From Sabellastarte sp. h YS-2021 (lineage: Eukaryota > Annelida > Polychaeta > Sabellida > Sabellidae): a DNA stretch of 64,000 nucleotides. The translations under genes were made by a program, and so were the position numbers. The notes under the pieces were generated by a model that saw nothing but the letters and a program-made list of their open reading frames with translations, was not told where the DNA came from and did no database searches. Every line of letters begins with the position of its first letter. Position 1 is the first letter of the stretch. Positions 1-64,000 of this stretch are shown here, piece by piece. The DNA lies in the NCBI GenBank assembly GCA_964017235.1, contig OZ024929.1, forward strand, positions 157,713,609-157,777,608, read 5' to 3'.

Positions 1-497
1 CATTTGATGGTGGCATCTGGGAAGAGAGTCGAAAGATGAAGAGGAGCAGTTCTTAAAGCTGTGAGGGTGTCTTGCTTGATCCCGGTCCTGAGATGACTGA
101 GATATGCATCACGACGGACAAGAGTAAGGTTCCCCATAGTGATGAAGACGAAGTCGGATAGATGCTCCATCGACTTTGCTGCTGCCTGTGAGATGCTAGC
201 ATTGAAATCCAGCAAGTAATGGAGTTCATCAATAGCCGGAGAGACCTTTGCCAACCCTTTCCCTTTGTTCTGGGCTTTCAGAACCTTGAGTTGCTCTTTC
301 ATATTCTGTTGCACCTTCACCAGACAACGGTTGAAACTGGCCGTCTGATTACAGATAACTGAGGCCTCGCAGGCCGACCTTTCCCATCTGCATAATGTCT
401 CTTGAGAAATCTTGCGTGAAGCAGGGGGAGTAGAGCCCAGTCCCGTATATCTGGCTATGCGACTGTAACTGCTATTCAGTCTAACTGCGTCTGTGTG
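1..497 (-). pseudogene. gag-like ORF1 of DIRS copy 1, frameshifted continuation
   Basis: Reading leftward from about 497 the minus strand is open to the window edge, beginning RLNSSYSRIARYTG and later giving VFITMGNLTLVRRDAYL and GIKQDTLTALRTAPLHL. The second copy has the same block (46048-46672), with VFISVANFTLVRRDSYL and GVKQDTLTALRTAPVHL. The gag product therefore runs through this point, and the stop at 476 results from a single-base shift. The segment looks helical and may be a capsid-like domain (inference). Confidence 0.7.
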
Positions 498-1855
498 CCA
501 TGAAGAGATTCTAGACGGTTCAGGCTTCTGGTCGGTGTGCAGGCCATACCATTTAGTCTGAGAGTGGGGTGGTCCTTGGCCAGTCCACCAGCTTCCGACC
601 CCCTAGACGGGTAACCCTCTGCTATAGTGAGATTTAGTTTGCCAAGTTTCTTGCAGAGCCATTCTTCTGTGGGCATCCTGACTGATACCTTACCCGGGGT
701 GACAGTTTTGGGTCCGGCGAATGGATTGTCGTCGGATGTGGCAGTGGTGTTATCGACTTCAGGAATGTGGGTCCAACCCATATAAGATCGGATACCTTGC
801 ATGGTGTCCCGGTAAGTTTGCTCCTCAGATATGGGCTGGTCCTGTTCAGTTACTGAATGTTCCTCAGACCATTCCCCTTCGTCGGCATATAGATCTAAGG
901 GAGGCCTGTCCGACAGTGCACTACCATCATTGGAAGAGAGGCTTGAGAAACTGTCCTGTCTGGACCTATGCAAGGCCGGAGAGCCTGAGTCATCTGTAGT
1001 TGGTCGGTGACTGCCCTGTTGAGAGAGGGGAGTCGGGTCGGTACCAATATCTCCAGCCGGGGTAGGTTGGTCGGTGGTGGAAGATAAAGTAGGTCGGCTG
1101 GTTTTAGTTTGACTGGCCGGCTGATGCTTATGAGCAGAGGAGCCCGTACCAGGAAACTTGCTGCTTGAAGACTGCTGACTGGTCAATGCTTTACTGGTCG
1201 GCTGATGCTTTTCAGCAGAGAAGCCAGTTCCAGGAAGCGCAGCAGAGGAAGATGCGGGTCGGATGAAAGGATCTGATACCCGTTCGACTGAAGCTGGAGG
1301 TGAGTGGGTCGGAGTTACTTTGACGTTAGCAGAAAACTGAGGTTCAAAGCTCTTGCTCAACAGAAGTGCCTCTAGCCGGTTGAAACGTTCAGCCCATTTG
1401 GAATCTAAGTCCGCTATCTTGTCATCAGCAGAAGGGGGCTTTGAAACAGTAGAAGAAGGTGATTTATCCTTCTTACCGACTTTCTTGGTGTCTTTCTTTA
1501 TTTTCTTATCAGGTGGCGGGGCTTCCAAAGCAGGTTTAGCAGGGGTGGGTTTGTCTATAGGCCCAATAACGGATACGCTAGCAGGATCAACTAAAGCCTC
1601 AGTGTCCTTAACAGGTGTACTTTCCAATTTCTTGGCCTCCCGCTTCTCCTTCTTGATTCTATATGAGGGAGTGGCTAGCTGAATACGTTGATCCTCAGAG
1701 AAGGCATTGCAGATTGGACAATTTGTAGACTGTGGGTTCTTAACACAATCGTCCGTCCCCTTACCCTTCTCGCGACATCTTGCACAAAAAGCATGAGTGT
1801 CAAAATTTGCCATAGCGTGCCCACAACCGCCTCTGCGTTGGCCAGGAGAAGACAT
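476..1855 (-). CDS. gag-like ORF1 of DIRS copy 1, N-terminal part
   Basis: This is the probable structural (gag-like) protein of the element. The start MSSPGQRRGGCGH at 1855 is preferred because the second copy begins with the near-identical MSSPGQKRGMCGH at about 47183; the frame is open further upstream to 1924. The N-terminus has a Cys/His cluster (CGH, CARC, CPIC) that could bind zinc. A Lys-rich stretch follows, then a long Ser/Thr/Pro-rich low-complexity region and an acidic segment with GWTHIPEVD. The frame stops at 476, but the homologous sequence continues in another frame, so a one-base frameshift is likely near 476-500. The protein family outside DIRS elements is not recognised. 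Confidence 0.75.
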   Translation of the reverse strand: MSSPGQRRGGCGHAMANFDTHAFCARCREKGKGTDDCVKNPQSTNCPICNAFSEDQRIQLATPSYRIKKEKREAKKLESTPVKDTEALVDPASVSVIGPIDKPTPAKPALEAPPPDKKIKKDTKKVGKKDKSPSSTVSKPPSADDKIADLDSKWAERFNRLEALLLSKSFEPQFSANVKVTPTHSPPASVERVSDPFIRPASSSAALPGTGFSAEKHQPTSKALTSQQSSSSKFPGTGSSAHKHQPASQTKTSRPTLSSTTDQPTPAGDIGTDPTPLSQQGSHRPTTDDSGSPALHRSRQDSFSSLSSNDGSALSDRPPLDLYADEGEWSEEHSVTEQDQPISEEQTYRDTMQGIRSYMGWTHIPEVDNTTATSDDNPFAGPKTVTPGKVSVRMPTEEWLCKKLGKLNLTIAEGYPSRGSEAGGLAKDHPTLRLNGMACTPTRSLNRLESLHGTQTQLD

Positions 1856-1954
1856 GATAGTCCTGGTATATAATGAAATGTAACAATAGTGAAGAAAACG
1901 CAAAATGGTAGAAGAAAAACTCAATAAACTCCTTTGAAGAAAATTCCTTGTGCA

Positions 1955-2162
1955 CTAGCACGCGCCAAACGAAAAAGATGCTATGACGTCATGCTGTCTA
2001 GACAGGAAGGAAGTACGACACGCCATCTGGCGAGTGCATTAGTACTACGGACCGACCTGCTGGTGGAGACACAGGACGTCTTTTTCTGGCGTTTGGCGGG
2101 CCGGTCTACGCCGACCGGATAAGCTATTGTCCATTGGATAGGATGTATTAACGCAATAAAAA
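1955..2162. repeat. terminal repeat of DIRS copy 1
   Basis: The end is recognised by matching the right inverted terminal repeat of copy 2 (47301-47490). Shared blocks are the AAAAGATGCTATG region, TGTCTAGACAGGAAG, GTCTTTTTCTGGC and the outer end TTGGATAGGATGTATTAA followed by CGCAATAAAA. Outside it the sequence becomes unrelated at about 2163. Confidence 0.7.
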
Positions 2163-3212
2163 CAATGTTTAATATACAGACTCAGTGTTGAAATATGTGT
2201 TAAACTTTTCATCTATTAGACCATCATTGCCTCTTGAGACATTACATACCTCAATATATTTTTCACACTATATTATAATCTTTTTGTACTAGGACTCCCC
2301 TTGTATTTGTTTTATTCAATGTTATGTACAATTTTTACATGGAAAGCAAATGTTAATAATTGCATAGCACTGTCATCATATATACATACAATTTTTATTT
2401 CTTCATACAGGGGTAGAATTTTATCGCCGTTGGACTTTTGAGAAACACTTATCTCAATACCCACTTCAGACAGTTATAAGCACACAGAACACCAGTTGGT
2501 CTTTCATGTAAGAGGGGAGAAAAGCCCAAAGAGGAAAAGTCTGTGCATTACTTCATCTGATTCTCTTTCACTCAACTAAAAAGCCCTCAGACTGATTTTA
2601 CGGAGAAGACTGCACATTTATTAAAATTTGGAGTTGCAGGTCAAGGGTATAACGAGAGTTGTCAAACATAACCACAGCCAATGACATCTTGTAAGTCAGT
2701 TTTATATGCAAAGATTGAAAGAACAACAAGCCAGACCACTTTCTTACCAAGACATACAAATTACAACAGATCATAAATACTAAACATGATACAAACACAG
2801 TCACACAAGGGGAAGGGCTGCACAATAACCAAGTTTGAAGATATCACTGATGGCAAATATGAACAACTTATTAACAGGAATGTATAAGTGTAGGAATATG
2901 TGTATCAAATTGCAAAACAGGTCAAACATAATGATTCCACAAAAAATGATATCAGGTAAAGAAATACTTTCAAACAACGGGCTTTTATGTTTGTCATGAT
3001 TGGATGGTGGTAAAGATCTGATCACTGTCAAATGACTCCCATTATTATTTGCAAACTCTCTCTAAGGTTTGCACTTCTAGAGATCTTTTTTCTGTCTCCG
3101 GACTTTCACAAATTCTGCATTACTTCAGTCAACTAAACTTGTGTTTCTGTTTGCTTTGCAGCTCATGCATGTAGTAAGAAACAAATTCAGCCTTGTTTTA
3201 TACAAATTATAC
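2163..3212. other. AT-rich region without recognised gene
   Basis: I see only short open frames with no family resemblance, no tRNA-like box and no tandem array. It probably belongs to the 5' side of the protease/PHD gene or to intergenic DNA. Confidence 0.5.
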
Positions 3213-3372
3213 AGACCCTTAGTGGCCTAGTGATTAGCAAGTTTGGCATCTAATCATAGGCTGTCACCTCTGTGTGGGTTCGAGTCCCACAAGTGACAAT
3301 GCTGAGGACCTGTCCCAATATGACCCTGGCTGTTGAACGGGACGTAAAACCACAACTTTGACTTTGACTATA
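3213..3372 (+). mobile_element. tRNA-derived SINE (type C)
   Basis: The head reads AGTGGCCTAGTGATTAGC, an RNA polymerase III A-box-like stretch. About 50 bases on comes GTGGGTTCGAGTCCCAC, a good B box inside a T-arm-like stem. The body continues with GCTGTTGAACGGGACGTAAA and a short CTTTGACTTTGAC tail. A minus-strand fragment of the same body lies at 39037-39083, which supports a repeat family rather than a tRNA gene. Confidence 0.7.
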
Positions 3373-3882
3373 CAAATTGTATTAACTTGCTAATTCTCTT
3401 TGACTAATCATCACTGCCATAATATGTGGGACAGGCCAAAAATCTTTTAAGCAAAACTAGTGAAAAGGTGTATGATTCTATGGACCAATGGAAAAACAGG
3501 AGGGTAGCTTGTGGTCCTGTTGTCAAGGTGCTATGAGGCTTTGTTCCATAGGCCATGAGGCTTTGTTCCATTTGTACCGTAAAAGGTTTTCGCTATATGA
3601 TTTTCAAATAACCATTTTTTCTCAAAGAAAACTTTAACCTCCCTCCCCTGCTAGAGACATATTCTTTTTTCATATTTAGTTTAAGAAGGTACCTTAACAG
3701 TGGTTCAGTGCTAATAGCCAATACCAAAATGCGTACATATAAATACACAATGATTCAGTTTTTCTAACTTGTTACTGCCGTTCATATAGTCACTTACTTT
3801 GGAAATACGTTTGCAAAATTTTTCCCTTGGCAGAACTTTTTACCTTTTGAACTTTTGATATAATAAATTATTCAAATTACAG

Positions 3883-3915
3883 TCTAGGAATGGCTTCCAA
3901 GAAAGTAGAACCCAG
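3883..3915 (+). CDS. first coding exon (predicted) of the Ulp1-like protease/PHD gene
   Basis: The exon is flanked by an acceptor (TTCAAATTACAG, ending at 3882) and a strong donor (CCCAG then GTAAGT at 3916). The ATG at 3890 has a purine at -3 and G at +4, and encodes MASKKVEP plus two bases (AG). The last exon at 12880 begins with exactly one base (A) before its open frame, so joining gives an Arg codon and an uninterrupted protein of 447 residues. The joining is an inference from splice sites and phase; other exons could lie in the 9-kb gap. Confidence 0.5.
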
Positions 3916-3975
3916 GTAAGTTGTAAGTAATTTAAAATATACACAGAGTTTTGCATTTGTTTATACTCTATGGAA

Positions 3976-4212
3976 TAACAAGACCACTGCTGCAGTGTTT
4001 ATCTCCTGCTGGATATTAAGGAGAATTGGAGATAGTCAAAGGGTTCAAAGTTTAATGAGCGAGATAACAGGCCTTTTCAATTTGATGACCAGAATGAACC
4101 TTGACGCAGGGCTCAAAGATCAAATCTAACACTTGCAAAACGCTCAGTGGACCTGATTTCCTGTAGAATTTCTAGGTTGTTCTTACATCTGAAAGACCAG
4201 AACCAACTAAAA
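3976..4212 (+). repeat. isolated left-end module of an S4-like element
   Basis: The segment opens with AAGACCACTGCTGCAGTGTT, in which CACTGC and GCAGTG form a small hairpin. The same module (CAAGACCACTGCCGCGGTGT) forms the left edge of the S4 array at 22206. It is followed by AACACTTGCAAAA and TTTCCTGTAGAATTTCTAGG motifs also seen at about 10407. It abuts the S1 left end at 4213. Confidence 0.5.
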
Positions 4213-4394
4213 CTAGAGGATCGCTTGCAAAAAAAAGATAATGTTTTTGCACAGCAAAAACAAAGCATCCCGAAAAGGATATAAAGGTGAGTGCTGAAGT
4301 ATTAAGAAAATGCTCTGCTTCTAGCCTTATACTGTTGTAGCAACCAAGGTCAGAGTAGTCTGGTCTATCTAGCACAGTTTTCAAGATATAAGCA

Positions 4395-5808
4395 TTTTTG
4401 TGTTTTGCAATTTTTGCAAAAAATTCGAAAATTCAAAATGGCCGCCATTTTTAGCGAGACAAAATTTTTTTTGAAAATTGGGATGGCTACTCTGCAGAGA
4501 TACACTGTGGGTCAAAAATTTCGTCGAAATCCCTCTATCTAGCATGGTTTTCAAGATATAAGCATTTTTGTGTTTTGCAATTTTTGAGAAAAATTCAAAA
4601 ATTCAAAACGGCCGCCATTTTTGGTGAGATAAATTTTTTTTTTGAAAATTGGGATGGCTACTCTACAGATACCCCGTGGGTCAAAAATTTTGTCGAAATC
4701 CCTCTATCTAGCACAGCTTTCAAGATATAAGCACTTTTGTGTTTTGCAATTTTTGAGAAAAATTCGAAAATTCAAAATGGCTGCCATTTTTAGCGAGACA
4801 AAATTTTTTTTAAAAATTGGGATGGCTACTCTGCAGAGATACCCTGTGGGTCAAAAATTTCGTCAAAATCCCTCGCATGGTTTTCAAGATATAAGTATTT
4901 TTGTGTTTTGCAATTTTTGCGAAAAATTCAAAAATTCAAAACGGCCGCCAATTTTGGTTAGACAAAATTTTTTTTTGAAAATTGGGATGGCTACTCTGCA
5001 GAGATACCCTGTGTCAAAAATTTCATTGAAATCCCTCTATATAGCACGGTTTTCAAGATATAAGCACTTTTGTGTTTTGCAATTTTTGCAAAAAAATCCG
5101 AAAATTCAAAATGGCTGCCATTTTTAGCGAGACAAAAATTTTTTGAAAAATTGGGATGGCTACTCTGCAGAGATACCCTGTGTCAAAAATTTCATTGAAA
5201 TCCCTCTATCTAGCACGGTTTTCAAGATATAAGCACTTTTGTGTTTTGCAATTTTGGCAAAAAAAATCCGAAAATTCAAAATGGCTGCCATTTTTAGCGA
5301 GACAAACATTTTTTGAAAAATTGGGATGGCTACTCTGCAGAGATACCCTGTGGGTCAAAAATTTCGTCAAAATCCCTCTATCTAGCATGGTTTTCAAGAT
5401 ATAAGCATTTTTGTGTTTTGCAATTTTTGCGAAAAATTCAAAAATTCAAAACGGCCGCCAATTTTGGTGAGACAAATTTTTTTTTTGAAAATTGGGATGG
5501 CTACTCTGCAGAGAAACCCTGTGTCAAAAATTTCATTGAAATCCCTCTATCTCGCACGGTTTTCAAGATATAAGCACTTTTGTGTTTTGCAATTTTTGCC
5601 AAAAAATCTGAAATTCAAAATGGCTGCGATTTTTGGCTAGACAAAATTTTTTTGAAAATTAGGATAGCTACTCTGCAGAGATACCCTTATGGGTAAAAAA
5701 TTTCGCCGAAATTGTTCTATCTAGCACGGTTTTCGAGATATAAGAATTGTTGTTTTTCAATTTTTGCGAAAAATTTGAAAATTCAAAATGGCTGCCATTT
5801 TTGGCAAT
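4395..5808 (+). repeat. S1 tandem array, first block (~169-bp units)
   Basis: Units are marked by GGGATGGCTACTCTGCAGAG, with the GAT at 4482, 4653, 4821, 4986, 5155, 5325, 5496 and 5663 (spacing 165-171). Each unit carries CTATCTAGCACGGTTTTC, TTTTGTGTTTTGCAATTT and a palindromic AAAATGGCCGCCATTTT or a variant. Because the unit length is near a multiple of three, long open frames arise by chance; I do not call them genes. Confidence 0.9.
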
Positions 5809-7396
5809 CTAATCTAATCTAATGTGGACTTTTATAGCGCTTAATCTCCATCACTGATGGACTCTAAGGCACATCTAAACATAAAGCAAGGCAGTTAGCG
5901 TTAATCAAGGGACATAGCCAGGTCGTACCAAGGAGACACAGATGTGATGGGGGAGGCTATGGTGGGTAGGCTTTTGCAAACAGGTATGTTTTAAGCTTCT
6001 TTTTGAAGGAGGCAACTGATGTTGCACCGCGAACATCTTGAGGGAGGTCATTCCAGATCTTAGGAGCATCAAAGGCAAAACTATGGCCGAAATGTTTGGC
6101 TGACTTGAAGACTGATGAATGGAAAGGAGGAACTGTAAGGTATCGACGATCTGGGTGACTATGTCTAGTACTATAGGGACAGCTACTAAAAGACAAGAAC
6201 GGTTCGAAATAAGGAGAACCACTATGCAAAAATTTATACACAAGTGTTGCAGTTTTAAAAATGCAACGGTACTTAACAGGCAACCAGTGGAGTTTCTGTA
6301 GAATGGGTGTAACATGTGCATACTTTCCATGATTTGTAACAATACTAGCCAGGGTATTCTGAATACTTTGCAATTTGTACTGATTGAAACCGGACAAACC
6401 TCTGAACAGAGAGTTACAATAGTCCAGACGACTACTAACCAAGGCATTTGCAGCAAGGACTGCCACTTCAGGAGTGAGATACTTTCTAATTATACGGAGG
6501 TCACGCATCTGAAGGAAGCACGCTTTGCAAGTCCTCTTGATATGCTCAGAGAATGAAAAATCTGCATCAAACCACACACCTAGATTTCTAACAGAATCAA
6601 CCGGATGAAGAAGGCTACCAAGAATGCTAACAGGAAAGTGAGAGGAAATCTTCTGACGTTGAGCCTTGGAACCAAAGACAATAAACTCAGTTTTTTCAGG
6701 GTTGAGCTTCAATTTACTCAGAGACATCCACTCTTGGACATCATGAAGGCAGGCATTAAGCTTGGCGAGAGCCGAAGAAGCATTCTTGTGGGAGAGATGG
6801 ATGTATAACTGAGTATCATCCGCATAAAAATGGAATTTAATATGTGGGTGGAGGTGAATAATTTTACTAAGTGGTGTTGTATAGAGTGAAAACAGTAACG
6901 GACCCAGAACAGAACCTTGCGGAACTCCACAGATGAGATTGCTTAATTCAGATAGTGTGGAGCCTATCTTAATGGCCTGGCAACGATTTCTTAAGTAGGA
7001 AGCAAACCACCTTAGAACTGTTCCACCAAGACCAAACCAGGATTTAAGGTAACCAAGGAGAATATTATGGTCTATAGTGTCAAATGCGGCTGATAAGTCA
7101 AGAAGTACTAGAGCTGTGGGTTCACCGCATGCCAGAGAGAGATGAACCTCGTTTTTTATAGACAATAAAGCAGTTTCCGTGGAATGTCCTGGCTTATATG
7201 CTGACTGATGAGGATTGTCCAGTTTGTTGTTATTAATGTGTGACGTTAGCTGCCTAGCAACGACTCGCTCAACCAACATTGACAGGAAACAAAGACCAGA
7301 CACTGGGCGATAATTCTTAAGGTCGTCTCTGGGAAGGGAAGCCTTTTTTATGAGGGGGGTGACAACCGCCTTTTTGAAAGAATTTGAGGGAGGTCA
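5809..7396 (-). mobile_element. 5'-truncated CR1/L2-type LINE inserted in S1 array
   Basis: The insert interrupts an S1 unit between TTTTTGGCAA (5808) and AAGATAAAAATTTTTTG (about 7396). On the minus strand it has the reverse transcriptase C-terminal half of the LINE, a short 3' UTR with AAGCGCTATAAAAGTCC, and a 3' end of four ATTAG-type repeats. The 5' part, including ORF1 and endonuclease, is missing, as is usual for incomplete reverse transcription. No clear target duplication is visible. Confidence 0.85.
5957..7393 (-). CDS. non-LTR reverse transcriptase fragment (CR1/L2 clade)
   Basis: The frame is open from the truncation point (about 7393; first recognisable residues NSFKKAVVTPLIKK and KNYRPVSGLCFLS) to the stop near 5957, about 478 residues. 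Reverse transcriptase motifs appear in order: HQSAYKPGHSTETALL, LVLLDLSAAFDTIDH (catalytic Asp), GVPQGSVLGPLLFSLY, and FHFYADDTQLY with the YADD active site. These are followed by NPEKTEF and the C-terminal region ending KLKTYLFAKAYPP. No stop or frameshift is seen, so the insertion may be fairly young, but without its 5' half it cannot be autonomous. The closest relation is to the CR1/L2 group, judged from the motif spelling. Confidence 0.85.
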   Translation of the reverse strand, partial: PPSNSFKKAVVTPLIKKASLPRDDLKNYRPVSGLCFLSMLVERVVARQLTSHINNNKLDNPHQSAYKPGHSTETALLSIKNEVHLSLACGEPTALVLLDLSAAFDTIDHNILLGYLKSWFGLGGTVLRWFASYLRNRCQAIKIGSTLSELSNLICGVPQGSVLGPLLFSLYTTPLSKIIHLHPHIKFHFYADDTQLYIHLSHKNASSALAKLNACLHDVQEWMSLSKLKLNPEKTEFIVFGSKAQRQKISSHFPVSILGSLLHPVDSVRNLGVWFDADFSFSEHIKRTCKACFLQMRDLRIIRKYLTPEVAVLAANALVSSRLDYCNSLFRGLSGFNQYKLQSIQNTLASIVTNHGKYAHVTPILQKLHWLPVKYRCIFKTATLVYKFLHSGSPYFEPFLSFSSCPYSTRHSHPDRRYLTVPPFHSSVFKSAKHFGHSFAFDAPKIWNDLPQDVRGATSVASFKKKLKTYLFAKAYPP

Positions 7397-9395
7397 AGAT
7401 AAAAATTTTTTGAAAACTTGGATAGCTACTCTGCTGAGATACCCTGAGGTTCAAAAATTTCATCGAAATCGCTCAATCTAGCACGGTTTTCGAGATATAA
7501 GCATTTTTGTGTTTTGCAATTTCTGCGAAAAATTGGAAAATTCAAAATGGCCGCCATTCTTGGCAAGAGAATTTTTTTTTGAAAACTGGGATATCTACTC
7601 TGCTGAGACACCCTGAGGGTCAAAAATTTTGTCGAAATCCCTCTATCTAGCACGGTTTTCAAGATATAAGCACTTTTGTGTTTTGCAATTTTGGCAAAAA
7701 ATTCGAAAATTCAAAATGGCTGCCATTTTTAGCAAGACAAACATTTTTTGAAAAATTGGGATGGCTACTCTGCAGAGATACCCTGTGGGTCAAAAATTTC
7801 GTCAAAATCCCTCTATCTAGCATGGTTTTCAAGATATAAGCATTTCTGTGTTTTGCAATTTTTGAGAAAAATTCAAAAATTCAAAACGGCCGCCAATTTT
7901 GGTTAGACAAATTTTTTTTTTGAAAATTGGGATGGCTACTCTGCAGAGATACCCTGTGTCAAAAATTTCATTGAAATCCCTCTATCTAGCACGGTTTTCA
8001 AGATAAGCACTTTTGTGTTTTGCAATTTTTGCCAGAAAATCTGAAAATTCAAAATGGCTGCGATTTTTGGCTAGACAAAATTTTTTTGAAAATTAGGATA
8101 GCTACTCTGCAGAGATACCCTTATGGATCAAATATTTCGCCGAAATTGTTCTATCTAGCACGGTTTTCAAGATATAAGAATTGTTGTGTTTTTCAATTTT
8201 TGCGAAAAATTTGAAAATTCAAAATGGCTGCCATTTTTGGCAAGATAAATTTTTTTTGAAAACTGGGATAGCTACTCTGCTGAGATACCCTGAGGGTAAA
8301 AAATTTCATCGAAATCGCTCAATCTAGCACGGTTTTCAAGATATAAGCATTTTTGTGTTTTGCAATTTCTGCGAAAAATTGGAAAATTCAAAATGGCCGC
8401 CATTTTTGGCAAGATAAATTTTTTTTTAAAACTGGGATATCTACTCTGCTGAGATACCCTGAGGGTCAAAAATTTTGTCGAAATCCCTCTATCTAGCATG
8501 GTTTTCAAGATATAAGCACTTTTGTGTTTTGCAATTTTTGCAAAAAATTCGAAAATTCAAAATGGCTGCCATTTTTAGCGAGACAAAATTTTTTTGAAAA
8601 TTGGGATGGCTACTCTGCAGAGATACCCTGTGGGTCAAAAATTTCGTCAAAATCCCTCTATCTAGCATGGTTTTCAAGATATAAGCATTTTTGTGTTTTG
8701 CAATTTTTGAGAAAAATTCAAAAATTCAAAATGGCCGCCAATTTTGGTGAGATCAATTTTTTTTTTTGAAAATTGGGATGGCTACTCTGCAGAGATACCC
8801 TGTGTCAAAAATTTCATTGAAATCCCTCTATCTAGCACGGTTTTCAAGATATAAGCACTTTTGTGTTTTGCAAATTTTGCCAAAAAATACGAAAATTCAA
8901 AATGGCCACGATTTTTGGCCAGACAAATTTTTTTTGAAAATTAGGATAGCTACTCTGCAGAGATACCCTTATGGTTCAAAAATTTCCCGAAATTGTTCTA
9001 TCTAGCACGGTTTTCGAGATATAAGAATTGTTGTGTTTTTCAATATTTGCGAAAAATTTGAAAATTCAAAATGGCCGCCATATTTGGCAAGACAAAATTT
9101 TTTTGAAAACTGGGATAGCTACTCTGCTGAGATACCCTGAGGGTCAAAAATTTCATCGAAATCGCTCGATCTAGCTCGGTTTTCGAGATATAAGCATTTT
9201 TGTGTTTTGCAATTTCTGCGAAAAATTGGAAAATTCAAAATGGCCGAAATTTCTGGCGAGACAAAATTTTTTTGAAACTTGGCATGGTTACTCTGCAGAG
9301 ATACCCTATGGCTCAAAATTTTCCTATGGCTCAAAAATTTCGTCGAAATCGCTCTATCTAGCACGGTTTTCAAGATATTAGCATTTTTGTGTTTT
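7397..9395 (+). repeat. S1 tandem array, second block, with 846-bp higher-order period
   Basis: Unit markers (GATAGCTACTCTGC and variants) fall at 7421, 7590, 7760, 7931, 8097, 8267, 8436, 8605, 8777, 8945 and 9114. Five distinct unit types recur in the same order, giving periods of 846 and 847 bp. Diagnostic variants are CTGCTGAGATACCCTGAGG at 7431, 8277 and 9124, and CCGAAATTGTTCTATC in the fifth unit. Confidence 0.9.
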
Positions 9396-9791
9396 CCTTA
9401 TTTGGAAAATTCATAATGATTATTAATCATTAATTACTCGGCCATTTCTTAACCAATCACTGCCAAAATCTAATGATTTCCAGATTTTAATAGAATGAAT
9501 GTATTTGCCAAGTTTCAGGTGAATTGATAAAATCCCTTTCAAGTTATCATCCGGACAAGCTTACCCATCGAAAAAAGACATTTTTGGTCATGTGACCTCT
9601 CTGATTGGTCAAAATGTCACTGCAGCATATTCAAAAAAATTCCCCAGGGCTACTGCATACACCTGCCAAATTTGAAAAGAATCCGCCCAGCGGTCACAGA
9701 GTTATGAGGAAAAGGAAAAGCGAAGCTCACGGAGCCGGCGGAGCCAGATATCCTCCCATATACAAACAAGCGTCCCTTATGGGACGCTTAA
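9396..9791 (+). repeat. S1 right-end module (copy a)
   Basis: The module begins with TTTGGAAAATTCATAATGAT and includes AAGTTATCATCCGGACAAGC, TTTTGGTCATGTGACCTCTC and CATATTCAAAAAAATTCCCC. It ends with the perfect stem AAGCGTCCC/GGGACGCTT followed by AAT. It is repeated at 27007-27240 (second half) and 47780-48173. Confidence 0.8.
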
Positions 9792-9859
9792 TTGCATCAC
9801 TTTGATGCAGTGCATCACCACATGGGGCATGGTATAATCTTACAGAGAATTCAAGCATT

Positions 9860-11640
9860 CATAAATCAAAGGTAAATGAAACAATTTCAATTTCTGCGAA
9901 AAATTAAATTTTTTTCAGAGGCATTACAACCCGGGTCTAAAGTACCCAAAGGGTCTAAAATTTGCTTGAAATTGCTCTGTCTGTAACAGTTTTAGAGAAA
10001 ATCAATATTTTCTATTTTGTCAAAATTCAAGATGGTGGCCAGAATTCAGAAAACTAAAATTTTTCAACTGCATTATATTTAGGGTTTATAGTACCCAAAA
10101 GGTCCAAACTTTATTTAAAATCACTCTATCTCTAATGGTTTTCAAGAATTATCCATGTTTTCGACTTTCTGCCAAGATTCCAGATGGGGACTGGAATTCA
10201 GAAAATTGAAAAGTTTTAAGGGGTATTATATCCAGGGACTATACCACCCAAAGAGTCCAAAATTTGCTCGAAATCATTCTATCTCTAACGGTTTAAGATA
10301 ATCAACATTTTCGACTTATGCCAGAATTCAAGATAGCAGCCAAAATTTGGAAAATTAAGGAGATCTTTAAGGAGAGATTTGAGCAGGGTACAAAGGTTAA
10401 ATTCGACACTTGCAAAAGATTCACAGGACATTGACTTCCTATAGGTTGTTTTCACGTTTCAAACTCCAAGGTGGAAACAAAATAAGTGTGCAAAATTTAA
10501 CTGAGGTCAGCTGAACAATACAATAGCTGGAGATTAAAAGCTCCATAATTTTACTGCAAGGTGGCCATAACTTCATTCATATTGGGACTTTAAGGTGACC
10601 ATGAGATAGAATGTCCCATTTGTCATCCTTTATAAGTGCATAAAGTTTAGCTGAGGTCAGTTGAACAATGAGATAGCTGGAGTCTGAAAACTTCCTTTTT
10701 TCACTGTAAGGTGACCATAACTTCATTCATATTGAGACTTTAAGGTGACCATAAAATGAGAATGTCCCTTCTGCCAACCTTTATAAATGTGCCAAGTTTT
10801 ACTTTAAATATTTAAACATTAACTGAGCTTAGGACTGAAAAAAACACCTACACTTTAAGTTTAAGATCGCCATAACATCATTAATATTTAAATCATAAGG
10901 TAGTAAGAGTCATCTTTTGATCTACTTGTATATCAATGTACGTTAGATATGGAAAAAGAAAGGGGCCAGATGATTTTATTCGAATTTTATAAGATTAGGG
11001 AGGCCATAGCTCCATTAATATTAACAGTTTAAGGTCACCAAAAAGTCAGGATAATCCTTTGTTAAATCTTAATACATATGCCAAGTTTGATTGAAAAAAG
11101 TGAAAAACTAAGTGAACTGGAGGGTTAAAACCCCCTTTTTGACATTAAGGTGACCTTAATATTGCAGATACAGATCTAAAACTTGGGCATTTGATAGATT
11201 ATCAAAAAGTAGGTCAATAAGTTATTCCAACAAAATGCCGAAATCCTGACCGTTTTTGAGACACAAAGTACCCATTTAAAAAAAAATTATGAAAATCAAA
11301 TGCCTGCCATTGAGGCATCTATGGTCAGATTGATCAGAAAATCCTTTCCGCTGTGCGGATTTAGGTCTAAAATATACGTGATAAAATTTATAGCACTGGT
11401 GTGTGTTTTTTTCTGAAACGCGATGACGGGGTGTTTTTGAAAAATGCTTAAGGTTACCTTAAGTAAAGTTTAAGGTCTCCTCAAAGTATCCCAAAAATTT
11501 TTCCCGCTCCTATAGTTTTAAAGAAAGATAGGAAGGAAAAAAATCTGGCGGCGGCTGGGGCGATGGCGGTGATTAGTCGAACCTACGTGAAAATAAATAA
11601 GCGCTCCTAACAGGCCGCTTAATTATCTAATGCAAAAAGT
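9860..11640 (+). repeat. S6 and S7 satellite blocks with hairpin-like right end
   Basis: From about 9880 to 10380 there are three diverged ~145-bp S6 units (GGGTCTAAAATTTGCTTGAAA, CTCTATCTCTAATGG, TCAAGATGG). From about 10440 to 11200 there are diverged S7 units containing AAGGTGACCATAACTTCATT and TTTAGCTGAGGTCAG. The right part (11270-11622) ends AAGCG...CGCTTAAT, like the S1 terminus. No protein-coding segment is seen. Confidence 0.6.
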
Positions 11641-12280
11641 GAAAGAGGCTTTTACATCCCATTCAACAACCAGGTTGATCTGTAGCTGAAATTCATTGAA
11701 TCTCGCTTGTTGCTTTATTTAAAGGGAGAAACTCGACCAATTTTATGTGCTGTGGCAAATTTCATGGGCTGTGGCTTATTTTCTAAGTAGTTTCTAGCTT
11801 AGTTTTACCAAAATGATATATATATATACATTTAATGCATTTATTTTAATTTGTAGTCTATTTCAAAATGAACTTGCACAATTTATATTTTGATAAGGAA
11901 ATCACCAAAATCATATCTGTGATGAGAACCCTCTGGTGCAGTAGATATCAATTTTGAAAATTGTCACTATGGACTAAGAATGCATTTTTAGTGAAAAGTG
12001 TGCCTTACTGGGAAAATAATGTACACTTATGAGACCCCGAAACAATTGAATTGTTTCAAAAACTCTTGACAAACCAATTCACCTAAATCTCAATATACTT
12101 GATTAGTGGCTATTTATATATTGGCCTTTGTATATTGGCCCAATTAGTAGAATCTATTTCTTCTATTCTGTAGAATTTTTAATCTAAAATGGATTGCAGG
12201 AATAAAAATGACTCTAATAATTTGTTTATGAATCGGAACTTTTTATAACTCAGAACACTGGGCAAAATAACTGGAGAATT
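11641..12280 (+). other. AT-rich intronic sequence, nothing recognised
   Basis: There are no tandem repeats, SINE boxes or exon-like segments. It lies between the S7 right end and a small duplication. Confidence 0.5.
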
Positions 12281-12548
12281 GAACTGATTTATTGGAATTA
12301 AAACAAACTTGTTGTCATCCTTTTGATTAAAAAGTGAATTATTTTGATATGTACACTCTTCTAGACTAAATAATGGGCACCTGAAAGAGTTATGCATCTG
12401 GTATTATTCAGTAGAACTGATTTATTGGAATTAAAACAAACTTGTTATGTCATCCTTTTGATTAAAAAGTGAATTATTTTGATATGTACACTCTTCTGGA
12501 CTAAATAATGGGCACCTGAAAGAGTTATGCATCTGGTATTATTCAGTA
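12281..12548 (+). repeat. 133-bp tandem duplication
   Basis: GAACTGATTTATTGGAATTA begins at 12281 and again at 12414, followed by the same ~130 bases through GGTATTATTCAGTAGAACT. Only a 2-base insertion and one substitution separate the two, which points to a recent local duplication. Confidence 0.9.
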
Positions 12549-12879
12549 GAACTATTAATTATAATAAATTGATATATTTATTTATTTCAAATTTAATTTT
12601 CCAATTTATAGCATTTATCTCATGGTTTATGACAAAATAACCATTCGACTGTTCAGGTGTCTGTAAATTAGAACATAAAAGTGTGCACTACCAAAAAATA
12701 ATCCACACTATTAACAATAGAATGACATCACAAGTGTGCTTTAACTAAGTGTAAAGAGTTACATACTTGCAGAATGCTGTGCCATACAAAAAATGTCAAT
12801 GTTACCTTTCAGAAACAATTATGAGGGAAGAGCGTGGTGCTTCCAAATAATGCAAATACTTTCTGTTTTTCTATTGTAG

Positions 12880-14197
12880 AACTCAGCTGAACAGAGATGA
12901 GAACACAGATCCACATTTGGTCCCATCCACAAGTGCAAAAGATAACGCCAAACAAAGTAGTGTTGAAGAGTCAGAGAATGAAAGGCCTCAGCTGCCACAA
13001 AGGCTTACATGTGCAAACATTGATAAGATATCACAGAGAATTAAAGCTATGGGCAAAAACATTGGTGGCTTATTTTCAGATAATGACTTACTTAATGTGG
13101 ATGGTGATGAAATAAGATTTGACTTCAGTAAAACAATACTTCAAATACTTAATACTGCATATTTCATAAGTGGTGAACACTGGCTTGTATTAGCAAAGCT
13201 TCCAGGAAAGAATTTTCAGCTCTTTGACAGTGATATTAAATACGTACAAAACCGATGTAAAATTGACACACGTGATGTCTCTGATATACCAGAAATTTTA
13301 CAGATGCCTCTTCCACATGACCTAGAAATTGTATTAGTCTACCTTTGTTGGCAAAAGCTACGTGATGATGGAGGTCTCAAAATAGACATAATGGACTGCA
13401 CACAGCAAAAAAACGCTTATGATTGTGGTCCATTTGCTTGTCTCAATGCAATTCACTGGGCATCAGAAAACTCTATTCCTCCAGATTACCTTGATAACTC
13501 TTCCTCAGATATGACTATTCCCAGAGAAAAGCTACAAGAATTTATGTATGGAGGATGTGACAGTATACCAAGAGCATCAGCTAAAGCAGATAAAGTTCTG
13601 AAAACAATAATGTTGAATCCAAAATGTAACGACAAAAACTGTGAATATGAGACTTCTTCAAATGCACCTTCTGAGGTTAACATGTTCAAATGCTTCAAAT
13701 GCTTATGCTGGTTTCATAACAGATGCAATAAGCCAGATGATCAGAAACTGGGAAGTATTTTTCGCACATACTGTCAATATTGTGCAGAATTTTTGCAGTT
13801 CACAGATCAATCAAATGAACCACACTTTAACATGACCAGGACTGAAGCCCAAGGAGGTGTCCAAACACATCAATTTTATGAAGACGAGAAAAAACCATCC
13901 ACACAACTGTATGCCAGGGAAGCAAACAATAAGCAATCCAGAGTATCCCCTGCTGGAGATCCCAAACTTAGGAAAACCATAGGATTAGAGGTAGAATCTG
14001 AACCCTGCACTCATTCTTCTGTTACAAATCAACAAGTCGATGACATTTTTTCAGATAATGACTCAGAATGTGACAAAACACCTCACGAATGGGACAGGAT
14101 ATCTGAAGACAACAGTTCAAACTCTTCTGTTCCCACAGACTGGGAAGAAAGAAACATAGAAGATAACCGAGATACAGATACTGAAGAATTACTATAA
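12880..14197 (+). CDS. Ulp1/C48-type cysteine protease with PHD-like zinc finger, last exon
   Basis: The exon follows a classical acceptor (pyrimidine tract, CTATTGTAG ending 12879) and is open to the TAA at 14195-14197. The protein has a basic/acidic N-terminus, then a Ulp1-type core: HWLVLAKLPGKNFQLFDSD supplies the catalytic His and Asp, and about 90 residues later DCTQQKNAYDCGPFACLNA supplies the oxyanion Gln and nucleophilic Cys in DCGPFAC. After a helical linker there is a C4-H-C3 pattern (KCNDKNC, CFKC, WFHNRC, YCQYC) that fits a PHD finger. The tail is disordered and Ser/Asp/Glu-rich. Ulp1 proteases remove SUMO or related modifiers. A PHD finger would suggest chromatin binding, but this pairing also occurs in transposon-derived proteins. 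Whether this is a host gene or a domesticated transposase-associated protease is open. Confidence 0.75.
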
Positions 14198-14950
14198 TCC
14201 TGATAGTTAAGCTGAAGCTTATACCCCTGTTACATATGGAAGATTGCTTCCCAAATACCCCGATAGCAGTCAGGAGAATGTTGCAAGGCCTATATTTTTG
14301 GTCTTGCTTGTTCACTCAAGACAAATCATGGGGCATGTCAGTTCCCATCTTTTTTCTCAAAAGTCTTAATAGCCAAGGCTAAGCCTAAACTAACAAATAA
14401 CAAGAACTGTATATCATTTGTTTAATAAGCCATTACAGCTTGTTTAGCTACAAAACTAAATGTCAGAAATGTGTACAATTTGTGTGATATAAATGACAAT
14501 GGAATTATGTTTACAATGAATGAGAACAATGTAATGCTTGGTACAGTGACCACAGATCTTTATAATTGTCACTATGATAGTTCTATAGATGGCATGATGT
14601 CTGTGTTTCATATTTTCTATGTGATTGAAAGTATATTTATCAGAATGTTTCACACTAAGTGTGTCACAATGGACATAACAAATAATTTAAAGTTATCTAG
14701 AATCGTCAGTTTACAGTTGAATCTGAGTTATGCTGAGCATATTGCGTATGTTCAACATGTTTTAGTTTAAATAAGATAAATACATAAACATATTTTGACA
14801 AATTTCAAAACAAATATGTCTTTTCAATAATCGTCTCATACATTACAGTCACTCCCCAAAATTACTGGTAATAAATAACACATGTCTCTGACTGGCAAAA
14901 ATCCACCAGTAGGTATGATCTGCCACTTTTAGATATATAATATACTGAAA
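14198..14950 (+). other. probable 3' UTR and flank of the protease/PHD gene
   Basis: AT-rich sequence follows the TAA stop. AATAAA-type polyadenylation signals occur, for example inside GGTAATAAATAACA near 14868. No further coding segment was found before the S2 left end at 14954. Confidence 0.4.
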
Positions 14951-14953
14951 AAA

Positions 14954-16105
14954 TAGCATCAGAGATGCCCGTACTCCAGAGCCTGCGGAAATAGTTTTCA
15001 ACACCATGAGATATAGAAGTAGTGATACAGTACAAAGATCGGGATACTTTCAGCAGTGTCAGTTTTATAAAGATCCAAATAATGTTTAGGTAGAGAAAAT
15101 AACATCAGAGAGAAAGAAAATATATGTAAAGACGAAGTATTAAAACAATACAATTCAATAGCAAGATGACAGCATTAATCAGTTAAGTAAAAATTAAGAA
15201 GTTGTAAAATTTATTATCTGGAGAATAGCTCTCAATGGAAATAGCACAATTATGTAAAAGTATATATAATCAGTTGTAGCAATCCATATATCTTTGTCAT
15301 AAGGGAAAGATGTCTCAAATATGGCAGGTGAACACACTTGGACAGAGCCAAAGTTAAAGGTCACACCGTGATGCACACCGACACCCTTTAACCAATGTCT
15401 CTACCAAGTGTCAACCTTCTACACCTTACGGAATCCAAAATGTAGCCCGGACAAGATTTTAAAACTCATGGTCACAACGACAAGGTCAAATCAAGATCAC
15501 ACCATGATGTTGTACACCTACAACCCTAAAGCAATGTCCCTACCAAGTATCAACTTCCTACACTTTACGACTTCAGAGATATTGTCCGGGCAAATATTAC
15601 AGGTCAAGGTCACTATGGCAAGATCGAAGGTCAAATCAAGGTCACACCATGACTTTGAACACCTACAACTCCCAAACAATATCCCTACCACGTATCAACT
15701 TCCTTCACCTTACGGTTTCCAAGATATAGTCTGGACAAGATTTTATAGGCCAAGGTTACTACAAGGTCAAAGGTCAAATCAAGGTTACACCATGACGTGG
15801 CACACCTACACCCCCTAACCAATGTCCCTACCATGTATCAACTTCCTACACCTTATGGATTCTGAGATATAGCCGGGACAAAATTTTCAAACTCAAGGTC
15901 ACTAAGGGAAGGTAAAAGGTCAAATCAAAGTCACACCATGGCATTGCACATCTACAGCCCCTAACCAATGTCCCTACTAAGTATCAACTTCCTACACATT
16001 ACAGTATCTGAGATACAGCAGGGACAAACTTTTTTGCGCCCATCTGGACACCATGGGTGAAAACAATACCCCGACAGCCCTTAAGAGCTATGGAGGTAAT
16101 TATAC
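14954..16105 (+). mobile_element. S2 satellite-core element, copy i
   Basis: The left module starts ATAGCATCAGAGATGCCCG, where GCATC and GATGC form a small hairpin. It contains TTTTCAACACCATGAGATAT and runs to about 15370. The core is ~146-bp units with CCTACCAAGTATCAACTTCC and AGGTCAAAGGTCA. The right end carries GACACCATGGGTGAAAACAA and the stem ACAGCCCTTAAGAGCT, near 16068-16090. The same modules frame copies at 40134 and 53541. The core and right end are duplicated by the 1482-bp event that follows. Confidence 0.75.
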
Positions 16106-16886
16106 CATTAGGAGTTTATTTATTTATTTGAGTTTTAATGTTGCTTTCAACACAGGTCATACCATTAAGAAGAAGAGAATATAACAATTGTGCAACACAC
16201 TAGTGATATCAATGACTTTTAAGTGTCATAAGTAACCTCACTGCTTTAGTGCTAAAATTACCTTTTATAGTTATGCCAAGTAGCAGCAATTCTCTTATGT
16301 GTCAAGACTTACACACAATGTAGATACATTTGTACCTCAGCAATGAGTAAGTTATTTATATAATGGTATTTTACACCAATCTGTGATATTATTTGTTTTT
16401 TAATATTTTTATTTATTTTTGGTATATGCATCTAGATGTATAAAAAATAGAGAAATAGTTTACAATGGTTGGATTTAAACAACATTTAATAACAAAGTCA
16501 GTGTAAAAAGGTTATATTTTTACTGACAGGTTAATATAAAAAAGTAGCTGTAATACTCAATAAAATTAAATTTATCACGATGTTTGAAATAAAAGATATT
16601 ACATCTGTGATTTTAATCAAATAATTAACAGCTGTGATAAACAAAGTAAGCTCTACTTTTAAACATTTATAAAGCTGTGATAAATAAAGTTTCCAAACGG
16701 TAATTTATATTTGACCAATATCCACAATTTAAAATATCCAATTAACTTGTGACTAGTGTATATATTATTTGACTTTGCGAACATTGATACTGAATGCAAA
16801 CATCTTTCAATATTGGAAAACATAGTGTGGATTATGTTGTCTACAAAACATTCCAATTCCTGGATACTGAAAAAGTTGTGTTCTAG
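15405..16886 (+). repeat. 1482-bp tandem duplication, first copy
   Basis: The unit holds the S2 core, the S2 right end and about 780 bp of non-repeat flank. The next 1482 bases repeat it with no difference that I noticed. Confidence 0.9.
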
Positions 16887-18368
16887 CAAGTGTCAACCTT
16901 CTACACCTTACGGAATCCAAAATGTAGCCCGGACAAGATTTTAAAACTCATGGTCACAACGACAAGGTCAAATCAAGATCACACCATGATGTTGTACACC
17001 TACAACCCTAAAGCAATGTCCCTACCAAGTATCAACTTCCTACACTTTACGACTTCAGAGATATTGTCCGGGCAAATATTACAGGTCAAGGTCACTATGG
17101 CAAGATCGAAGGTCAAATCAAGGTCACACCATGACTTTGAACACCTACAACTCCCAAACAATATCCCTACCACGTATCAACTTCCTTCACCTTACGGTTT
17201 CCAAGATATAGTCTGGACAAGATTTTATAGGCCAAGGTTACTACAAGGTCAAAGGTCAAATCAAGGTTACACCATGACGTGGCACACCTACACCCCCTAA
17301 CCAATGTCCCTACCATGTATCAACTTCCTACACCTTATGGATTCTGAGATATAGCCGGGACAAAATTTTCAAACTCAAGGTCACTAAGGGAAGGTAAAAG
17401 GTCAAATCAAAGTCACACCATGGCATTGCACATCTACAGCCCCTAACCAATGTCCCTACTAAGTATCAACTTCCTACACATTACAGTATCTGAGATACAG
17501 CAGGGACAAACTTTTTTGCGCCCATCTGGACACCATGGGTGAAAACAATACCCCGACAGCCCTTAAGAGCTATGGAGGTAATTATACCATTAGGAGTTTA
17601 TTTATTTATTTGAGTTTTAATGTTGCTTTCAACACAGGTCATACCATTAAGAAGAAGAGAATATAACAATTGTGCAACACACTAGTGATATCAATGACTT
17701 TTAAGTGTCATAAGTAACCTCACTGCTTTAGTGCTAAAATTACCTTTTATAGTTATGCCAAGTAGCAGCAATTCTCTTATGTGTCAAGACTTACACACAA
17801 TGTAGATACATTTGTACCTCAGCAATGAGTAAGTTATTTATATAATGGTATTTTACACCAATCTGTGATATTATTTGTTTTTTAATATTTTTATTTATTT
17901 TTGGTATATGCATCTAGATGTATAAAAAATAGAGAAATAGTTTACAATGGTTGGATTTAAACAACATTTAATAACAAAGTCAGTGTAAAAAGGTTATATT
18001 TTTACTGACAGGTTAATATAAAAAAGTAGCTGTAATACTCAATAAAATTAAATTTATCACGATGTTTGAAATAAAAGATATTACATCTGTGATTTTAATC
18101 AAATAATTAACAGCTGTGATAAACAAAGTAAGCTCTACTTTTAAACATTTATAAAGCTGTGATAAATAAAGTTTCCAAACGGTAATTTATATTTGACCAA
18201 TATCCACAATTTAAAATATCCAATTAACTTGTGACTAGTGTATATATTATTTGACTTTGCGAACATTGATACTGAATGCAAACATCTTTCAATATTGGAA
18301 AACATAGTGTGGATTATGTTGTCTACAAAACATTCCAATTCCTGGATACTGAAAAAGTTGTGTTCTAG
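16887..18368 (+). repeat. 1482-bp tandem duplication, second copy
   Basis: Every landmark is offset by 1482 from the first copy, for example CAAGTGTCAACC at 15405 and 16887, and the TTCTAGCA end at 16888 and 18370. A 2-bp CA is shared at the junctions, consistent with microhomology-mediated duplication. A copy error in the assembly is the alternative. Confidence 0.9.
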
Positions 18369-18479
18369 CATATTTCAAATGGAACAGGCCAACTAACAGG
18401 AAATGAAATTCATCAAAACAAAACATGGCTGATCTACAATCTATCCACTATTTGTGAAATGTATGTATTTTTTATAATT

Positions 18480-21055
18480 GTTGACCATTTAAACTAGACC
18501 TACGCATCGCAGAACCGATGCAAATCTGTATCCACCGGAAAGACAACTCACCAAAGCCAGTGAACCATCGGTTGACCTTGAAGGAGGGGCCAAAGGTCAA
18601 ATCTGACATCAGAAGATTCTCAGCCCACAATATCCTGCATGTTGGTTTCACTTTGCAAACCTCTAGGATCAATAATAAACGAGTTATAAACCCTTTTAAG
18701 TTTGGCTGTCCTCGTTTGACCTTGAAGGAGGGTCTCAAGGTCAAATCTGACCACATCAGAAGATTCCCGGCCCATGATTTCCTATAAGTTGCTTTACCAT
18801 CCCAAACCTCTAGGACCAATAATAACACACCAGAAGATTGCCAGTCCATGATTTCCTATAGGTTGGTGTTCCATCCCAAACCTCTGCGACCAAAAATAAG
18901 CGACTTATAAGCAGAGAAGTTTGGCTATCCTCGTATGACCTTGCAGGAGGGGTCCAAGGTCAAATCTAACCACACCAAAAGATTCCCAGCCCATGACTTC
19001 CTATAGGTTGGTTTACCATACCAAACCTCTAGGACCAATAATAACCGAGTTATAAGCACTTTTCAGTTTGGCTATCCTCGTTCGACCTTGAAGAGGCGGC
19101 CCAAGGTCAAATCTGACCACACCAAAAGATTCCCAGCCCATGACTTCCTATAAGTTGCTTTACCATACCAAACCTCTAGGACCAATAATAACTGAGTTAT
19201 AAGCACTTTTCAGTTCGGCTATCCTCGTTCGACCTTGAAGGGGCGGCCCAAGGTCAAATCCGAGCACACCACAAGATTCCCAGCCCATGATTTCCTATAG
19301 GTTGGTTTACCATACCAAACCTCTAGGCCCAATAATAAGCGAGTTATAAGCACTTTTAAGTTTGGCTATCCTCGTTTGACCTTGAAGGAGGGGCCCAAGG
19401 TCAAATCTGACCACACCAGAAGATTCCCAGTTTATGATTTCCTATAGGTTGGTTTACCATCCCAAATGTCTTGAACCAATAATAAGCGACTTATAAGCAC
19501 TTTTAACTTTGGCTATCCTCATTTGACCTTGAAGGAGGGGTCCAAGGTCAAATCTGACCACATCACAAGATTCCCAGCCCATGATTTCCTACATGTTGGT
19601 TTACCATCCCAAACCTCTAGGATCAATAATAAGCGAGTTACAAGCACTTTTAAGTTTGGCTATCCTCGTTTGACCTTGAAGGATGGGCCCAAGGTCAAAT
19701 TCGACCACACCAGAAGATTCCCAGTTTATGATTTCCTATAGGTTGGTTTACTATCCCAAACGTCTTGAACCAACAATAAGCAAGTTATAAGCACTTTTAA
19801 CTTTGGCTATCCTCGTTTGACCTTGAAGGAGGGGCCCAAGGTCAAATGCGACCACACCAGAAGAATCCAAGCCCATGATTTCCTATAGGTTGGTTTACCA
19901 TCCCAAACATCTTGAATCAATAATAAGCGAGTTATAAGCACTTTTAACTTTGGCTATCCTCATTTGACCTTGAAGGAGGGGCCCAAGGTCAAATCCAACC
20001 ACACCAGAAGATTGCCAGTCCATGATTTCCTATAGGTTGGTTTCCATCCCAAACCTCTAGGACCAATAATAAGCGAGTTATAAGCACTTTTCAGTTTGGC
20101 TATCCTCGTATAACCTTGAAGAAGGGGTCCAAGGTCAAATCTGACCACATCAAAAGATTCCCAGCCCATGATTTCCTATATGTTGGTTTACAATCCCAAA
20201 CCTCTAGGACCAATAATAAGCGAGTTATAAGCACTTTTAAGTTTGGCTATCCTCGTTTGACCTAGAAGAAGGGGCCGAAGGTCAAATCCGACCACACCAC
20301 AAGATTCCCAGCCCATGATTTCCTGTAGGTTGGTTTACCATCCTAAACCTCTAGGACCAATAATAAGCGAGTTATAAGCACTTTTATGTTTGGCTATCCC
20401 ATTTGACCTTGAAGGAGGGATTCAAGGTCAAATCTGACCACACCAGAAGATTCCCAGCCCATGTTTTCCTGTAGGTTGGTTTACCATCCCAAACCTCTAG
20501 GACTAATAATAAGTGAGTTATAATCACTTTTAAGTTTGGCTATCCTCGTTTGACCTTGAAGGAGGGGTCCAAGGTCAAATCTGACCACATCAGAAGATTC
20601 GCAGCACATGATTTCCTATAGGTTGGTTTCACATTGCAAACCTCTAGGACCAATAATAAGGGAGATATAGGCACTTTTAAAGTCCGCTATGTGGGTAACT
20701 TTGGCACTCCATGGATGACCTTGAATTAAGAGCTTCAAGGTCAAATGTCTGCAAGGTTGTAGAGGACATGTATATCTGTTATACATATCACCTATGAAGG
20801 CATTCAACCTTCTGCCTATGAGAAACAGCCAGTAGAAAAATTTAGATAATTTTCAAAGAAATTCCCACGGCGGCCATCTTGTTTTTCAGAATGAGGATAA
20901 TTTCCTTCCCAGAGAAGCTTACCCCCCAATGAAGATATCCTGAAAATTTGGTGAACCTAGCTGATGTAGTTTTCCTCTTAGAGCGTTAACACCGAAAATC
21001 TCTCTATGCGCGGTGGCGTAGCGAACGGATGCCTCCGGTGGATACAATAAGCTAC
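18480..21055 (+). mobile_element. S3 satellite-core element, copy ii
   Basis: The left end has GCATCG-CAGAAC-CGATGC, a 6-bp hairpin, then GTATCCACCGGA. The core is ~15 units of 147 bp, each with TTTGACCTTGAAGGAGGGG, CCCAAGGTCAAATC, TGATTTCCTATAGGTTGG and CAATAATAAGCGAGTTATAA. The right module (about 20690-21055) carries GGCGGCCATCTTGTTTTTCA, AAATCTCTCTATGCG and ends TCCGGTGGATAC, inverted relative to the left GTATCCACCGGA. No coding potential is seen. Confidence 0.75.
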
Positions 21056-21396
21056 TTCCAACCTAACAGCCAGTACCAGAAATCCATGCAAAACTGTTAT
21101 ATCACACACAAAGATCCTACAACCATACACCCCAGATCTGTATGAACTTTGCAAACCACCTAACCGTTAGCCATAAGTATGTGGTTTCAACTTTTAAAAG
21201 TATTTAGGATGCACAATAATTTCATTGAAACAATAAAAATCCTATAAATTAGTTACATTATATTGCAGTGCCATTCTTATTTTGAATTATAACTCATGTA
21301 TGCAATGACTAGAAGACTAAATTAACCAAAACAAAAACACAAGAATTCATTTGTTTTGTGGCCACAGAACATGGTTTCTTCCCAGCACTTGTACCA
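21056..21396. other. unique AT-rich spacer
   Basis: Nothing was recognised between the S3 right end and the S5 left end. Confidence 0.5.
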
Positions 21397-22205
21397 AACA
21401 AGAGGAGAGTGCCCGTGAACGGGCACTGTGTCAGCTGACTGAGTGTTTTTGATTTGTGAAGGTGATTAGAGGACAGAATAATTATCAGGAAAAGGGCTGT
21501 ACAGAAATACAGTAAATGGTAACTGAACAGCAAGTTCGAAAGAAATTCCGAAGCTGACAGAAGAAAAGGATAAAAAAGTTGTGCCCTGTAAATGGTATTA
21601 TGAAGGAAAATAACAAGGTAATTGTTTAAGTGTAAAAAATAGGTTAAAACATATTTAAAGAAATACTACAAATGCAATATCCACGTTCGACCTTGAAGAA
21701 GGGGTCCAAGGTCAAATCTAACCACACAAATACATTCCCAGCCCATGATTTCCTATGGTTTACCATTCCAAACCTCTAGGACCAATTATAAACTAGAGGA
21801 TCGCTCGCAAAAAAAAAAGATAATGTTTTTGCATAGCAAAAACAAAGCGTCCCGAAAAGGATATAAAGGTGAGTGCTAAAGTATTAAGAAAATGCTTCGT
21901 TTCTAGCCTTATACTGTTGTGGCAACCAAAGTCAGCGCAGTCTGCTCTATCTAGCACGGTTTTCAAGATATAAGCATTTTTGTGTTTTGCAAAAAATAAA
22001 AAAATTAAAAATGTCCGGTATATTTGGCGAGACAAAAATATTTTGAAAATTGGCATGGCTACTCTGCAGAGATACCCAGCAGGTCAAAAACTTTGTTGAG
22101 TTCGCTCCATATAGCACGGTTTTCGAGATATAAGCATTTTTGTGTTTTGCAAAAACTTTGAAAATTCAAAATGGCCACCATTTTTGGGGAGACAAAAATT
22201 TTTGT

Positions 22206-25200
22206 CAAGACCACTGCCGCGGTGTGTATCTCCTGCCGAGCATTAAAGCAGAAGAAATAGCTTTTCCGAGATATTCACAATTTTTCATTTTCCTGTGTGA
22301 AAGCTCTTCCAAAAGTAGGTGAATGAGTTATTTGAGAAAAATTGGCTATCTGCAATACTATTAAGAGATAATTCATATTTACTCATTTTGAGTAGGTGAA
22401 TAATTATCTATGGGTCTGAAACTTCACCAAGTGAAAGCTCTCCCAAAAGTAGGTGAATGAGTTATTTGAGAAAAATTGGCTATCTGCAATACTTTTAGAG
22501 ATAATTCGCATTTACTCATTTTGAGTAGGTGAGTAATTAGCTATGGGTCTGAAACTTCACCATGTGAAAGCTCTCCCACAAGTAGATGAATGAGTATTTG
22601 ATAAAAATTGGGTATCCGCAATACTTTTACAGATAATTAGCATTTACTCATTTTGAGTAGGTGAATAAATAGCTATAGGTCTGAAACTTCACAGAGTGAA
22701 AGCTCTCCCAAAAGTAGGTGAATGAGTTATTTGAGAAAAATTGGCTATCTGCAATACTTTTACAGATAATTCACATTTACTCATTTTGAGTAGGTGAATA
22801 ATTAGCTATGGGTCTGAAACTTCACCAAGTGAAAGCTCTCCCAAAAGTAGGTGAATGAGTTATTGGAGAAAAATTGGCTATCTGCAATACTTTTAGAGAT
22901 AATTTGCATTTACTCATTTTGAGTAGGTGAGTAATTAGCTATGGGTCAGAAACTTCACCAAGTGAAAGCTCTCCCAAAAGTAGGTGAATGAGTTATTTGA
23001 GAAAAATTGGCTATCTGCAATACTTTTAGAGATAATTCGCATTTACTCATTTTGAGTAGGTGAGTAATTAGCTATGGGTCTGAAACTTCACTAAGTGAAA
23101 GCTCTCCCAAAAGTAGGTGAATGATTAATTTGAGAAAAATTGGCTATCTGCAATACTTTTAGAGATAATTCGCATTTACTCATTTTGAGTAGGTGAGTAA
23201 TTAGCTATGGGTCTGAAACTTCACCAAGTGAAAGCTCACCCAAAAGTAGGTGAATGAGTTATTTGAGAAAAATTGGCTATCTGCAATACTTTTAGAGATA
23301 ATTCGCATTTACTCATTTTGAGTAGGTGAGTAATTAGCTACGGGTCTGAAACTTCACAGAGTGAAAGCTCTCCCAAAAGTAGGTGAATGAGTTATTTGAG
23401 AAAAATTGGCTATCTGCAATACTTTTAGAGATAATTCGCATTTACTCATTTTGAGTAGGTGAGTAATTAGCTATGGGTCTGAAACTTCACAGAGTGAAAG
23501 CTCTCCCAAAAGTAGGTGAATGAGTTATTTGAGAAAAATTGGCTATCTGCAATACTTTTAGAGATAATTCGCATTTACTCATTTTGAGTAGGTGAGTAAT
23601 TAGCTACGGGTCTGAAACTTCACCAAGTGAAAGCTCTGCCAAAAGTAGGTGAATGAGTTATTTGAGAAAAATTGGCTATCTGCAATACTATTAAGAGATA
23701 ATTCATATTTACTCATTTTGAGTAGGTGAATAATTATCTATGGGTCTGAAACTTCACCAAGTGAAAGCTCTCCCAAAAGTAGGTGAATGAGTTATTTGAG
23801 AAAAATTGGCTATCTGCAATACTTTTAGAGATAATTCGCATTTACTCATTTTGAGTAGGTGAGTAATTAGCTATGGGTCTGAAACTTCACCATGTGAAAG
23901 CTCTCCCACAAGTAGATGAATGAGTATTTGATAAAAATTGGGTATCCGCAATACTTTTACAGATAATTAGCATTTACTCATTTTGAGTAGGTGAATAAAT
24001 AGCTATAGGTCTGAAACTTCACAGAGTGAAAGCTCTCCCAAAAGTAGGTGAATGAGTTATTTGAGAAAAATTGGCTATCTGCAATACTTTTACAGATAAT
24101 TCACATTTACTCATTTTGAGTAGGTGAATAATTAGCTATGGGTCTGAAACTTCACCAAGTGAAAGCTCTCCCAAAAGTAGGTGAATGAGTTATTGGAGAA
24201 AAATTGGCTATCTGCAATACTTTTAGAGATAATTTGCATTTACTCATTTTGAGTAGGTGAGTAATTAGCTATGGGTCAGAAACTTCACCAAGTGAAAGCT
24301 CTCCCAAAAGTAGGTGAATGAGTTATTTGAGAAAAATTGGCTATCTGCAATACTTTTAGAGATAATTCGCATTTACTCATTTTGAGTAGGTGAGTAATTA
24401 GCTATGGGTCTGAAACTTCACTAAGTGAAAGCTCTCCCAAAAGTAGGTGAATGATTAATTTGAGAAAAATTGGCTATCTGCAATACTTTTAGAGATAATT
24501 CGCATTTACTCATTTTGAGTAGGTGAGTAATTAGCTATGGGTCTGAAACTTCACCAAGTGAAAGCTCACCCAAAAGTAGGTGAATGAGTTATTTGAGAAA
24601 AATTGGCTATCTGCAATACTTTTAGAGATAATTCGCATTTACTCATTTTGAGTAGGTGAGTAATTAGCTACGGGTCTGAAACTTCACAGAGTGAAAGCTC
24701 TCCCAAAAGTAGGTGAATGAGTTATTTGAGAAAAATTGGCTATCTGCAATACTTTTAGAGATAATTCGCATTTACTCATTTTGAGTAGGTGAGTAATTAG
24801 CTATGGGTCTGAAACTTCACAGAGTGAAAGCTCTCCCAAAAGTAGGTGAATGAGTTATTTGAGAAAAATTGGCTATCTGCAATACTTTTAGAGATAATTC
24901 GCATTTACTCATTTTGAGTAGGTGAGTAATTAGCTACGGGTCTGAAACTTCACCAAGTGAAAGCTCTGCCAAAAGTAGGTGAATGAGTTATTTGAGAAAA
25001 ATTGGCTATCTGCAATACTTTTAGAGATAATTCGCATTTACTCATTTTGAGTAGGTGAGTAATTAGCTACGAGTCTGAAACTTCACAGAGTGAAAGCTCT
25101 CCCAAAAGTAGGTGAATGAGTTATTTGAGAAAAATTGGCTATCTGCAATACTTTTAGAGATAATTCGCATTTACTCATTTTGAGTAGGTGAGTAATTAGC

Positions 25201-25766
25201 TATGGGTCTGAAACTTCACCAAGTGAAAGCTCTCCCAAAAGTAGGTGAATGAGTTATTTGAGAAAAATTGGCTATCTGCAATACTTTTAGAGATAATTCG
25301 CATTTACTCATTTTGAGTAGGTGAGTAATTAGCTATGGGTCTGAAACTTCACAGAGTGAAAGCTCTCCCAAAAGTAGGTGAATGAGTTATTTGAGAAAAA
25401 TTGGCTATCTGCAATACTTTTAGAGATAAATCGCATTTACTCATTTTGAGTAGGTGAGTAATTAGCTATGGGTCTGAAACTTCACCAAGTGAAAGCTCTC
25501 CCAAAAGTAGGTGAATGATTAATTTGAGAAAAATTGGCTATCTGCAATACTTTTAGAGATAATTCGCATTTACTCATTTTGAGTAGGTGAGTAATTAGCT
25601 ATGGGTCTGAAACTTCACCAAGTGAAAGCTCTCCCAAAAGTAGGTGAATGAGTTATTTGAGAAAAATTGGCTATCTGCAATACTTTTAGAGATAATTCGC
25701 ATTTACTCATTTTGAGTAGGTGAGTAATTAGCTATGGGTCTGAAACTTCACCAAGTGAAAGCTCTT
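22206..25766 (+). mobile_element. S4 element or array, nested in S1
   Basis: It begins with the left module CAAGACCACTGCCGCGGTGT and then about 26 units of 133 bp. Each unit has GTGAAAGCTCTCCCAAAAG, TAGGTGAATGAGTTATTTGA, TTGGCTATCTGCAATACTTT and TTTACTCATTTTGAGTAGG. The array ends at GAAAGCTC(TTTGGG) without a recognised right module. The units resemble S5 units (CCCAAAAGTAGGTGAA, TGCAATA, TTTACTCA, GGTCTGAAA), so S4 is probably a homogenised branch of S5. Confidence 0.75.
22321..24980 (+). repeat. 1330-bp higher-order repeat, two copies (S4)
   Basis: Rare unit variants recur at an exact 1330-base offset: GCAATACTATTAAGAG (22351 and 23681), CACCATGTGAAAGC (22559 and 23889), GGTGAATGATTAATTTG (23116 and 24446), AGCTCACCCAAAAG (23235 and 24565) and AGCTCTGCCAAAAG (23631 and 24961). 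Ten 133-bp units were therefore duplicated as a block. Confidence 0.85.
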
Positions 25767-28700
25767 TGGGATAGCTGCTCTGCAGAGATACCCTGAAGAT
25801 AAAAAATTTCGTCGAAATCGCTCTATGTAGCACGGTTTTCGAAATATTAGCATTTTTGTGTTTTGCAATTTTTGCGCAAAAATTCGAAAATTCAAAATGG
25901 CCGCCATTTTTGGCAAGACAAATTTTTTTTGAAAATTGGCATGGCTACTCTGCAGAGATACCCTGTGGGTCAAAAATTTCGTCGAAATCGCTCTATCTAG
26001 CACGGTTTTCGAGATATAAGCATTTTTGTGTTTTGCAATTTTGCGAAAAATTCGAAAATTCAAAATGGCCGCCATTTTTTGCGAGAAATTTTTTGTCTGA
26101 AAATTGGCATGGCTACTCTGCAGATACCCTGCAGGTCAAAAATTTCGTCGAAATCGCTCTATCTAGCAGGGTTTTCAAGATATAAGCATTTTTATGTTTT
26201 GCAATTTTTGCGAAAAATTCGAAAATTCAAAATGGCCGCCATTTTTGGCGAGACAAAATTTTTTTGAAAATTGGCATGGCTACTCTGCAGATATACCCTG
26301 TGGTTCAAAAATTTTGTCGAAATCTCTCTATCTTGCAGGGTTTTCGAGATATAAGCATTTTTATGTTTTGCAATTTTTGCGAAAAATTCAAAAATTCAAA
26401 ATGGCCGCCATTTTTGGCGAGAAAAATTTTTTTTTTCAAAATTGGGATAACTACTCCGCAGAGATACCCTGCGGGTCAAAAATTTCGTCGAAATCGCTCT
26501 AACTAGCACGGTTTTCGAGATATAAGCATTTTTGTGTTTTGCAATTTTTGCGAAAAATTCAAAAATTCAAAATGGCCGCCATTTTTGGCGAGAAAATTTT
26601 TTTTTTCAAAAATGGGATAACTACTCCGGAGAGATACCCTGTGGGTCAAAAATTTCGTCGAAATCGCTCTAACTAGCACGGTTTTCGAGATATAAGCATT
26701 TTTGTGTTTTGCAATTTTTGCGAAAATTTCGAAAATTCAAAATGGCCGCCATTTTTGGCGAGACAAAAATTTTTTGAAAATTGGGAAAAGTACTCCTGCG
26801 GCTCAAAAATTTTGTCGAAATTGCTCTATCTAGCACGGTTTTCGAGATATAAGCATTTTTGTGTTTTGCAATTTTTGCGAAAATTTCGAAAATTCAAAAT
26901 GGTCGCCATTTTGGGCGAGACAAAATTTTTTTGAAAATTGGGATAACTACTCCGCAGAGATACCCTGCGGGTCAAAAATTTCGTCGAAATCGCTCTATCT
27001 AGCACGGTTTTCGAGATCGAAAAAAGATATTTTTGGTCATGTGACCTCTCTGATTGGTTGAAATGTCACTGCAGCATATTCAAAAAAATTCCCCAAGGCT
27101 ACTGCCTAAACCTGCCAAATTTGAAAAGAATCCGCCTAACGGTTACAGAGTTATAAGGAAAACAAAATGCGGAGCCGGCGGAGCTGGTGGAGCCGGAAGC
27201 TCTCCCATACACAAACAAGCGTCCCTTGCGGGACGCTTAATGAGTTATAAGCACTTTTAAGCTTGGCTGTCCTCATTTGACCTTGAAGGAGGGGTCCAAA
27301 GGTCAAATCTGACCATACCAAAAGATTCTGAGCCAATGATTTCCTATGGGATGGTTTACCATCCCAAATCTCTGTCACCAATAATAAGCGAGTTGTAGGC
27401 ACTTTCAATTTTCGCTATCCTCATTTGACCTTGAAGGAGGGTTCCAAGGTCAAATCGGACCATATCAACAGATTCACAGCCCATGATTTCCTGTCTGTTT
27501 ACCATCCCAAACCTCTGGGACCAATAATAAGCGAGTTATAAGCACTTTTAAGTTTGGCTATCCTTGTTTGACCTTGAAGGAGGGGTCATTGAAGGTCAAA
27601 TCTGACCACACCAAAAGATTCCCACTCCATGATTTCCTACAGGTTGGTTTATCATCCCAAACCTCTAGGATCAATAATAAGGGAGATATAAGCACTTTTC
27701 ATGACTGACAAAAAACACCTGTGGCGGCCATCTTGTTTCTCAAAATGACGCCAAAAATATTCCCAGACAACATTTTATGGTTATTAATATATACTGCAAA
27801 CTTAAGAAAGCTAGCTATAATATTTTTTTTCATCAGAGCAGTAATGGTGAAATCTCTCTCTACACACTGCGGCTATCCAGTGGATACAATGATTTACTCA
27901 ACAGTGAGAACCTGAAAGTAGCTATTGCTCAGCTGTGCCATGACATAGAGGTCTGCAATTTCACTATGTTATAGCTGACCAAAAATTCTGTGAATAACAT
28001 ATTTAACAAATTACTCTAAATGTAATAGTTTTCAAGTTACAACTGATTTACTGAACAGTGAGAACCTCAAAGGAACTATTACTCAGCTATGCACTGAGCT
28101 GCATGTCTGAAATTTTACTATGTTATAGCTAACCCAAAAGTAGGTGAACAACATATTTAAGCAAACTACTGTAAATGCAATAGTTTTCAAGCTACAACTG
28201 ATTTACTCAATAGTGAGAACTTGAAAATAGCTATTGCTCCGCTATGCCATGAGCTATAGGTCTGTAATTTCACTATGTTATAGCTGACCCAAAAGTAGGT
28301 GAACAATATATTTTAACAAAATACTCCAAATGCAATATTTTTCAAGTTATAGCTGATTTACTCAACAGTCAGTACCTGAGAATAGCTATTGCTCAGTTGT
28401 GCCATGAGCTATAGGTCTATAATTTCACTATGTTATGGCTGACCCAAAAGTAGCTGAATAACATATTTGCACAAATTTCTGTAAATGCAATAGTTTTCCA
28501 ATTATAACTGATTTACTCAACAGTGAGAACTTCAAAGTTGCTATTACTCAGCTATGAAATGAGCCACAGGTCTGAAACTTCACTATGTTATAGCTGACCC
28601 CAAAATAGGTGAATAACATATTGAAACAAAATACTCTAAATGCAATAGTTTTCAAGTTATAAGTGATTTACTCAACAGTGATAACCTAAAAGTAGCTATT

Positions 28701-29385
28701 ACTCAGCTATGCCATGAGCTACAGGTCTGAAATTTTACTATGTTATAGCTGGCCCAAAAGTAGCTGAATAACATATTCATACGAAATTCTCTAAATGCAA
28801 TAGTTTTTAAGTTACAAGTGATTTTACTCATGATGGAAGTTACTGAAAAGCCCAAAAGTAGCTATTACTCACTTAGCTATTGAGACAGACACCCAACTTA
28901 CTCACCATATTGTAGCTATGAAAAAAGTAGCTGAACAACATATTTTCACAAAATGCTGTAAATGCAACACTTTTGAAGTTATAAGTGATTTAGTGCATGA
29001 TTTCATGAATTTTAATGCATTAAAAATTATTAAAAAGATTTATTAAAAAAAAAGTAAGACAGATCCAGGTCTCATACTCACACAAGAGAATCTACCTCTG
29101 GCCTAGTACATATATGCAAGATATGATAGAAATCCCTGCAATAGTCACTGAGAAAATTGTGATAAAAAGTTGAAATTTTCACACTTTTGGTGGGGGTACC
29201 CCCCTTGTAATGTCTCTAGCAAACAGACGAACAGACAGATTTGCATGCCTTGAACAATTTTTCATCCTCGATAGATAAGGTATCTTTTAAAAAAAACAGC
29301 ATGTCTCTAGGCCTTGTAGTTTTGGAGAAGAAGTTGTTCACGCGGACGCGTACGCCCATGCCGCAGAGTGATGACATAAAAACAG

Positions 29386-30965
29386 GGGTCTTTTTATCTT
29401 GGTTCAGAGTATAAAATTTACCAGAAATCTTTCAAGGTCCACCGGATCCGCGGACTGTAATTCAAAAATATCACAGATCCATAGCAAAAGTTGCCAGTCC
29501 ATATTTCAAAGTTGGTTAATTTGATATTCAGTTTTTTTTTAAAAACTGTACAGCTGTTATTTTCTATTACAGATAAAAGAGATATCACAAATGAAGATAA
29601 TTTTATGCAAACGCATAGCACGAGTATTGTTAATTTTCAGGAGTGATATATATTTTTGTATATGTCTAATGCCCCTTTCAACCACAGGTGGTACATCCCG
29701 TGGTGAGATGTTTCACTTGGCGGCGGAACCGCCTCCCAGGTCACCCCATTTTGTCCGAGTTGTTCACACTGCAGGCGGACGGCCACTGATTGGACAAGGT
29801 TTTTTTAACCATCAATAACAGTAGGATGACTATCATTAAGAAGCAACCACCATTCAACTCACCTTCGGTAGCCGTCGGACGAACAGGTGGTTAAATGACC
29901 AATACCTCCACTCACCTTATGTTGGTTTGTTACACCAAAGGATGACCGCGTCACAACCTTATATACACTGGGGACCACACCTTTGGTTACGTTGTAAAAA
30001 ATTCACATGCGCAGAATCACCTGTGCATGCTCATGGTTCCAAAATCAGAGGCAGAAATTTTAAACTTTTCAAAACTTAAGTGAGACACATAAGGATTGGG
30101 ACGGTGGGCCACGGACTCGCAAGTTTACAAACAGACGCCAAGCGCTGATCCAAGGACAGGGACGCTTCACCAAATGCGAGTTACAGCAGGTCATACTGCC
30201 TGTACTGTAAAAGGGTGTAATGAGGGATGTTTTTCTTTTAATATCCACTTTTTTGCATATTTTATGACTTAAATAAATCCACATTTACAGAAAGAGTGTG
30301 AAAAATTCTTACATATATACACGGGTACCAGTACATATTTGTAGGTTATCTAATTTCTGAGATAAAGTGGAAAACTGGAAGTACTTACAGTGAAAGAAAA
30401 ACATTGGTGTGGTTACAGGTTTTGGAAACAACTCCCAAAAGAAATAAAACTGCAAATAATGTATCTGAAAAGTAAAATGTACCTAATATACCAAGTTTAA
30501 AATAGTTAAAATGCTAAAATGCAATTTACACTCTTAATATTTAAAATAAATTGTATGAAGGATATGGGAAATTCCAAGCAGTGTGGTTATACAGGGAATC
30601 GCCCTTCCTTTGTTTAAAGGAAAATCTTTGGTAAGGTGGAATAAAGGAGGGTTTGTGAAACAGGATTTAAGGGAAGCCTTGCCAAAGGTTAGAAATTCCC
30701 TTTTCTTTACTTTAAGGAAGGAAAAAACAAAGGAGGCTTCGTGAAACCGGCCCCAGACAAAAAAAAAAAAAATGACCGAGTGTCTACTATACACCTTAAT
30801 ATACATATTTGTGTACAAATATTGTGCACAATTTTAATATTTAAAGGTTTAAACAGAAATTTAAAACTGTGGTCGCAACTCAGTGTATATTTCAAATCAA
30901 AGATTTGACTAATAAAAAACTACTCAAACCAATAAAAGTAATGTTCAGAGTTTTAAGCAAGTTAC
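29386..30965. other. intronic or 3' region with transposon remnants
   Basis: CCCCTTTCAACCACAGGTGG at 29671 resembles the end of the TIR element at 31345-31916, and the GTAGCCGTCGGAC motif at 29870 recurs there inverted. A second MITE-like segment, about 30590-30757, ends GAGGCTTCGTGAAACCGGCC, as does the element at 39085-39450. No POLR1A exon was recognised here. Confidence 0.45.
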
Positions 30966-31160
30966 CTACCGGTCGAAACTTAGTGGGTGGAACGGGCAGT
31001 ATATCCAGAAAGAAGAGATCAATGGGGTTGTCTGTCTTTGAGTTCTGGAGTTTCAGCAAGCCCAGAATGCAGCGTAGAAGCTCTTCTTCATTGTCCCACA
31101 GAAGATGCAGATGTGATTTGACCTTGGATGGGGTCAAATATGACTGCTCCATTAAGGAGG
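30966..31160 (-). CDS. POLR1A: POLR1A coding exon 7
   Basis: The acceptor is TTTTGCTGCAG. It encodes ASLMEQSYLTPSKVKSHLHL, then a leucine-rich stretch and PIDLFFLDILPVPPTKFRPV. Two donors are possible, GTAACT at 30965 (phase 1) or GTAGGT at 30969 (phase 0). The following exon was not found. Confidence 0.85.
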
Positions 31161-34100
31161 CTGCAGCAAAACAAATTTTAATAAGATCATATAGAAAAAT
31201 ACAAAAGTATTATTTACATGTATATATTTATCAATTTAGATGAATTAGTTGATGAAACAAACCATCACTTCAGAATAGGAAGAAATGATGATTATAAACT
31301 TGTCAATTTATGCATTATATATTTAAACATTTTACCCACTAAAACCTCTTTCACACTACAGGAGATAATTGGCATTTGTAAAACGCCCCTGTCCTTCAAT
31401 TACCGTCTGATGTCCATATGCAAACTTGTAATACACTGGCCAACTGTCCAATTCCTTGAGTGTCCCACGGAAAATTTAAAACGTTTAAAATTCCACCTCT
31501 GAAGTGTTGGTTGTTATTCACCGCCATTCACCTTCAGTCACTGTCTCTTCGGCTCCCTATCACCGTCCCTTTATGTGTGTCTCTTTCCCTTTCCGTCCAT
31601 TTCAGTGACATTCCGCAGAAAACTTTTCATATGGAAACTCAAGGCGTGGTCTGTGGTTGATACAAGGTTTCAGTAGCACATGTTTGTCCGACGGCTACAT
31701 GAGGTGAGTGGAGGTAAATGGAGGCGGTCTCTCGGCGACAGACGTTTGTACTACTGTCATCCTGCTGTTATTGACAGTTACAAACCATGTCCCTTCAGTG
31801 GCCATGTGAGTCATATGGATACACCAAATCTTGGAAGATGAGAGGTGCTCTGGGAGGCAGTTCTGCCACCAAGTATATTTTCTAACTGGGGTAAAACGCC
31901 TGTAGTGTGAAAGGGGTAATACATAAGATGCACATCCTCTGTGAAAAATCATCCCTGAGAATATACATTACTCAGAGTAAAACTTTAATCCAATGATTTA
32001 AGGTTTAATCTAAAGCTCAACAAACTAGTACCTCATAAAACGCGACATCTACAATATTATTTACAAAGGAATCGACCACATATTTCAGTTTTTTTAAGCA
32101 CAGAGGGTTGTATAGATTACTGTACTGTGTAAAAAAGTCAATTTTCCAAAATTCCACAAAGCTGAAAGCTCCTTTAGCACCCTTTGAAGCTAAATATTGG
32201 CTTGAAATTCCTTTATCTCTTGCAATTCTCAAAATAGTTTTGATGTTCAAAAAGACTGTAAATTCAAAAAGATTCAAGATAGCTACCAAAACTGACAAAA
32301 AACCTCTAAACTATAAACAAGCTCATTGGTCCAAATTTGGTTTAACGATCTGGAAGTATTTTTTTATATTTCACAAAATTCATAGCAAATTTTTTTTACA
32401 AAATTAAAAAAAAAGTTTCTTTTTTAATTTTAAAACTCCAATAAAGTTGCATACAAATGGCCATTCATTTTCACTGTGAACTGGGATTTCTTATACCGCT
32501 GTTTCACTTTACAATCAATTACAAGACCTAACCAGTTTTAAACTTGTAGTTCTACTAAAAGCAACCCTGAGGAAAAAAGCAGAAAAAATGCCTGGGGGTT
32601 CTGTGCACTGACTCACCCAGCTGCTTTTCCATCTCTTCATTATTGCCTTGCTCCATCTCCACTTCCAGTTCTGGACTTTCTTCTTCATCAACTTGACTCA
32701 TCCTTAGAAATAATTTATTTGAATAAACCATGAAATTGAAAAAAATAACATGTTTTTTTTCAAGCCAAACAATCTGCTGAAGAAGTTTCTCATCTGTCCA
32801 TCAATACAAAGAGGCATGTCTTTTACTGTATCCAGCATTTCCAAATTATCAGCAATGAAAGAGTGAAATGAAAGTAAAACATTTTCACTAGAAAGTAACA
32901 CTTGTCTACAATGAATCTGTACACAATCAGAAGTATAATTTTAAGTGAAAATTACAATACAATTTGATATCTTCATAATATCTGAGGTGATCTTTCCTTG
33001 AAACCAATAGGTTCCTCATGCATCTTTTAAACATAAGTATTGAGGCTTTATTTCTATGATAACCACTTTTGTTGTACATATAAAATCTAAATTACTTTGT
33101 TTTATTTTTTCTTTTGATGTCACTAGTTTCATGGCTTGGTTTCACTCAGCCCCCGAATTTTACAAATCTTATTGTGGCACTTAATAAAACAATCATATTC
33201 CTTGTCTCACCTGTTCCTACTTTTCATTCTCCTCTCTGCAATGAGTTTTGTAGCCTTGTTTCGACTCAGGCCCTGGGTAGCATAGATCTTACTGTGGTGT
33301 TCTGCCCTCAGCTTTCTCTGGGGCATCTTACAATGAGGGCAATACAGACGGCCGAAGTACTTGCCATACAAAAACTGCTTCACCAAACTCTGCTTCTGAC
33401 AGGTAATATTCTTTGTATTCTGTGACTCTAGCTTAGGTTTTTCTACAAGAATATACAAAAATAAAGAAATGAATCAATCAATCTACAGTGCACAGATGAA
33501 ATTTACAAGTGTTATGAACCTCAATCCTAAATACTCTGGTTGTAGGACAGTACAGTGCAGTAACCAGACCAGTTTCCACTGGATCACTGTATTTCATTAA
33601 GTTTAATCATTTCAAGATTTTAAGTGACTAGACCTAATGGTAAGCTTGGGTAATTTCTTCAAAAGTATACGTCTATGCGCTGTATTAGGAGTCAAATTGT
33701 TATATTTCTTCTATTTTTTTGTCAAAAATAAACACTCTGTAGCACATAAATACTGTACAAGTGGAAATTTTTACTGGGCATTAATTTTATCTAAACAAAC
33801 TAATGACCTTGGATAGTGAAAAGTAACACCTAGTGAAATTTTAAATCTGTATTAATCTCTCAAGTAGAAACTTACAATTATTCAAAATTAATTCTAGTGA
33901 ATATCTTAACAAGCAATCAGTGCCTGTGGACGGGCTCTGTGTCAGCTGACTGTGTGTTTTCAGTTTCAGATTAGAAGTGAAAGAAGGAAAGGACACAAAA
34001 GTTGTGCCCTACAAATGGTATTCAGAAGTAAAGTACAAAGTTAACTATTAAGGTGTAAAAAGTAGGTAGAAAACATAAAGTAGGTAGAAAACATACAATA

Positions 34101-37100
34101 GTTTTCAAGTTACAACTGATTTACTCAACAGTGAGAACCTCAAAGTAGCTATTGCTCAGGTATGCAATGAGCTACAGGTCTGCAGTTTCACTACGTTATA
34201 GCTGAGCCAACAGTAGGTGAATAACATATTTTAAGAAATTACTGTAAATCCAATAGTTTTAAAGTTACAATTGATTTACTCAACAGTGAGAACTTAAAAT
34301 TAGCTATTGCTTAGCTATGCCATGAGCTCCAGGTCTATGGTATATCTGACCTATAAGTAGTTGAATAACATATTCAAACAAAATACTCTAAATTTAATAG
34401 TTTTCATGTTACAACTGATTTTCTCAACAGTAAGAACTTAAGTTGCAATGATGTTACAGGTCTGCAATTTCACTACATTATAGCTGACTCAAAAGTAGCT
34501 GAATAACATGTTTATACAAAATACTCTAAATGTAGTAGTTTCCAAGATACAACTGTTATGAGCAATTTACTCAACAGTGAGAACCTCAAAGTAGCTATTG
34601 CTCAGCTTTGCAATGAACTACAAGTGTGCAATTTTACTATGTTATAGCTGACCCAAAAGTAGCTGAATAACATATTTAAACAAAATACTCTAATTGTAAT
34701 AGTTTTCACATTACAACTGAATTACTCAACAGTGATAACCTGAAAGTAGCTATTGCTCAGCTATGCAATGATATTACAGGTCTGCAATTTCACTATGTTA
34801 TAGCTGACCCAAGAGTAGCTGAATAACATATTTATACAAAATTCTCTAAATGCAATAGTTTTCCAGTTACAACTTATTTACTAAACAGTGAGAACCTCAA
34901 AGTAGCTATTGCTCACCTATTGTAGGAGCTATATGTCTGCAATTTTACTATGTTATAGCTAACCCAAAAGTAGATGAATAACATATTTAAACAAAATTCT
35001 CTAAACGCAATAGTTTTCAAGTTATAAGCAATTTACTCAACAGTGAAACCCTCAAAGTAGCTATCACTCAGCTATAGAATGAGCTACAGGTCTGGAATTT
35101 CATTATGTTAAAGCTGACCCCAAAATAGTTATTAAAACGCAATAGTTATTAAGTTATAAGTGATTTACTCAACAGTGATAACCTAAAAGTAGCTATTAGC
35201 CTATGCCATGAGCTACAGGTCTGAAATTTCACTATGTTATAGCTGACCCAAAAGTAGCTGAATAACATATTTATACAAAATTCTGTATATGCAATAATTT
35301 TAAGTTATAAGTGATTTTACTCATTTTGGAAGTTACTGAAAAGTCACAAAGTAGCTATTACTCATTTAGCTATGGGGATAGATGCCCAAGTTACTCCCCA
35401 TGTTCTAGCTATGTAAAAAGTAGCTGAACAACATATTTTAACATAATGCTCTAAATGCCATACTTTTCAAGTTATAAGTGATTTTCGTGCATGATTTCAT
35501 GAATTTGAATGCATTAAAAAGTATTTAAAAAATTCATAAAAAAAATAATTAAGATCCAGGTCTTATTCTAATACAAAGGAATCTACCTGTGGCTTAGTAC
35601 ATATACGTAAGATAAGAGAGAAATCCCTTCAATAGTCAATGAGAAAAATGTGATAAAGTGTTGAAATTTTTACACTTTGGGTGGGAGTACCTCGCTTCTA
35701 ATGGCTCTAGGGAACAAACACACAGATCTGCATGAATTTTATAATTCATCCTCGATAGATAAGGTATCTTTTAAAAGTAATAGCAATTGAATATAATTAC
35801 ATGGTGGGAGGATGATTTTTATGCAAATTGGTTACAAATACTCTTTTGGTAAAAAATTTGGTCCAAATTGCTCTATCTGGCAGTGTTTACCAGATAAATG
35901 CTGTTTTGCATTTTACGAGAAATTCAAGATAGCTGCCAAAAATTGCAAATTTTCATTAGCAAATGGGCAGATGACACTGCATATACCCTCTGGGCCAAAA
36001 ATTGCACCATCTCGCACCATTTCTAAGATAAGTGCGTTTTTGTGTTCTACACAAAAATTCAAGATGGCCGCCATAAATGGTGGTAGAATGTTTTTTAGCA
36101 AAAGAGCATATGACCTCTGCCAAAAAAGTGCCAAAATTGCAGGAGTGGCAGGAGAACAACTTTTTGAAAAAAACGGGCAGATGACTGCTTATACCCTCGA
36201 GGCTCAAAAGTGGGCTAAAGACAGTCTATCGTGCACCATTTCTGAGATAAATACATTTTGTGATTTATGCAGAAATTCAAAATAACAGCAAAAAAATGGG
36301 TGGGAGAACAACTTTTTGAGAAAAGGGAAGATGACTTTCACTATACTCTCTGGACAAAAAATTGGGCCAAAATCGCTCTATATCACAACCTTTATGAGAT
36401 AAGTGCGTTTTTTTGTTTTATTATTATTATTATGTATTTATACTCAGCGCAATATCTCCATATACTACAGGACTCAAAGTGCTATTTAACCAATCTGACT
36501 GTACAGGTACAGCCCCAACTCACAAGTAACTGACTTTCCCCTAACTGGAAGATAGAGGCTCAAGGATGACCATTTATCAACGTCCTTGAGGTTCTTTAAC
36601 CTGCCACTGGGGATAGGACCCAATGACAGAGAACCGCCATTTTAAGTGGTCATCCGAGCCACTATGTATCTGCCTGTACCTGGGATTGAACCCACATCCT
36701 CTGAGTTCCTAGACAAGTGTGTTACCCGCTAGGCCACAGTGGCAGATGATTCCAAGATGCAGAAATTCCAAGATGCCCATCAAAAATGGTGGGACAACAA
36801 ATTTTTAATGATGGGCAGATGACTCTGAATATACCCTCCAGGCAAAAAATTTTGTCCAAATTGCTCTATCGCACACCATTTCCAAGATAAATGAGTTTTT
36901 GCATTTCACAAAGAAATTCAAGATGGCCACCAAAACTGGCTTCTGAACATTTTTTTAGCAAAAGAGCAGATCTATGACTCTGACTATAAGCTGTGGGCCA
37001 AACTGAAAATTGTACTGAAATCACTCTATCAGACACTGTTTCCAAGATAAATGCTTCTACACTTGCACCTTTCCCAAGATACCCTCTGGCCCACCTGATC

Positions 37101-40100
37101 ACTTCCTAAAGTTAATGACTTCCAGACATCTATATAAGAATCCAAACTTCATGCAAATAGGTGAAGTGCTTTTTAAGTTATCATCTGGACCAGCTTTAAA
37201 AACTTTGATATCTGAACTGAATGGGGGACATACAGTCAGGTTGAATAATAGAAGGGTTTGGATGCCTGAAATTGCAATAATTAAAGGAAGGTTGATTTAA
37301 GCAAGAACTATGTATGTGGACTGGTCATTGGTGAAGCAGTTTAATATATTTGTGTAATGCAATATGCAATGTTAAAGATCAAAGAATTTAGGTTTTTCTG
37401 TGGACGATATGTTTTAGCACTAGAATTAATGGTTTCCGAGAATCTGTAAAATCCTGTATTATTGCTCATGCTAGACCATGCATTATATATGTATGTAGGG
37501 AGACAAGGTTTCAGATCGGTTAATCTGGAGATTTTGATTGTAGAAGGCCGGATAATCAAGGTTTTACGGTATCTTTAAACCTGCTAACAAATAAATATCA
37601 TATTTTTTGAAATATCTAGAAGCTTTTATATTTGGTATTAGTTAATTCGAACTAGGGCAGGGTCGGTAACATCAGTATCGAGACCAATTCACTTCAACAC
37701 CGAGGTGACACTTTACAGCCAGTATTTCGAATGTCAGTATATAATATTGTGAGAAAACGTAAAGTATTAGAAACAAACCTCAAATCTGAAGAAATTACAA
37801 ACTATTATCCCATATTTTTATATCTTTTAGCTGTTTTATAGGAATTTAGTTAGAGAACTGCAGTGTTTTCTTTTTGTAAATATTACTTCCTGTTAGTCGG
37901 CCTATTCGATTGGGGATATACTAGAATGCAATTTCTGCTTTCAGTATCCCGGAATCGGTACGGTTTTACACTGGCGAAATACCTAAATGGAAAATCTGCT
38001 GCCGACCCTGCCCTAATTCAAACATTATGATAAAGTTAATTCTGTTTAAAGTATTACAGCCACTATTTAACATTCAATATTTATATACACATATTTTATT
38101 TTCTGAATAGTTGTCAGTAAAAGAAGTTTTCTACACATTACTTTGTATCAGAATTACCTTTTTATAATGCTTATAGTTATTAAATATTGTTTCCATATTA
38201 TGATAATGAACCAATAGCGTACATTTTCTATGCATGTATACACCAAAATGAAATAGAAACATAAAAACAGATATTCTGAAGTAAATCACCTTCACTTTTA
38301 ATGAATACAAGGTAAAAATGTGAGATGTATTTCACTAAATTTAAATGGTTTTTTTTCATTATTTTGATGAAGTAGTGGCCATTAGAAAGCCTAAAATAAT
38401 GACATTGTTAATAACTGGTTCTTACATGTTCTTTGCAAACTTCTTAATTTCTACTACACGTGTGGTCGCAATTGTGTCCGGTTCATAATAATGTCCAATT
38501 TTTATTGGAGTCTATTTTTTAAATATTGCAACCAGAATTTTGAATATTTTTTTAAATTATTTCCTTTGACATTGATTTTGTTTCATGAAAATGTTAAAAA
38601 TTGAACCAAACACCCAAACTGAGTACCTTAACCTTTAGTAAACAATTAAAGGACACAATTATGACCCGGACACAACTGTGATCATCCATGCACAATGAAA
38701 CATAAAGCAAAATACTGGTTTACATCACCATAAAATGTATTCAAGTTTACAAAGACTCTAATATCTGAACAGCTTCTAATGCAGCTTCTAAAGTGTGTAT
38801 TTGATATTTGTGGATAACACAGGATCAAAGCTTGAATATGTGTACAAACCATAAGCATTTTATGAAAGTGAACACACCTTTCACAATCTTGTTGAAAACA
38901 TCATCAATCCTTTCCTTCACTATTTCCAGTATGCCTTCATCTTTTCCAAATTCCTCCACAGCCTCATTGTACACATCCTGCAATTATACATAGGTGTTAA
39001 AATGTTTTCCATATTTTCAAAATACTGATACACAAAGGTAAAAGTTGGTGTTTTATGTCCTGTTCAACAGGCAGGATTATATTGGGCCGGTTTTACAAAG
39101 AATCCTTAAGATAAAGGTCACCTTAAATTTAAGGATTTCCTTGAATTTCTCCGTCCTTTAAAAATCTAAGTTTCACCAAGCTTCCTTCCTTAAATGAGGC
39201 CTTAAAACTCCCTTCAATTTCAAGGAAGCTGAAGACCTACCTTAATTGTTAGGAAGTGTCCTTCAAGGAACGTTTAATAATTTTAAAGGGCATTTGCTCC
39301 TTCCTTAAGTTTCAGGGAAGACCTCTTCTAAGGAGAGTTAAAGGAGGCTTTGTGACACCAAAACTTAAACTTGGCCTTTCCAAAAGAAAAAATATGACCT
39401 TCCTTTACTAAAAGAGGCCCTTGGCAAAGGAGGCTTCATGAAACTAGCCGCTGGTAAGTAATTTCCCTCTGGTAAAGATAAACTTACAAGTGTATTACAC
39501 TAGACTCCCTAACAAAACCTGTTTTTATGAACATATGATAAATGATTTATGTCTCGCTGGAGACACTTTAGATTTATTGTGTCTCAGAATCTTTCAGTGG
39601 AGTATTACCAGGAGTGTTTCAATCTCTGACAGAAATCCCAGGTCCAGCAGGTCCATCTGTCTCTGCAGAATGTAACGCATCCCAGACTTCAGCATCATCC
39701 TGTGGCACTCAAAGCAACTGCCTCTCAGCAACTTATAAATCACAATACAGTCTAATATAAGCAGAGACAAATATTTGCACTATAAAATAACATTAAACAA
39801 ATATACATGAGACAAATTTAATTTTGTAATTGATACATAGCATACATAAAACAGACTATCATTCCATGAAATTTATTGATATAAATGTTCACATTTTCTT
39901 TCACAACATTTATTCCCATTGTTTCAATTCATAATACCTAATCTATGTTAACAAAAAAAAATGGGCAGGGTTATCATACACTCTATGAAAAACATCTATT
40001 GCATCTTCATTGGCTTTTTGAAAAACAACATTTTATCTTACAACAGCTTTTAAATGTTTCAGTATATAAGTTGTATAAACAAGATGAAAAAATGTTTAAC

Positions 40101-43100
40101 AAATTCCTAAAGTAATAAAGAAATCTAAAGTAAAAATAGCATCAGAGATGCCCGTGCCCCACAGCCTAGGGAAATATTTTCAACACCATGAGATACAGAA
40201 GCACTGTACCAGTACAAAGTTCAGGATACTTTCAGAGCACTGTCAGTTATATAAAGTTCCAAAAAATGTTTAAATGCAGAAAACAATGTTTAAAAGAAAG
40301 ATAATGCATGTAAAGATGAAGTATTAAAAAAGTCAATTCAATAACAAGATACCAGCATTAATCAGTAAACTAAAATTCAACATTCTTTATCTACATCTGC
40401 ATGGCCGAATTATGGTTTAGATGTTTTGAATATTACCATGCATACAGAAGTGGTAATACATTTAATGAACGCTTATGTGTGGTGTTGGAGCAAAATCTGT
40501 GGCTCACTTGATGAAATTCTATCTCTTACAATGGGAAGTTATGAAAGTAAAATTCTTAATAAATTCTAATATGAATTAACAGTGCTTAATCTGCATCAAA
40601 AGACAGATCCAAAGGTGCAACAAGATTTTAAAGGTCAAGTTCACTACGACAAGGTCAAAGGTCAAATTAAGGTCACACCATGATAATACACACCTATGGC
40701 CCCTGACCAATGTCCCTACCAAGTATCAACTTCCTACACCTTACGGTTTCCGAGATATAGCCCGGACAAGATTTTATAGGTCAAGGTCACTACGGCAAGG
40801 TCAAAGGTCAAACCAAGGTCAGATCATGACGTTGCACAACTACACCCCCTAACCAATGTCTCTACTAAGTATCAACTTCCTACACCTTACGGTTTCTGAG
40901 ATATAGCCTGGACAAGATTTTATAGGTCAAGGTCACTACGGCAAGGTCAAAGGTCAAATCCTGATCAGACCATGACGTTACACACCTACACCCTCTAACC
41001 AATGTCCCTGCCAAATATCAACTTCCTACACCTTACAGTTTCCGAGATATAGCCCGGACAAGATTTTATAGGTCAAGGTCACTATGGCAAGGTCAAAGGT
41101 CAAATCAAGGTCACACCATGACGTTGCACACCTACACCCCCTAACCAATGTCCCTACCAAGTATCAACTTCCTACACCTTACGGTTTCTGAGATATAGCC
41201 TGGACAAGATTTTATAGGTCAAGGTCACTACGGCAAGGTCAAAGGTCAAATCAAGGTCACACCATGACATTGCACACCTACACCCCCTAACTAATGTCCC
41301 TACCAAGTATCAACTTCCTACACCTTACGGTTTCCAAGATATAGCCCGGACAAGATTTTCAAACTCAAGGTCACTATGGCAAGGTCAAAGGTCAATTCAA
41401 GGTCAGACCATGACGTTGCACACCTACACCCCCTAACCAATGTCCCTACCAAGTATCAACTTCCTACACCTTACGGTTTCTGAGATACAGCCCGGACAAA
41501 CTTTTTCCCGCCACCCGCCTGCCCGACAGGACGCTGCCCAACAGGACGCCCGCCCGCCCGCCTGGCCGCCCGCCCGCCCATCCGGACACCATGGGTGAAA
41601 ACAATACCCGACAGCCCTTAAGGGCTGTGGGGTAACAAAATACTGCTGGAAAGACACAAAGCACTTGTCCCAAAGCAACTTCAACTAGAGTATCGCTTGC
41701 AAAAAAAAGATAATGTTTTTGCACAGCAAAAACAAAGCACAACAAAAAGGATATAAAGGTGAGTGCTTAAAGGTATTAAGAAAATGCTCTGCTTATAGCC
41801 TTATACTGTTGTGGCACACCCAAAAATTTGAAAATTCAAAATGGCTGCCATGTTTGGCGAGACAAAAATTTTTGGAAAAATGTGGTAGTTACTCCGCAGA
41901 GATACCCTGTGGGTTAAAAATTTTGTCCAAATCACTCTTTCTCGCACGGTTTTCGAATTTAATAAGTAAATTAAATTTTTACAAGTTAATACCCTATCCA
42001 ATGGACAATTGCTTTACCGGTCGGCGCGACTGGTCCCGCCAAACACCAGAAAAAGATGTCCTGTATACACTACCGGCAGGACTGGTCACGGAGTGTGCAC
42101 TATCTAGGTGGCGCATCGTACTTCCTTCCTGTCTAGACATCGTGACATCATAGCATCTTTTTTGTATCTAGTCCTATTAAGACCCCTAGTAAGCTGATAG
42201 CGGGGCCGGATCGGTGGGCCTTGCCTGTTTATTGGATAGGGTATGTACTTATAAAAAATAAATTTACTTATTAAATCTGCAATTTTATTGCTTTAATACA
42301 TCCTATCCAATGGACAATTGCTGAATAACTACCGCTTGGTAGGCGGGTAAGGTACTAGGGACTCAAGTGAACTCATAAACAGAACAAAACTGAGAAGGCC
42401 CGGTTTGACCTAGGGTCAGAGAACCCTGCAAGGTCATGGTCGGCCACCACTAATAGGTTTCCCGGAAGTCTAACGACGTTGCCCCCCCTTTTGTCAGACC
42501 TGCTCTGAAAATAGGAAGAGAGGGTTGAGTTCAGTCCCATAAGAAATAAACTTACCGAAGGATGCAAGTCACAGTTTTTTGTTTTTTTTTGTGTTTAAGT
42601 ATTATATACAAAATACAAACACCATATGTACATATATACATATTTACATATCTCCTCAATTTGGATTTGGTGGTGGACCTGCTGAGCAGCTACCACTGGC
42701 CCCAAATGAAAAAGCTCTGTGTCAGCCCAAGCCACATCCTTCAAATAGAACTGTGTGAAGGTGTTGTGTGATTTCCAGTGGCAGGCTGACAAAATTTGCT
42801 CTAAGAAGACCCCTGACTGGAAGGCCTTAGAGGCAGCAAAGGCCCTGATATCATGGGCTTTAACCTGATGCAGTGTGAGGGCCTCCTGGTCAGAGAGCTC
42901 ATAACATAGGATCACAGTTTGCTTGATCCATGAGGAGATGGTGGCAGGTGAGATGTCCTTATCAAAACCTTTCTTGAAGGAGACAAAGACTAACTCCTTG
43001 TTCTGCCTAAGATCTGAGGTCCTGTCGAAGTAATAGCACAGGGCTCTGACTGGACATAGGGACCTGTCACCCTTGAGTGACTTATCCAGAGTGGGGGCCA

Positions 43101-46100
43101 GGGCTGGTATAACCGCTGGGGCCACACTATCTGGTCCCTCCTTAGCAAGCTGGTTCTTTGATAGGAAGCTGGGTGAGGGGTACAAAGACTGGTGTCTGAT
43201 GTTCCTTATGTAACCAGGCATGGATCTCACTCCTGCGTTTACCAGAACCCAGGGCCAAGAGAAAAACAGTCTTGAAGGTCAAGTGTTTTAGTGAGGCCTC
43301 TTTTAAGGGTTCAGAGGGAGCCTTTGTCAGCTGGTGTAGAACCAGTGAGAGGTTCCAGGAGCGGATGCCCTTTCTGACCTTGGGTCTGTCTCTATGGAAA
43401 CTATCCAGGAGACGGGGGAGATCTCATCTTTGCTGACATTAATGAGGGAGTTGCCCAACTTGTCAGCAATGGCTGATCTGTAGCCATCAATGGTACCTGG
43501 CTGCAACTTTCTGTCCTGAAACAAGTACAGTAGGAAGTCAGCTATGGCTTTCAGAGGTAGTGCCCTGAAGTCCACCTGATTACTGAGGTACCACTTTGTA
43601 AAAATGGTACACTTTGCCTAATAGACGGATCTGGTTGATCCTCTTTGAGGAGTCTCAATTCGTGCTGCCACTGCCTCAGAGAAGCCCTGCTCCTTGACTG
43701 CTGTGGCTCTAGGAGCCAGGCATGAAGGTTCAGGTTTGACAGGTTCTTGTGTAGGGTCTGGTTGAATGGCTGAGTTACCAGATTGGACAGGTTGGGCAGG
43801 CACAGTGGGATCTGACTGGACATGGCCACTAGGTCCCAGAACCAGGGCATGTTGGGCCAACCCGGTGCAATCAGAATTATTCTGTTGCATGGGTAGTCCT
43901 GCAACTTCTCCACCACTTTGCTCAAGATGGCTGATGGTGGGAATGCATATGGATCCAGATCCTCCCAGGAAAGGCTGAGTTTATCCACGGCCCATGCTTG
44001 GGGGTCTGGAACCGGTGAAACAAACTGTGGAAGTGTGTTGTTGAACCTGGTGGCAAATAGGTCCACTTGGAGGTGGTGCCACTGGGAACAAATGGCTTGG
44101 AAAACCTCTGTGTGAAGGGACCATTCTGTTTGAATGGTTTGACCTAGTCTGGATAGCTTGTTTGCTATCACATTCAGCCGGCCTGGGATGTGTCAAGCTT
44201 TGAGTGTTACCTGTCTCCTGGTACAACAGGTCAGGATTCTCCACAGAAGGGCACACAGAGGGCCCGACTTCATCCCCCCTTCCTTGTTGATATAGGCAAC
44301 CACTGTTGTGTTGTCTGTGGCCACCAGGATTATATTGTTTGAGCAGAGGTCTTGGAACTCTTTTAGGGTCAGAAAGACCGCCTTTAGTTCAAAATGGTTT
44401 ATATGCAACTTGCTTTCTGGAAGGGACCAGGTTCCCCTTGCAGTGTGCTCGCTTAAGTGAGCGCCCCAGCCTTCTTTTGATGCGTCTGTAAATATCAGCA
44501 GAGCATGTTTTAGTGGATGTAATGGTTGACCTGGTAGCACATTGCTTTCCTCCAGCCACCACTTTAAGTGGGGGTGGAGCAACCTGGGGACTGTTATCAC
44601 CTTTTCTTGTGATTCTGGGACCCTCCAGTTGTTCTTCAAGTGCCTTTCTATAGGTCTCGACCTAGGTGGACTTACTTTTCTGTGGCTGTGAGAAAACCTA
44701 TGAGGGACATGAACTGCGGGACCGGACACACAGGACCAGACAGAATCGTCTGAATTTATTTATCAAGGCCTGCCAAAGCTCTGCTGTGGGTCTGACCTTG
44801 CCCTCTTTCAGGTTGAACTGGTAATCTACGAAGTTGAAAACCTGTTTTGGATCCAGTTCTGACTTCTTGTTCACCAGCCAACCTAGTTCTCGACAGAGAG
44901 CTACCAAGGTCTGTGTATGCTGGAGACAAGTTTGGTGGGATGTGGCTCTCACCAACCAGTCGTCTAGGTACTGGTGGACTCTTATATCCCTCTGTAAAGC
45001 CATCAGTTTGACCTCTTTGGCCATCACTGTGAACTCCGTGGATGCTGTGGACAGACCAAAGTGTAATGCTTTGAACTGGTAGGACTGACCCTGGACGTGA
45101 AAACGCATGTACTTCCTGGACTGACTGAGAATTGGTATGTGGAAGTATGCATCCTTGATATCTATGGAGGTTACACACTCCTCTGCCTGTAGGGAGGTTC
45201 TTATTGTTTCTGGTGTCTCCATTTTACAACGACCGTTGTAAAACCCTAGGGAGTTTTGGTTTTCTAACGGTTCTAATGCATTTTTGTTCACCAGCTGATA
45301 CAGGGCCTCCAAAAGGTTGAGGTTTTTGTGAGGGTTGACATAGCTGCTTATGACAGTTGGTGATCTGGTTAGGTTGGGTTTAACCGGAAGAGGAGGGTGT
45401 AGTGCTATTACTACCTTGGGACTCACCCCCAGGGATTCCCATTTTTTTCCAAAACTGGGGCAGTCTGGCCCCTACAGGTAGATCTATGGCAACAGTTGGG
45501 ACATTTGTAACAAGATTTACAGAGCTCAAGTGACCTACACAGGAAACATCTTTCACATTTTTTAAATTTCTGTGTAATTGTGACAATAATTGGGAATTAC
45601 GCCTTTCTTCTGTGGCAACCCGATAACAGAATGAGCATTTGCAACACAAAAAGTTTACAAGTAAATTTACAGCCTCACTCTTGCTGGTCAAGTCTCTGTC
45701 TTTGGCCATCACTGGTGAAGGATTCAAACCTCTCTGACCGGACACACAAGCACAGTCCTTCAGTCCACTTTACACAGTAATTGTCATTTACGAGGGTTGG
45801 AACTCTTGGCCAGTTTCTGTGAGAAGGTTGAACGCTTGCCACAACCTTTCTTTCCCTGCTGGTGTTCTCGCATTTGCTTCCAAGCTGGGATAGAAGACTT
45901 CCGGTCCGGTTGATGAGAAGACTTGTCATTGGAAGTATATGGATGGAAACGACCGGGTTTCCTGTGTGACAGGCTAGAAGAACGCCTCTCCTCACTTCTA
46001 GAAACCTCTTCCTCAGCTTTAATGAGAAGCTGGTCCTGGCAAAGTGACTATAGATGGACGGGAGCAGTGCGCAGTGCAGTGAGCGTATCCTGCTTCACAC

Positions 46101-49100
46101 CAGCATGCAAATATTCCAGGTAGCTGTCTCTACGCACAAGGGTGAAGTTGGCAACACTGATGAAAACGCCTTCAGACAAGTCCGCCACTGTCCTGGCCAT
46201 GGCTTGGGAGATTGAAAGGTTAAAAGTCACCAAATACTCCAGTTCATCCACAGCTTGCTGCGTTCTTTCAGAGGACTTGCCCTTGATCTTATCCGAGTGC
46301 AAACTCTTGAGTTGTGTAGACATCGTGTCCTGTATTCTAGTCAAGCACCTTGACAACTGGCAGCTTGGTTGCACGTAACAGTCAGTTCTCTAGCTACTCT
46401 TTCCTAGCGCTCAAAATGTCCTGGCTAAGGGGCCGGGATGGTGGGGCAGCAGGTAAACTACATCTGGCCACCCTGCTGAACGCACTATTCAGCTTTGCCG
46501 GTTCCGGAGACCAGGAACACACAGTGGACAAATCAGAGTCTTTCTTGTCCGCATGTATGTCATACCATCTAGACGACCTGGGTGGCTTGACGAACTGGTC
46601 CCTGAGAAGCCCAGCAGTTTCTGTGTTTCTTGAACGGTAGCCTTCAGTGATGGTGAGGTTTAACTTTTCCATCTTTCTGCAAAGCCAGTCGTCTTACAGG
46701 TAGTTTTACAGATACCTTCCTGGTTGGCTGGACTCGGGAATCGGCAAACGGGTTATCATCTGAAGATGAAACACTGTCGAATTCAGGGATCTTGTGCCAG
46801 CCCAAGAATGACCTCACACCTCTGATCGTCTCTCTGTAACTGGCTTCCGAAGAAAGTTCTTGATCACCTGAATCATCTTTGTCTGGGGAGCCATACTGGA
46901 AGTTGTCATCAGCAGGGGAACCAGGCTCACTTTGCAGATCTTCCTCACTGTCAGACTGTACAACAGTACCGGTGCCGGATAGCAGAACCTCAGGACCCGC
47001 ACCAGGAAACTCAACAGGCTGGGTGGCCGTCCCTGAACCGGGAGAATCAACAGGCTGGGAGGCATTCTGCTGGATCACATCTCCCCTTCTCGCCACTTCA
47101 GTACTGGGACACTTAACAGGGAGGGTAACACAGCCATAACATGGCCACACATGCCTCTCTTCTGTCCAGGGGAAGACATAATGATCAGTAATTCAGTAGA
47201 AATATGTAGATATAATTAAAAGTTCATAAAATGGTTGAATTCGTTGTAAAACACTCTAAAACGTTTCTCTGTAGAAAACACGTCTGCACACTCCACGCAC
47301 CAAACAAAAAAGATGCTATGGCGTCGTGATGTCTAGACAGGAAGAAAGTACGATGCCACCTAGCGAATGCACACTCCGTGACCGGTCCTGCTGGTAGTAT
47401 ATATAGGATGTCTTTTTCTGGCATTTGGCAGGATCGGTTGTGCCGACCAGTAAAGCAATTGTCCATTTGATAGGATGTATTAATGCAATAAAATCGAAAA
47501 TTCAAAATGCCTGCCATTTTCGGCGAGAAAATTTTTTTTTTTTGAAAATTGGACTGGCTATTCTGCCGAGATACCCTGCGGAATGAAAATTTTGTTATAA
47601 GCATTTTTGTGTTTTGCAATTTTTGTGAAAAATTTGAAAATTCAAATGGCTGCCATTTTTGGTGAGAAAAAAATTTTGGGAAAAATGTGCTAGTTAATCT
47701 GGAGAGATACCCTGTTTGTCAAAACTTTCATCGAAATCGCTCTATCGTGCATGGTTTCCGAGAAACAGGCATTTTTGTGCTTTCTTTATTTGGAAAATTC
47801 GCAATGATTAATTAATCATTAATTACTCGACCATTTCTTAACCAATCAATGCCAAAATCTAATGATTTCCAGATTTTAATAGAATGAATGTATTTGCCAA
47901 GTTTCAGGTGAATAGATAAAATCCCTTTCAAGTTATCATCCGGACAAGCTTACCAATCGAAAAAAAAAGACAATTTTAGTCATGTGACCTCTCTGATTGG
48001 TTGAAATGTCACTGCAGCATATTCAAAAAAATTCCCCAGGGCTACTGCATACACCTGCCAAATTTGAAAAGAACCTGCCCAACGGTCACAGAGTTATCAG
48101 GAAAACAAAACACAGAGATGGGGGAGCCTGATTTCCTCCCATATACAAACAAGCATCCCTTGCAGGAAGCTTAATAATACCAAAATAAAGTTTTGCATAT
48201 ATTTAAAAAGATACTAAGCTTTGGGGTTATCTTTGCTATTTTCTATTTTTTTACGAAAGTCATACCTGAGCTTTTAGAAACTAACAAGCAATCAGTGCCC
48301 GTGAACGGGCTCTGTGTCAGATGACTGTGTTTTGAGTTTCAGAGTAGAAGTGACAGAAGAAAAGGACACAAACGTTGTGCCCTGCAAATGACATTCAGAA
48401 GGAAAGTAACAAGGTAATTGTTTAGGTGTTAAAAGAAGGTTAAAAACATATTTAAAGAAAATACTGCAAATGCAATAGTTTTCGAGTTACAACTGATTTA
48501 CTCAAAATGAGAATCTCAAAGTAGCTTTTGCTCAGCTATGCAATCAGTTAAAGGGTTGCAAGTTTAATATGGTATAGCTCACGCAAAAGTAGGCGAATAA
48601 CATATTTAAAGAAATACTGTAATTGAAATAGTTTTCAAGGTAAAACTGATTTACTCAACAGTGAGAACCTGAAAGTAGCTATTACTCAGCTATGCAAGGA
48701 GCTACAGGACTGCAATTTTACTATTTTATAGCTGACCCAAAAGTAGATATTATTAAATAACTATTTAAACAAAATACTGTAAATGCAATAGTTGTCAAGT
48801 TACAACTGATTTACTCAACAGTGAGAACCTGAGAATAGCTATTACATAACTATGGCAGGAGCTACACATCTGCAATTTTACAATGTTATAGCTGATTCAA
48901 AAGTAGATGAATATCATATTTAAACAAAATTCTCTAAATGCAATACTTTTCAAGTTAAAACTGATTAACTAAACAGAGTAAACCTCAAAGTAGTTATTGC
49001 TCAGCTATGCCAGGAGCTACAGGTCTACAATTTCATTATGTTATCGCTGACTCATAAGTATATGAACAACATATTTAAACAAAATACTCTAAATGCACTA

Positions 49101-52100
49101 GTTTTCAAGGTACATCTGATTTACTCAACAGTGAGAACCTGAAAGTAGCTATTATTCAGCTATGCAAGGAGCTACAGCACTGCAATTTTACTATTTTATA
49201 GCTGACCCAAAAGTAGATATTATTAAATAACTATTTAAACAAAATACTGTAAATGCAATAGTTGTCAAGTTACAACTGATTTACTCAACAGTGAGAACCT
49301 GAGAACAGCTATTACACAACTATGCCAGGAGTTACACATCTGCAATTTTACAATGTTATAGCTAATCCAAAAGTAGATGAATATCATATTTAAACAGAAT
49401 TCTCTAAATGCAATAGCTTTCAAGTTACAACTGATTAACAGAGTAAACTCAAAGTAGCTATTGCTCAGCTTTGGAATGAGCTACAGGTCTGCAATTTTAC
49501 TATGTTATAGCTGACCCAAAAGTAGATGAACAACATATTGAAAGAAAATACTCTAAATGCAATAGATTCAAGTTACAACTGATTTACTGAACAGTGAAGA
49601 CCTTAGAGTAGCTATTACTCAGCTATACCATGAGCTACACATCTGCAATTTTACTTTTTATTATTATTTTTTTTTTATTATTATGTATTTATACTCAGCG
49701 CAATATCTCCATATACTACAGGACTCAAAGCGCTATTTAACCAATCCGACTGTACAGGTACAGCCCCAACTCACAAGTAACTGACATTCCCCTAACTGGA
49801 AGATAGAGGCTCAAGGATGACCATTTATCAACGTCCTTGAGGTTCTTTAACCTGCCACTGGGGATAGGACCCAATGACAGAGGACCGCCATTTTAAGTGG
49901 TCATCCGAGCCACTATGTATCTGCCTGTACCTGGGATTGAACCCACGTCCTCTGAGTTCCTAGACAAGTGTGTTACCCGCTAGGCCACAGTGGCAGAACA
50001 GTACTTATATCTAATTCAAAAGTAAATGAATAAGATATCTAAAGAAAATTCTCTAAATGCAATTATAGTTTTCCAGTAACAACTAAGTTACTCAACAGAG
50101 AAAACCTAAAAGTAACTATTGCTCAGCTATGCCATGAGCTACAGGTCTGCATCTTTACTATGTGAGAGCTGACCTAAAAGTAGATGAATAACATATATAA
50201 AGAAAACACTCTAAATGCAATATTTTTCAAGTTACAACTGATTTACTCAACAATGAGAACCTGAAAGTAGCTATTACTCAGCTATGACATGACCTACAGG
50301 TCTGCAATTTCACTATGTTATAGCTGACCCAAAAGAAGGTGAACAACATATTTAAACAAAATACTCTGAATGCCATAGTTTTCAAGTGACAACTGATTTA
50401 CTCAACAGTGGGAACATGAAAGTAGCTATTTCTCAGCTATGCCATGAGCTACAGATCTGCAATTTTACTATGTTATAGCTTTCCCAAAAGTACATGAAAA
50501 ACATATTAAATACTCTAAATTCAATAGTTTTGAAGATACAAGCAATTTACTCAACAGTGATAACCTAAAAGTAGCTATTACTCAGCTACACAATGAGCTA
50601 TAAGTCTGAAATTTTACTATGATAAAGCTGACCCAAAAGAAGCTGAATAATATATTTATACAAGCCCATGATTTTCTATAGGTTAGTTTAAAATCCCAAA
50701 CCTCTAGGACCAATAATAAGCAACTTATAAGCACTCTTAAGTTTGGCTATCCTCGTTTGACCTTGAAGGAGGGGCCCAAGGTCAAATCCGATCACACCAG
50801 AAGATTACCAGGCCATGATTTCCCATAAGTTGGTTGAACATTGCAAACCACTAGGACTAATAATAAGCGAGTTATAAGCGCTTTTAAGTTTGGCTATCAT
50901 CGTTTGACCTTGAAGGAGGGGCCCAAGGTCAAATCCGACCACACCAGAACATTACCAGGCCATGATTTCCTATAGGTTGGTTTACCATCCCAAACTTCTT
51001 GGACCAATAATAAGCGAGGTATAAGCACTTTTCATGACTGACAAAGAAACACCCACCATCTTGTTTTTCAAAATGAGGCCAAAAATTCTCCCAGTCAAGA
51101 TTTTGTAATGAGGAACATATCCTGCGAATTTCAGATCTCTACCTATAATACCCTTTGCTCTACAGGGCCAACAAAAGTCCTTGCTGAAAGTCGAATAAAC
51201 GCTTGCGGCGGCGATCTTGTTTTTCAAAAATCAAAATGAGGCCAAAAATATTCCCAGGCAAGATTTTATGGCTATGAATATATCCTGCAAATCTGAGAAG
51301 GCTAGCTATAATATTTATTTCGTTAGAGCGGTAACGGTGAAATCTCTCTACACACTGTAATATCCACTGGATGCTGTCCAGTGGATAAAAAAATTAAGAC
51401 AGATCCATTTCTGATACACACACAAGGGAATCTACTTGTGGCCTAGTACATATATGCAAGATATGAGAGAAATCCCTGCAATAGTCACTGAGAATATTGT
51501 GATAAGTGTGGAAATTTACACACTTATGGTGGGGGTACCTCCCTTGTAATGGCTCTAGCAAACAGACGAACAGACAGATTTGCATTCCTTGAACAATTTT
51601 TCATCCTCGGTAGATAAGGTATCTTTTTTAAAAAAAATAGCATGTCTCTAGGCCTTCTCGTTTCGGAGGAGAACTTGTTCACGTGGACATGTACGCGGAC
51701 GCCACAGAGTGACGACATAAGTGAGCTGACTGACAAGTCAGCTAACATAAAAAAATCTTGAAACACAAAAAAGTTACAAGAAATACATTTAAAAAGACAA
51801 GGCATTTTAACTTACTTGAAACAGAGTGGTAAATAACAGGGGGTTGTACACTGGCAGAGGTAAATTTATGTGTCCAAAGTGGCCTGGACACATTGCACTG
51901 GTTTGACCACAGGTTTCACAAGCATCATTCATCTCCACAGCACCTAAGTACCAATACAAAGCAATGAATGTTTCACGACCAAAGCTTTGGTCCCAGGGCA
52001 AAAATTTCATGAAACTTTGTTTTCAACAATGTTGTCTTTTATTGGGATGTCTGTACAATCAACAGCATCTCCTTACCACCCAGAATAACAAGCAACTGAG

Positions 52101-52968
52101 AATAGAGTTTGAAACCATGAGTTAAAAAAATGTACATGCAACAGCTTGTATACACATTCACGTTACTATAGCCTATTTTCAGGACTGTTAATTGTCCTGG
52201 GAAGTAATATATTATCAAAACACTAAGAAATATCTTAAAATAAAACAAAATACTTGGAAATTTTGCGCAACATGTCTGTTCTGTCAATACTGCTTTAAGA
52301 AGTAGATATAATTTATAATGTGTTTGATTATAGATTACAAATATACAACCCAGTATTTTATTTTCATGCTTCCTATAAGTTCTGAAACAGTTTTGAGTAA
52401 AATAAAGGTTTTAACATTTTACTTTTCATAAATTAATCTTAAAAAATATGTATTGAACAGGACAGTGCTTACCTTGTGGTATTTCCCATATGGGAAATAT
52501 CATAAAACCCTACCAATTTTAAATCAATCATACCAAGTAAAGAAATAGTTTATTTTATCTGTTGTGCCTGTAAAATCATTGACACTGTAACAGACTGGCA
52601 AATTCAAAAGAGAAATATAAACAGTATTCATTCTCCTTATGCCTAATTTGTAATGATATTTCAGCAATGTTGCGGGTTAAGGCCTCAAAACTAGGCTTAC
52701 TGATACATGATTTAAACATTTTACTCCTTTGATTTGCACAGAGTCTCATGGATGTATACAAGTATGTCTGTAGAGCACTTATTTTAAGTGAGAAAATACC
52801 TAATGCAGGATCATATAGCCCTCCATATGTAGGATGTAGTAATGCATCTAATGACTGTGGATTGGTAATTTCTTTCACGCTCAGCTGAAGAATTTCCTCA
52901 GAACTGTATAACCCAAACCTGATCCCATACATACGATGGGTAGGAATGAGCAGCTCAGTACCAACCAT
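30966..52968 (-). CDS. POLR1A: RNA polymerase I largest subunit, 5' seven coding exons (partial)
   Basis: This encodes the largest catalytic subunit of nucleolar RNA polymerase I, which transcribes pre-rRNA. Exons on the minus strand are 52800-52968, 51816-51943, 39609-39731, 38878-38977, 33211-33442, 32617-32702 and about 30966-31160. All junctions use GT..AG, and the phases (1,0,0,1,2,1) agree throughout, giving about 344 residues. The product shows the Rpb1-type N-terminus (ITNPQSLDALLHPTYGGLYDPALG), the clamp zinc motifs CETCGQ..MCPGHFGHI, CFEC and CPHC, and the YLTPSKV..LFFLDILPVPPTKFRPV block of RPA190. An acidic insert (exon 6) lies where Pol I subunits vary. The clamp core, the active-site NADFDGD motif and the rest are not seen. 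They may lie in unrecognised exons to the left or outside the window. Confidence 0.88.
31345..31916. mobile_element. TIR element (MITE-like) in the POLR1A intron between exons 6 and 7
   Basis: The inverted ends are CCTCTTTCACACTACAGG (31345) and CCTGTAGTGTGAAAGGGG (31899-31916). Length is about 572 bp with no transposase. The terminal spelling suggests a DNA transposon, but I could not settle the superfamily or the target duplication. Confidence 0.6.
32617..32702 (-). CDS. POLR1A: POLR1A coding exon 6 (acidic)
   Basis: The acceptor is TTATTTCTAAG and the donor GTGAGT. It encodes MSQVDEEESPELEVEMEQGN and NEEMEKQL, a low-complexity acidic insert in the variable region before the YLTP block. 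It is identified by splice sites and phase fit on both sides. Confidence 0.75.
33211..33442 (-). CDS. POLR1A: POLR1A coding exon 5
   Basis: The acceptor is TATATTCTTGTAG and the donor GTGAGA. It encodes EKPKLESQNTKNITC, then LVKQFLYGKYFGRLYCPHCK, which completes the zinc site, then KLRAEHHSKIY. It ends in phase 2. Confidence 0.88.
33907..35780 (+). mobile_element. S5 satellite-core element, copy ii
   Basis: The left module starts AACAAGCAATCAGTGCCTG, with a decayed version of the S5 hairpin. About eight 155-bp units follow, with GTTATAGCTGACCCAAAAG and GATTTACTCAACAGTGAG. The right module has AAGATCCAGGTCTTATTC and CCTCGATAGATAAGGTATC. It lies in the POLR1A intron between exons 4 and 5. Confidence 0.75.
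35810..37260 (+). mobile_element. S6-type satellite element with SINE inside
   Basis: Units of about 145 bp carry GGGCAGATGACTCTG-like, ATATACCCTCTGGGCCAAAA, CTCTATC..CACCATTTC and TTCAAGATGGCCGCC stretches. The right part (37110-37260) has TTTTAAGTTATCATCTGGAC, homologous to the S1 right module (AAGTTATCATCCGGACAAGC). A type A SINE interrupts it at 36419-36745. Confidence 0.65.
36419..36745 (-). mobile_element. tRNA-derived SINE (type A), copy 1
   Basis: On the minus strand it starts CTGCCACTGTGGCCTAGCGG (A-box-like) and has GTGGGTTCAATCCCAGG (B box). The body covers AAATGGTCATCCTTGAGCC, and the 3' end reads GCGCTTTGAGTCC, GCGCTGAGTATAAATACATA and (ATA)n. A second copy is at 49655-49996. 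Confidence 0.85.
37653..38015. mobile_element. hAT-like MITE, 363 bp
   Basis: The ends are TAGGGCAGGGTCGG and the inverted CCGACCCTGCCCTA, flanked by the 8-bp near-duplication ATTCGAAC / ATTCAAAC. An 8-bp duplication and GGGCAGGG-type termini fit hAT. There is no coding capacity, and it sits in the POLR1A intron between exons 4 and 5. Confidence 0.75.
38878..38977 (-). CDS. POLR1A: POLR1A coding exon 4
   Basis: The acceptor is ATAATTGCAG and the donor GTGTGT. It encodes DVYNEAVEEFGKDEGILEIV and KERIDDVFNKIVK, a helical stretch between the two halves of the zinc site, and ends in phase 1. Confidence 0.8.
39037..39083 (-). mobile_element. SINE type C fragment
   Basis: The minus strand gives CTGTTGAACAGGACATAAAA, matching the body of the SINE at 3213-3372. 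Confidence 0.5.
39085..39450. mobile_element. MITE-like element with GGCCGGTTT ends
   Basis: The left end GGCCGGTTTTACAAAGAATC and the right end GGCTTCATGAAACTAGCCG are imperfect inverted repeats. The interior is rich in AAGGAAG/CTTCCTT palindromes. A shorter relative lies at about 30590-30757. It fills most of the 631-bp intron between POLR1A exons 3 and 4. Confidence 0.55.
39609..39731 (-). CDS. POLR1A: POLR1A coding exon 3
   Basis: It encodes 41 residues beginning LLRGSCFECHRMMLKSGMR and ending LSEIETLL. CFEC is the first half of the second zinc site. The acceptor (TGTGATTTATAAG) is weak in pyrimidines; the donor is GTAATA. Confidence 0.8.
40134..41640 (+). mobile_element. S2 satellite-core element, copy ii
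   Basis: The left module is AATAGCATCAGAGATGCCCG. From about 40620 come six well-kept 146-bp units (TTACGGTTTC at 40741, 40887, 41179 and so on). The right module is GC-rich (CCCGCC repeats) and ends GACACCATGGGTGAAAACAA with the stem ACAGCCCTTAAGGGCTGT. It lies in POLR1A intron 2. Confidence 0.8.
41957..42165. repeat. DIRS copy 2, 3' inverted terminal repeat
   Basis: CCCTATCCAATGGACAATTG to TAGCATCTTTTTTGT is the inverse of the right repeat. Shared blocks are CAATTGCTTTAC, CCAGAAAAAGA, GGTCACGGAGTGTGCA and CTTCCTGTCTAGACATC. The outer 30 bases differ from the other end. Confidence 0.8.
42231..42322. repeat. DIRS copy 2, internal complementary region
   Basis: The left half (ATTGGATAGGGTATGTACTT and on) is complementary to the outer tip of the 3' repeat (41964-42002). 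The right half (TTTAATACATCCTATCCAAT, GGACAATTGC) is complementary to the outer tip of the 5' repeat (47455-47490). In DIRS1 this region is thought to template the circular intermediate. Confidence 0.75.
42595..43575 (-). pseudogene. tyrosine recombinase (YR) of DIRS copy 2
   Basis: This integrates the element by site-specific recombination. The N-terminal part (43327-43575) contains PGTIDGYRSAIADKLGNSL, a core-binding domain. After a frame change, 42595-43230 holds the catalytic part: RSLCPVRALCYYFDRT, AHDIRAFAASKAF (His and Arg of the tetrad), SACHWKS (His/Trp) and TFTQFYLKDV (Tyr nucleophile). The frames do not join without a shift between 43230 and 43327, so it is a pseudogene. Confidence 0.85.
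43551..45745 (-). pseudogene. reverse transcriptase / RNase H of DIRS copy 2
   Basis: Three or more frames must be combined. The segment 45380-45745 gives the N-terminus with VGARLPQFWKKMG. The segment 44698-45426 is the polymerase: SIDIKDAYFHIPI (Asp), FKALHFGLSTASTEFT and QYLDDWLV (YLDD active site). The segment 44193-44729 gives the RNase H part (LIFTDASKEGWGAHL, HINHFELKAVFLTL, LVATDNTTVVAYINKEGG). The segment 43551-44171 continues with LFATRFNNTLPQFVS and the C-terminus. Between LGFYN and GRCKMETPE the fingers segment normally present is missing, an internal deletion. Confidence 0.85.
45990..47183 (-). pseudogene. gag-like ORF1 of DIRS copy 2
   Basis: It starts MSSPGQKRGMCGHVMA at about 47183, but the Cys-rich segment seen in copy 1 is lost right after. 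The homologous sequence then continues in three frames: 46644-47150 (acidic region, FLGWHKIPEFDSV), 46394-46672 (KLNSAFSRVARCS) and 46048-46374 (VFISVANFTLVRRDSYL). Comparison with copy 1 gives the order and the positions of the breaks. Confidence 0.75.
47301..47490. repeat. DIRS copy 2, 5' inverted terminal repeat
   Basis: It runs from CAAACAAAAAAGATGCTATG to TAGGATGTATTAATGCAATA and is the inverse of 41957-42165 at roughly 85% by eye. It also matches the end of copy 1. Confidence 0.8.
49655..49996 (-). mobile_element. tRNA-derived SINE (type A), copy 2
   Basis: It matches the copy at 36419-36745 almost throughout (for example AGGACGTGGGTTCAATCCC at the B box) and ends in an (ATA)n/T-rich tail. 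It sits inside the S5 core. Confidence 0.85.
50672..51388 (+). mobile_element. S3 element, copy iii, nested in S5
   Basis: It starts in mid-unit (GCCCATGATTTTCTATAGG) after S5 text and contains two to three 147-bp units. The right module carries GGCGGCGATCTTGTTTTTC and GGTGAAATCTCTCTACACAC, and ends with the inverted pair TATCCACTGGA / TCCAGTGGATA, an 11-bp stem. S5 right-module text resumes at once. Confidence 0.75.
51816..51943 (-). CDS. POLR1A: POLR1A coding exon 2
   Basis: The acceptor is TTGGTACTTAG and the donor GTAAGT. It encodes GAVEMNDACETCGQTSAMC and PGHFGHINLPLPVYNPLLF, the first zinc motif of the clamp. It ends in phase 0. Confidence 0.9.
51944..52799 (-). other. POLR1A intron 1
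   Basis: An 856-bp AT-rich intron from GTATTT (52799) to TACTTAG (51944). No repeat was recognised. Confidence 0.7.
52800..52968 (-). CDS. POLR1A: POLR1A coding exon 1
   Basis: It starts MVGTELLIPTHRMYGIRFGL and ends LYDPAL plus one base (phase 1) before GTATTT. A possible 5' UTR acceptor (TTCTGTTGTAGTTGCAG) lies just before the ATG, so a non-coding upstream exon is possible. Confidence 0.85.
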
Positions 52969-53540
52969 ACTGCAACTACAACAGAATCGAAAGTCAAATA
53001 AAGCACAGTGAAATGCAATTCCATCTGTTATTAGTAAATCATGAATATAAAAATTTATATAAGATTACTTTACAAAACTGTTACTATTTAGTTGTTTTTT
53101 GACTGTAACAGGTCAGAGATGTCTCAGAGGGGATTAATGCACTGATATATTAAAGCAGCTTTAATTGTCCTTTCTACTATATCTGATATTATGTAAACTA
53201 TTGTTGGAGTAAGACAGAAAATAATTCCTGGGTTTACAAATGAATGAACAAAACTAGGTGCTTAAAAACACTGGTCATTCCATCAATCACTACTAACTTT
53301 TACACATCTTCCCACTTTTGGGACACTCCCATTGCTACTTTTTAATCATTAATATCTTATTGTGATGTCAACTGTAAACCAGTAATTGTCTTTTTATTTT
53401 GCTGTTTTAGGATTTCTGAAATCCGCAAAGAATATTCAAGAACCGGTTATTGAAAACAGCATTATTTTAGACTTTTTAATTGCTGATACTTATTAACTTT
53501 AAAATATCTACAATAAGAACAATCATCGTAACTTTCAAAA
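52969..53540. other. sequence upstream of POLR1A
   Basis: It probably contains the promoter and perhaps a 5' UTR intron, but no core promoter element can be named with confidence. Confidence 0.4.
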
Positions 53541-54795
53541 AATAGCATCACAGCCTTGGGAAATAGTTTTCAACACCATGACATATAGAAGTAGTGAAAC
53601 AGTACAAAAGACTGTGATACTTTTAGCACAGTGTCACTTAAATAAAGGTCCAAATAATGTTTTAGTAGAGAAAATAATGTCTAAGAGAAAGAAAATGTAT
53701 GTAAAGATAAAGTAATAAAAAAAAAAGACTATTCAATACAATATGAAGCTGTAAAATTTATTAATTGGAGAATAGCTGTCAATGGAAATAGCACAATTAT
53801 GTAAAAGTGCATGTAATAATCAGTTGCAGCAATCCATATATCTTTGTCATAAGAGAAAGATGTCTCAAATCTGGCAGCTGAACACACTTTGCCAGAGCAA
53901 AAAGATCACACTATGATGCACACCTACAGCCCCTAACCAATGTCCCTACCAAGTGTCAACCTTGTACACCTTACGGAATCTAAGAAATAGCCCAGACAAG
54001 ATTTTAAAACTCATGGTCACTATGACAAGGTCAAAGGTCAAATCAAGGTCACACCAAGATGTTTCACACCTACAATGTCTACCAAGTATCAACTTCCTAC
54101 ACTTTACGGTTTCCAAGATATATCCCAGACAAGCTGTTATAGGTCAAGGTCAATATGGCAAGGTCAAATCAAGGTCACACCATGACGCCGCACACCTACA
54201 CCCCCTAACAAATGTCCCTACCCAGTATCAACTTCCTACACCTTATAGTTTCCGAGATATAGCCCAGACAAGATTTTATAGGTCAAGGTCCCTAGGGCAA
54301 GGTCAAATCAAGGTCACACCATGATGTTGCACACCTACACCTCCTAACCAATGTCCCTATCAAGAATCAACTTCCTACACATTACCGTTTCCGAGATACA
54401 GCTTGAACTAGATTTTATAGGTCAAGGTCACTACGACAAGGTCAAAGGTCAAATCAAGGTCACACCATGATGTTGCACACCTACACCCCCTAGCCAATGT
54501 CCCTACCAAGAATCAACTTCCTACACCTTCTGGTATCTGAGATATAGCCCAGACAACATTTTCAAACTTAAGGTCACTATGGCAAGGTCAAAGGTCAAAT
54601 CAAGGTCAGGCCATGACATTGCACACCTACACCTCCTAACCAATGTCCCTACCAAGTATCAACTTCCTACACCTTACGGTTTCTGAGATACAGCCCGGAC
54701 AAACTTTTTTTCCCATCGCCCGCCTGACTGCCCACCCGCCCTCAATTGGGACACCATGGGTGAAAACAATACCCCTAAGCCCTCAAGGGCTGTGG
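53541..54795 (+). mobile_element. S2 satellite-core element, copy iii
   Basis: The left module is AATAGCATCACAGCCTTGGG (part of the hairpin deleted) with TTTTCAACACCATGACATAT. About five 146-bp units follow from about 53890 (CCAAGATATATCCCAGACAA, AAGGTCAAAGGTCAAATC). The right end has GACACCATGGGTGAAAACAA and the stem AGCCCTCAAGGGCT. It lies ~570 bp upstream of the POLR1A start codon. Confidence 0.75.
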
Positions 54796-55109
54796 GGCAA
54801 AAATCAGCAAATAGAATACAAAATACTAAATTTTCCTTTGGTTTCAAAGCCCTAGAAAACCTATTTTGATTTTCAAAGATTGAACAACCACCATTAACTT
54901 ATACTGATCCTTCCACTTCTATGGTCTGTCCAAACTTCATTCAACTCATATTATTTCTGCATTATTATTGAGATAATGCTCCAATTACCATGCAGTGGCA
55001 TCGCATACTGTATACTCTTAAACTGGACCGCATAAGTAATTGTAAAAGCATGTACTGCTTGGTGTCATAACTTTGCCCATGCCTTCACTTGGTGCAAAAC
55101 CTTAAACAG

Positions 55110-55565
55110 TAGACTCTGGGTAAGTCAAATGTATCTGGCATCCAATCTCTGAACAAGCAGATTCTAAGGCACACAATCCAAAAATAAGACATAAATCAAA
55201 AGTCATGAAATTAGATAAGCTTTGTAACCAAGGAGACTACCAGTCTTATTTTGTTGAAAACTAGAGAGCGAAAGATTTCTGAAACAGATAGGTTTGAGTC
55301 ACTTTTGAAACATGAAAAGAACAGGAGCAGTTCGATTTTCCAGTGGCAAACCATTCCAAAGTTTTGGAGTATCATATGAAAAACAATGGTTAAAATGAAC
55401 TTTTGATTTATGAACTGAGTAACTATCTTTAAGAAAGGTTACTGAAAGGCACCCTAACATCAAATTCCACTTTTATATTGATGACACCAAGTTGTTGGTT
55501 CATATGTCTTACAAAGATGCAGCCTTGGCCTTTGATAAATTGAACTCTATCCCTCACCACTGTGT
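55110..55565. mobile_element. CR1/L2 LINE remnant with 5' inversion
   Basis: The segment 55110-55440 is the 3' end of a LINE on the minus strand (ATTCTAAGGCACA near the tail; GGCAAACCATTCCAAAGTTT corresponds to the conserved WN.LP region). At about 55443 the orientation flips: the plus strand encodes HPNIKFHFYIDDTKLLVHMS and ALAFDKLNS, the polymerase active-site region (FYIDD). Head-to-head halves like this are typical of twin-primed insertions. Confidence 0.6.
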
Positions 55566-55811
55566 ACCATCAGTATTATCAATAGCATTTGGTGACAGGA
55601 CATAAAATCTGTCTAAGTATCAACTTATTACTAATAAATTAAAACTGATTCTTTAAGTTCCTGCTCTGCTGATATTTTAGGTTTTCTGGTAACGAGGGAT
55701 ACGTTCCCATTTGTCAGCCATCTTTGAGCACTACTCAGTAGCAAGTGTCTATGCATGTGCAGAAAATATGATGTTAAAGAATTTTATGGGAGTTTCTATC
55801 AATATACTTTC

Positions 55812-56332
55812 TACCAGTAAACATTTGACACATTTTAAAATGGTTTAAATATTTACATAACATTTTTAAAACCTATTTAAACCCTATCTTATGGTTTTCT
55901 AATAGTTTCCAAGTAAACATTTATGCTGCAATTTTTAAAAAACATTTAATAAACATTCTATATACAAATGTTTTTGCTAAAAACATTTATTTAATGTTTA
56001 TAAATTAACTCAAGAAACTAGGTTTGGTTGGAAACGTTTTTAAACATTTACAAAATAGCTGAAGAAATGAAGGTTATGCTGGAAATGTTTTTCAAACATT
56101 CATCATGAAATGTTTATAAACAGTGTGCATAAATGTTTAAACAACAACTGGTTTTCATACCCATCATTTTAAAATGTTTTTGCAATGTTTTTTATCAAAT
56201 GTGTTAAAAACATTCTTTCAAAAATGTTTTTTAAACCCATATTTTTAGAATGCTTATTAAACCATCATTTTTTAACCTTTACCAAACGTTTCCTTTAAAT
56301 CGTTTGCAAAACCCAAAAATGTTTACTGGGTA
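55812..56332. mobile_element. MITE-like element with TACCAGTAAACATTT ends
   Basis: TACCAGTAAACATTT at 55812 is inverted as AAATGTTTACTGGGTA at 56317-56332. The interior is dominated by AAACATTT and AAATGTTT on both strands. It has no coding capacity. Confidence 0.6.
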
Positions 56333-56729
56333 TATATTTACTGGTGGTGATAATAGGTGATCGGCGATAACTGATACAGAAGAGAGGCAGTATTACAGTG
56401 GCTTTCTACCAGTAAATGCCCGCATACCAGTAAATACCTGTCTTATATTCCTTTGTTAAAGGTCAAGGACAAATGCTTCTGTATATCTGCAAAATGGACT
56501 TTCACTGGTATTTCCGGTTTGCGGTAAACGGCCGATAATAGATATATTGTTAAAATATAAGTAAAGCTTTGAAACAAATGTACACAGGTGGTGACAAAAA
56601 TAAATGGTCATAGAGATAAACGGTCTTAAAATCTTTCAAATTTAAATAGTGTAAATAACAAAATCACACAAACTAAATAACAACATATATTTAAACAATG
56701 CCTACCACAATATTTGGTTTGTGTTATAT

Positions 56730-58355
56730 CAGGGTTGGGTTTTTGATGTCAAAATCTATTTTTGATGTGACAGTGTCAAAAACTGGTTTAAACTGTCAAA
56801 AACTGGTTTAAACCATCAAAAAACTGTCAAAAACCTCAGCAAGGGTATAAAACAGCCAAAACCTCTTAGAGGGTAAAGATGACTTGAACAACTAATTCAC
56901 TATATTAATATTATGTTTTATTACATTTGTATCACATTATGGTACTCTTTACATAACTTTACATAACTTTATCAAAACTAACAAATATGCAATTTACTTA
57001 GATTTTAAACACAATAAACAACCTATTATTTATTAACAGATGTCACAATAAAGCCTTTTAATGGCTTGAGTTATACTGCCAGTGATTGGAGTAAGATTAT
57101 TCCTGCCTCAGCACTGGTTTGAGACACTTCCTCAACAAATGTCACAATAATCCCTTTAAATAGCCTGAGTAAAAGTGTTAGTGATTAGAGTAAGACTAAC
57201 CCATTTTTGTCTTTCAATAGTTAGCTTACTTTCACCAATCCAAAAGTGTAGAACCCAAACTCATGCCTGAGTAATGCTTGCCAGTGAAAGATGATGCCAC
57301 ATAAACATTGTTATAAACGTCTAAGTTTAATTTTGTTTCCTATTATGTTTAATTATGTTTATATACTCAGAAAACAAAGTTTATGGCAATTCAGTTTTCA
57401 CTGGCAGTATATGTCAAATAACTTAAGAGAAAGCATTTAAAGGCAGGTTTAAGATTGTTTATATTTATTTATTTGGGGTTTTACCTCGCTTTCAACACTG
57501 TACAGGTCATATCACGACGGGTAGTTGTTTATTTACATCACCAGAGTAGGATTTATAAACTTTAAAAAATCTAAAAATATGAACATATGTGAAATAAATA
57601 TTATACAAGAAACGAAAAACGAAACTGAATAAAATGTGACAATAATATGTTAAGTTTAAAATGTGAAGTATAGCTGAGATATGTTAAAATGCGAGGAAAA
57701 ACTATTAACAGTGAGTAAATTTATCATGTGTGTAAATTAAAGTTGTAAACAAAATGTGAAACTATTTACTATGTCTAATCACTAGAAACGTTAAAAAATG
57801 TATTCTATGTAAAAATAAAGTACTTTATTTCCTTATATGTGCAAATGTAAATTGTATTAGTTAAGTGTTAAAGTGTCCAGTCCCGGTACACCAAATATCA
57901 GTTGCCAATTCATGACTCCTGACTGGTATACCAGGATACACCTGAAAAAAAAAAAAAAAAAAAAAAGGGTAGTTGGAAGGGCAGAGGAAACCAGAACATA
58001 CAGTTCGTTAGGGTTCTGTACTGTAAACTGCCAACCAACGGCAAGCAACTACCAGCTTTCCCACTTGAGGCCATGCCGGGAATCGAACCCCGGCCTCAGA
58101 GGTGGGAGGCGAGAGTGTTATCACTCTGCCACCATGGCCCCCAAGATTGTTTATAACATTTGAAGATGCATAATTGTCTCAGAAACTGAACATAATGTTT
58201 CCATATGTAAAAATATTCTGAAAGCTATGTTTAGGACCTATTATCCAGTTTTTGACGTTTTTGACATTTGGCGTCAAAACCCTGTTTTTGACGTGATGAT
58301 TTAAAGCGGTTTAAACCATAGGTTTTAATCGTCTGTCAAAATCCTGCCAACCCTG
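56730..58355. mobile_element. hAT-like non-autonomous transposon, 1.6 kb
   Basis: The ends are CAGGGTTGG and CCAACCCTG, flanked by TGTTATAT and TGTCATAT, an 8-bp target duplication with one change. Subterminal GTCAAAAAC/GTTTTTGAC and GGTTTAAACC motifs are dense at both ends. An internal two-copy repeat (TCACAATAA..CCTTT near 57046 and 57143) is present, and a SINE is inserted at 57866-58141. No transposase remains. Confidence 0.75.
57866..58141 (-). mobile_element. tRNA-derived SINE (type B), copy 1
   Basis: The minus strand reads GGCCATGGTGGCAGAGTGAT (A box), then CCGGGGTTCGATTCCCGGC (B box in a perfect T stem), CTCAAGTGGGAAAGCTGGTA and a T-rich run of more than 20 bases. A second copy starts at 63888. 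Confidence 0.8.
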
Positions 58356-58556
58356 TGTCATATTGTTGTTTAAACCCTTTCACTGGTTTTGTGTCATAAT
58401 TTCTGAAGACCATATATCTCTATGACCGTTTATCTTAGTGACTAACACAATGTACTTCAGTTATTAATTTTGGTGAAAATCATTTGACAATCTGGTGGCG
58501 GAAAATAAAATATAAAGCTGTCAATATATTTTAAATTCCAAATATTAGCTTGAGCA

Positions 58557-58758
58557 TACTGCTCAGCCAGTGAATTTCATCACTTGCCATTTAAACCCTC
58601 AAAAAACAGCAATACTTTTGTTTAAACAGATGTAACCACAACTTGCAATATTAATATGTATTTCAGCGATGGAAATTAAGTGTAACAATGATTTAATATT
58701 CTCATAAAATGCAGGTGACGAAATTCACTGGGTGACGAAATTCACTGGTTGAGCAGTA
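58557..58758. mobile_element. TA-type MITE 1
   Basis: The ends are TACTGCTCAGCCAGTGAATT and the inverted AATTCACTGGTTGAGCAGTA. Length is 202 bp including the TA dinucleotides, with no coding potential. TA duplication suggests the Tc1/mariner-like group (inference). Confidence 0.65.
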
Positions 58759-58994
58759 CTGCCTTGCTACCAATTATCGCCGGGTACCAATTATCGCCAG
58801 ACAGAATTCAAATAGATATAACTTCACCAACATAGCATCCAAAGTCTAGCAAATAAGGTAAAACTATTTCCAAAGTGAATGGAACAAATACACAACAAAA
58901 AGCTTTTAAAATATATGACCATTACTGAAATATGAATGTTTTATTTTCTGGTGGCGATAATTGGTAGACGGCGATAATTGGTAGCAAGGCAGTA
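58757..58994. mobile_element. TA-type MITE 2
   Basis: The ends are TACTGCCTTGCTACCAATTA and the inverted TAATTGGTAGCAAGGCAGTA, each followed by a second ACCAATTATCGCC block. Length is 238 bp. It shares its first TA with the last TA of MITE 1. Confidence 0.7.
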
Positions 58995-59419
58995 GGCGTT
59001 TGCTGGTAGAAAGCCACCGACAGCACGAGTGTGAGCGATATTACAATACAAAACACAATTAAGTCTAATAAACCATAAAAACTGCACTTTTTCATATACA
59101 AATCTAAAGAAAAATACACACCACTATGATTATTCTCATATGGTGTCAAAATAACTTTGTTAGTATGTATATTGTAACTTTGATAATATTTACAAGTTGA
59201 CCAAAAACCAAATTGGATGTGAGCGCCTGAATTTGGTGAATATTAAAATACTTCACACTGAGTGAAGATCGTTCCCGGCTGAACAGATAAAAAAGTGTTG
59301 GTAATTTTTCTCTAAAATCTCAAAGATTTTAACAATTTGCTCACAAAGAACCAATATATGTATATACAAGAAGAAGGGAACATATCCGCAAATCTCTCTA
59401 AGATTATTATTGCAGATGG

Positions 59420-59662
59420 ATGTACCACATTCACCCTTATTTATATGTTTTCAGAAAAGGAATATTCATAGACAGTAGTAATAACAACAAGATGCATTTG
59501 GAGAGAGCAGAACACTCGACTGGATGTGACTCACGAGTAAATATGTTGAAACAAAAATTAATTGCTGACATACAAAAGCAAAATTTTTACATTAAGACCA
59601 TGTTAGAAATAGCAATCATAAAAAGGAAATTAATTTTTGTAGTTTTTGTTCATTTAGTTTGA
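59420..59662 (+). CDS. short open frame, possible exon or transposase debris
   Basis: Preceded by TTTATATGTTTTCAG, a passable acceptor. The frame reads KQKLIADIQKQNFYIKTMLE near its end and could be a short helix, as in the C-terminus of Myb/SANT-like transposon proteins. The evidence is weak and no family is recognised. Confidence 0.2.
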   Translation: MYHIHPYLYVFRKGIFIDSSNNNKMHLERAEHSTGCDSRVNMLKQKLIADIQKQNFYIKTMLEIAIIKRKLIFVVFVHLV

Positions 59663-61125
59663 ACATGTGCTGGCAGGTCGTATGTGATTCCAGGCCCCAT
59701 TTAATATCTGTCAAGTGATCATCTCATCTTGGTTAAAGTTTCTTGAGAGCAAAATTTTTAATGCTGTGCTTTAAGTTCTCCATTCTTTATGTGAAAAACC
59801 TTTAGAAGAAAGAGATTGCTAAAAAAAGGAAATTTTAAAAATTGGAACTGAGGGGACATGAACCCCAACCTTGAGTCTTGCACATTGCACATTACAAAAG
59901 AAATGTACAAACAAATTTAAAAGAATGTATTTAAAAAAGTAAAGAGATTGGAACAGATGACATATGAACTCCAACCTTGTAAGTCTGGCAAATTACACTC
60001 GCGGTCACAAAGCCACCTAACCAGAAGATCTGTATGAAGAGCATCTATTCCTTTATCAGTAATGCACTCATTCAAACCCTGTCATGGTATTGATTTTTTA
60101 TGTATGTGATGGAGAAGCAGATTTCACTGTATATGCCCAATTAAAAATAAGAAAAACTCACTCCTGACTTTAATTTTCAAACAAAATTGGAAGAATACAT
60201 CTGTACCCCATGAAATACCTGCCCACCAAATTTGAGCTCGATTGATGTTATAGTTTTTGAGTTATAAGGGCAAAACAATGCACAGACAGACACAGACGGA
60301 TCACAATAAACCTCTTCTATCGTCGAGCATTAATTATGTATTGATCTAATAGTCTGTAAAATACTCATTTTTGTTGTAAATAAGCAGTAACTTCAATTTA
60401 TTATTCTAGTTTACTTACCAAAAAATTAATAATTGTTTAACATTTCATGTATCATGCTAAAATTTATTCTGAGAGAAAGTAATGAGATTTGAAGTTAAAC
60501 TTAACATTTAATGTCCCTTTCAACAGCCAGTATTGTGGACAGGCTCTCTACATTGCCACTTGCAGGGAATGGTAAAAAGGCAAAGGTAATAGGTCTTAAA
60601 TGCGAAACAATGCGAGTCACTATAGGGCACTGAGGACTTTTTAAAGTGATTTGAAGTAAATGGCAGTGAAAGAAAAATTGGAAAATTTATAACAAATACA
60701 TTTAAGAATTATTTCTATATTTTTGGATATTTTAGTCTCACTCATGCTGAAATCTTAGAATTTATAACCTATCAAATCCCTGTGTAACTTTGAAACAGAA
60801 TACACACATTACAATATTACTGACTATCTTCTTTTGAAATGAAATTTTAATTTTTGTATCAACACATTTTTCTAAGATACTGTATGCAAAAAAAAAACTT
60901 CCTTCTTTCATTAAATGTGTTTTTGGCCTACTGATGATCAAAGCTCATATATGTGACTGTGGTGCTCATATTGGGGCTGGTGAGTTTATACACTTAAATA
61001 TAACCCAGTTGAAGGTTGTTCTCAGTTTTGAACTTCATAAAAAATGGTACTACCATAGAAAGTTAAAAGTGATCTTACATCAATGTACATGGAATTATAA
61101 CTATGTAATTACATACAAGATATTG
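59663..61125. other. AT-rich region, no gene recognised
   Basis: A segment at about 60190-60340 (CCACCAAATTTGAGCTCGAT, GACAGACACAGACGGATCAC) resembles the right-end modules of satellite-core elements but has no array beside it. Two weak repeats (GAACTGAGGGGACATGAAC, GAACAGATGACATATGAAC) lie at 59847 and 59950. Confidence 0.4.
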
Positions 61126-61146
61126 GTGTGTGTGTGTGTGTGTGTG

Positions 61147-61182
<36 letters not shown>
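61126..61182. repeat. compound microsatellite (TG)n(AG)n
   Basis: Eleven TG dinucleotides (61126-61147) are followed by about sixteen AG dinucleotides (61150-61182). Confidence 0.95.
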
Positions 61183-61184
<2 letters not shown>

Positions 61185-61497
61185 AGTGAGCGAGTGTGGC
61201 AGTGTGTCTGTGTGTGTGTGTTCAAAGGTGGAAAATTTACTGTTAGATTTATTTCACAAAGTGGAATGAATTTATAACCATATAAAAGATAAAATTGATT
61301 ACTTGTGAGAAGAGTTTATATCTCTATATGGCTTACTTTTGAAATTATTTCAAAAACAATTTTAGTGAATGGAACTTTTAAACTGAATAATATATGTTCA
61401 AGTAGACAAGCTTGTGTTGTGTTTAATTGATGCTTAATTGATCTGGTGGGGACTTGAGTTATTTGTGACACCTTATAACAATTCTAATTAGTTCACA

Positions 61498-61882
61498 ATG
61501 AAATGTGTAGACTGCAAAAAGAAAAATAGGTATATTTGCCTGGATGATGCAGTGAAGTGTAAGGAGTGTAAAGTAGCTAAGTTTAAAGGATAATTCTGCA
61601 CAATGTGACACTTTAACACCCAATTACCTGGAATTAAATGGGTTTAATGACTCACAGTGGACTGGGGATCTTACAATGACAGACAACAAAGGGGCCTACT
61701 GTCAATGAACTTTTATGTTTTGTTGTTAATAAGATGGACATACTTCCAATGTATTACTTAGTGAAATTATGCTCTGACTTTTATAGTGAGAGTAAAATTG
61801 AGTCTGCAAAGGAGACTGTATCAAAACTTGGATATACTATATACTATATAAAAAAAAGATATCCTAGAAGAAAGGGTTGTTG
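61498..61882 (+). pseudogene. LINE ORF1, N-terminal part
   Basis: It starts MKCVDCKKKNRYICLDD and continues CKECKVAKFKG, a two-knuckle Cys cluster, then stops at 61593. In other frames the text continues DNSAQCDTL, NELLCFVVNKMDILPMYYLV and KLCSDFYSESKIESAKE. The last block is a signature of ORF1 in a LINE group common in lancelets, cnidarians and molluscs (family knowledge). Confidence 0.65.
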
Positions 61883-63070
61883 ATACCAGAGAGATAAAGA
61901 TTTGTTCACAAACTCATTTATTGAATGCGGTTTAACTGTAAATACAGAAACAAATAAGCAATGACATAATATGGCACAACTTATTTCATTTAGACATTTA
62001 AGACATCAAATTGGAATCATCAATTGTACTAAATTTAAAATTAAACATTTCTGTAAAATGCTGAATGTTTTTGTGCAACTTTTATAAAATATTTAATGAC
62101 CTCTTATAATTACACTGAAGTACATTCTATCCTTTGCCTATATTATTGTTGTTATTATCAAACCTTAATTTACACTTAAATGGCACAATTACAATCTTGC
62201 TATACATATATTTCAATAATAACAATATACATGATACAATGATACTTGACATTCAGAATATGACTGTTAACCTCTGACATAGTTACAAGGTAACGATTAC
62301 ATTAAATCTATGAGTAATTAATCTACTGGCAACTTAATAATGACATTATACCAAACAAATTAAATAAATTAAATTTAAGTTCATTAGAATAATTAAATTA
62401 TACTTACAGAAATCTATGATTTCACCCAATATCAAACTTGCTTATCTTTAGTTTTAAGTTGTCACTTGTTACACTTGTTACAGATTTCTATCTGAGCAAT
62501 AAGAGATTGAGCAGCACAGTTTATGCTCAAGCAAAAATATACACAAACAGTCAAATAGCCAATCAAATAAAACTACACTCATTGACCAGTAAAAACACAA
62601 TCTAAGCACTGTTGTTGAAGACATTATAAAGGATGATTCAAGCTAACTCTGATATAACCATTTCCTATGATAATGAATAACCTTTTGTTTTATACCCTGG
62701 TTCAGTTACCTCATGTTAAGTTTATCCAAAATTCAAAGAACCTATTTTATATCTGGACATTACAGATAAGATGAAAATCCTTTGAAATAGGCCATGCAGA
62801 GCCTGCATAATAAAAACATTCATGATAATGTAATATACATTCCCTATCATGGTGTTTAACTACAATGAACATATTGTGCATTGCCTTTTGGTGTTCCTTA
62901 TATAAAGATGCATTATGAGATGAGACCCTAGCTGCACTTTTGGTTACTGTTTAATAGCTTTTAGTGGACCCTATAACGAGTCAACACTGTTGGTTTGGCT
63001 CAATTTTATACGCAATCTAAAAATATAAACTATATGTACATCAAGTACACTTGGGTGTGATACAGAACCC
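61883..63070. other. 1.2-kb insert of unknown nature inside LINE ORF1
   Basis: It separates two adjacent parts of ORF1. It is AT-rich, with no open frame, tandem array, SINE box or clear inverted ends. Confidence 0.45.
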
Positions 63071-63352
63071 AACAAGGGTCAACACAAAAAAGTGTCAACA
63101 ATGCAGGATATTCTTCACATTATGCTTGAACTAGAAAAAACTCTGATTCCAGTATATATTGCAAGGGACTTGGGTAATCCCCCCCCCCCTTTGTCATGTG
63201 AGCATTTTGATGTCTCAAAGTTGCTTCATGACATAGAGGGGAAAGAAATGAAGATCAATTTGATAAAATTCAGCATTCCTTCAGCATCACCTAATATCCC
63301 TGAATTGAGGCCACCTACTTCAAGTATGCAAAATATCCTGCCTTGTATCTGA
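63071..63352 (+). pseudogene. LINE ORF1, C-terminal part
   Basis: It encodes STMQDILHIMLELEKTLIPV and FDVSKLLHDIEGKEMKINLI, continuing the ORF1 domain begun at 61690. A short C run (CCCCCCCCCC near 63180) may be the site of slippage. Confidence 0.65.
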
Positions 63353-63442
63353 AGGAAATATCAGTGGTGCCAATACAGTCTCTGCAGAAAACAACAACAC
63401 TATCTCTACTAAGACAAGCAAAAAATAAGGACATGGTTTCAG

Positions 63443-63883
63443 ATGCTAAAGACACAGACTCCCACTAGGACTTTGAATGGACGACTTTGTGTGATCGACA
63501 ATGTGGTTACTAATGCCCAACCTCAAGTGGAGTCCAATAAGAATGATAACATAGTACAAGAGGATTCCTCTTTTCTTGTGCAAACAGACTTCAAGCATAA
63601 TTTACTAGTCCCTGATATCTGGCTTGAAGGTACTCTGATAAAACGTTACTATGAAAACAAAATTAATGTGAAAGTTATTTCTTACAACTGTAAGAATATA
63701 AAACCATCTTTAAATGTCATAGAAGAATTATGCAGCACTTGTGATATACTGCTATTACAAGAAACATGGTTATATAACTTTCATTTGTCAATTTGTAATT
63801 TCATGCACAAGGATTTTTATGGCAAAGGCATCAGTCATTGAAACTAGGTCTGGTATTTTAGTTGATAGACCTCAAGGTGGTCT
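63443..63883 (+). pseudogene. LINE endonuclease (AP-type), N-terminal part
   Basis: A long variable leader is followed by INVKVISYNCKNIKPSLNV and STCDILLLQETWL. This is the start of an AP-like endonuclease with the catalytic Asn and Glu (NCKN, LQETW). After a stop at 63841 it continues in another frame as ETRSGILVDRPQGGL, then meets the SINE. Confidence 0.75.
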
Positions 63884-63887
63884 TGTG

Positions 63888-64000
63888 GGGGGGCCACAGT
63901 GGCAGAGTGGTAACACTCTTGCCTCCCACTGCTGAGGCCGGGGTTCGGTTCCCGGCACGGCCTCAAGTGGGAAAGCTGGTAGTTGCTTGCTGTTGGTCGG
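63888..64000 (+). mobile_element. tRNA-derived SINE (type B), copy 2 (cut by window end)
   Basis: It reads GGCCACAGTGGCAGAGTGGT (A box), CCGGGGTTCGGTTCCCGGC (B box) and CTCAAGTGGGAAAGCTGGTA, matching the minus-strand copy at 57866-58141. Confidence 0.85.

Follow-up and report, generated by a model that had tools for sequence, protein, structure and literature searches.

A 64,000-nucleotide stretch of Sabellastarte sp. contig OZ024929.1 (hereafter, the window) contains four elements with satellite cores, S5, S3, S1 and S4, placed one inside another. The locus raises the question of whether this nest records four successive insertions at this site, as the original prediction held, or a composite that arrived whole.

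Architecture of the nest

From left to right, the modules of the window run S5-S3-S1-S4-S1-S3-S5; this order and the predicted coordinates held when recomputed, and the two strings quoted in the original prediction, CCAATTATAAA and GAGTTATAAG, were found at the positions given for them. The whole composite occupies 21397..29389, and the layout of its hairpin and subTIR would place it on the minus strand, with the 5′ end on the right and the 3′ end on the left. A reading in which S1 was plus-oriented and S3 and S5 were both 5′-truncated was dropped, because the layout of subTIR and palindrome reverses the orientation.

The left part of S5 (21397..21679, minus strand) forms the 3′ end of the composite and carries a palindrome at 21408-21427 (hairpin z −4.3, 0/200 shuffles) and the subTIR TGTCAGCTGACT. 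It is followed by a 3′-truncated piece of S3 that begins within an S3 unit (21680..21791, minus), so that S3 lacks its left end in the nest, and by the left part of S1 (21792..22203, minus), comprising the S1 3′ end and about 1.5 S1 units, whose boundary was taken from the empty site in copies L068 and L069. The S4 left flank (93 bp, 22204..22296, no strand assigned) resembles the left end of an old element, X, at 3979-4053 (57/81 positions), and its own hairpin is not significant (z 0.7). Twenty-six 133-bp units and a further 11 bp make up the S4 array (22297..25765, no strand assigned), which includes an exact 10-unit (1,330-bp) duplication (22309-23689 = 23639-25019); its units are homologous to those of S5 (0/300 shuffles). 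No right end of S4 was recognised in the nest, and S4 meets S1 abruptly. The right part of S1 (25766..27239, minus) is the S1 5′ end, with about 7.5 units, a tail and the terminal hairpin AAGCGTCCC-TTGC-GGGACGCTT (z −5.0). Next lies the right part of S3 (27240..27885, minus), with three units, a tail and the S3 5′ end (TCCAGTGGATACAA), the hairpin of which is weak in the window composite (z −1.4), in contrast to the strong one of S3B (z −7.5). The seven-unit S5 array (27886..28990, minus) and the right part of S5 (28991..29389, minus) complete the composite at its 5′ end. The terminal hairpin, present in the related element S5B and in eight fetched copies, is absent here, as if lost between ACATAA repeats.

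As predicted, each inner element interrupts the core of its host, and the host unit resumes beyond it; at each of the three levels it does so close to the phase at which it was interrupted. Across the insert, host phase passes from ~137 to ~148-153 in S5 (unit 155), from 110 to 113 in S3 (unit 147, relative to the consensus) and from ~102-106 to ~109 in S1 (unit 169). If phases were random, three resumptions this close would have a chance of about 5e-4, as estimated from the offsets. Two ordinary inserts in the window behave alike, with host phase passing from 89 to 87 at an RT-bearing insert in S1A and from 73 to 77 at a SINE-like insert in S5B.

S1A (4212..9791, minus) carries that RT-bearing insert at 5806-7396 and apparently sits within the old element X (~3979-11622); a protein search with the RT found close relatives. 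S5B (48282..51748, minus) is uninterrupted at the S3A site, retains its terminal hairpin and holds, at a different site, a 3′-truncated S3 (50663-51390). S3 is 3′-truncated both in the composite and in S5B, with host sequence lost at each. A solo S3 element lies at 18490..21050 (minus) and has a 13-bp subterminal inverted repeat, TGTATCCACCGGA. Besides the RT-bearing insert, the arrays of the window contain two inserts that we take, by eye, to be SINE-like and one that we likewise take to be DIRS-like. The segment 15405-16888 is repeated exactly in the window. Scans of viral contigs and genome contigs for the satellite pattern gave no match, and a few motifs and a by-eye reading of some stretches revealed no POLR1A exon to the left of the nest.

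Copies of the composite elsewhere in the genome

A 1,001-bp query spanning the three nested junctions was used to search the genome, and the best 40 of 1,775 first-look candidates, the window included, were scored; since these are the copies closest to the query, estimates of identity and age lean towards recent. All 40 places matched the query over positions 1-1001 or 2-1001 with 99-100% identity, and the copies were spread over many contigs and both strands. In the 20 copies fetched in full, the left end and the left inner junctions coincided within a few bases and the left four modules were contiguous with the same coordinates, while the flanks of the window were found in none. All ten modules were present in order in 15 of the 20, some of them partial. 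The occurrence of the composite at many places, with a fixed left end and junctions and without the window flanks, indicates one mobile element that moved whole. A local series of four separate insertions, S5 first and then S3, S1 and S4, would explain why each host unit resumes in phase at three levels, but this single-locus reading was rejected once the same three left junctions turned up, with 99% identity, at a further 39 of the scored places, and it retains virtually no probability. What the original prediction took for successive local insertions is instead a pre-assembled composite.

Matches were counted on the same strand only, and by this measure the orientation of the modules was that of the window for the left parts of S3, S1 and S4 in 20/20 copies, for the right part of S1 in 19 and for the right part of S3 in 18. 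The S1-to-S4 left junction had an identical phase, within 2 bases, in all 20. Among the 19 copies covering the S4-to-S1 right junction, 12 had the phase of the window, five (L013, L019, L022, L023 and L027) shared a common variant and two (L009 and L025) differed. S3 had three units in 16 of the 18 copies showing its right part, many fetched copies had an S5 array about 480 bp (three units) longer than that of the window, and the S4 core ranged from 3 to at least 60 units. L011 lacked the S3 tail and the S5 array, L022 lacked the right end, L014 and L024 diverged beyond the S1 tail, and the stretch fetched for L012 ended within its S4 array.

Over the left 900 bp, 21 sequences averaged 0.52% from their consensus, with 47 singleton and 12 shared variable columns, a singleton-rich pattern suggesting that the composite was amplified recently, as in a recent burst. 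The right 1.1 kb was more diverged (16 sequences, mean 1.4% from consensus, up to 10.8% between two). Near identity of the copies could also result from segmental or tandem duplication of a block containing the nest, without transposition; exact local duplications such as that of 15405-16888 do occur in the window, and the left flanks of L023 and L024 look similar by eye, so that this pair is perhaps not independent. The copies, however, start at the same base beside T-rich targets on many contigs and both strands, without the window flanks, and one of them, L015, interrupts an S4 unit that resumes in phase. We consider duplication highly improbable.

Empty sites and the order of insertion

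The original prediction ordered the insertions as S5, S3, S1 and S4, and called for a search for empty sites. When the two flanks of S1 were joined and used as a query, S5(S3) without S1 was found at 40/40 scored places with 99% identity. Two of these copies, L068 and L069, were read letter by letter; their left end is that of the window copy, their flanks differ, and at the position occupied by S1 in the window their sequence is CCAATTATAAATGAGTTATAAG. S1 thus lies between two Ts, and its empty site is present in sister copies of the same genome, with neither loss nor duplication. A 2-bp host loss seen at S1-in-S3 relative to the consensus was rejected on the basis of this empty site, which shows zero loss. 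S3 was therefore in place before S1, as predicted. The site of S3 in S5 was crossed, with S3 absent, at 8/40 scored places, only in older relatives of 79-83% identity. Versions with and without an inner layer thus coexist in one genome.

The S1 empty site bears on a further explanation, that the nest is a mosaic formed by recombination or by capture of array junctions, as has been suggested for the oyster HINEs with two arrays, and not by nested insertion. Cut-and-replace and recombination have been proposed in the bivalve work (PMC5139131, PMC7492417), and the 3′ truncation of S3 with host loss, both in the composite and in S5B, and the abrupt end of S4 at S1 would fit such a process. The loss-free empty site refutes it in the case of S1, which also has both of its ends, and the resumption of the hosts in phase, or nearly so, at all three levels speaks against it more generally; we regard it as unlikely for the nest.

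The last predicted step, the arrival of S4, did not find the same support. None of the 40 scored composites had S1 without S4, although these were the best 40 of 1,604 candidates and S4-less copies could rank lower. In 39 of the 40, the alignment ended where S1 meets S4. L072, the only one to run past this joint, was rejected as an intermediate, as its letters show one extra S1 unit and then S4. Since composites move whole, nesting alone does not date the entry of S4 into the lineage, and as no S4-less composite was seen, S4 may have arrived inside S1. We give roughly even odds to the possibility that S1 already held S4 on entering S5(S3), so that S4 was not the last arrival; S1-less S5(S3), by comparison, is common.

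Element ends, targets and the spread of satellite stacks

HINEs lack target site duplications, insert at TT or T-rich targets, and have 12-15-bp, often palindromic subTIRs, a 3′ palindrome and central tandem repeats whose orientation to the ends is constant, according to the portions of PMC4067079 and PMC7492417 consulted; their ends are those of an autonomous Helentron encoding Rep/helicase and endonuclease. The composite is likewise flanked by T: beyond its 3′ end, on the element strand, T occupies positions 1-3 in 20/20, 18/20 and 15/20 copies (20 of 21 sequences fit the pattern); the hairpin pattern is retained in 10 of 21, and in 10/10 of these the 5′ end has TTTT before it. Together with the S1 empty site in two copies, these T-rich ends agree with T-rich targeting without duplication. 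A palindrome lies near the 3′ end of the composite (S5), at 0/200 shuffles as at the left end of S5B (z −2.8); it is weaker at the left ends of S1 (2/200) and the solo S3 (10/200), and the right-end terminal hairpin of the solo S3 is not significant (46/200). In the fetched copies the central tandem repeats keep a constant orientation to the ends. The 12-bp candidate subTIR TGTCAGCTGACT occurs at both ends of hairpin-bearing copies. The left end is constant. Of the 15 right ends that could be read, 8 have both the hairpin and an A-run; the 5′ hairpin is absent in the window copy, L010, L020 and L021, shortened in two, and reduced to one arm in L011. When the end inverted repeats of eight window elements were tested against shuffles, S3 (13 bp), S1B and S2b stood out (0/200 each), and those of S5A (29/200), S5B (109/200), S1A (33/200), S1C (154/200) and S2c (51/200) were not above chance. 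Canonical Helitrons begin with 5′ TC, end with 3′ CTRR and insert between A and T, as outlined in PMC4067079, whereas the composite has a T-rich 5′ end (TTTTTATGTCAG) and the 3′ end CTCTTG; S1 likewise differs in its TT target, although its 3′ end does carry CTAG. Judged by these sequence features, the composite appears to be a HINE-like (non-autonomous Helentron-like) element.

We therefore favor, with a probability of about 90%, an explanation in which a non-autonomous rolling-circle transposon of the HINE kind, composite in structure, was built stepwise and then amplified, the 8-kb nest being one of its copies. An S5 element with a core of 155-bp units would have received S3 in that core, and the resulting S5(S3) would have multiplied; the S3 insertion may have been aborted, leaving the 3′ truncation. 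One S5(S3) copy would then have received S1 in the S3 core, S1 carrying or later acquiring the S4 array, and S5(S3(S1(S4))) would have multiplied again via the outer ends of S5, presumably by rolling-circle transposition driven by an autonomous Helentron. The S4 core may have expanded by slippage, recombination or rolling-circle copying.

The satellites are thus mobile, as predicted, being cores of mobile elements inserted into one another. The prediction that they prefer, or persist only in, each other's arrays was not established, given the solo elements of the window, the left flanks of the copies, and the RT-bearing, SINE-like and DIRS-like inserts that arrays also contain. S1-S5 units of at least 20 bits within 300 bp of the left end were sought in 40 left flanks; 35 had none and 5 held S4/S5 units. 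By comparison, array DNA accounts for 3,964 bp (9.9%) of a random background of only 20 stretches of 2 kb. S1, S2 or S3 units were found within 300 bp in 0/40 left flanks, though 3,839 bp of the background array DNA belong to them. S4/S5 units account for 125 of those 40,000 bp, and the left flanks set against this small background are suggestive of an insertion preference for S4/S5 units. L014 and L015 both sit in an S4 unit at one and the same position, and in L015 that unit resumes in phase (38, then 39). A tentative extension, to which we give somewhat less than an even chance, is that satellite cores act as landing pads that drive a ratchet: a HINE would enter a core with the host's ends unharmed, the outer ends would copy the stack, and the new core would offer the next pad. 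Stacks would then gain one layer after another and disperse as a whole, and S4/S5-type units might be genuinely preferred as sites. On the landing-pad reading, the composites already inside S4 arrays of their own kind (L014, L015) would reflect such growth by layers.

In the parts of PMC7492417 consulted, the Cg_HINE elements of the Pacific oyster are described as non-autonomous and Helentron-type, with satellite-like cores of 140-180 bp, no target site duplication, TT or T-rich targets, a 5′ subTIR with an inverted repeat and a 3′ subTIR with a palindrome; the composite resembles them in its 3′ palindrome, core and targets, and has a candidate subTIR. Some insert into other repeats and two carry two arrays in a row. 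By that description, they have at most two arrays side by side, attributed to recombination or junction capture, whereas the composite has four, one inside another, with the empty site of one layer present in a sister family. DINE-1/HINE elements of Drosophila and mites share the 3′ palindrome, TT preference and central repeats, and mite HINEs have 12-15-bp palindromic subTIRs comparable to the candidate here, but stacked cores amplified as a unit are not among the features described in the relevant sections of PMC4067079. The one-sided S3 and S4 of the nest recall Helitron-associated satellites in which just one side has a box (PMC8268682, as excerpted); there, one-sided elements were counted by boxes, and here two one-sided S3 and one S4 are placed in named hosts with junction phases. 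S3-in-S5 also resembles the cut-and-replace case of Cg170 (PMC5139131, in the portion consulted), in which a satellite monomer is interrupted and a short host piece is missing, but here the insert greatly exceeds the 10-16 bp of host that are lost, and what has been inserted is a transposon, either entire or in part. The titles and abstract openings of the literature searched name no HINE with four nested satellite cores.

The bivalve work does not settle how transposons acquire multiple satellites, and proposes recombination or junction capture (PMC7492417, in part). In the present genome, successive layers occur as separate groups, S5 (as old relatives), S5(S3) and S5(S3(S1(S4))), and this points to stepwise nesting followed by whole-stack transposition, readable from empty sites. 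This mechanism gives unrelated satellites a straightforward way of becoming linked and dispersing as a set.

The nest and its surroundings in the window

Annotation of the window with profile HMMs of five satellite units bore out the original prediction of four nested satellite-core elements at 21397–29385: the units followed the order S5, S3, S1, S4, S1, S3, S5. Alignment of the boundaries within the window showed that every host array picked up again nearly in phase after its insert: the S5 core stopped at phase ~137 and resumed at ~148–153 of 155, the S3 core stopped at 110 and resumed at 113 of 147, and the S1 core stopped at ~102–106 and resumed at ~109 of 169. Near-phase resumption was also observed at two ordinary inserts, one RT-bearing in element S1A (phase 89 to 87) and one SINE-like in S5B, a related S5 element (phase 73 to 77). 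All S1–S5 matches of at least 20 bits in the window lay on a single strand.

The 5′ and 3′ labels of the elements were inferred from the end layouts in the relevant passages of PMC4067079 and PMC7492417. When ends were folded as DNA, z was −5.0 for the S1 right end and −4.3 for the S5 left end of the nest, and −4.5, −4.6 and −7.5 for the right ends of S5B, S2b and S3B, respectively; z was, however, −0.8 at the right end of the solo S3, −1.4 at that of the nest S3 and +0.7 at the S4 left flank. In a shuffle test of subterminal inverted repeats, S3 (a perfect repeat of 13 bp; 0 of 200 shuffles), S1B and S2b passed, and S1A, S1C, S5A, S5B and S2c failed. The units of S4 and S5 were homologous (0 of 300 shuffles), and a 28-bp box was common to the S1 unit (phase 16, AGATATAAGCATTTTT) and the S3 unit (phase 114, AGTTATAAGCACTTTT; 0 of 300 shuffles). 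The S1 insertion in S3 adjoins this box. Within the S4 array lies an exact 10-unit duplication (22309–25019), 1,381 bp with zero mismatches.

Minus-strand matches to the RNA polymerase I large subunit were found near 52.9 and 31.1 kb, so the composite is probably intronic; left of the nest, no further exon of this gene was recognised. The satellite elements of the window all share one orientation, which, if the 5′ and 3′ labels are right, is that of the POLR1A-like gene. Element X (3979–11622) is old and HINE-like; its units resemble those of S3, S1 and S5, and its right end resembles that of S1. It apparently hosts S1A, which comes after an S3-like unit at phase ~107. An exact tandem duplication (15405–16888 = 16887–18370) over part of an S2 array and its flank is either recent or an assembly artefact. 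Two tRNA-like SINE copies (36410–36746 and 49657–50003), very alike by eye, each lie within a satellite array. Retroelement pieces inside S1C (41940–47480), which we take to be DIRS-like, include an RT and a weak integrase-like match below the cut-off, and a gag-like frame lies at the window's left edge (476–1954).

Whole-nest copies, their ends and their insertion sites

The nest had been read as four successive insertions. The nested order stood, but the nest recurs as a whole across the genome (1.786 Gb, 647 contigs): with the query 21397–22397, which crosses the S5|S3, S3|S1 and S1|S4 junctions, 40 scored places, the window among them, matched 1–1001 or 2–1001 at 99–100% (best 40 of 1,775 first-look candidates). 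For 20 of the remaining 39, picked for likeness to the window copy, 10 kb was fetched (L009–L028). In 20/20 the left end fell at the same place, within one base, and the left parts of S5, S3 and S1 were contiguous with the S4 flank. All ten modules were present in order, some partial, in 15 of the 20 (L009, L010, L013, L015–L021, L023, L025–L028); L022 was without the right end, L011 had neither S3 tail nor S5 array, L014 and L024 diverged past the S1 tail, and L012 was cut inside its array of S4 units. The right flank of the window had no match in the 20 copies, and its left flank matched solely within S3 repeats. The copies held from 3 (L021) to at least 60 (L012) S4 units, 4–11 units in the S1 right part (19 copies), 3 units in the S3 right part (16 of 18) and 7–14 units in the S5 array (16 copies). 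The right junction of S4 with S1 is of a different kind in L013, L019, L022, L023 and L027, where S4 phase 106 joins S1 phase 67; this indicates that subfamilies of composites exist.

The left end of the composite was AACAAGAGGAGAG, with small changes among copies. Besides that of the window, the right ends of 14 copies were readable (the fetched stretch of L013 stops short of it). Of these 15, 8 (L009, L016, L018, L019, L023, L025, L026, L027) carried ATGTCAGCTGACTGACAAGTCAGCTGACATAAAAA or a close variant and two (L015, L017) a shortened form, L011 stopped past the first arm, and the form was absent from L010, L020, L021 and the window, where it looks as if deleted between ACATAA repeats. On the element strand, T occupied the first three positions after the 3′ end in 20/20, 18/20 and 15/20 copies, and TTTT preceded the 5′ end in 10/10 copies retaining the hairpin pattern.

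Judging from family likeness, the composite would move by a rolling-circle mechanism; the family model, as described in PMC8268682, involves 5′-to-3′ copying with a 3′ hairpin as terminator. In both the composite and S5B, S3 kept its 5′ end and lost its 3′ end within its own array, with joints overlapping by 1–3 bp (by eye), which fits copying that may have been aborted and followed by end joining. The left flank of S4 is the sole flank that it retains in the composite.

One composite, L015, interrupts an S4 unit in a different S1(S4) array, which is presumably part of a composite: S1 and S4 (up to phase 38) precede L015, and S4 (from 39) and S1 follow it. L014 occupies the same position of an S4 unit. 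The proposed preference of these elements for each other's arrays was not clearly seen for arrays as a whole: S1–S5 units occurred within 300 bp in 5 of 40 left flanks (L012, L014, L015, L021, L032), where the pieces from L029, L042 and L046 include some element letters, against 3,964 of 40,000 bp in 20 random 2-kb stretches. S5 made up 125 bp of this background and S4 none, and S4/S5-type units may be preferred. Judged by eye, L030 and L031 adjoin S5-right sequence, L041 adjoins S1-left sequence, and the left flanks of L023 and L024 are alike.

Empty sites and the history of the layers

A search for empty sites recovered that of S1 in sister copies elsewhere in the genome, rather than at the same locus in another individual. 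With a 401-base query joining the S3 pieces without S1, 40/40 scored places (best 40 of 904 candidates) matched 1–401 (one 1–399) at 99% in a single piece. In the two copies whose letters were read, L068 and L069, the S5 and S3 left parts, S3 right part, S3 tail and S5 array were unbroken, with the left end as in the composite and different flanks. Their site is GGACCAATTATAAATGAGTTATAAGCAC, and the window has GGACCAATTATAA, S1, ATGAGTTATAAGCAC; relative to these copies, the S1 insertion separates two adjacent Ts of the element strand, with nothing lost and nothing duplicated.

The 909-base S4-free query revealed no S4-less composite among the best 40 of 1,604 candidates, because 39 alignments went no further than the S1|S4 joint, and L072, the fortieth, has one extra S1 unit and then S4. 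With the 285-base S3-free query, 8 of 40 scored places (best 40 of 1,187 candidates) crossed the S3 site at 79–83% and were 11–22 bases longer than the query, in agreement with the 10–16 bases missing at S3 in the composite; the remaining 32 matched on one side alone. S5 without S3 was seen only among diverged relatives.

Among 21 sequences, the left 900 bp differed from the consensus by a mean of 0.52%, and the variable columns, 47 singleton and 12 shared, formed a star-like pattern. In the right 1.1 kb, compared across 16 sequences, the mean difference from the consensus was 1.4%, and two sequences differed by up to 10.8%. Because composites move as wholes, the nesting is silent on which came first, the entry of S4 into S1 or that of S1 into S3. 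Both S5(S3) and S5(S3(S1(S4))) are numerous and young.
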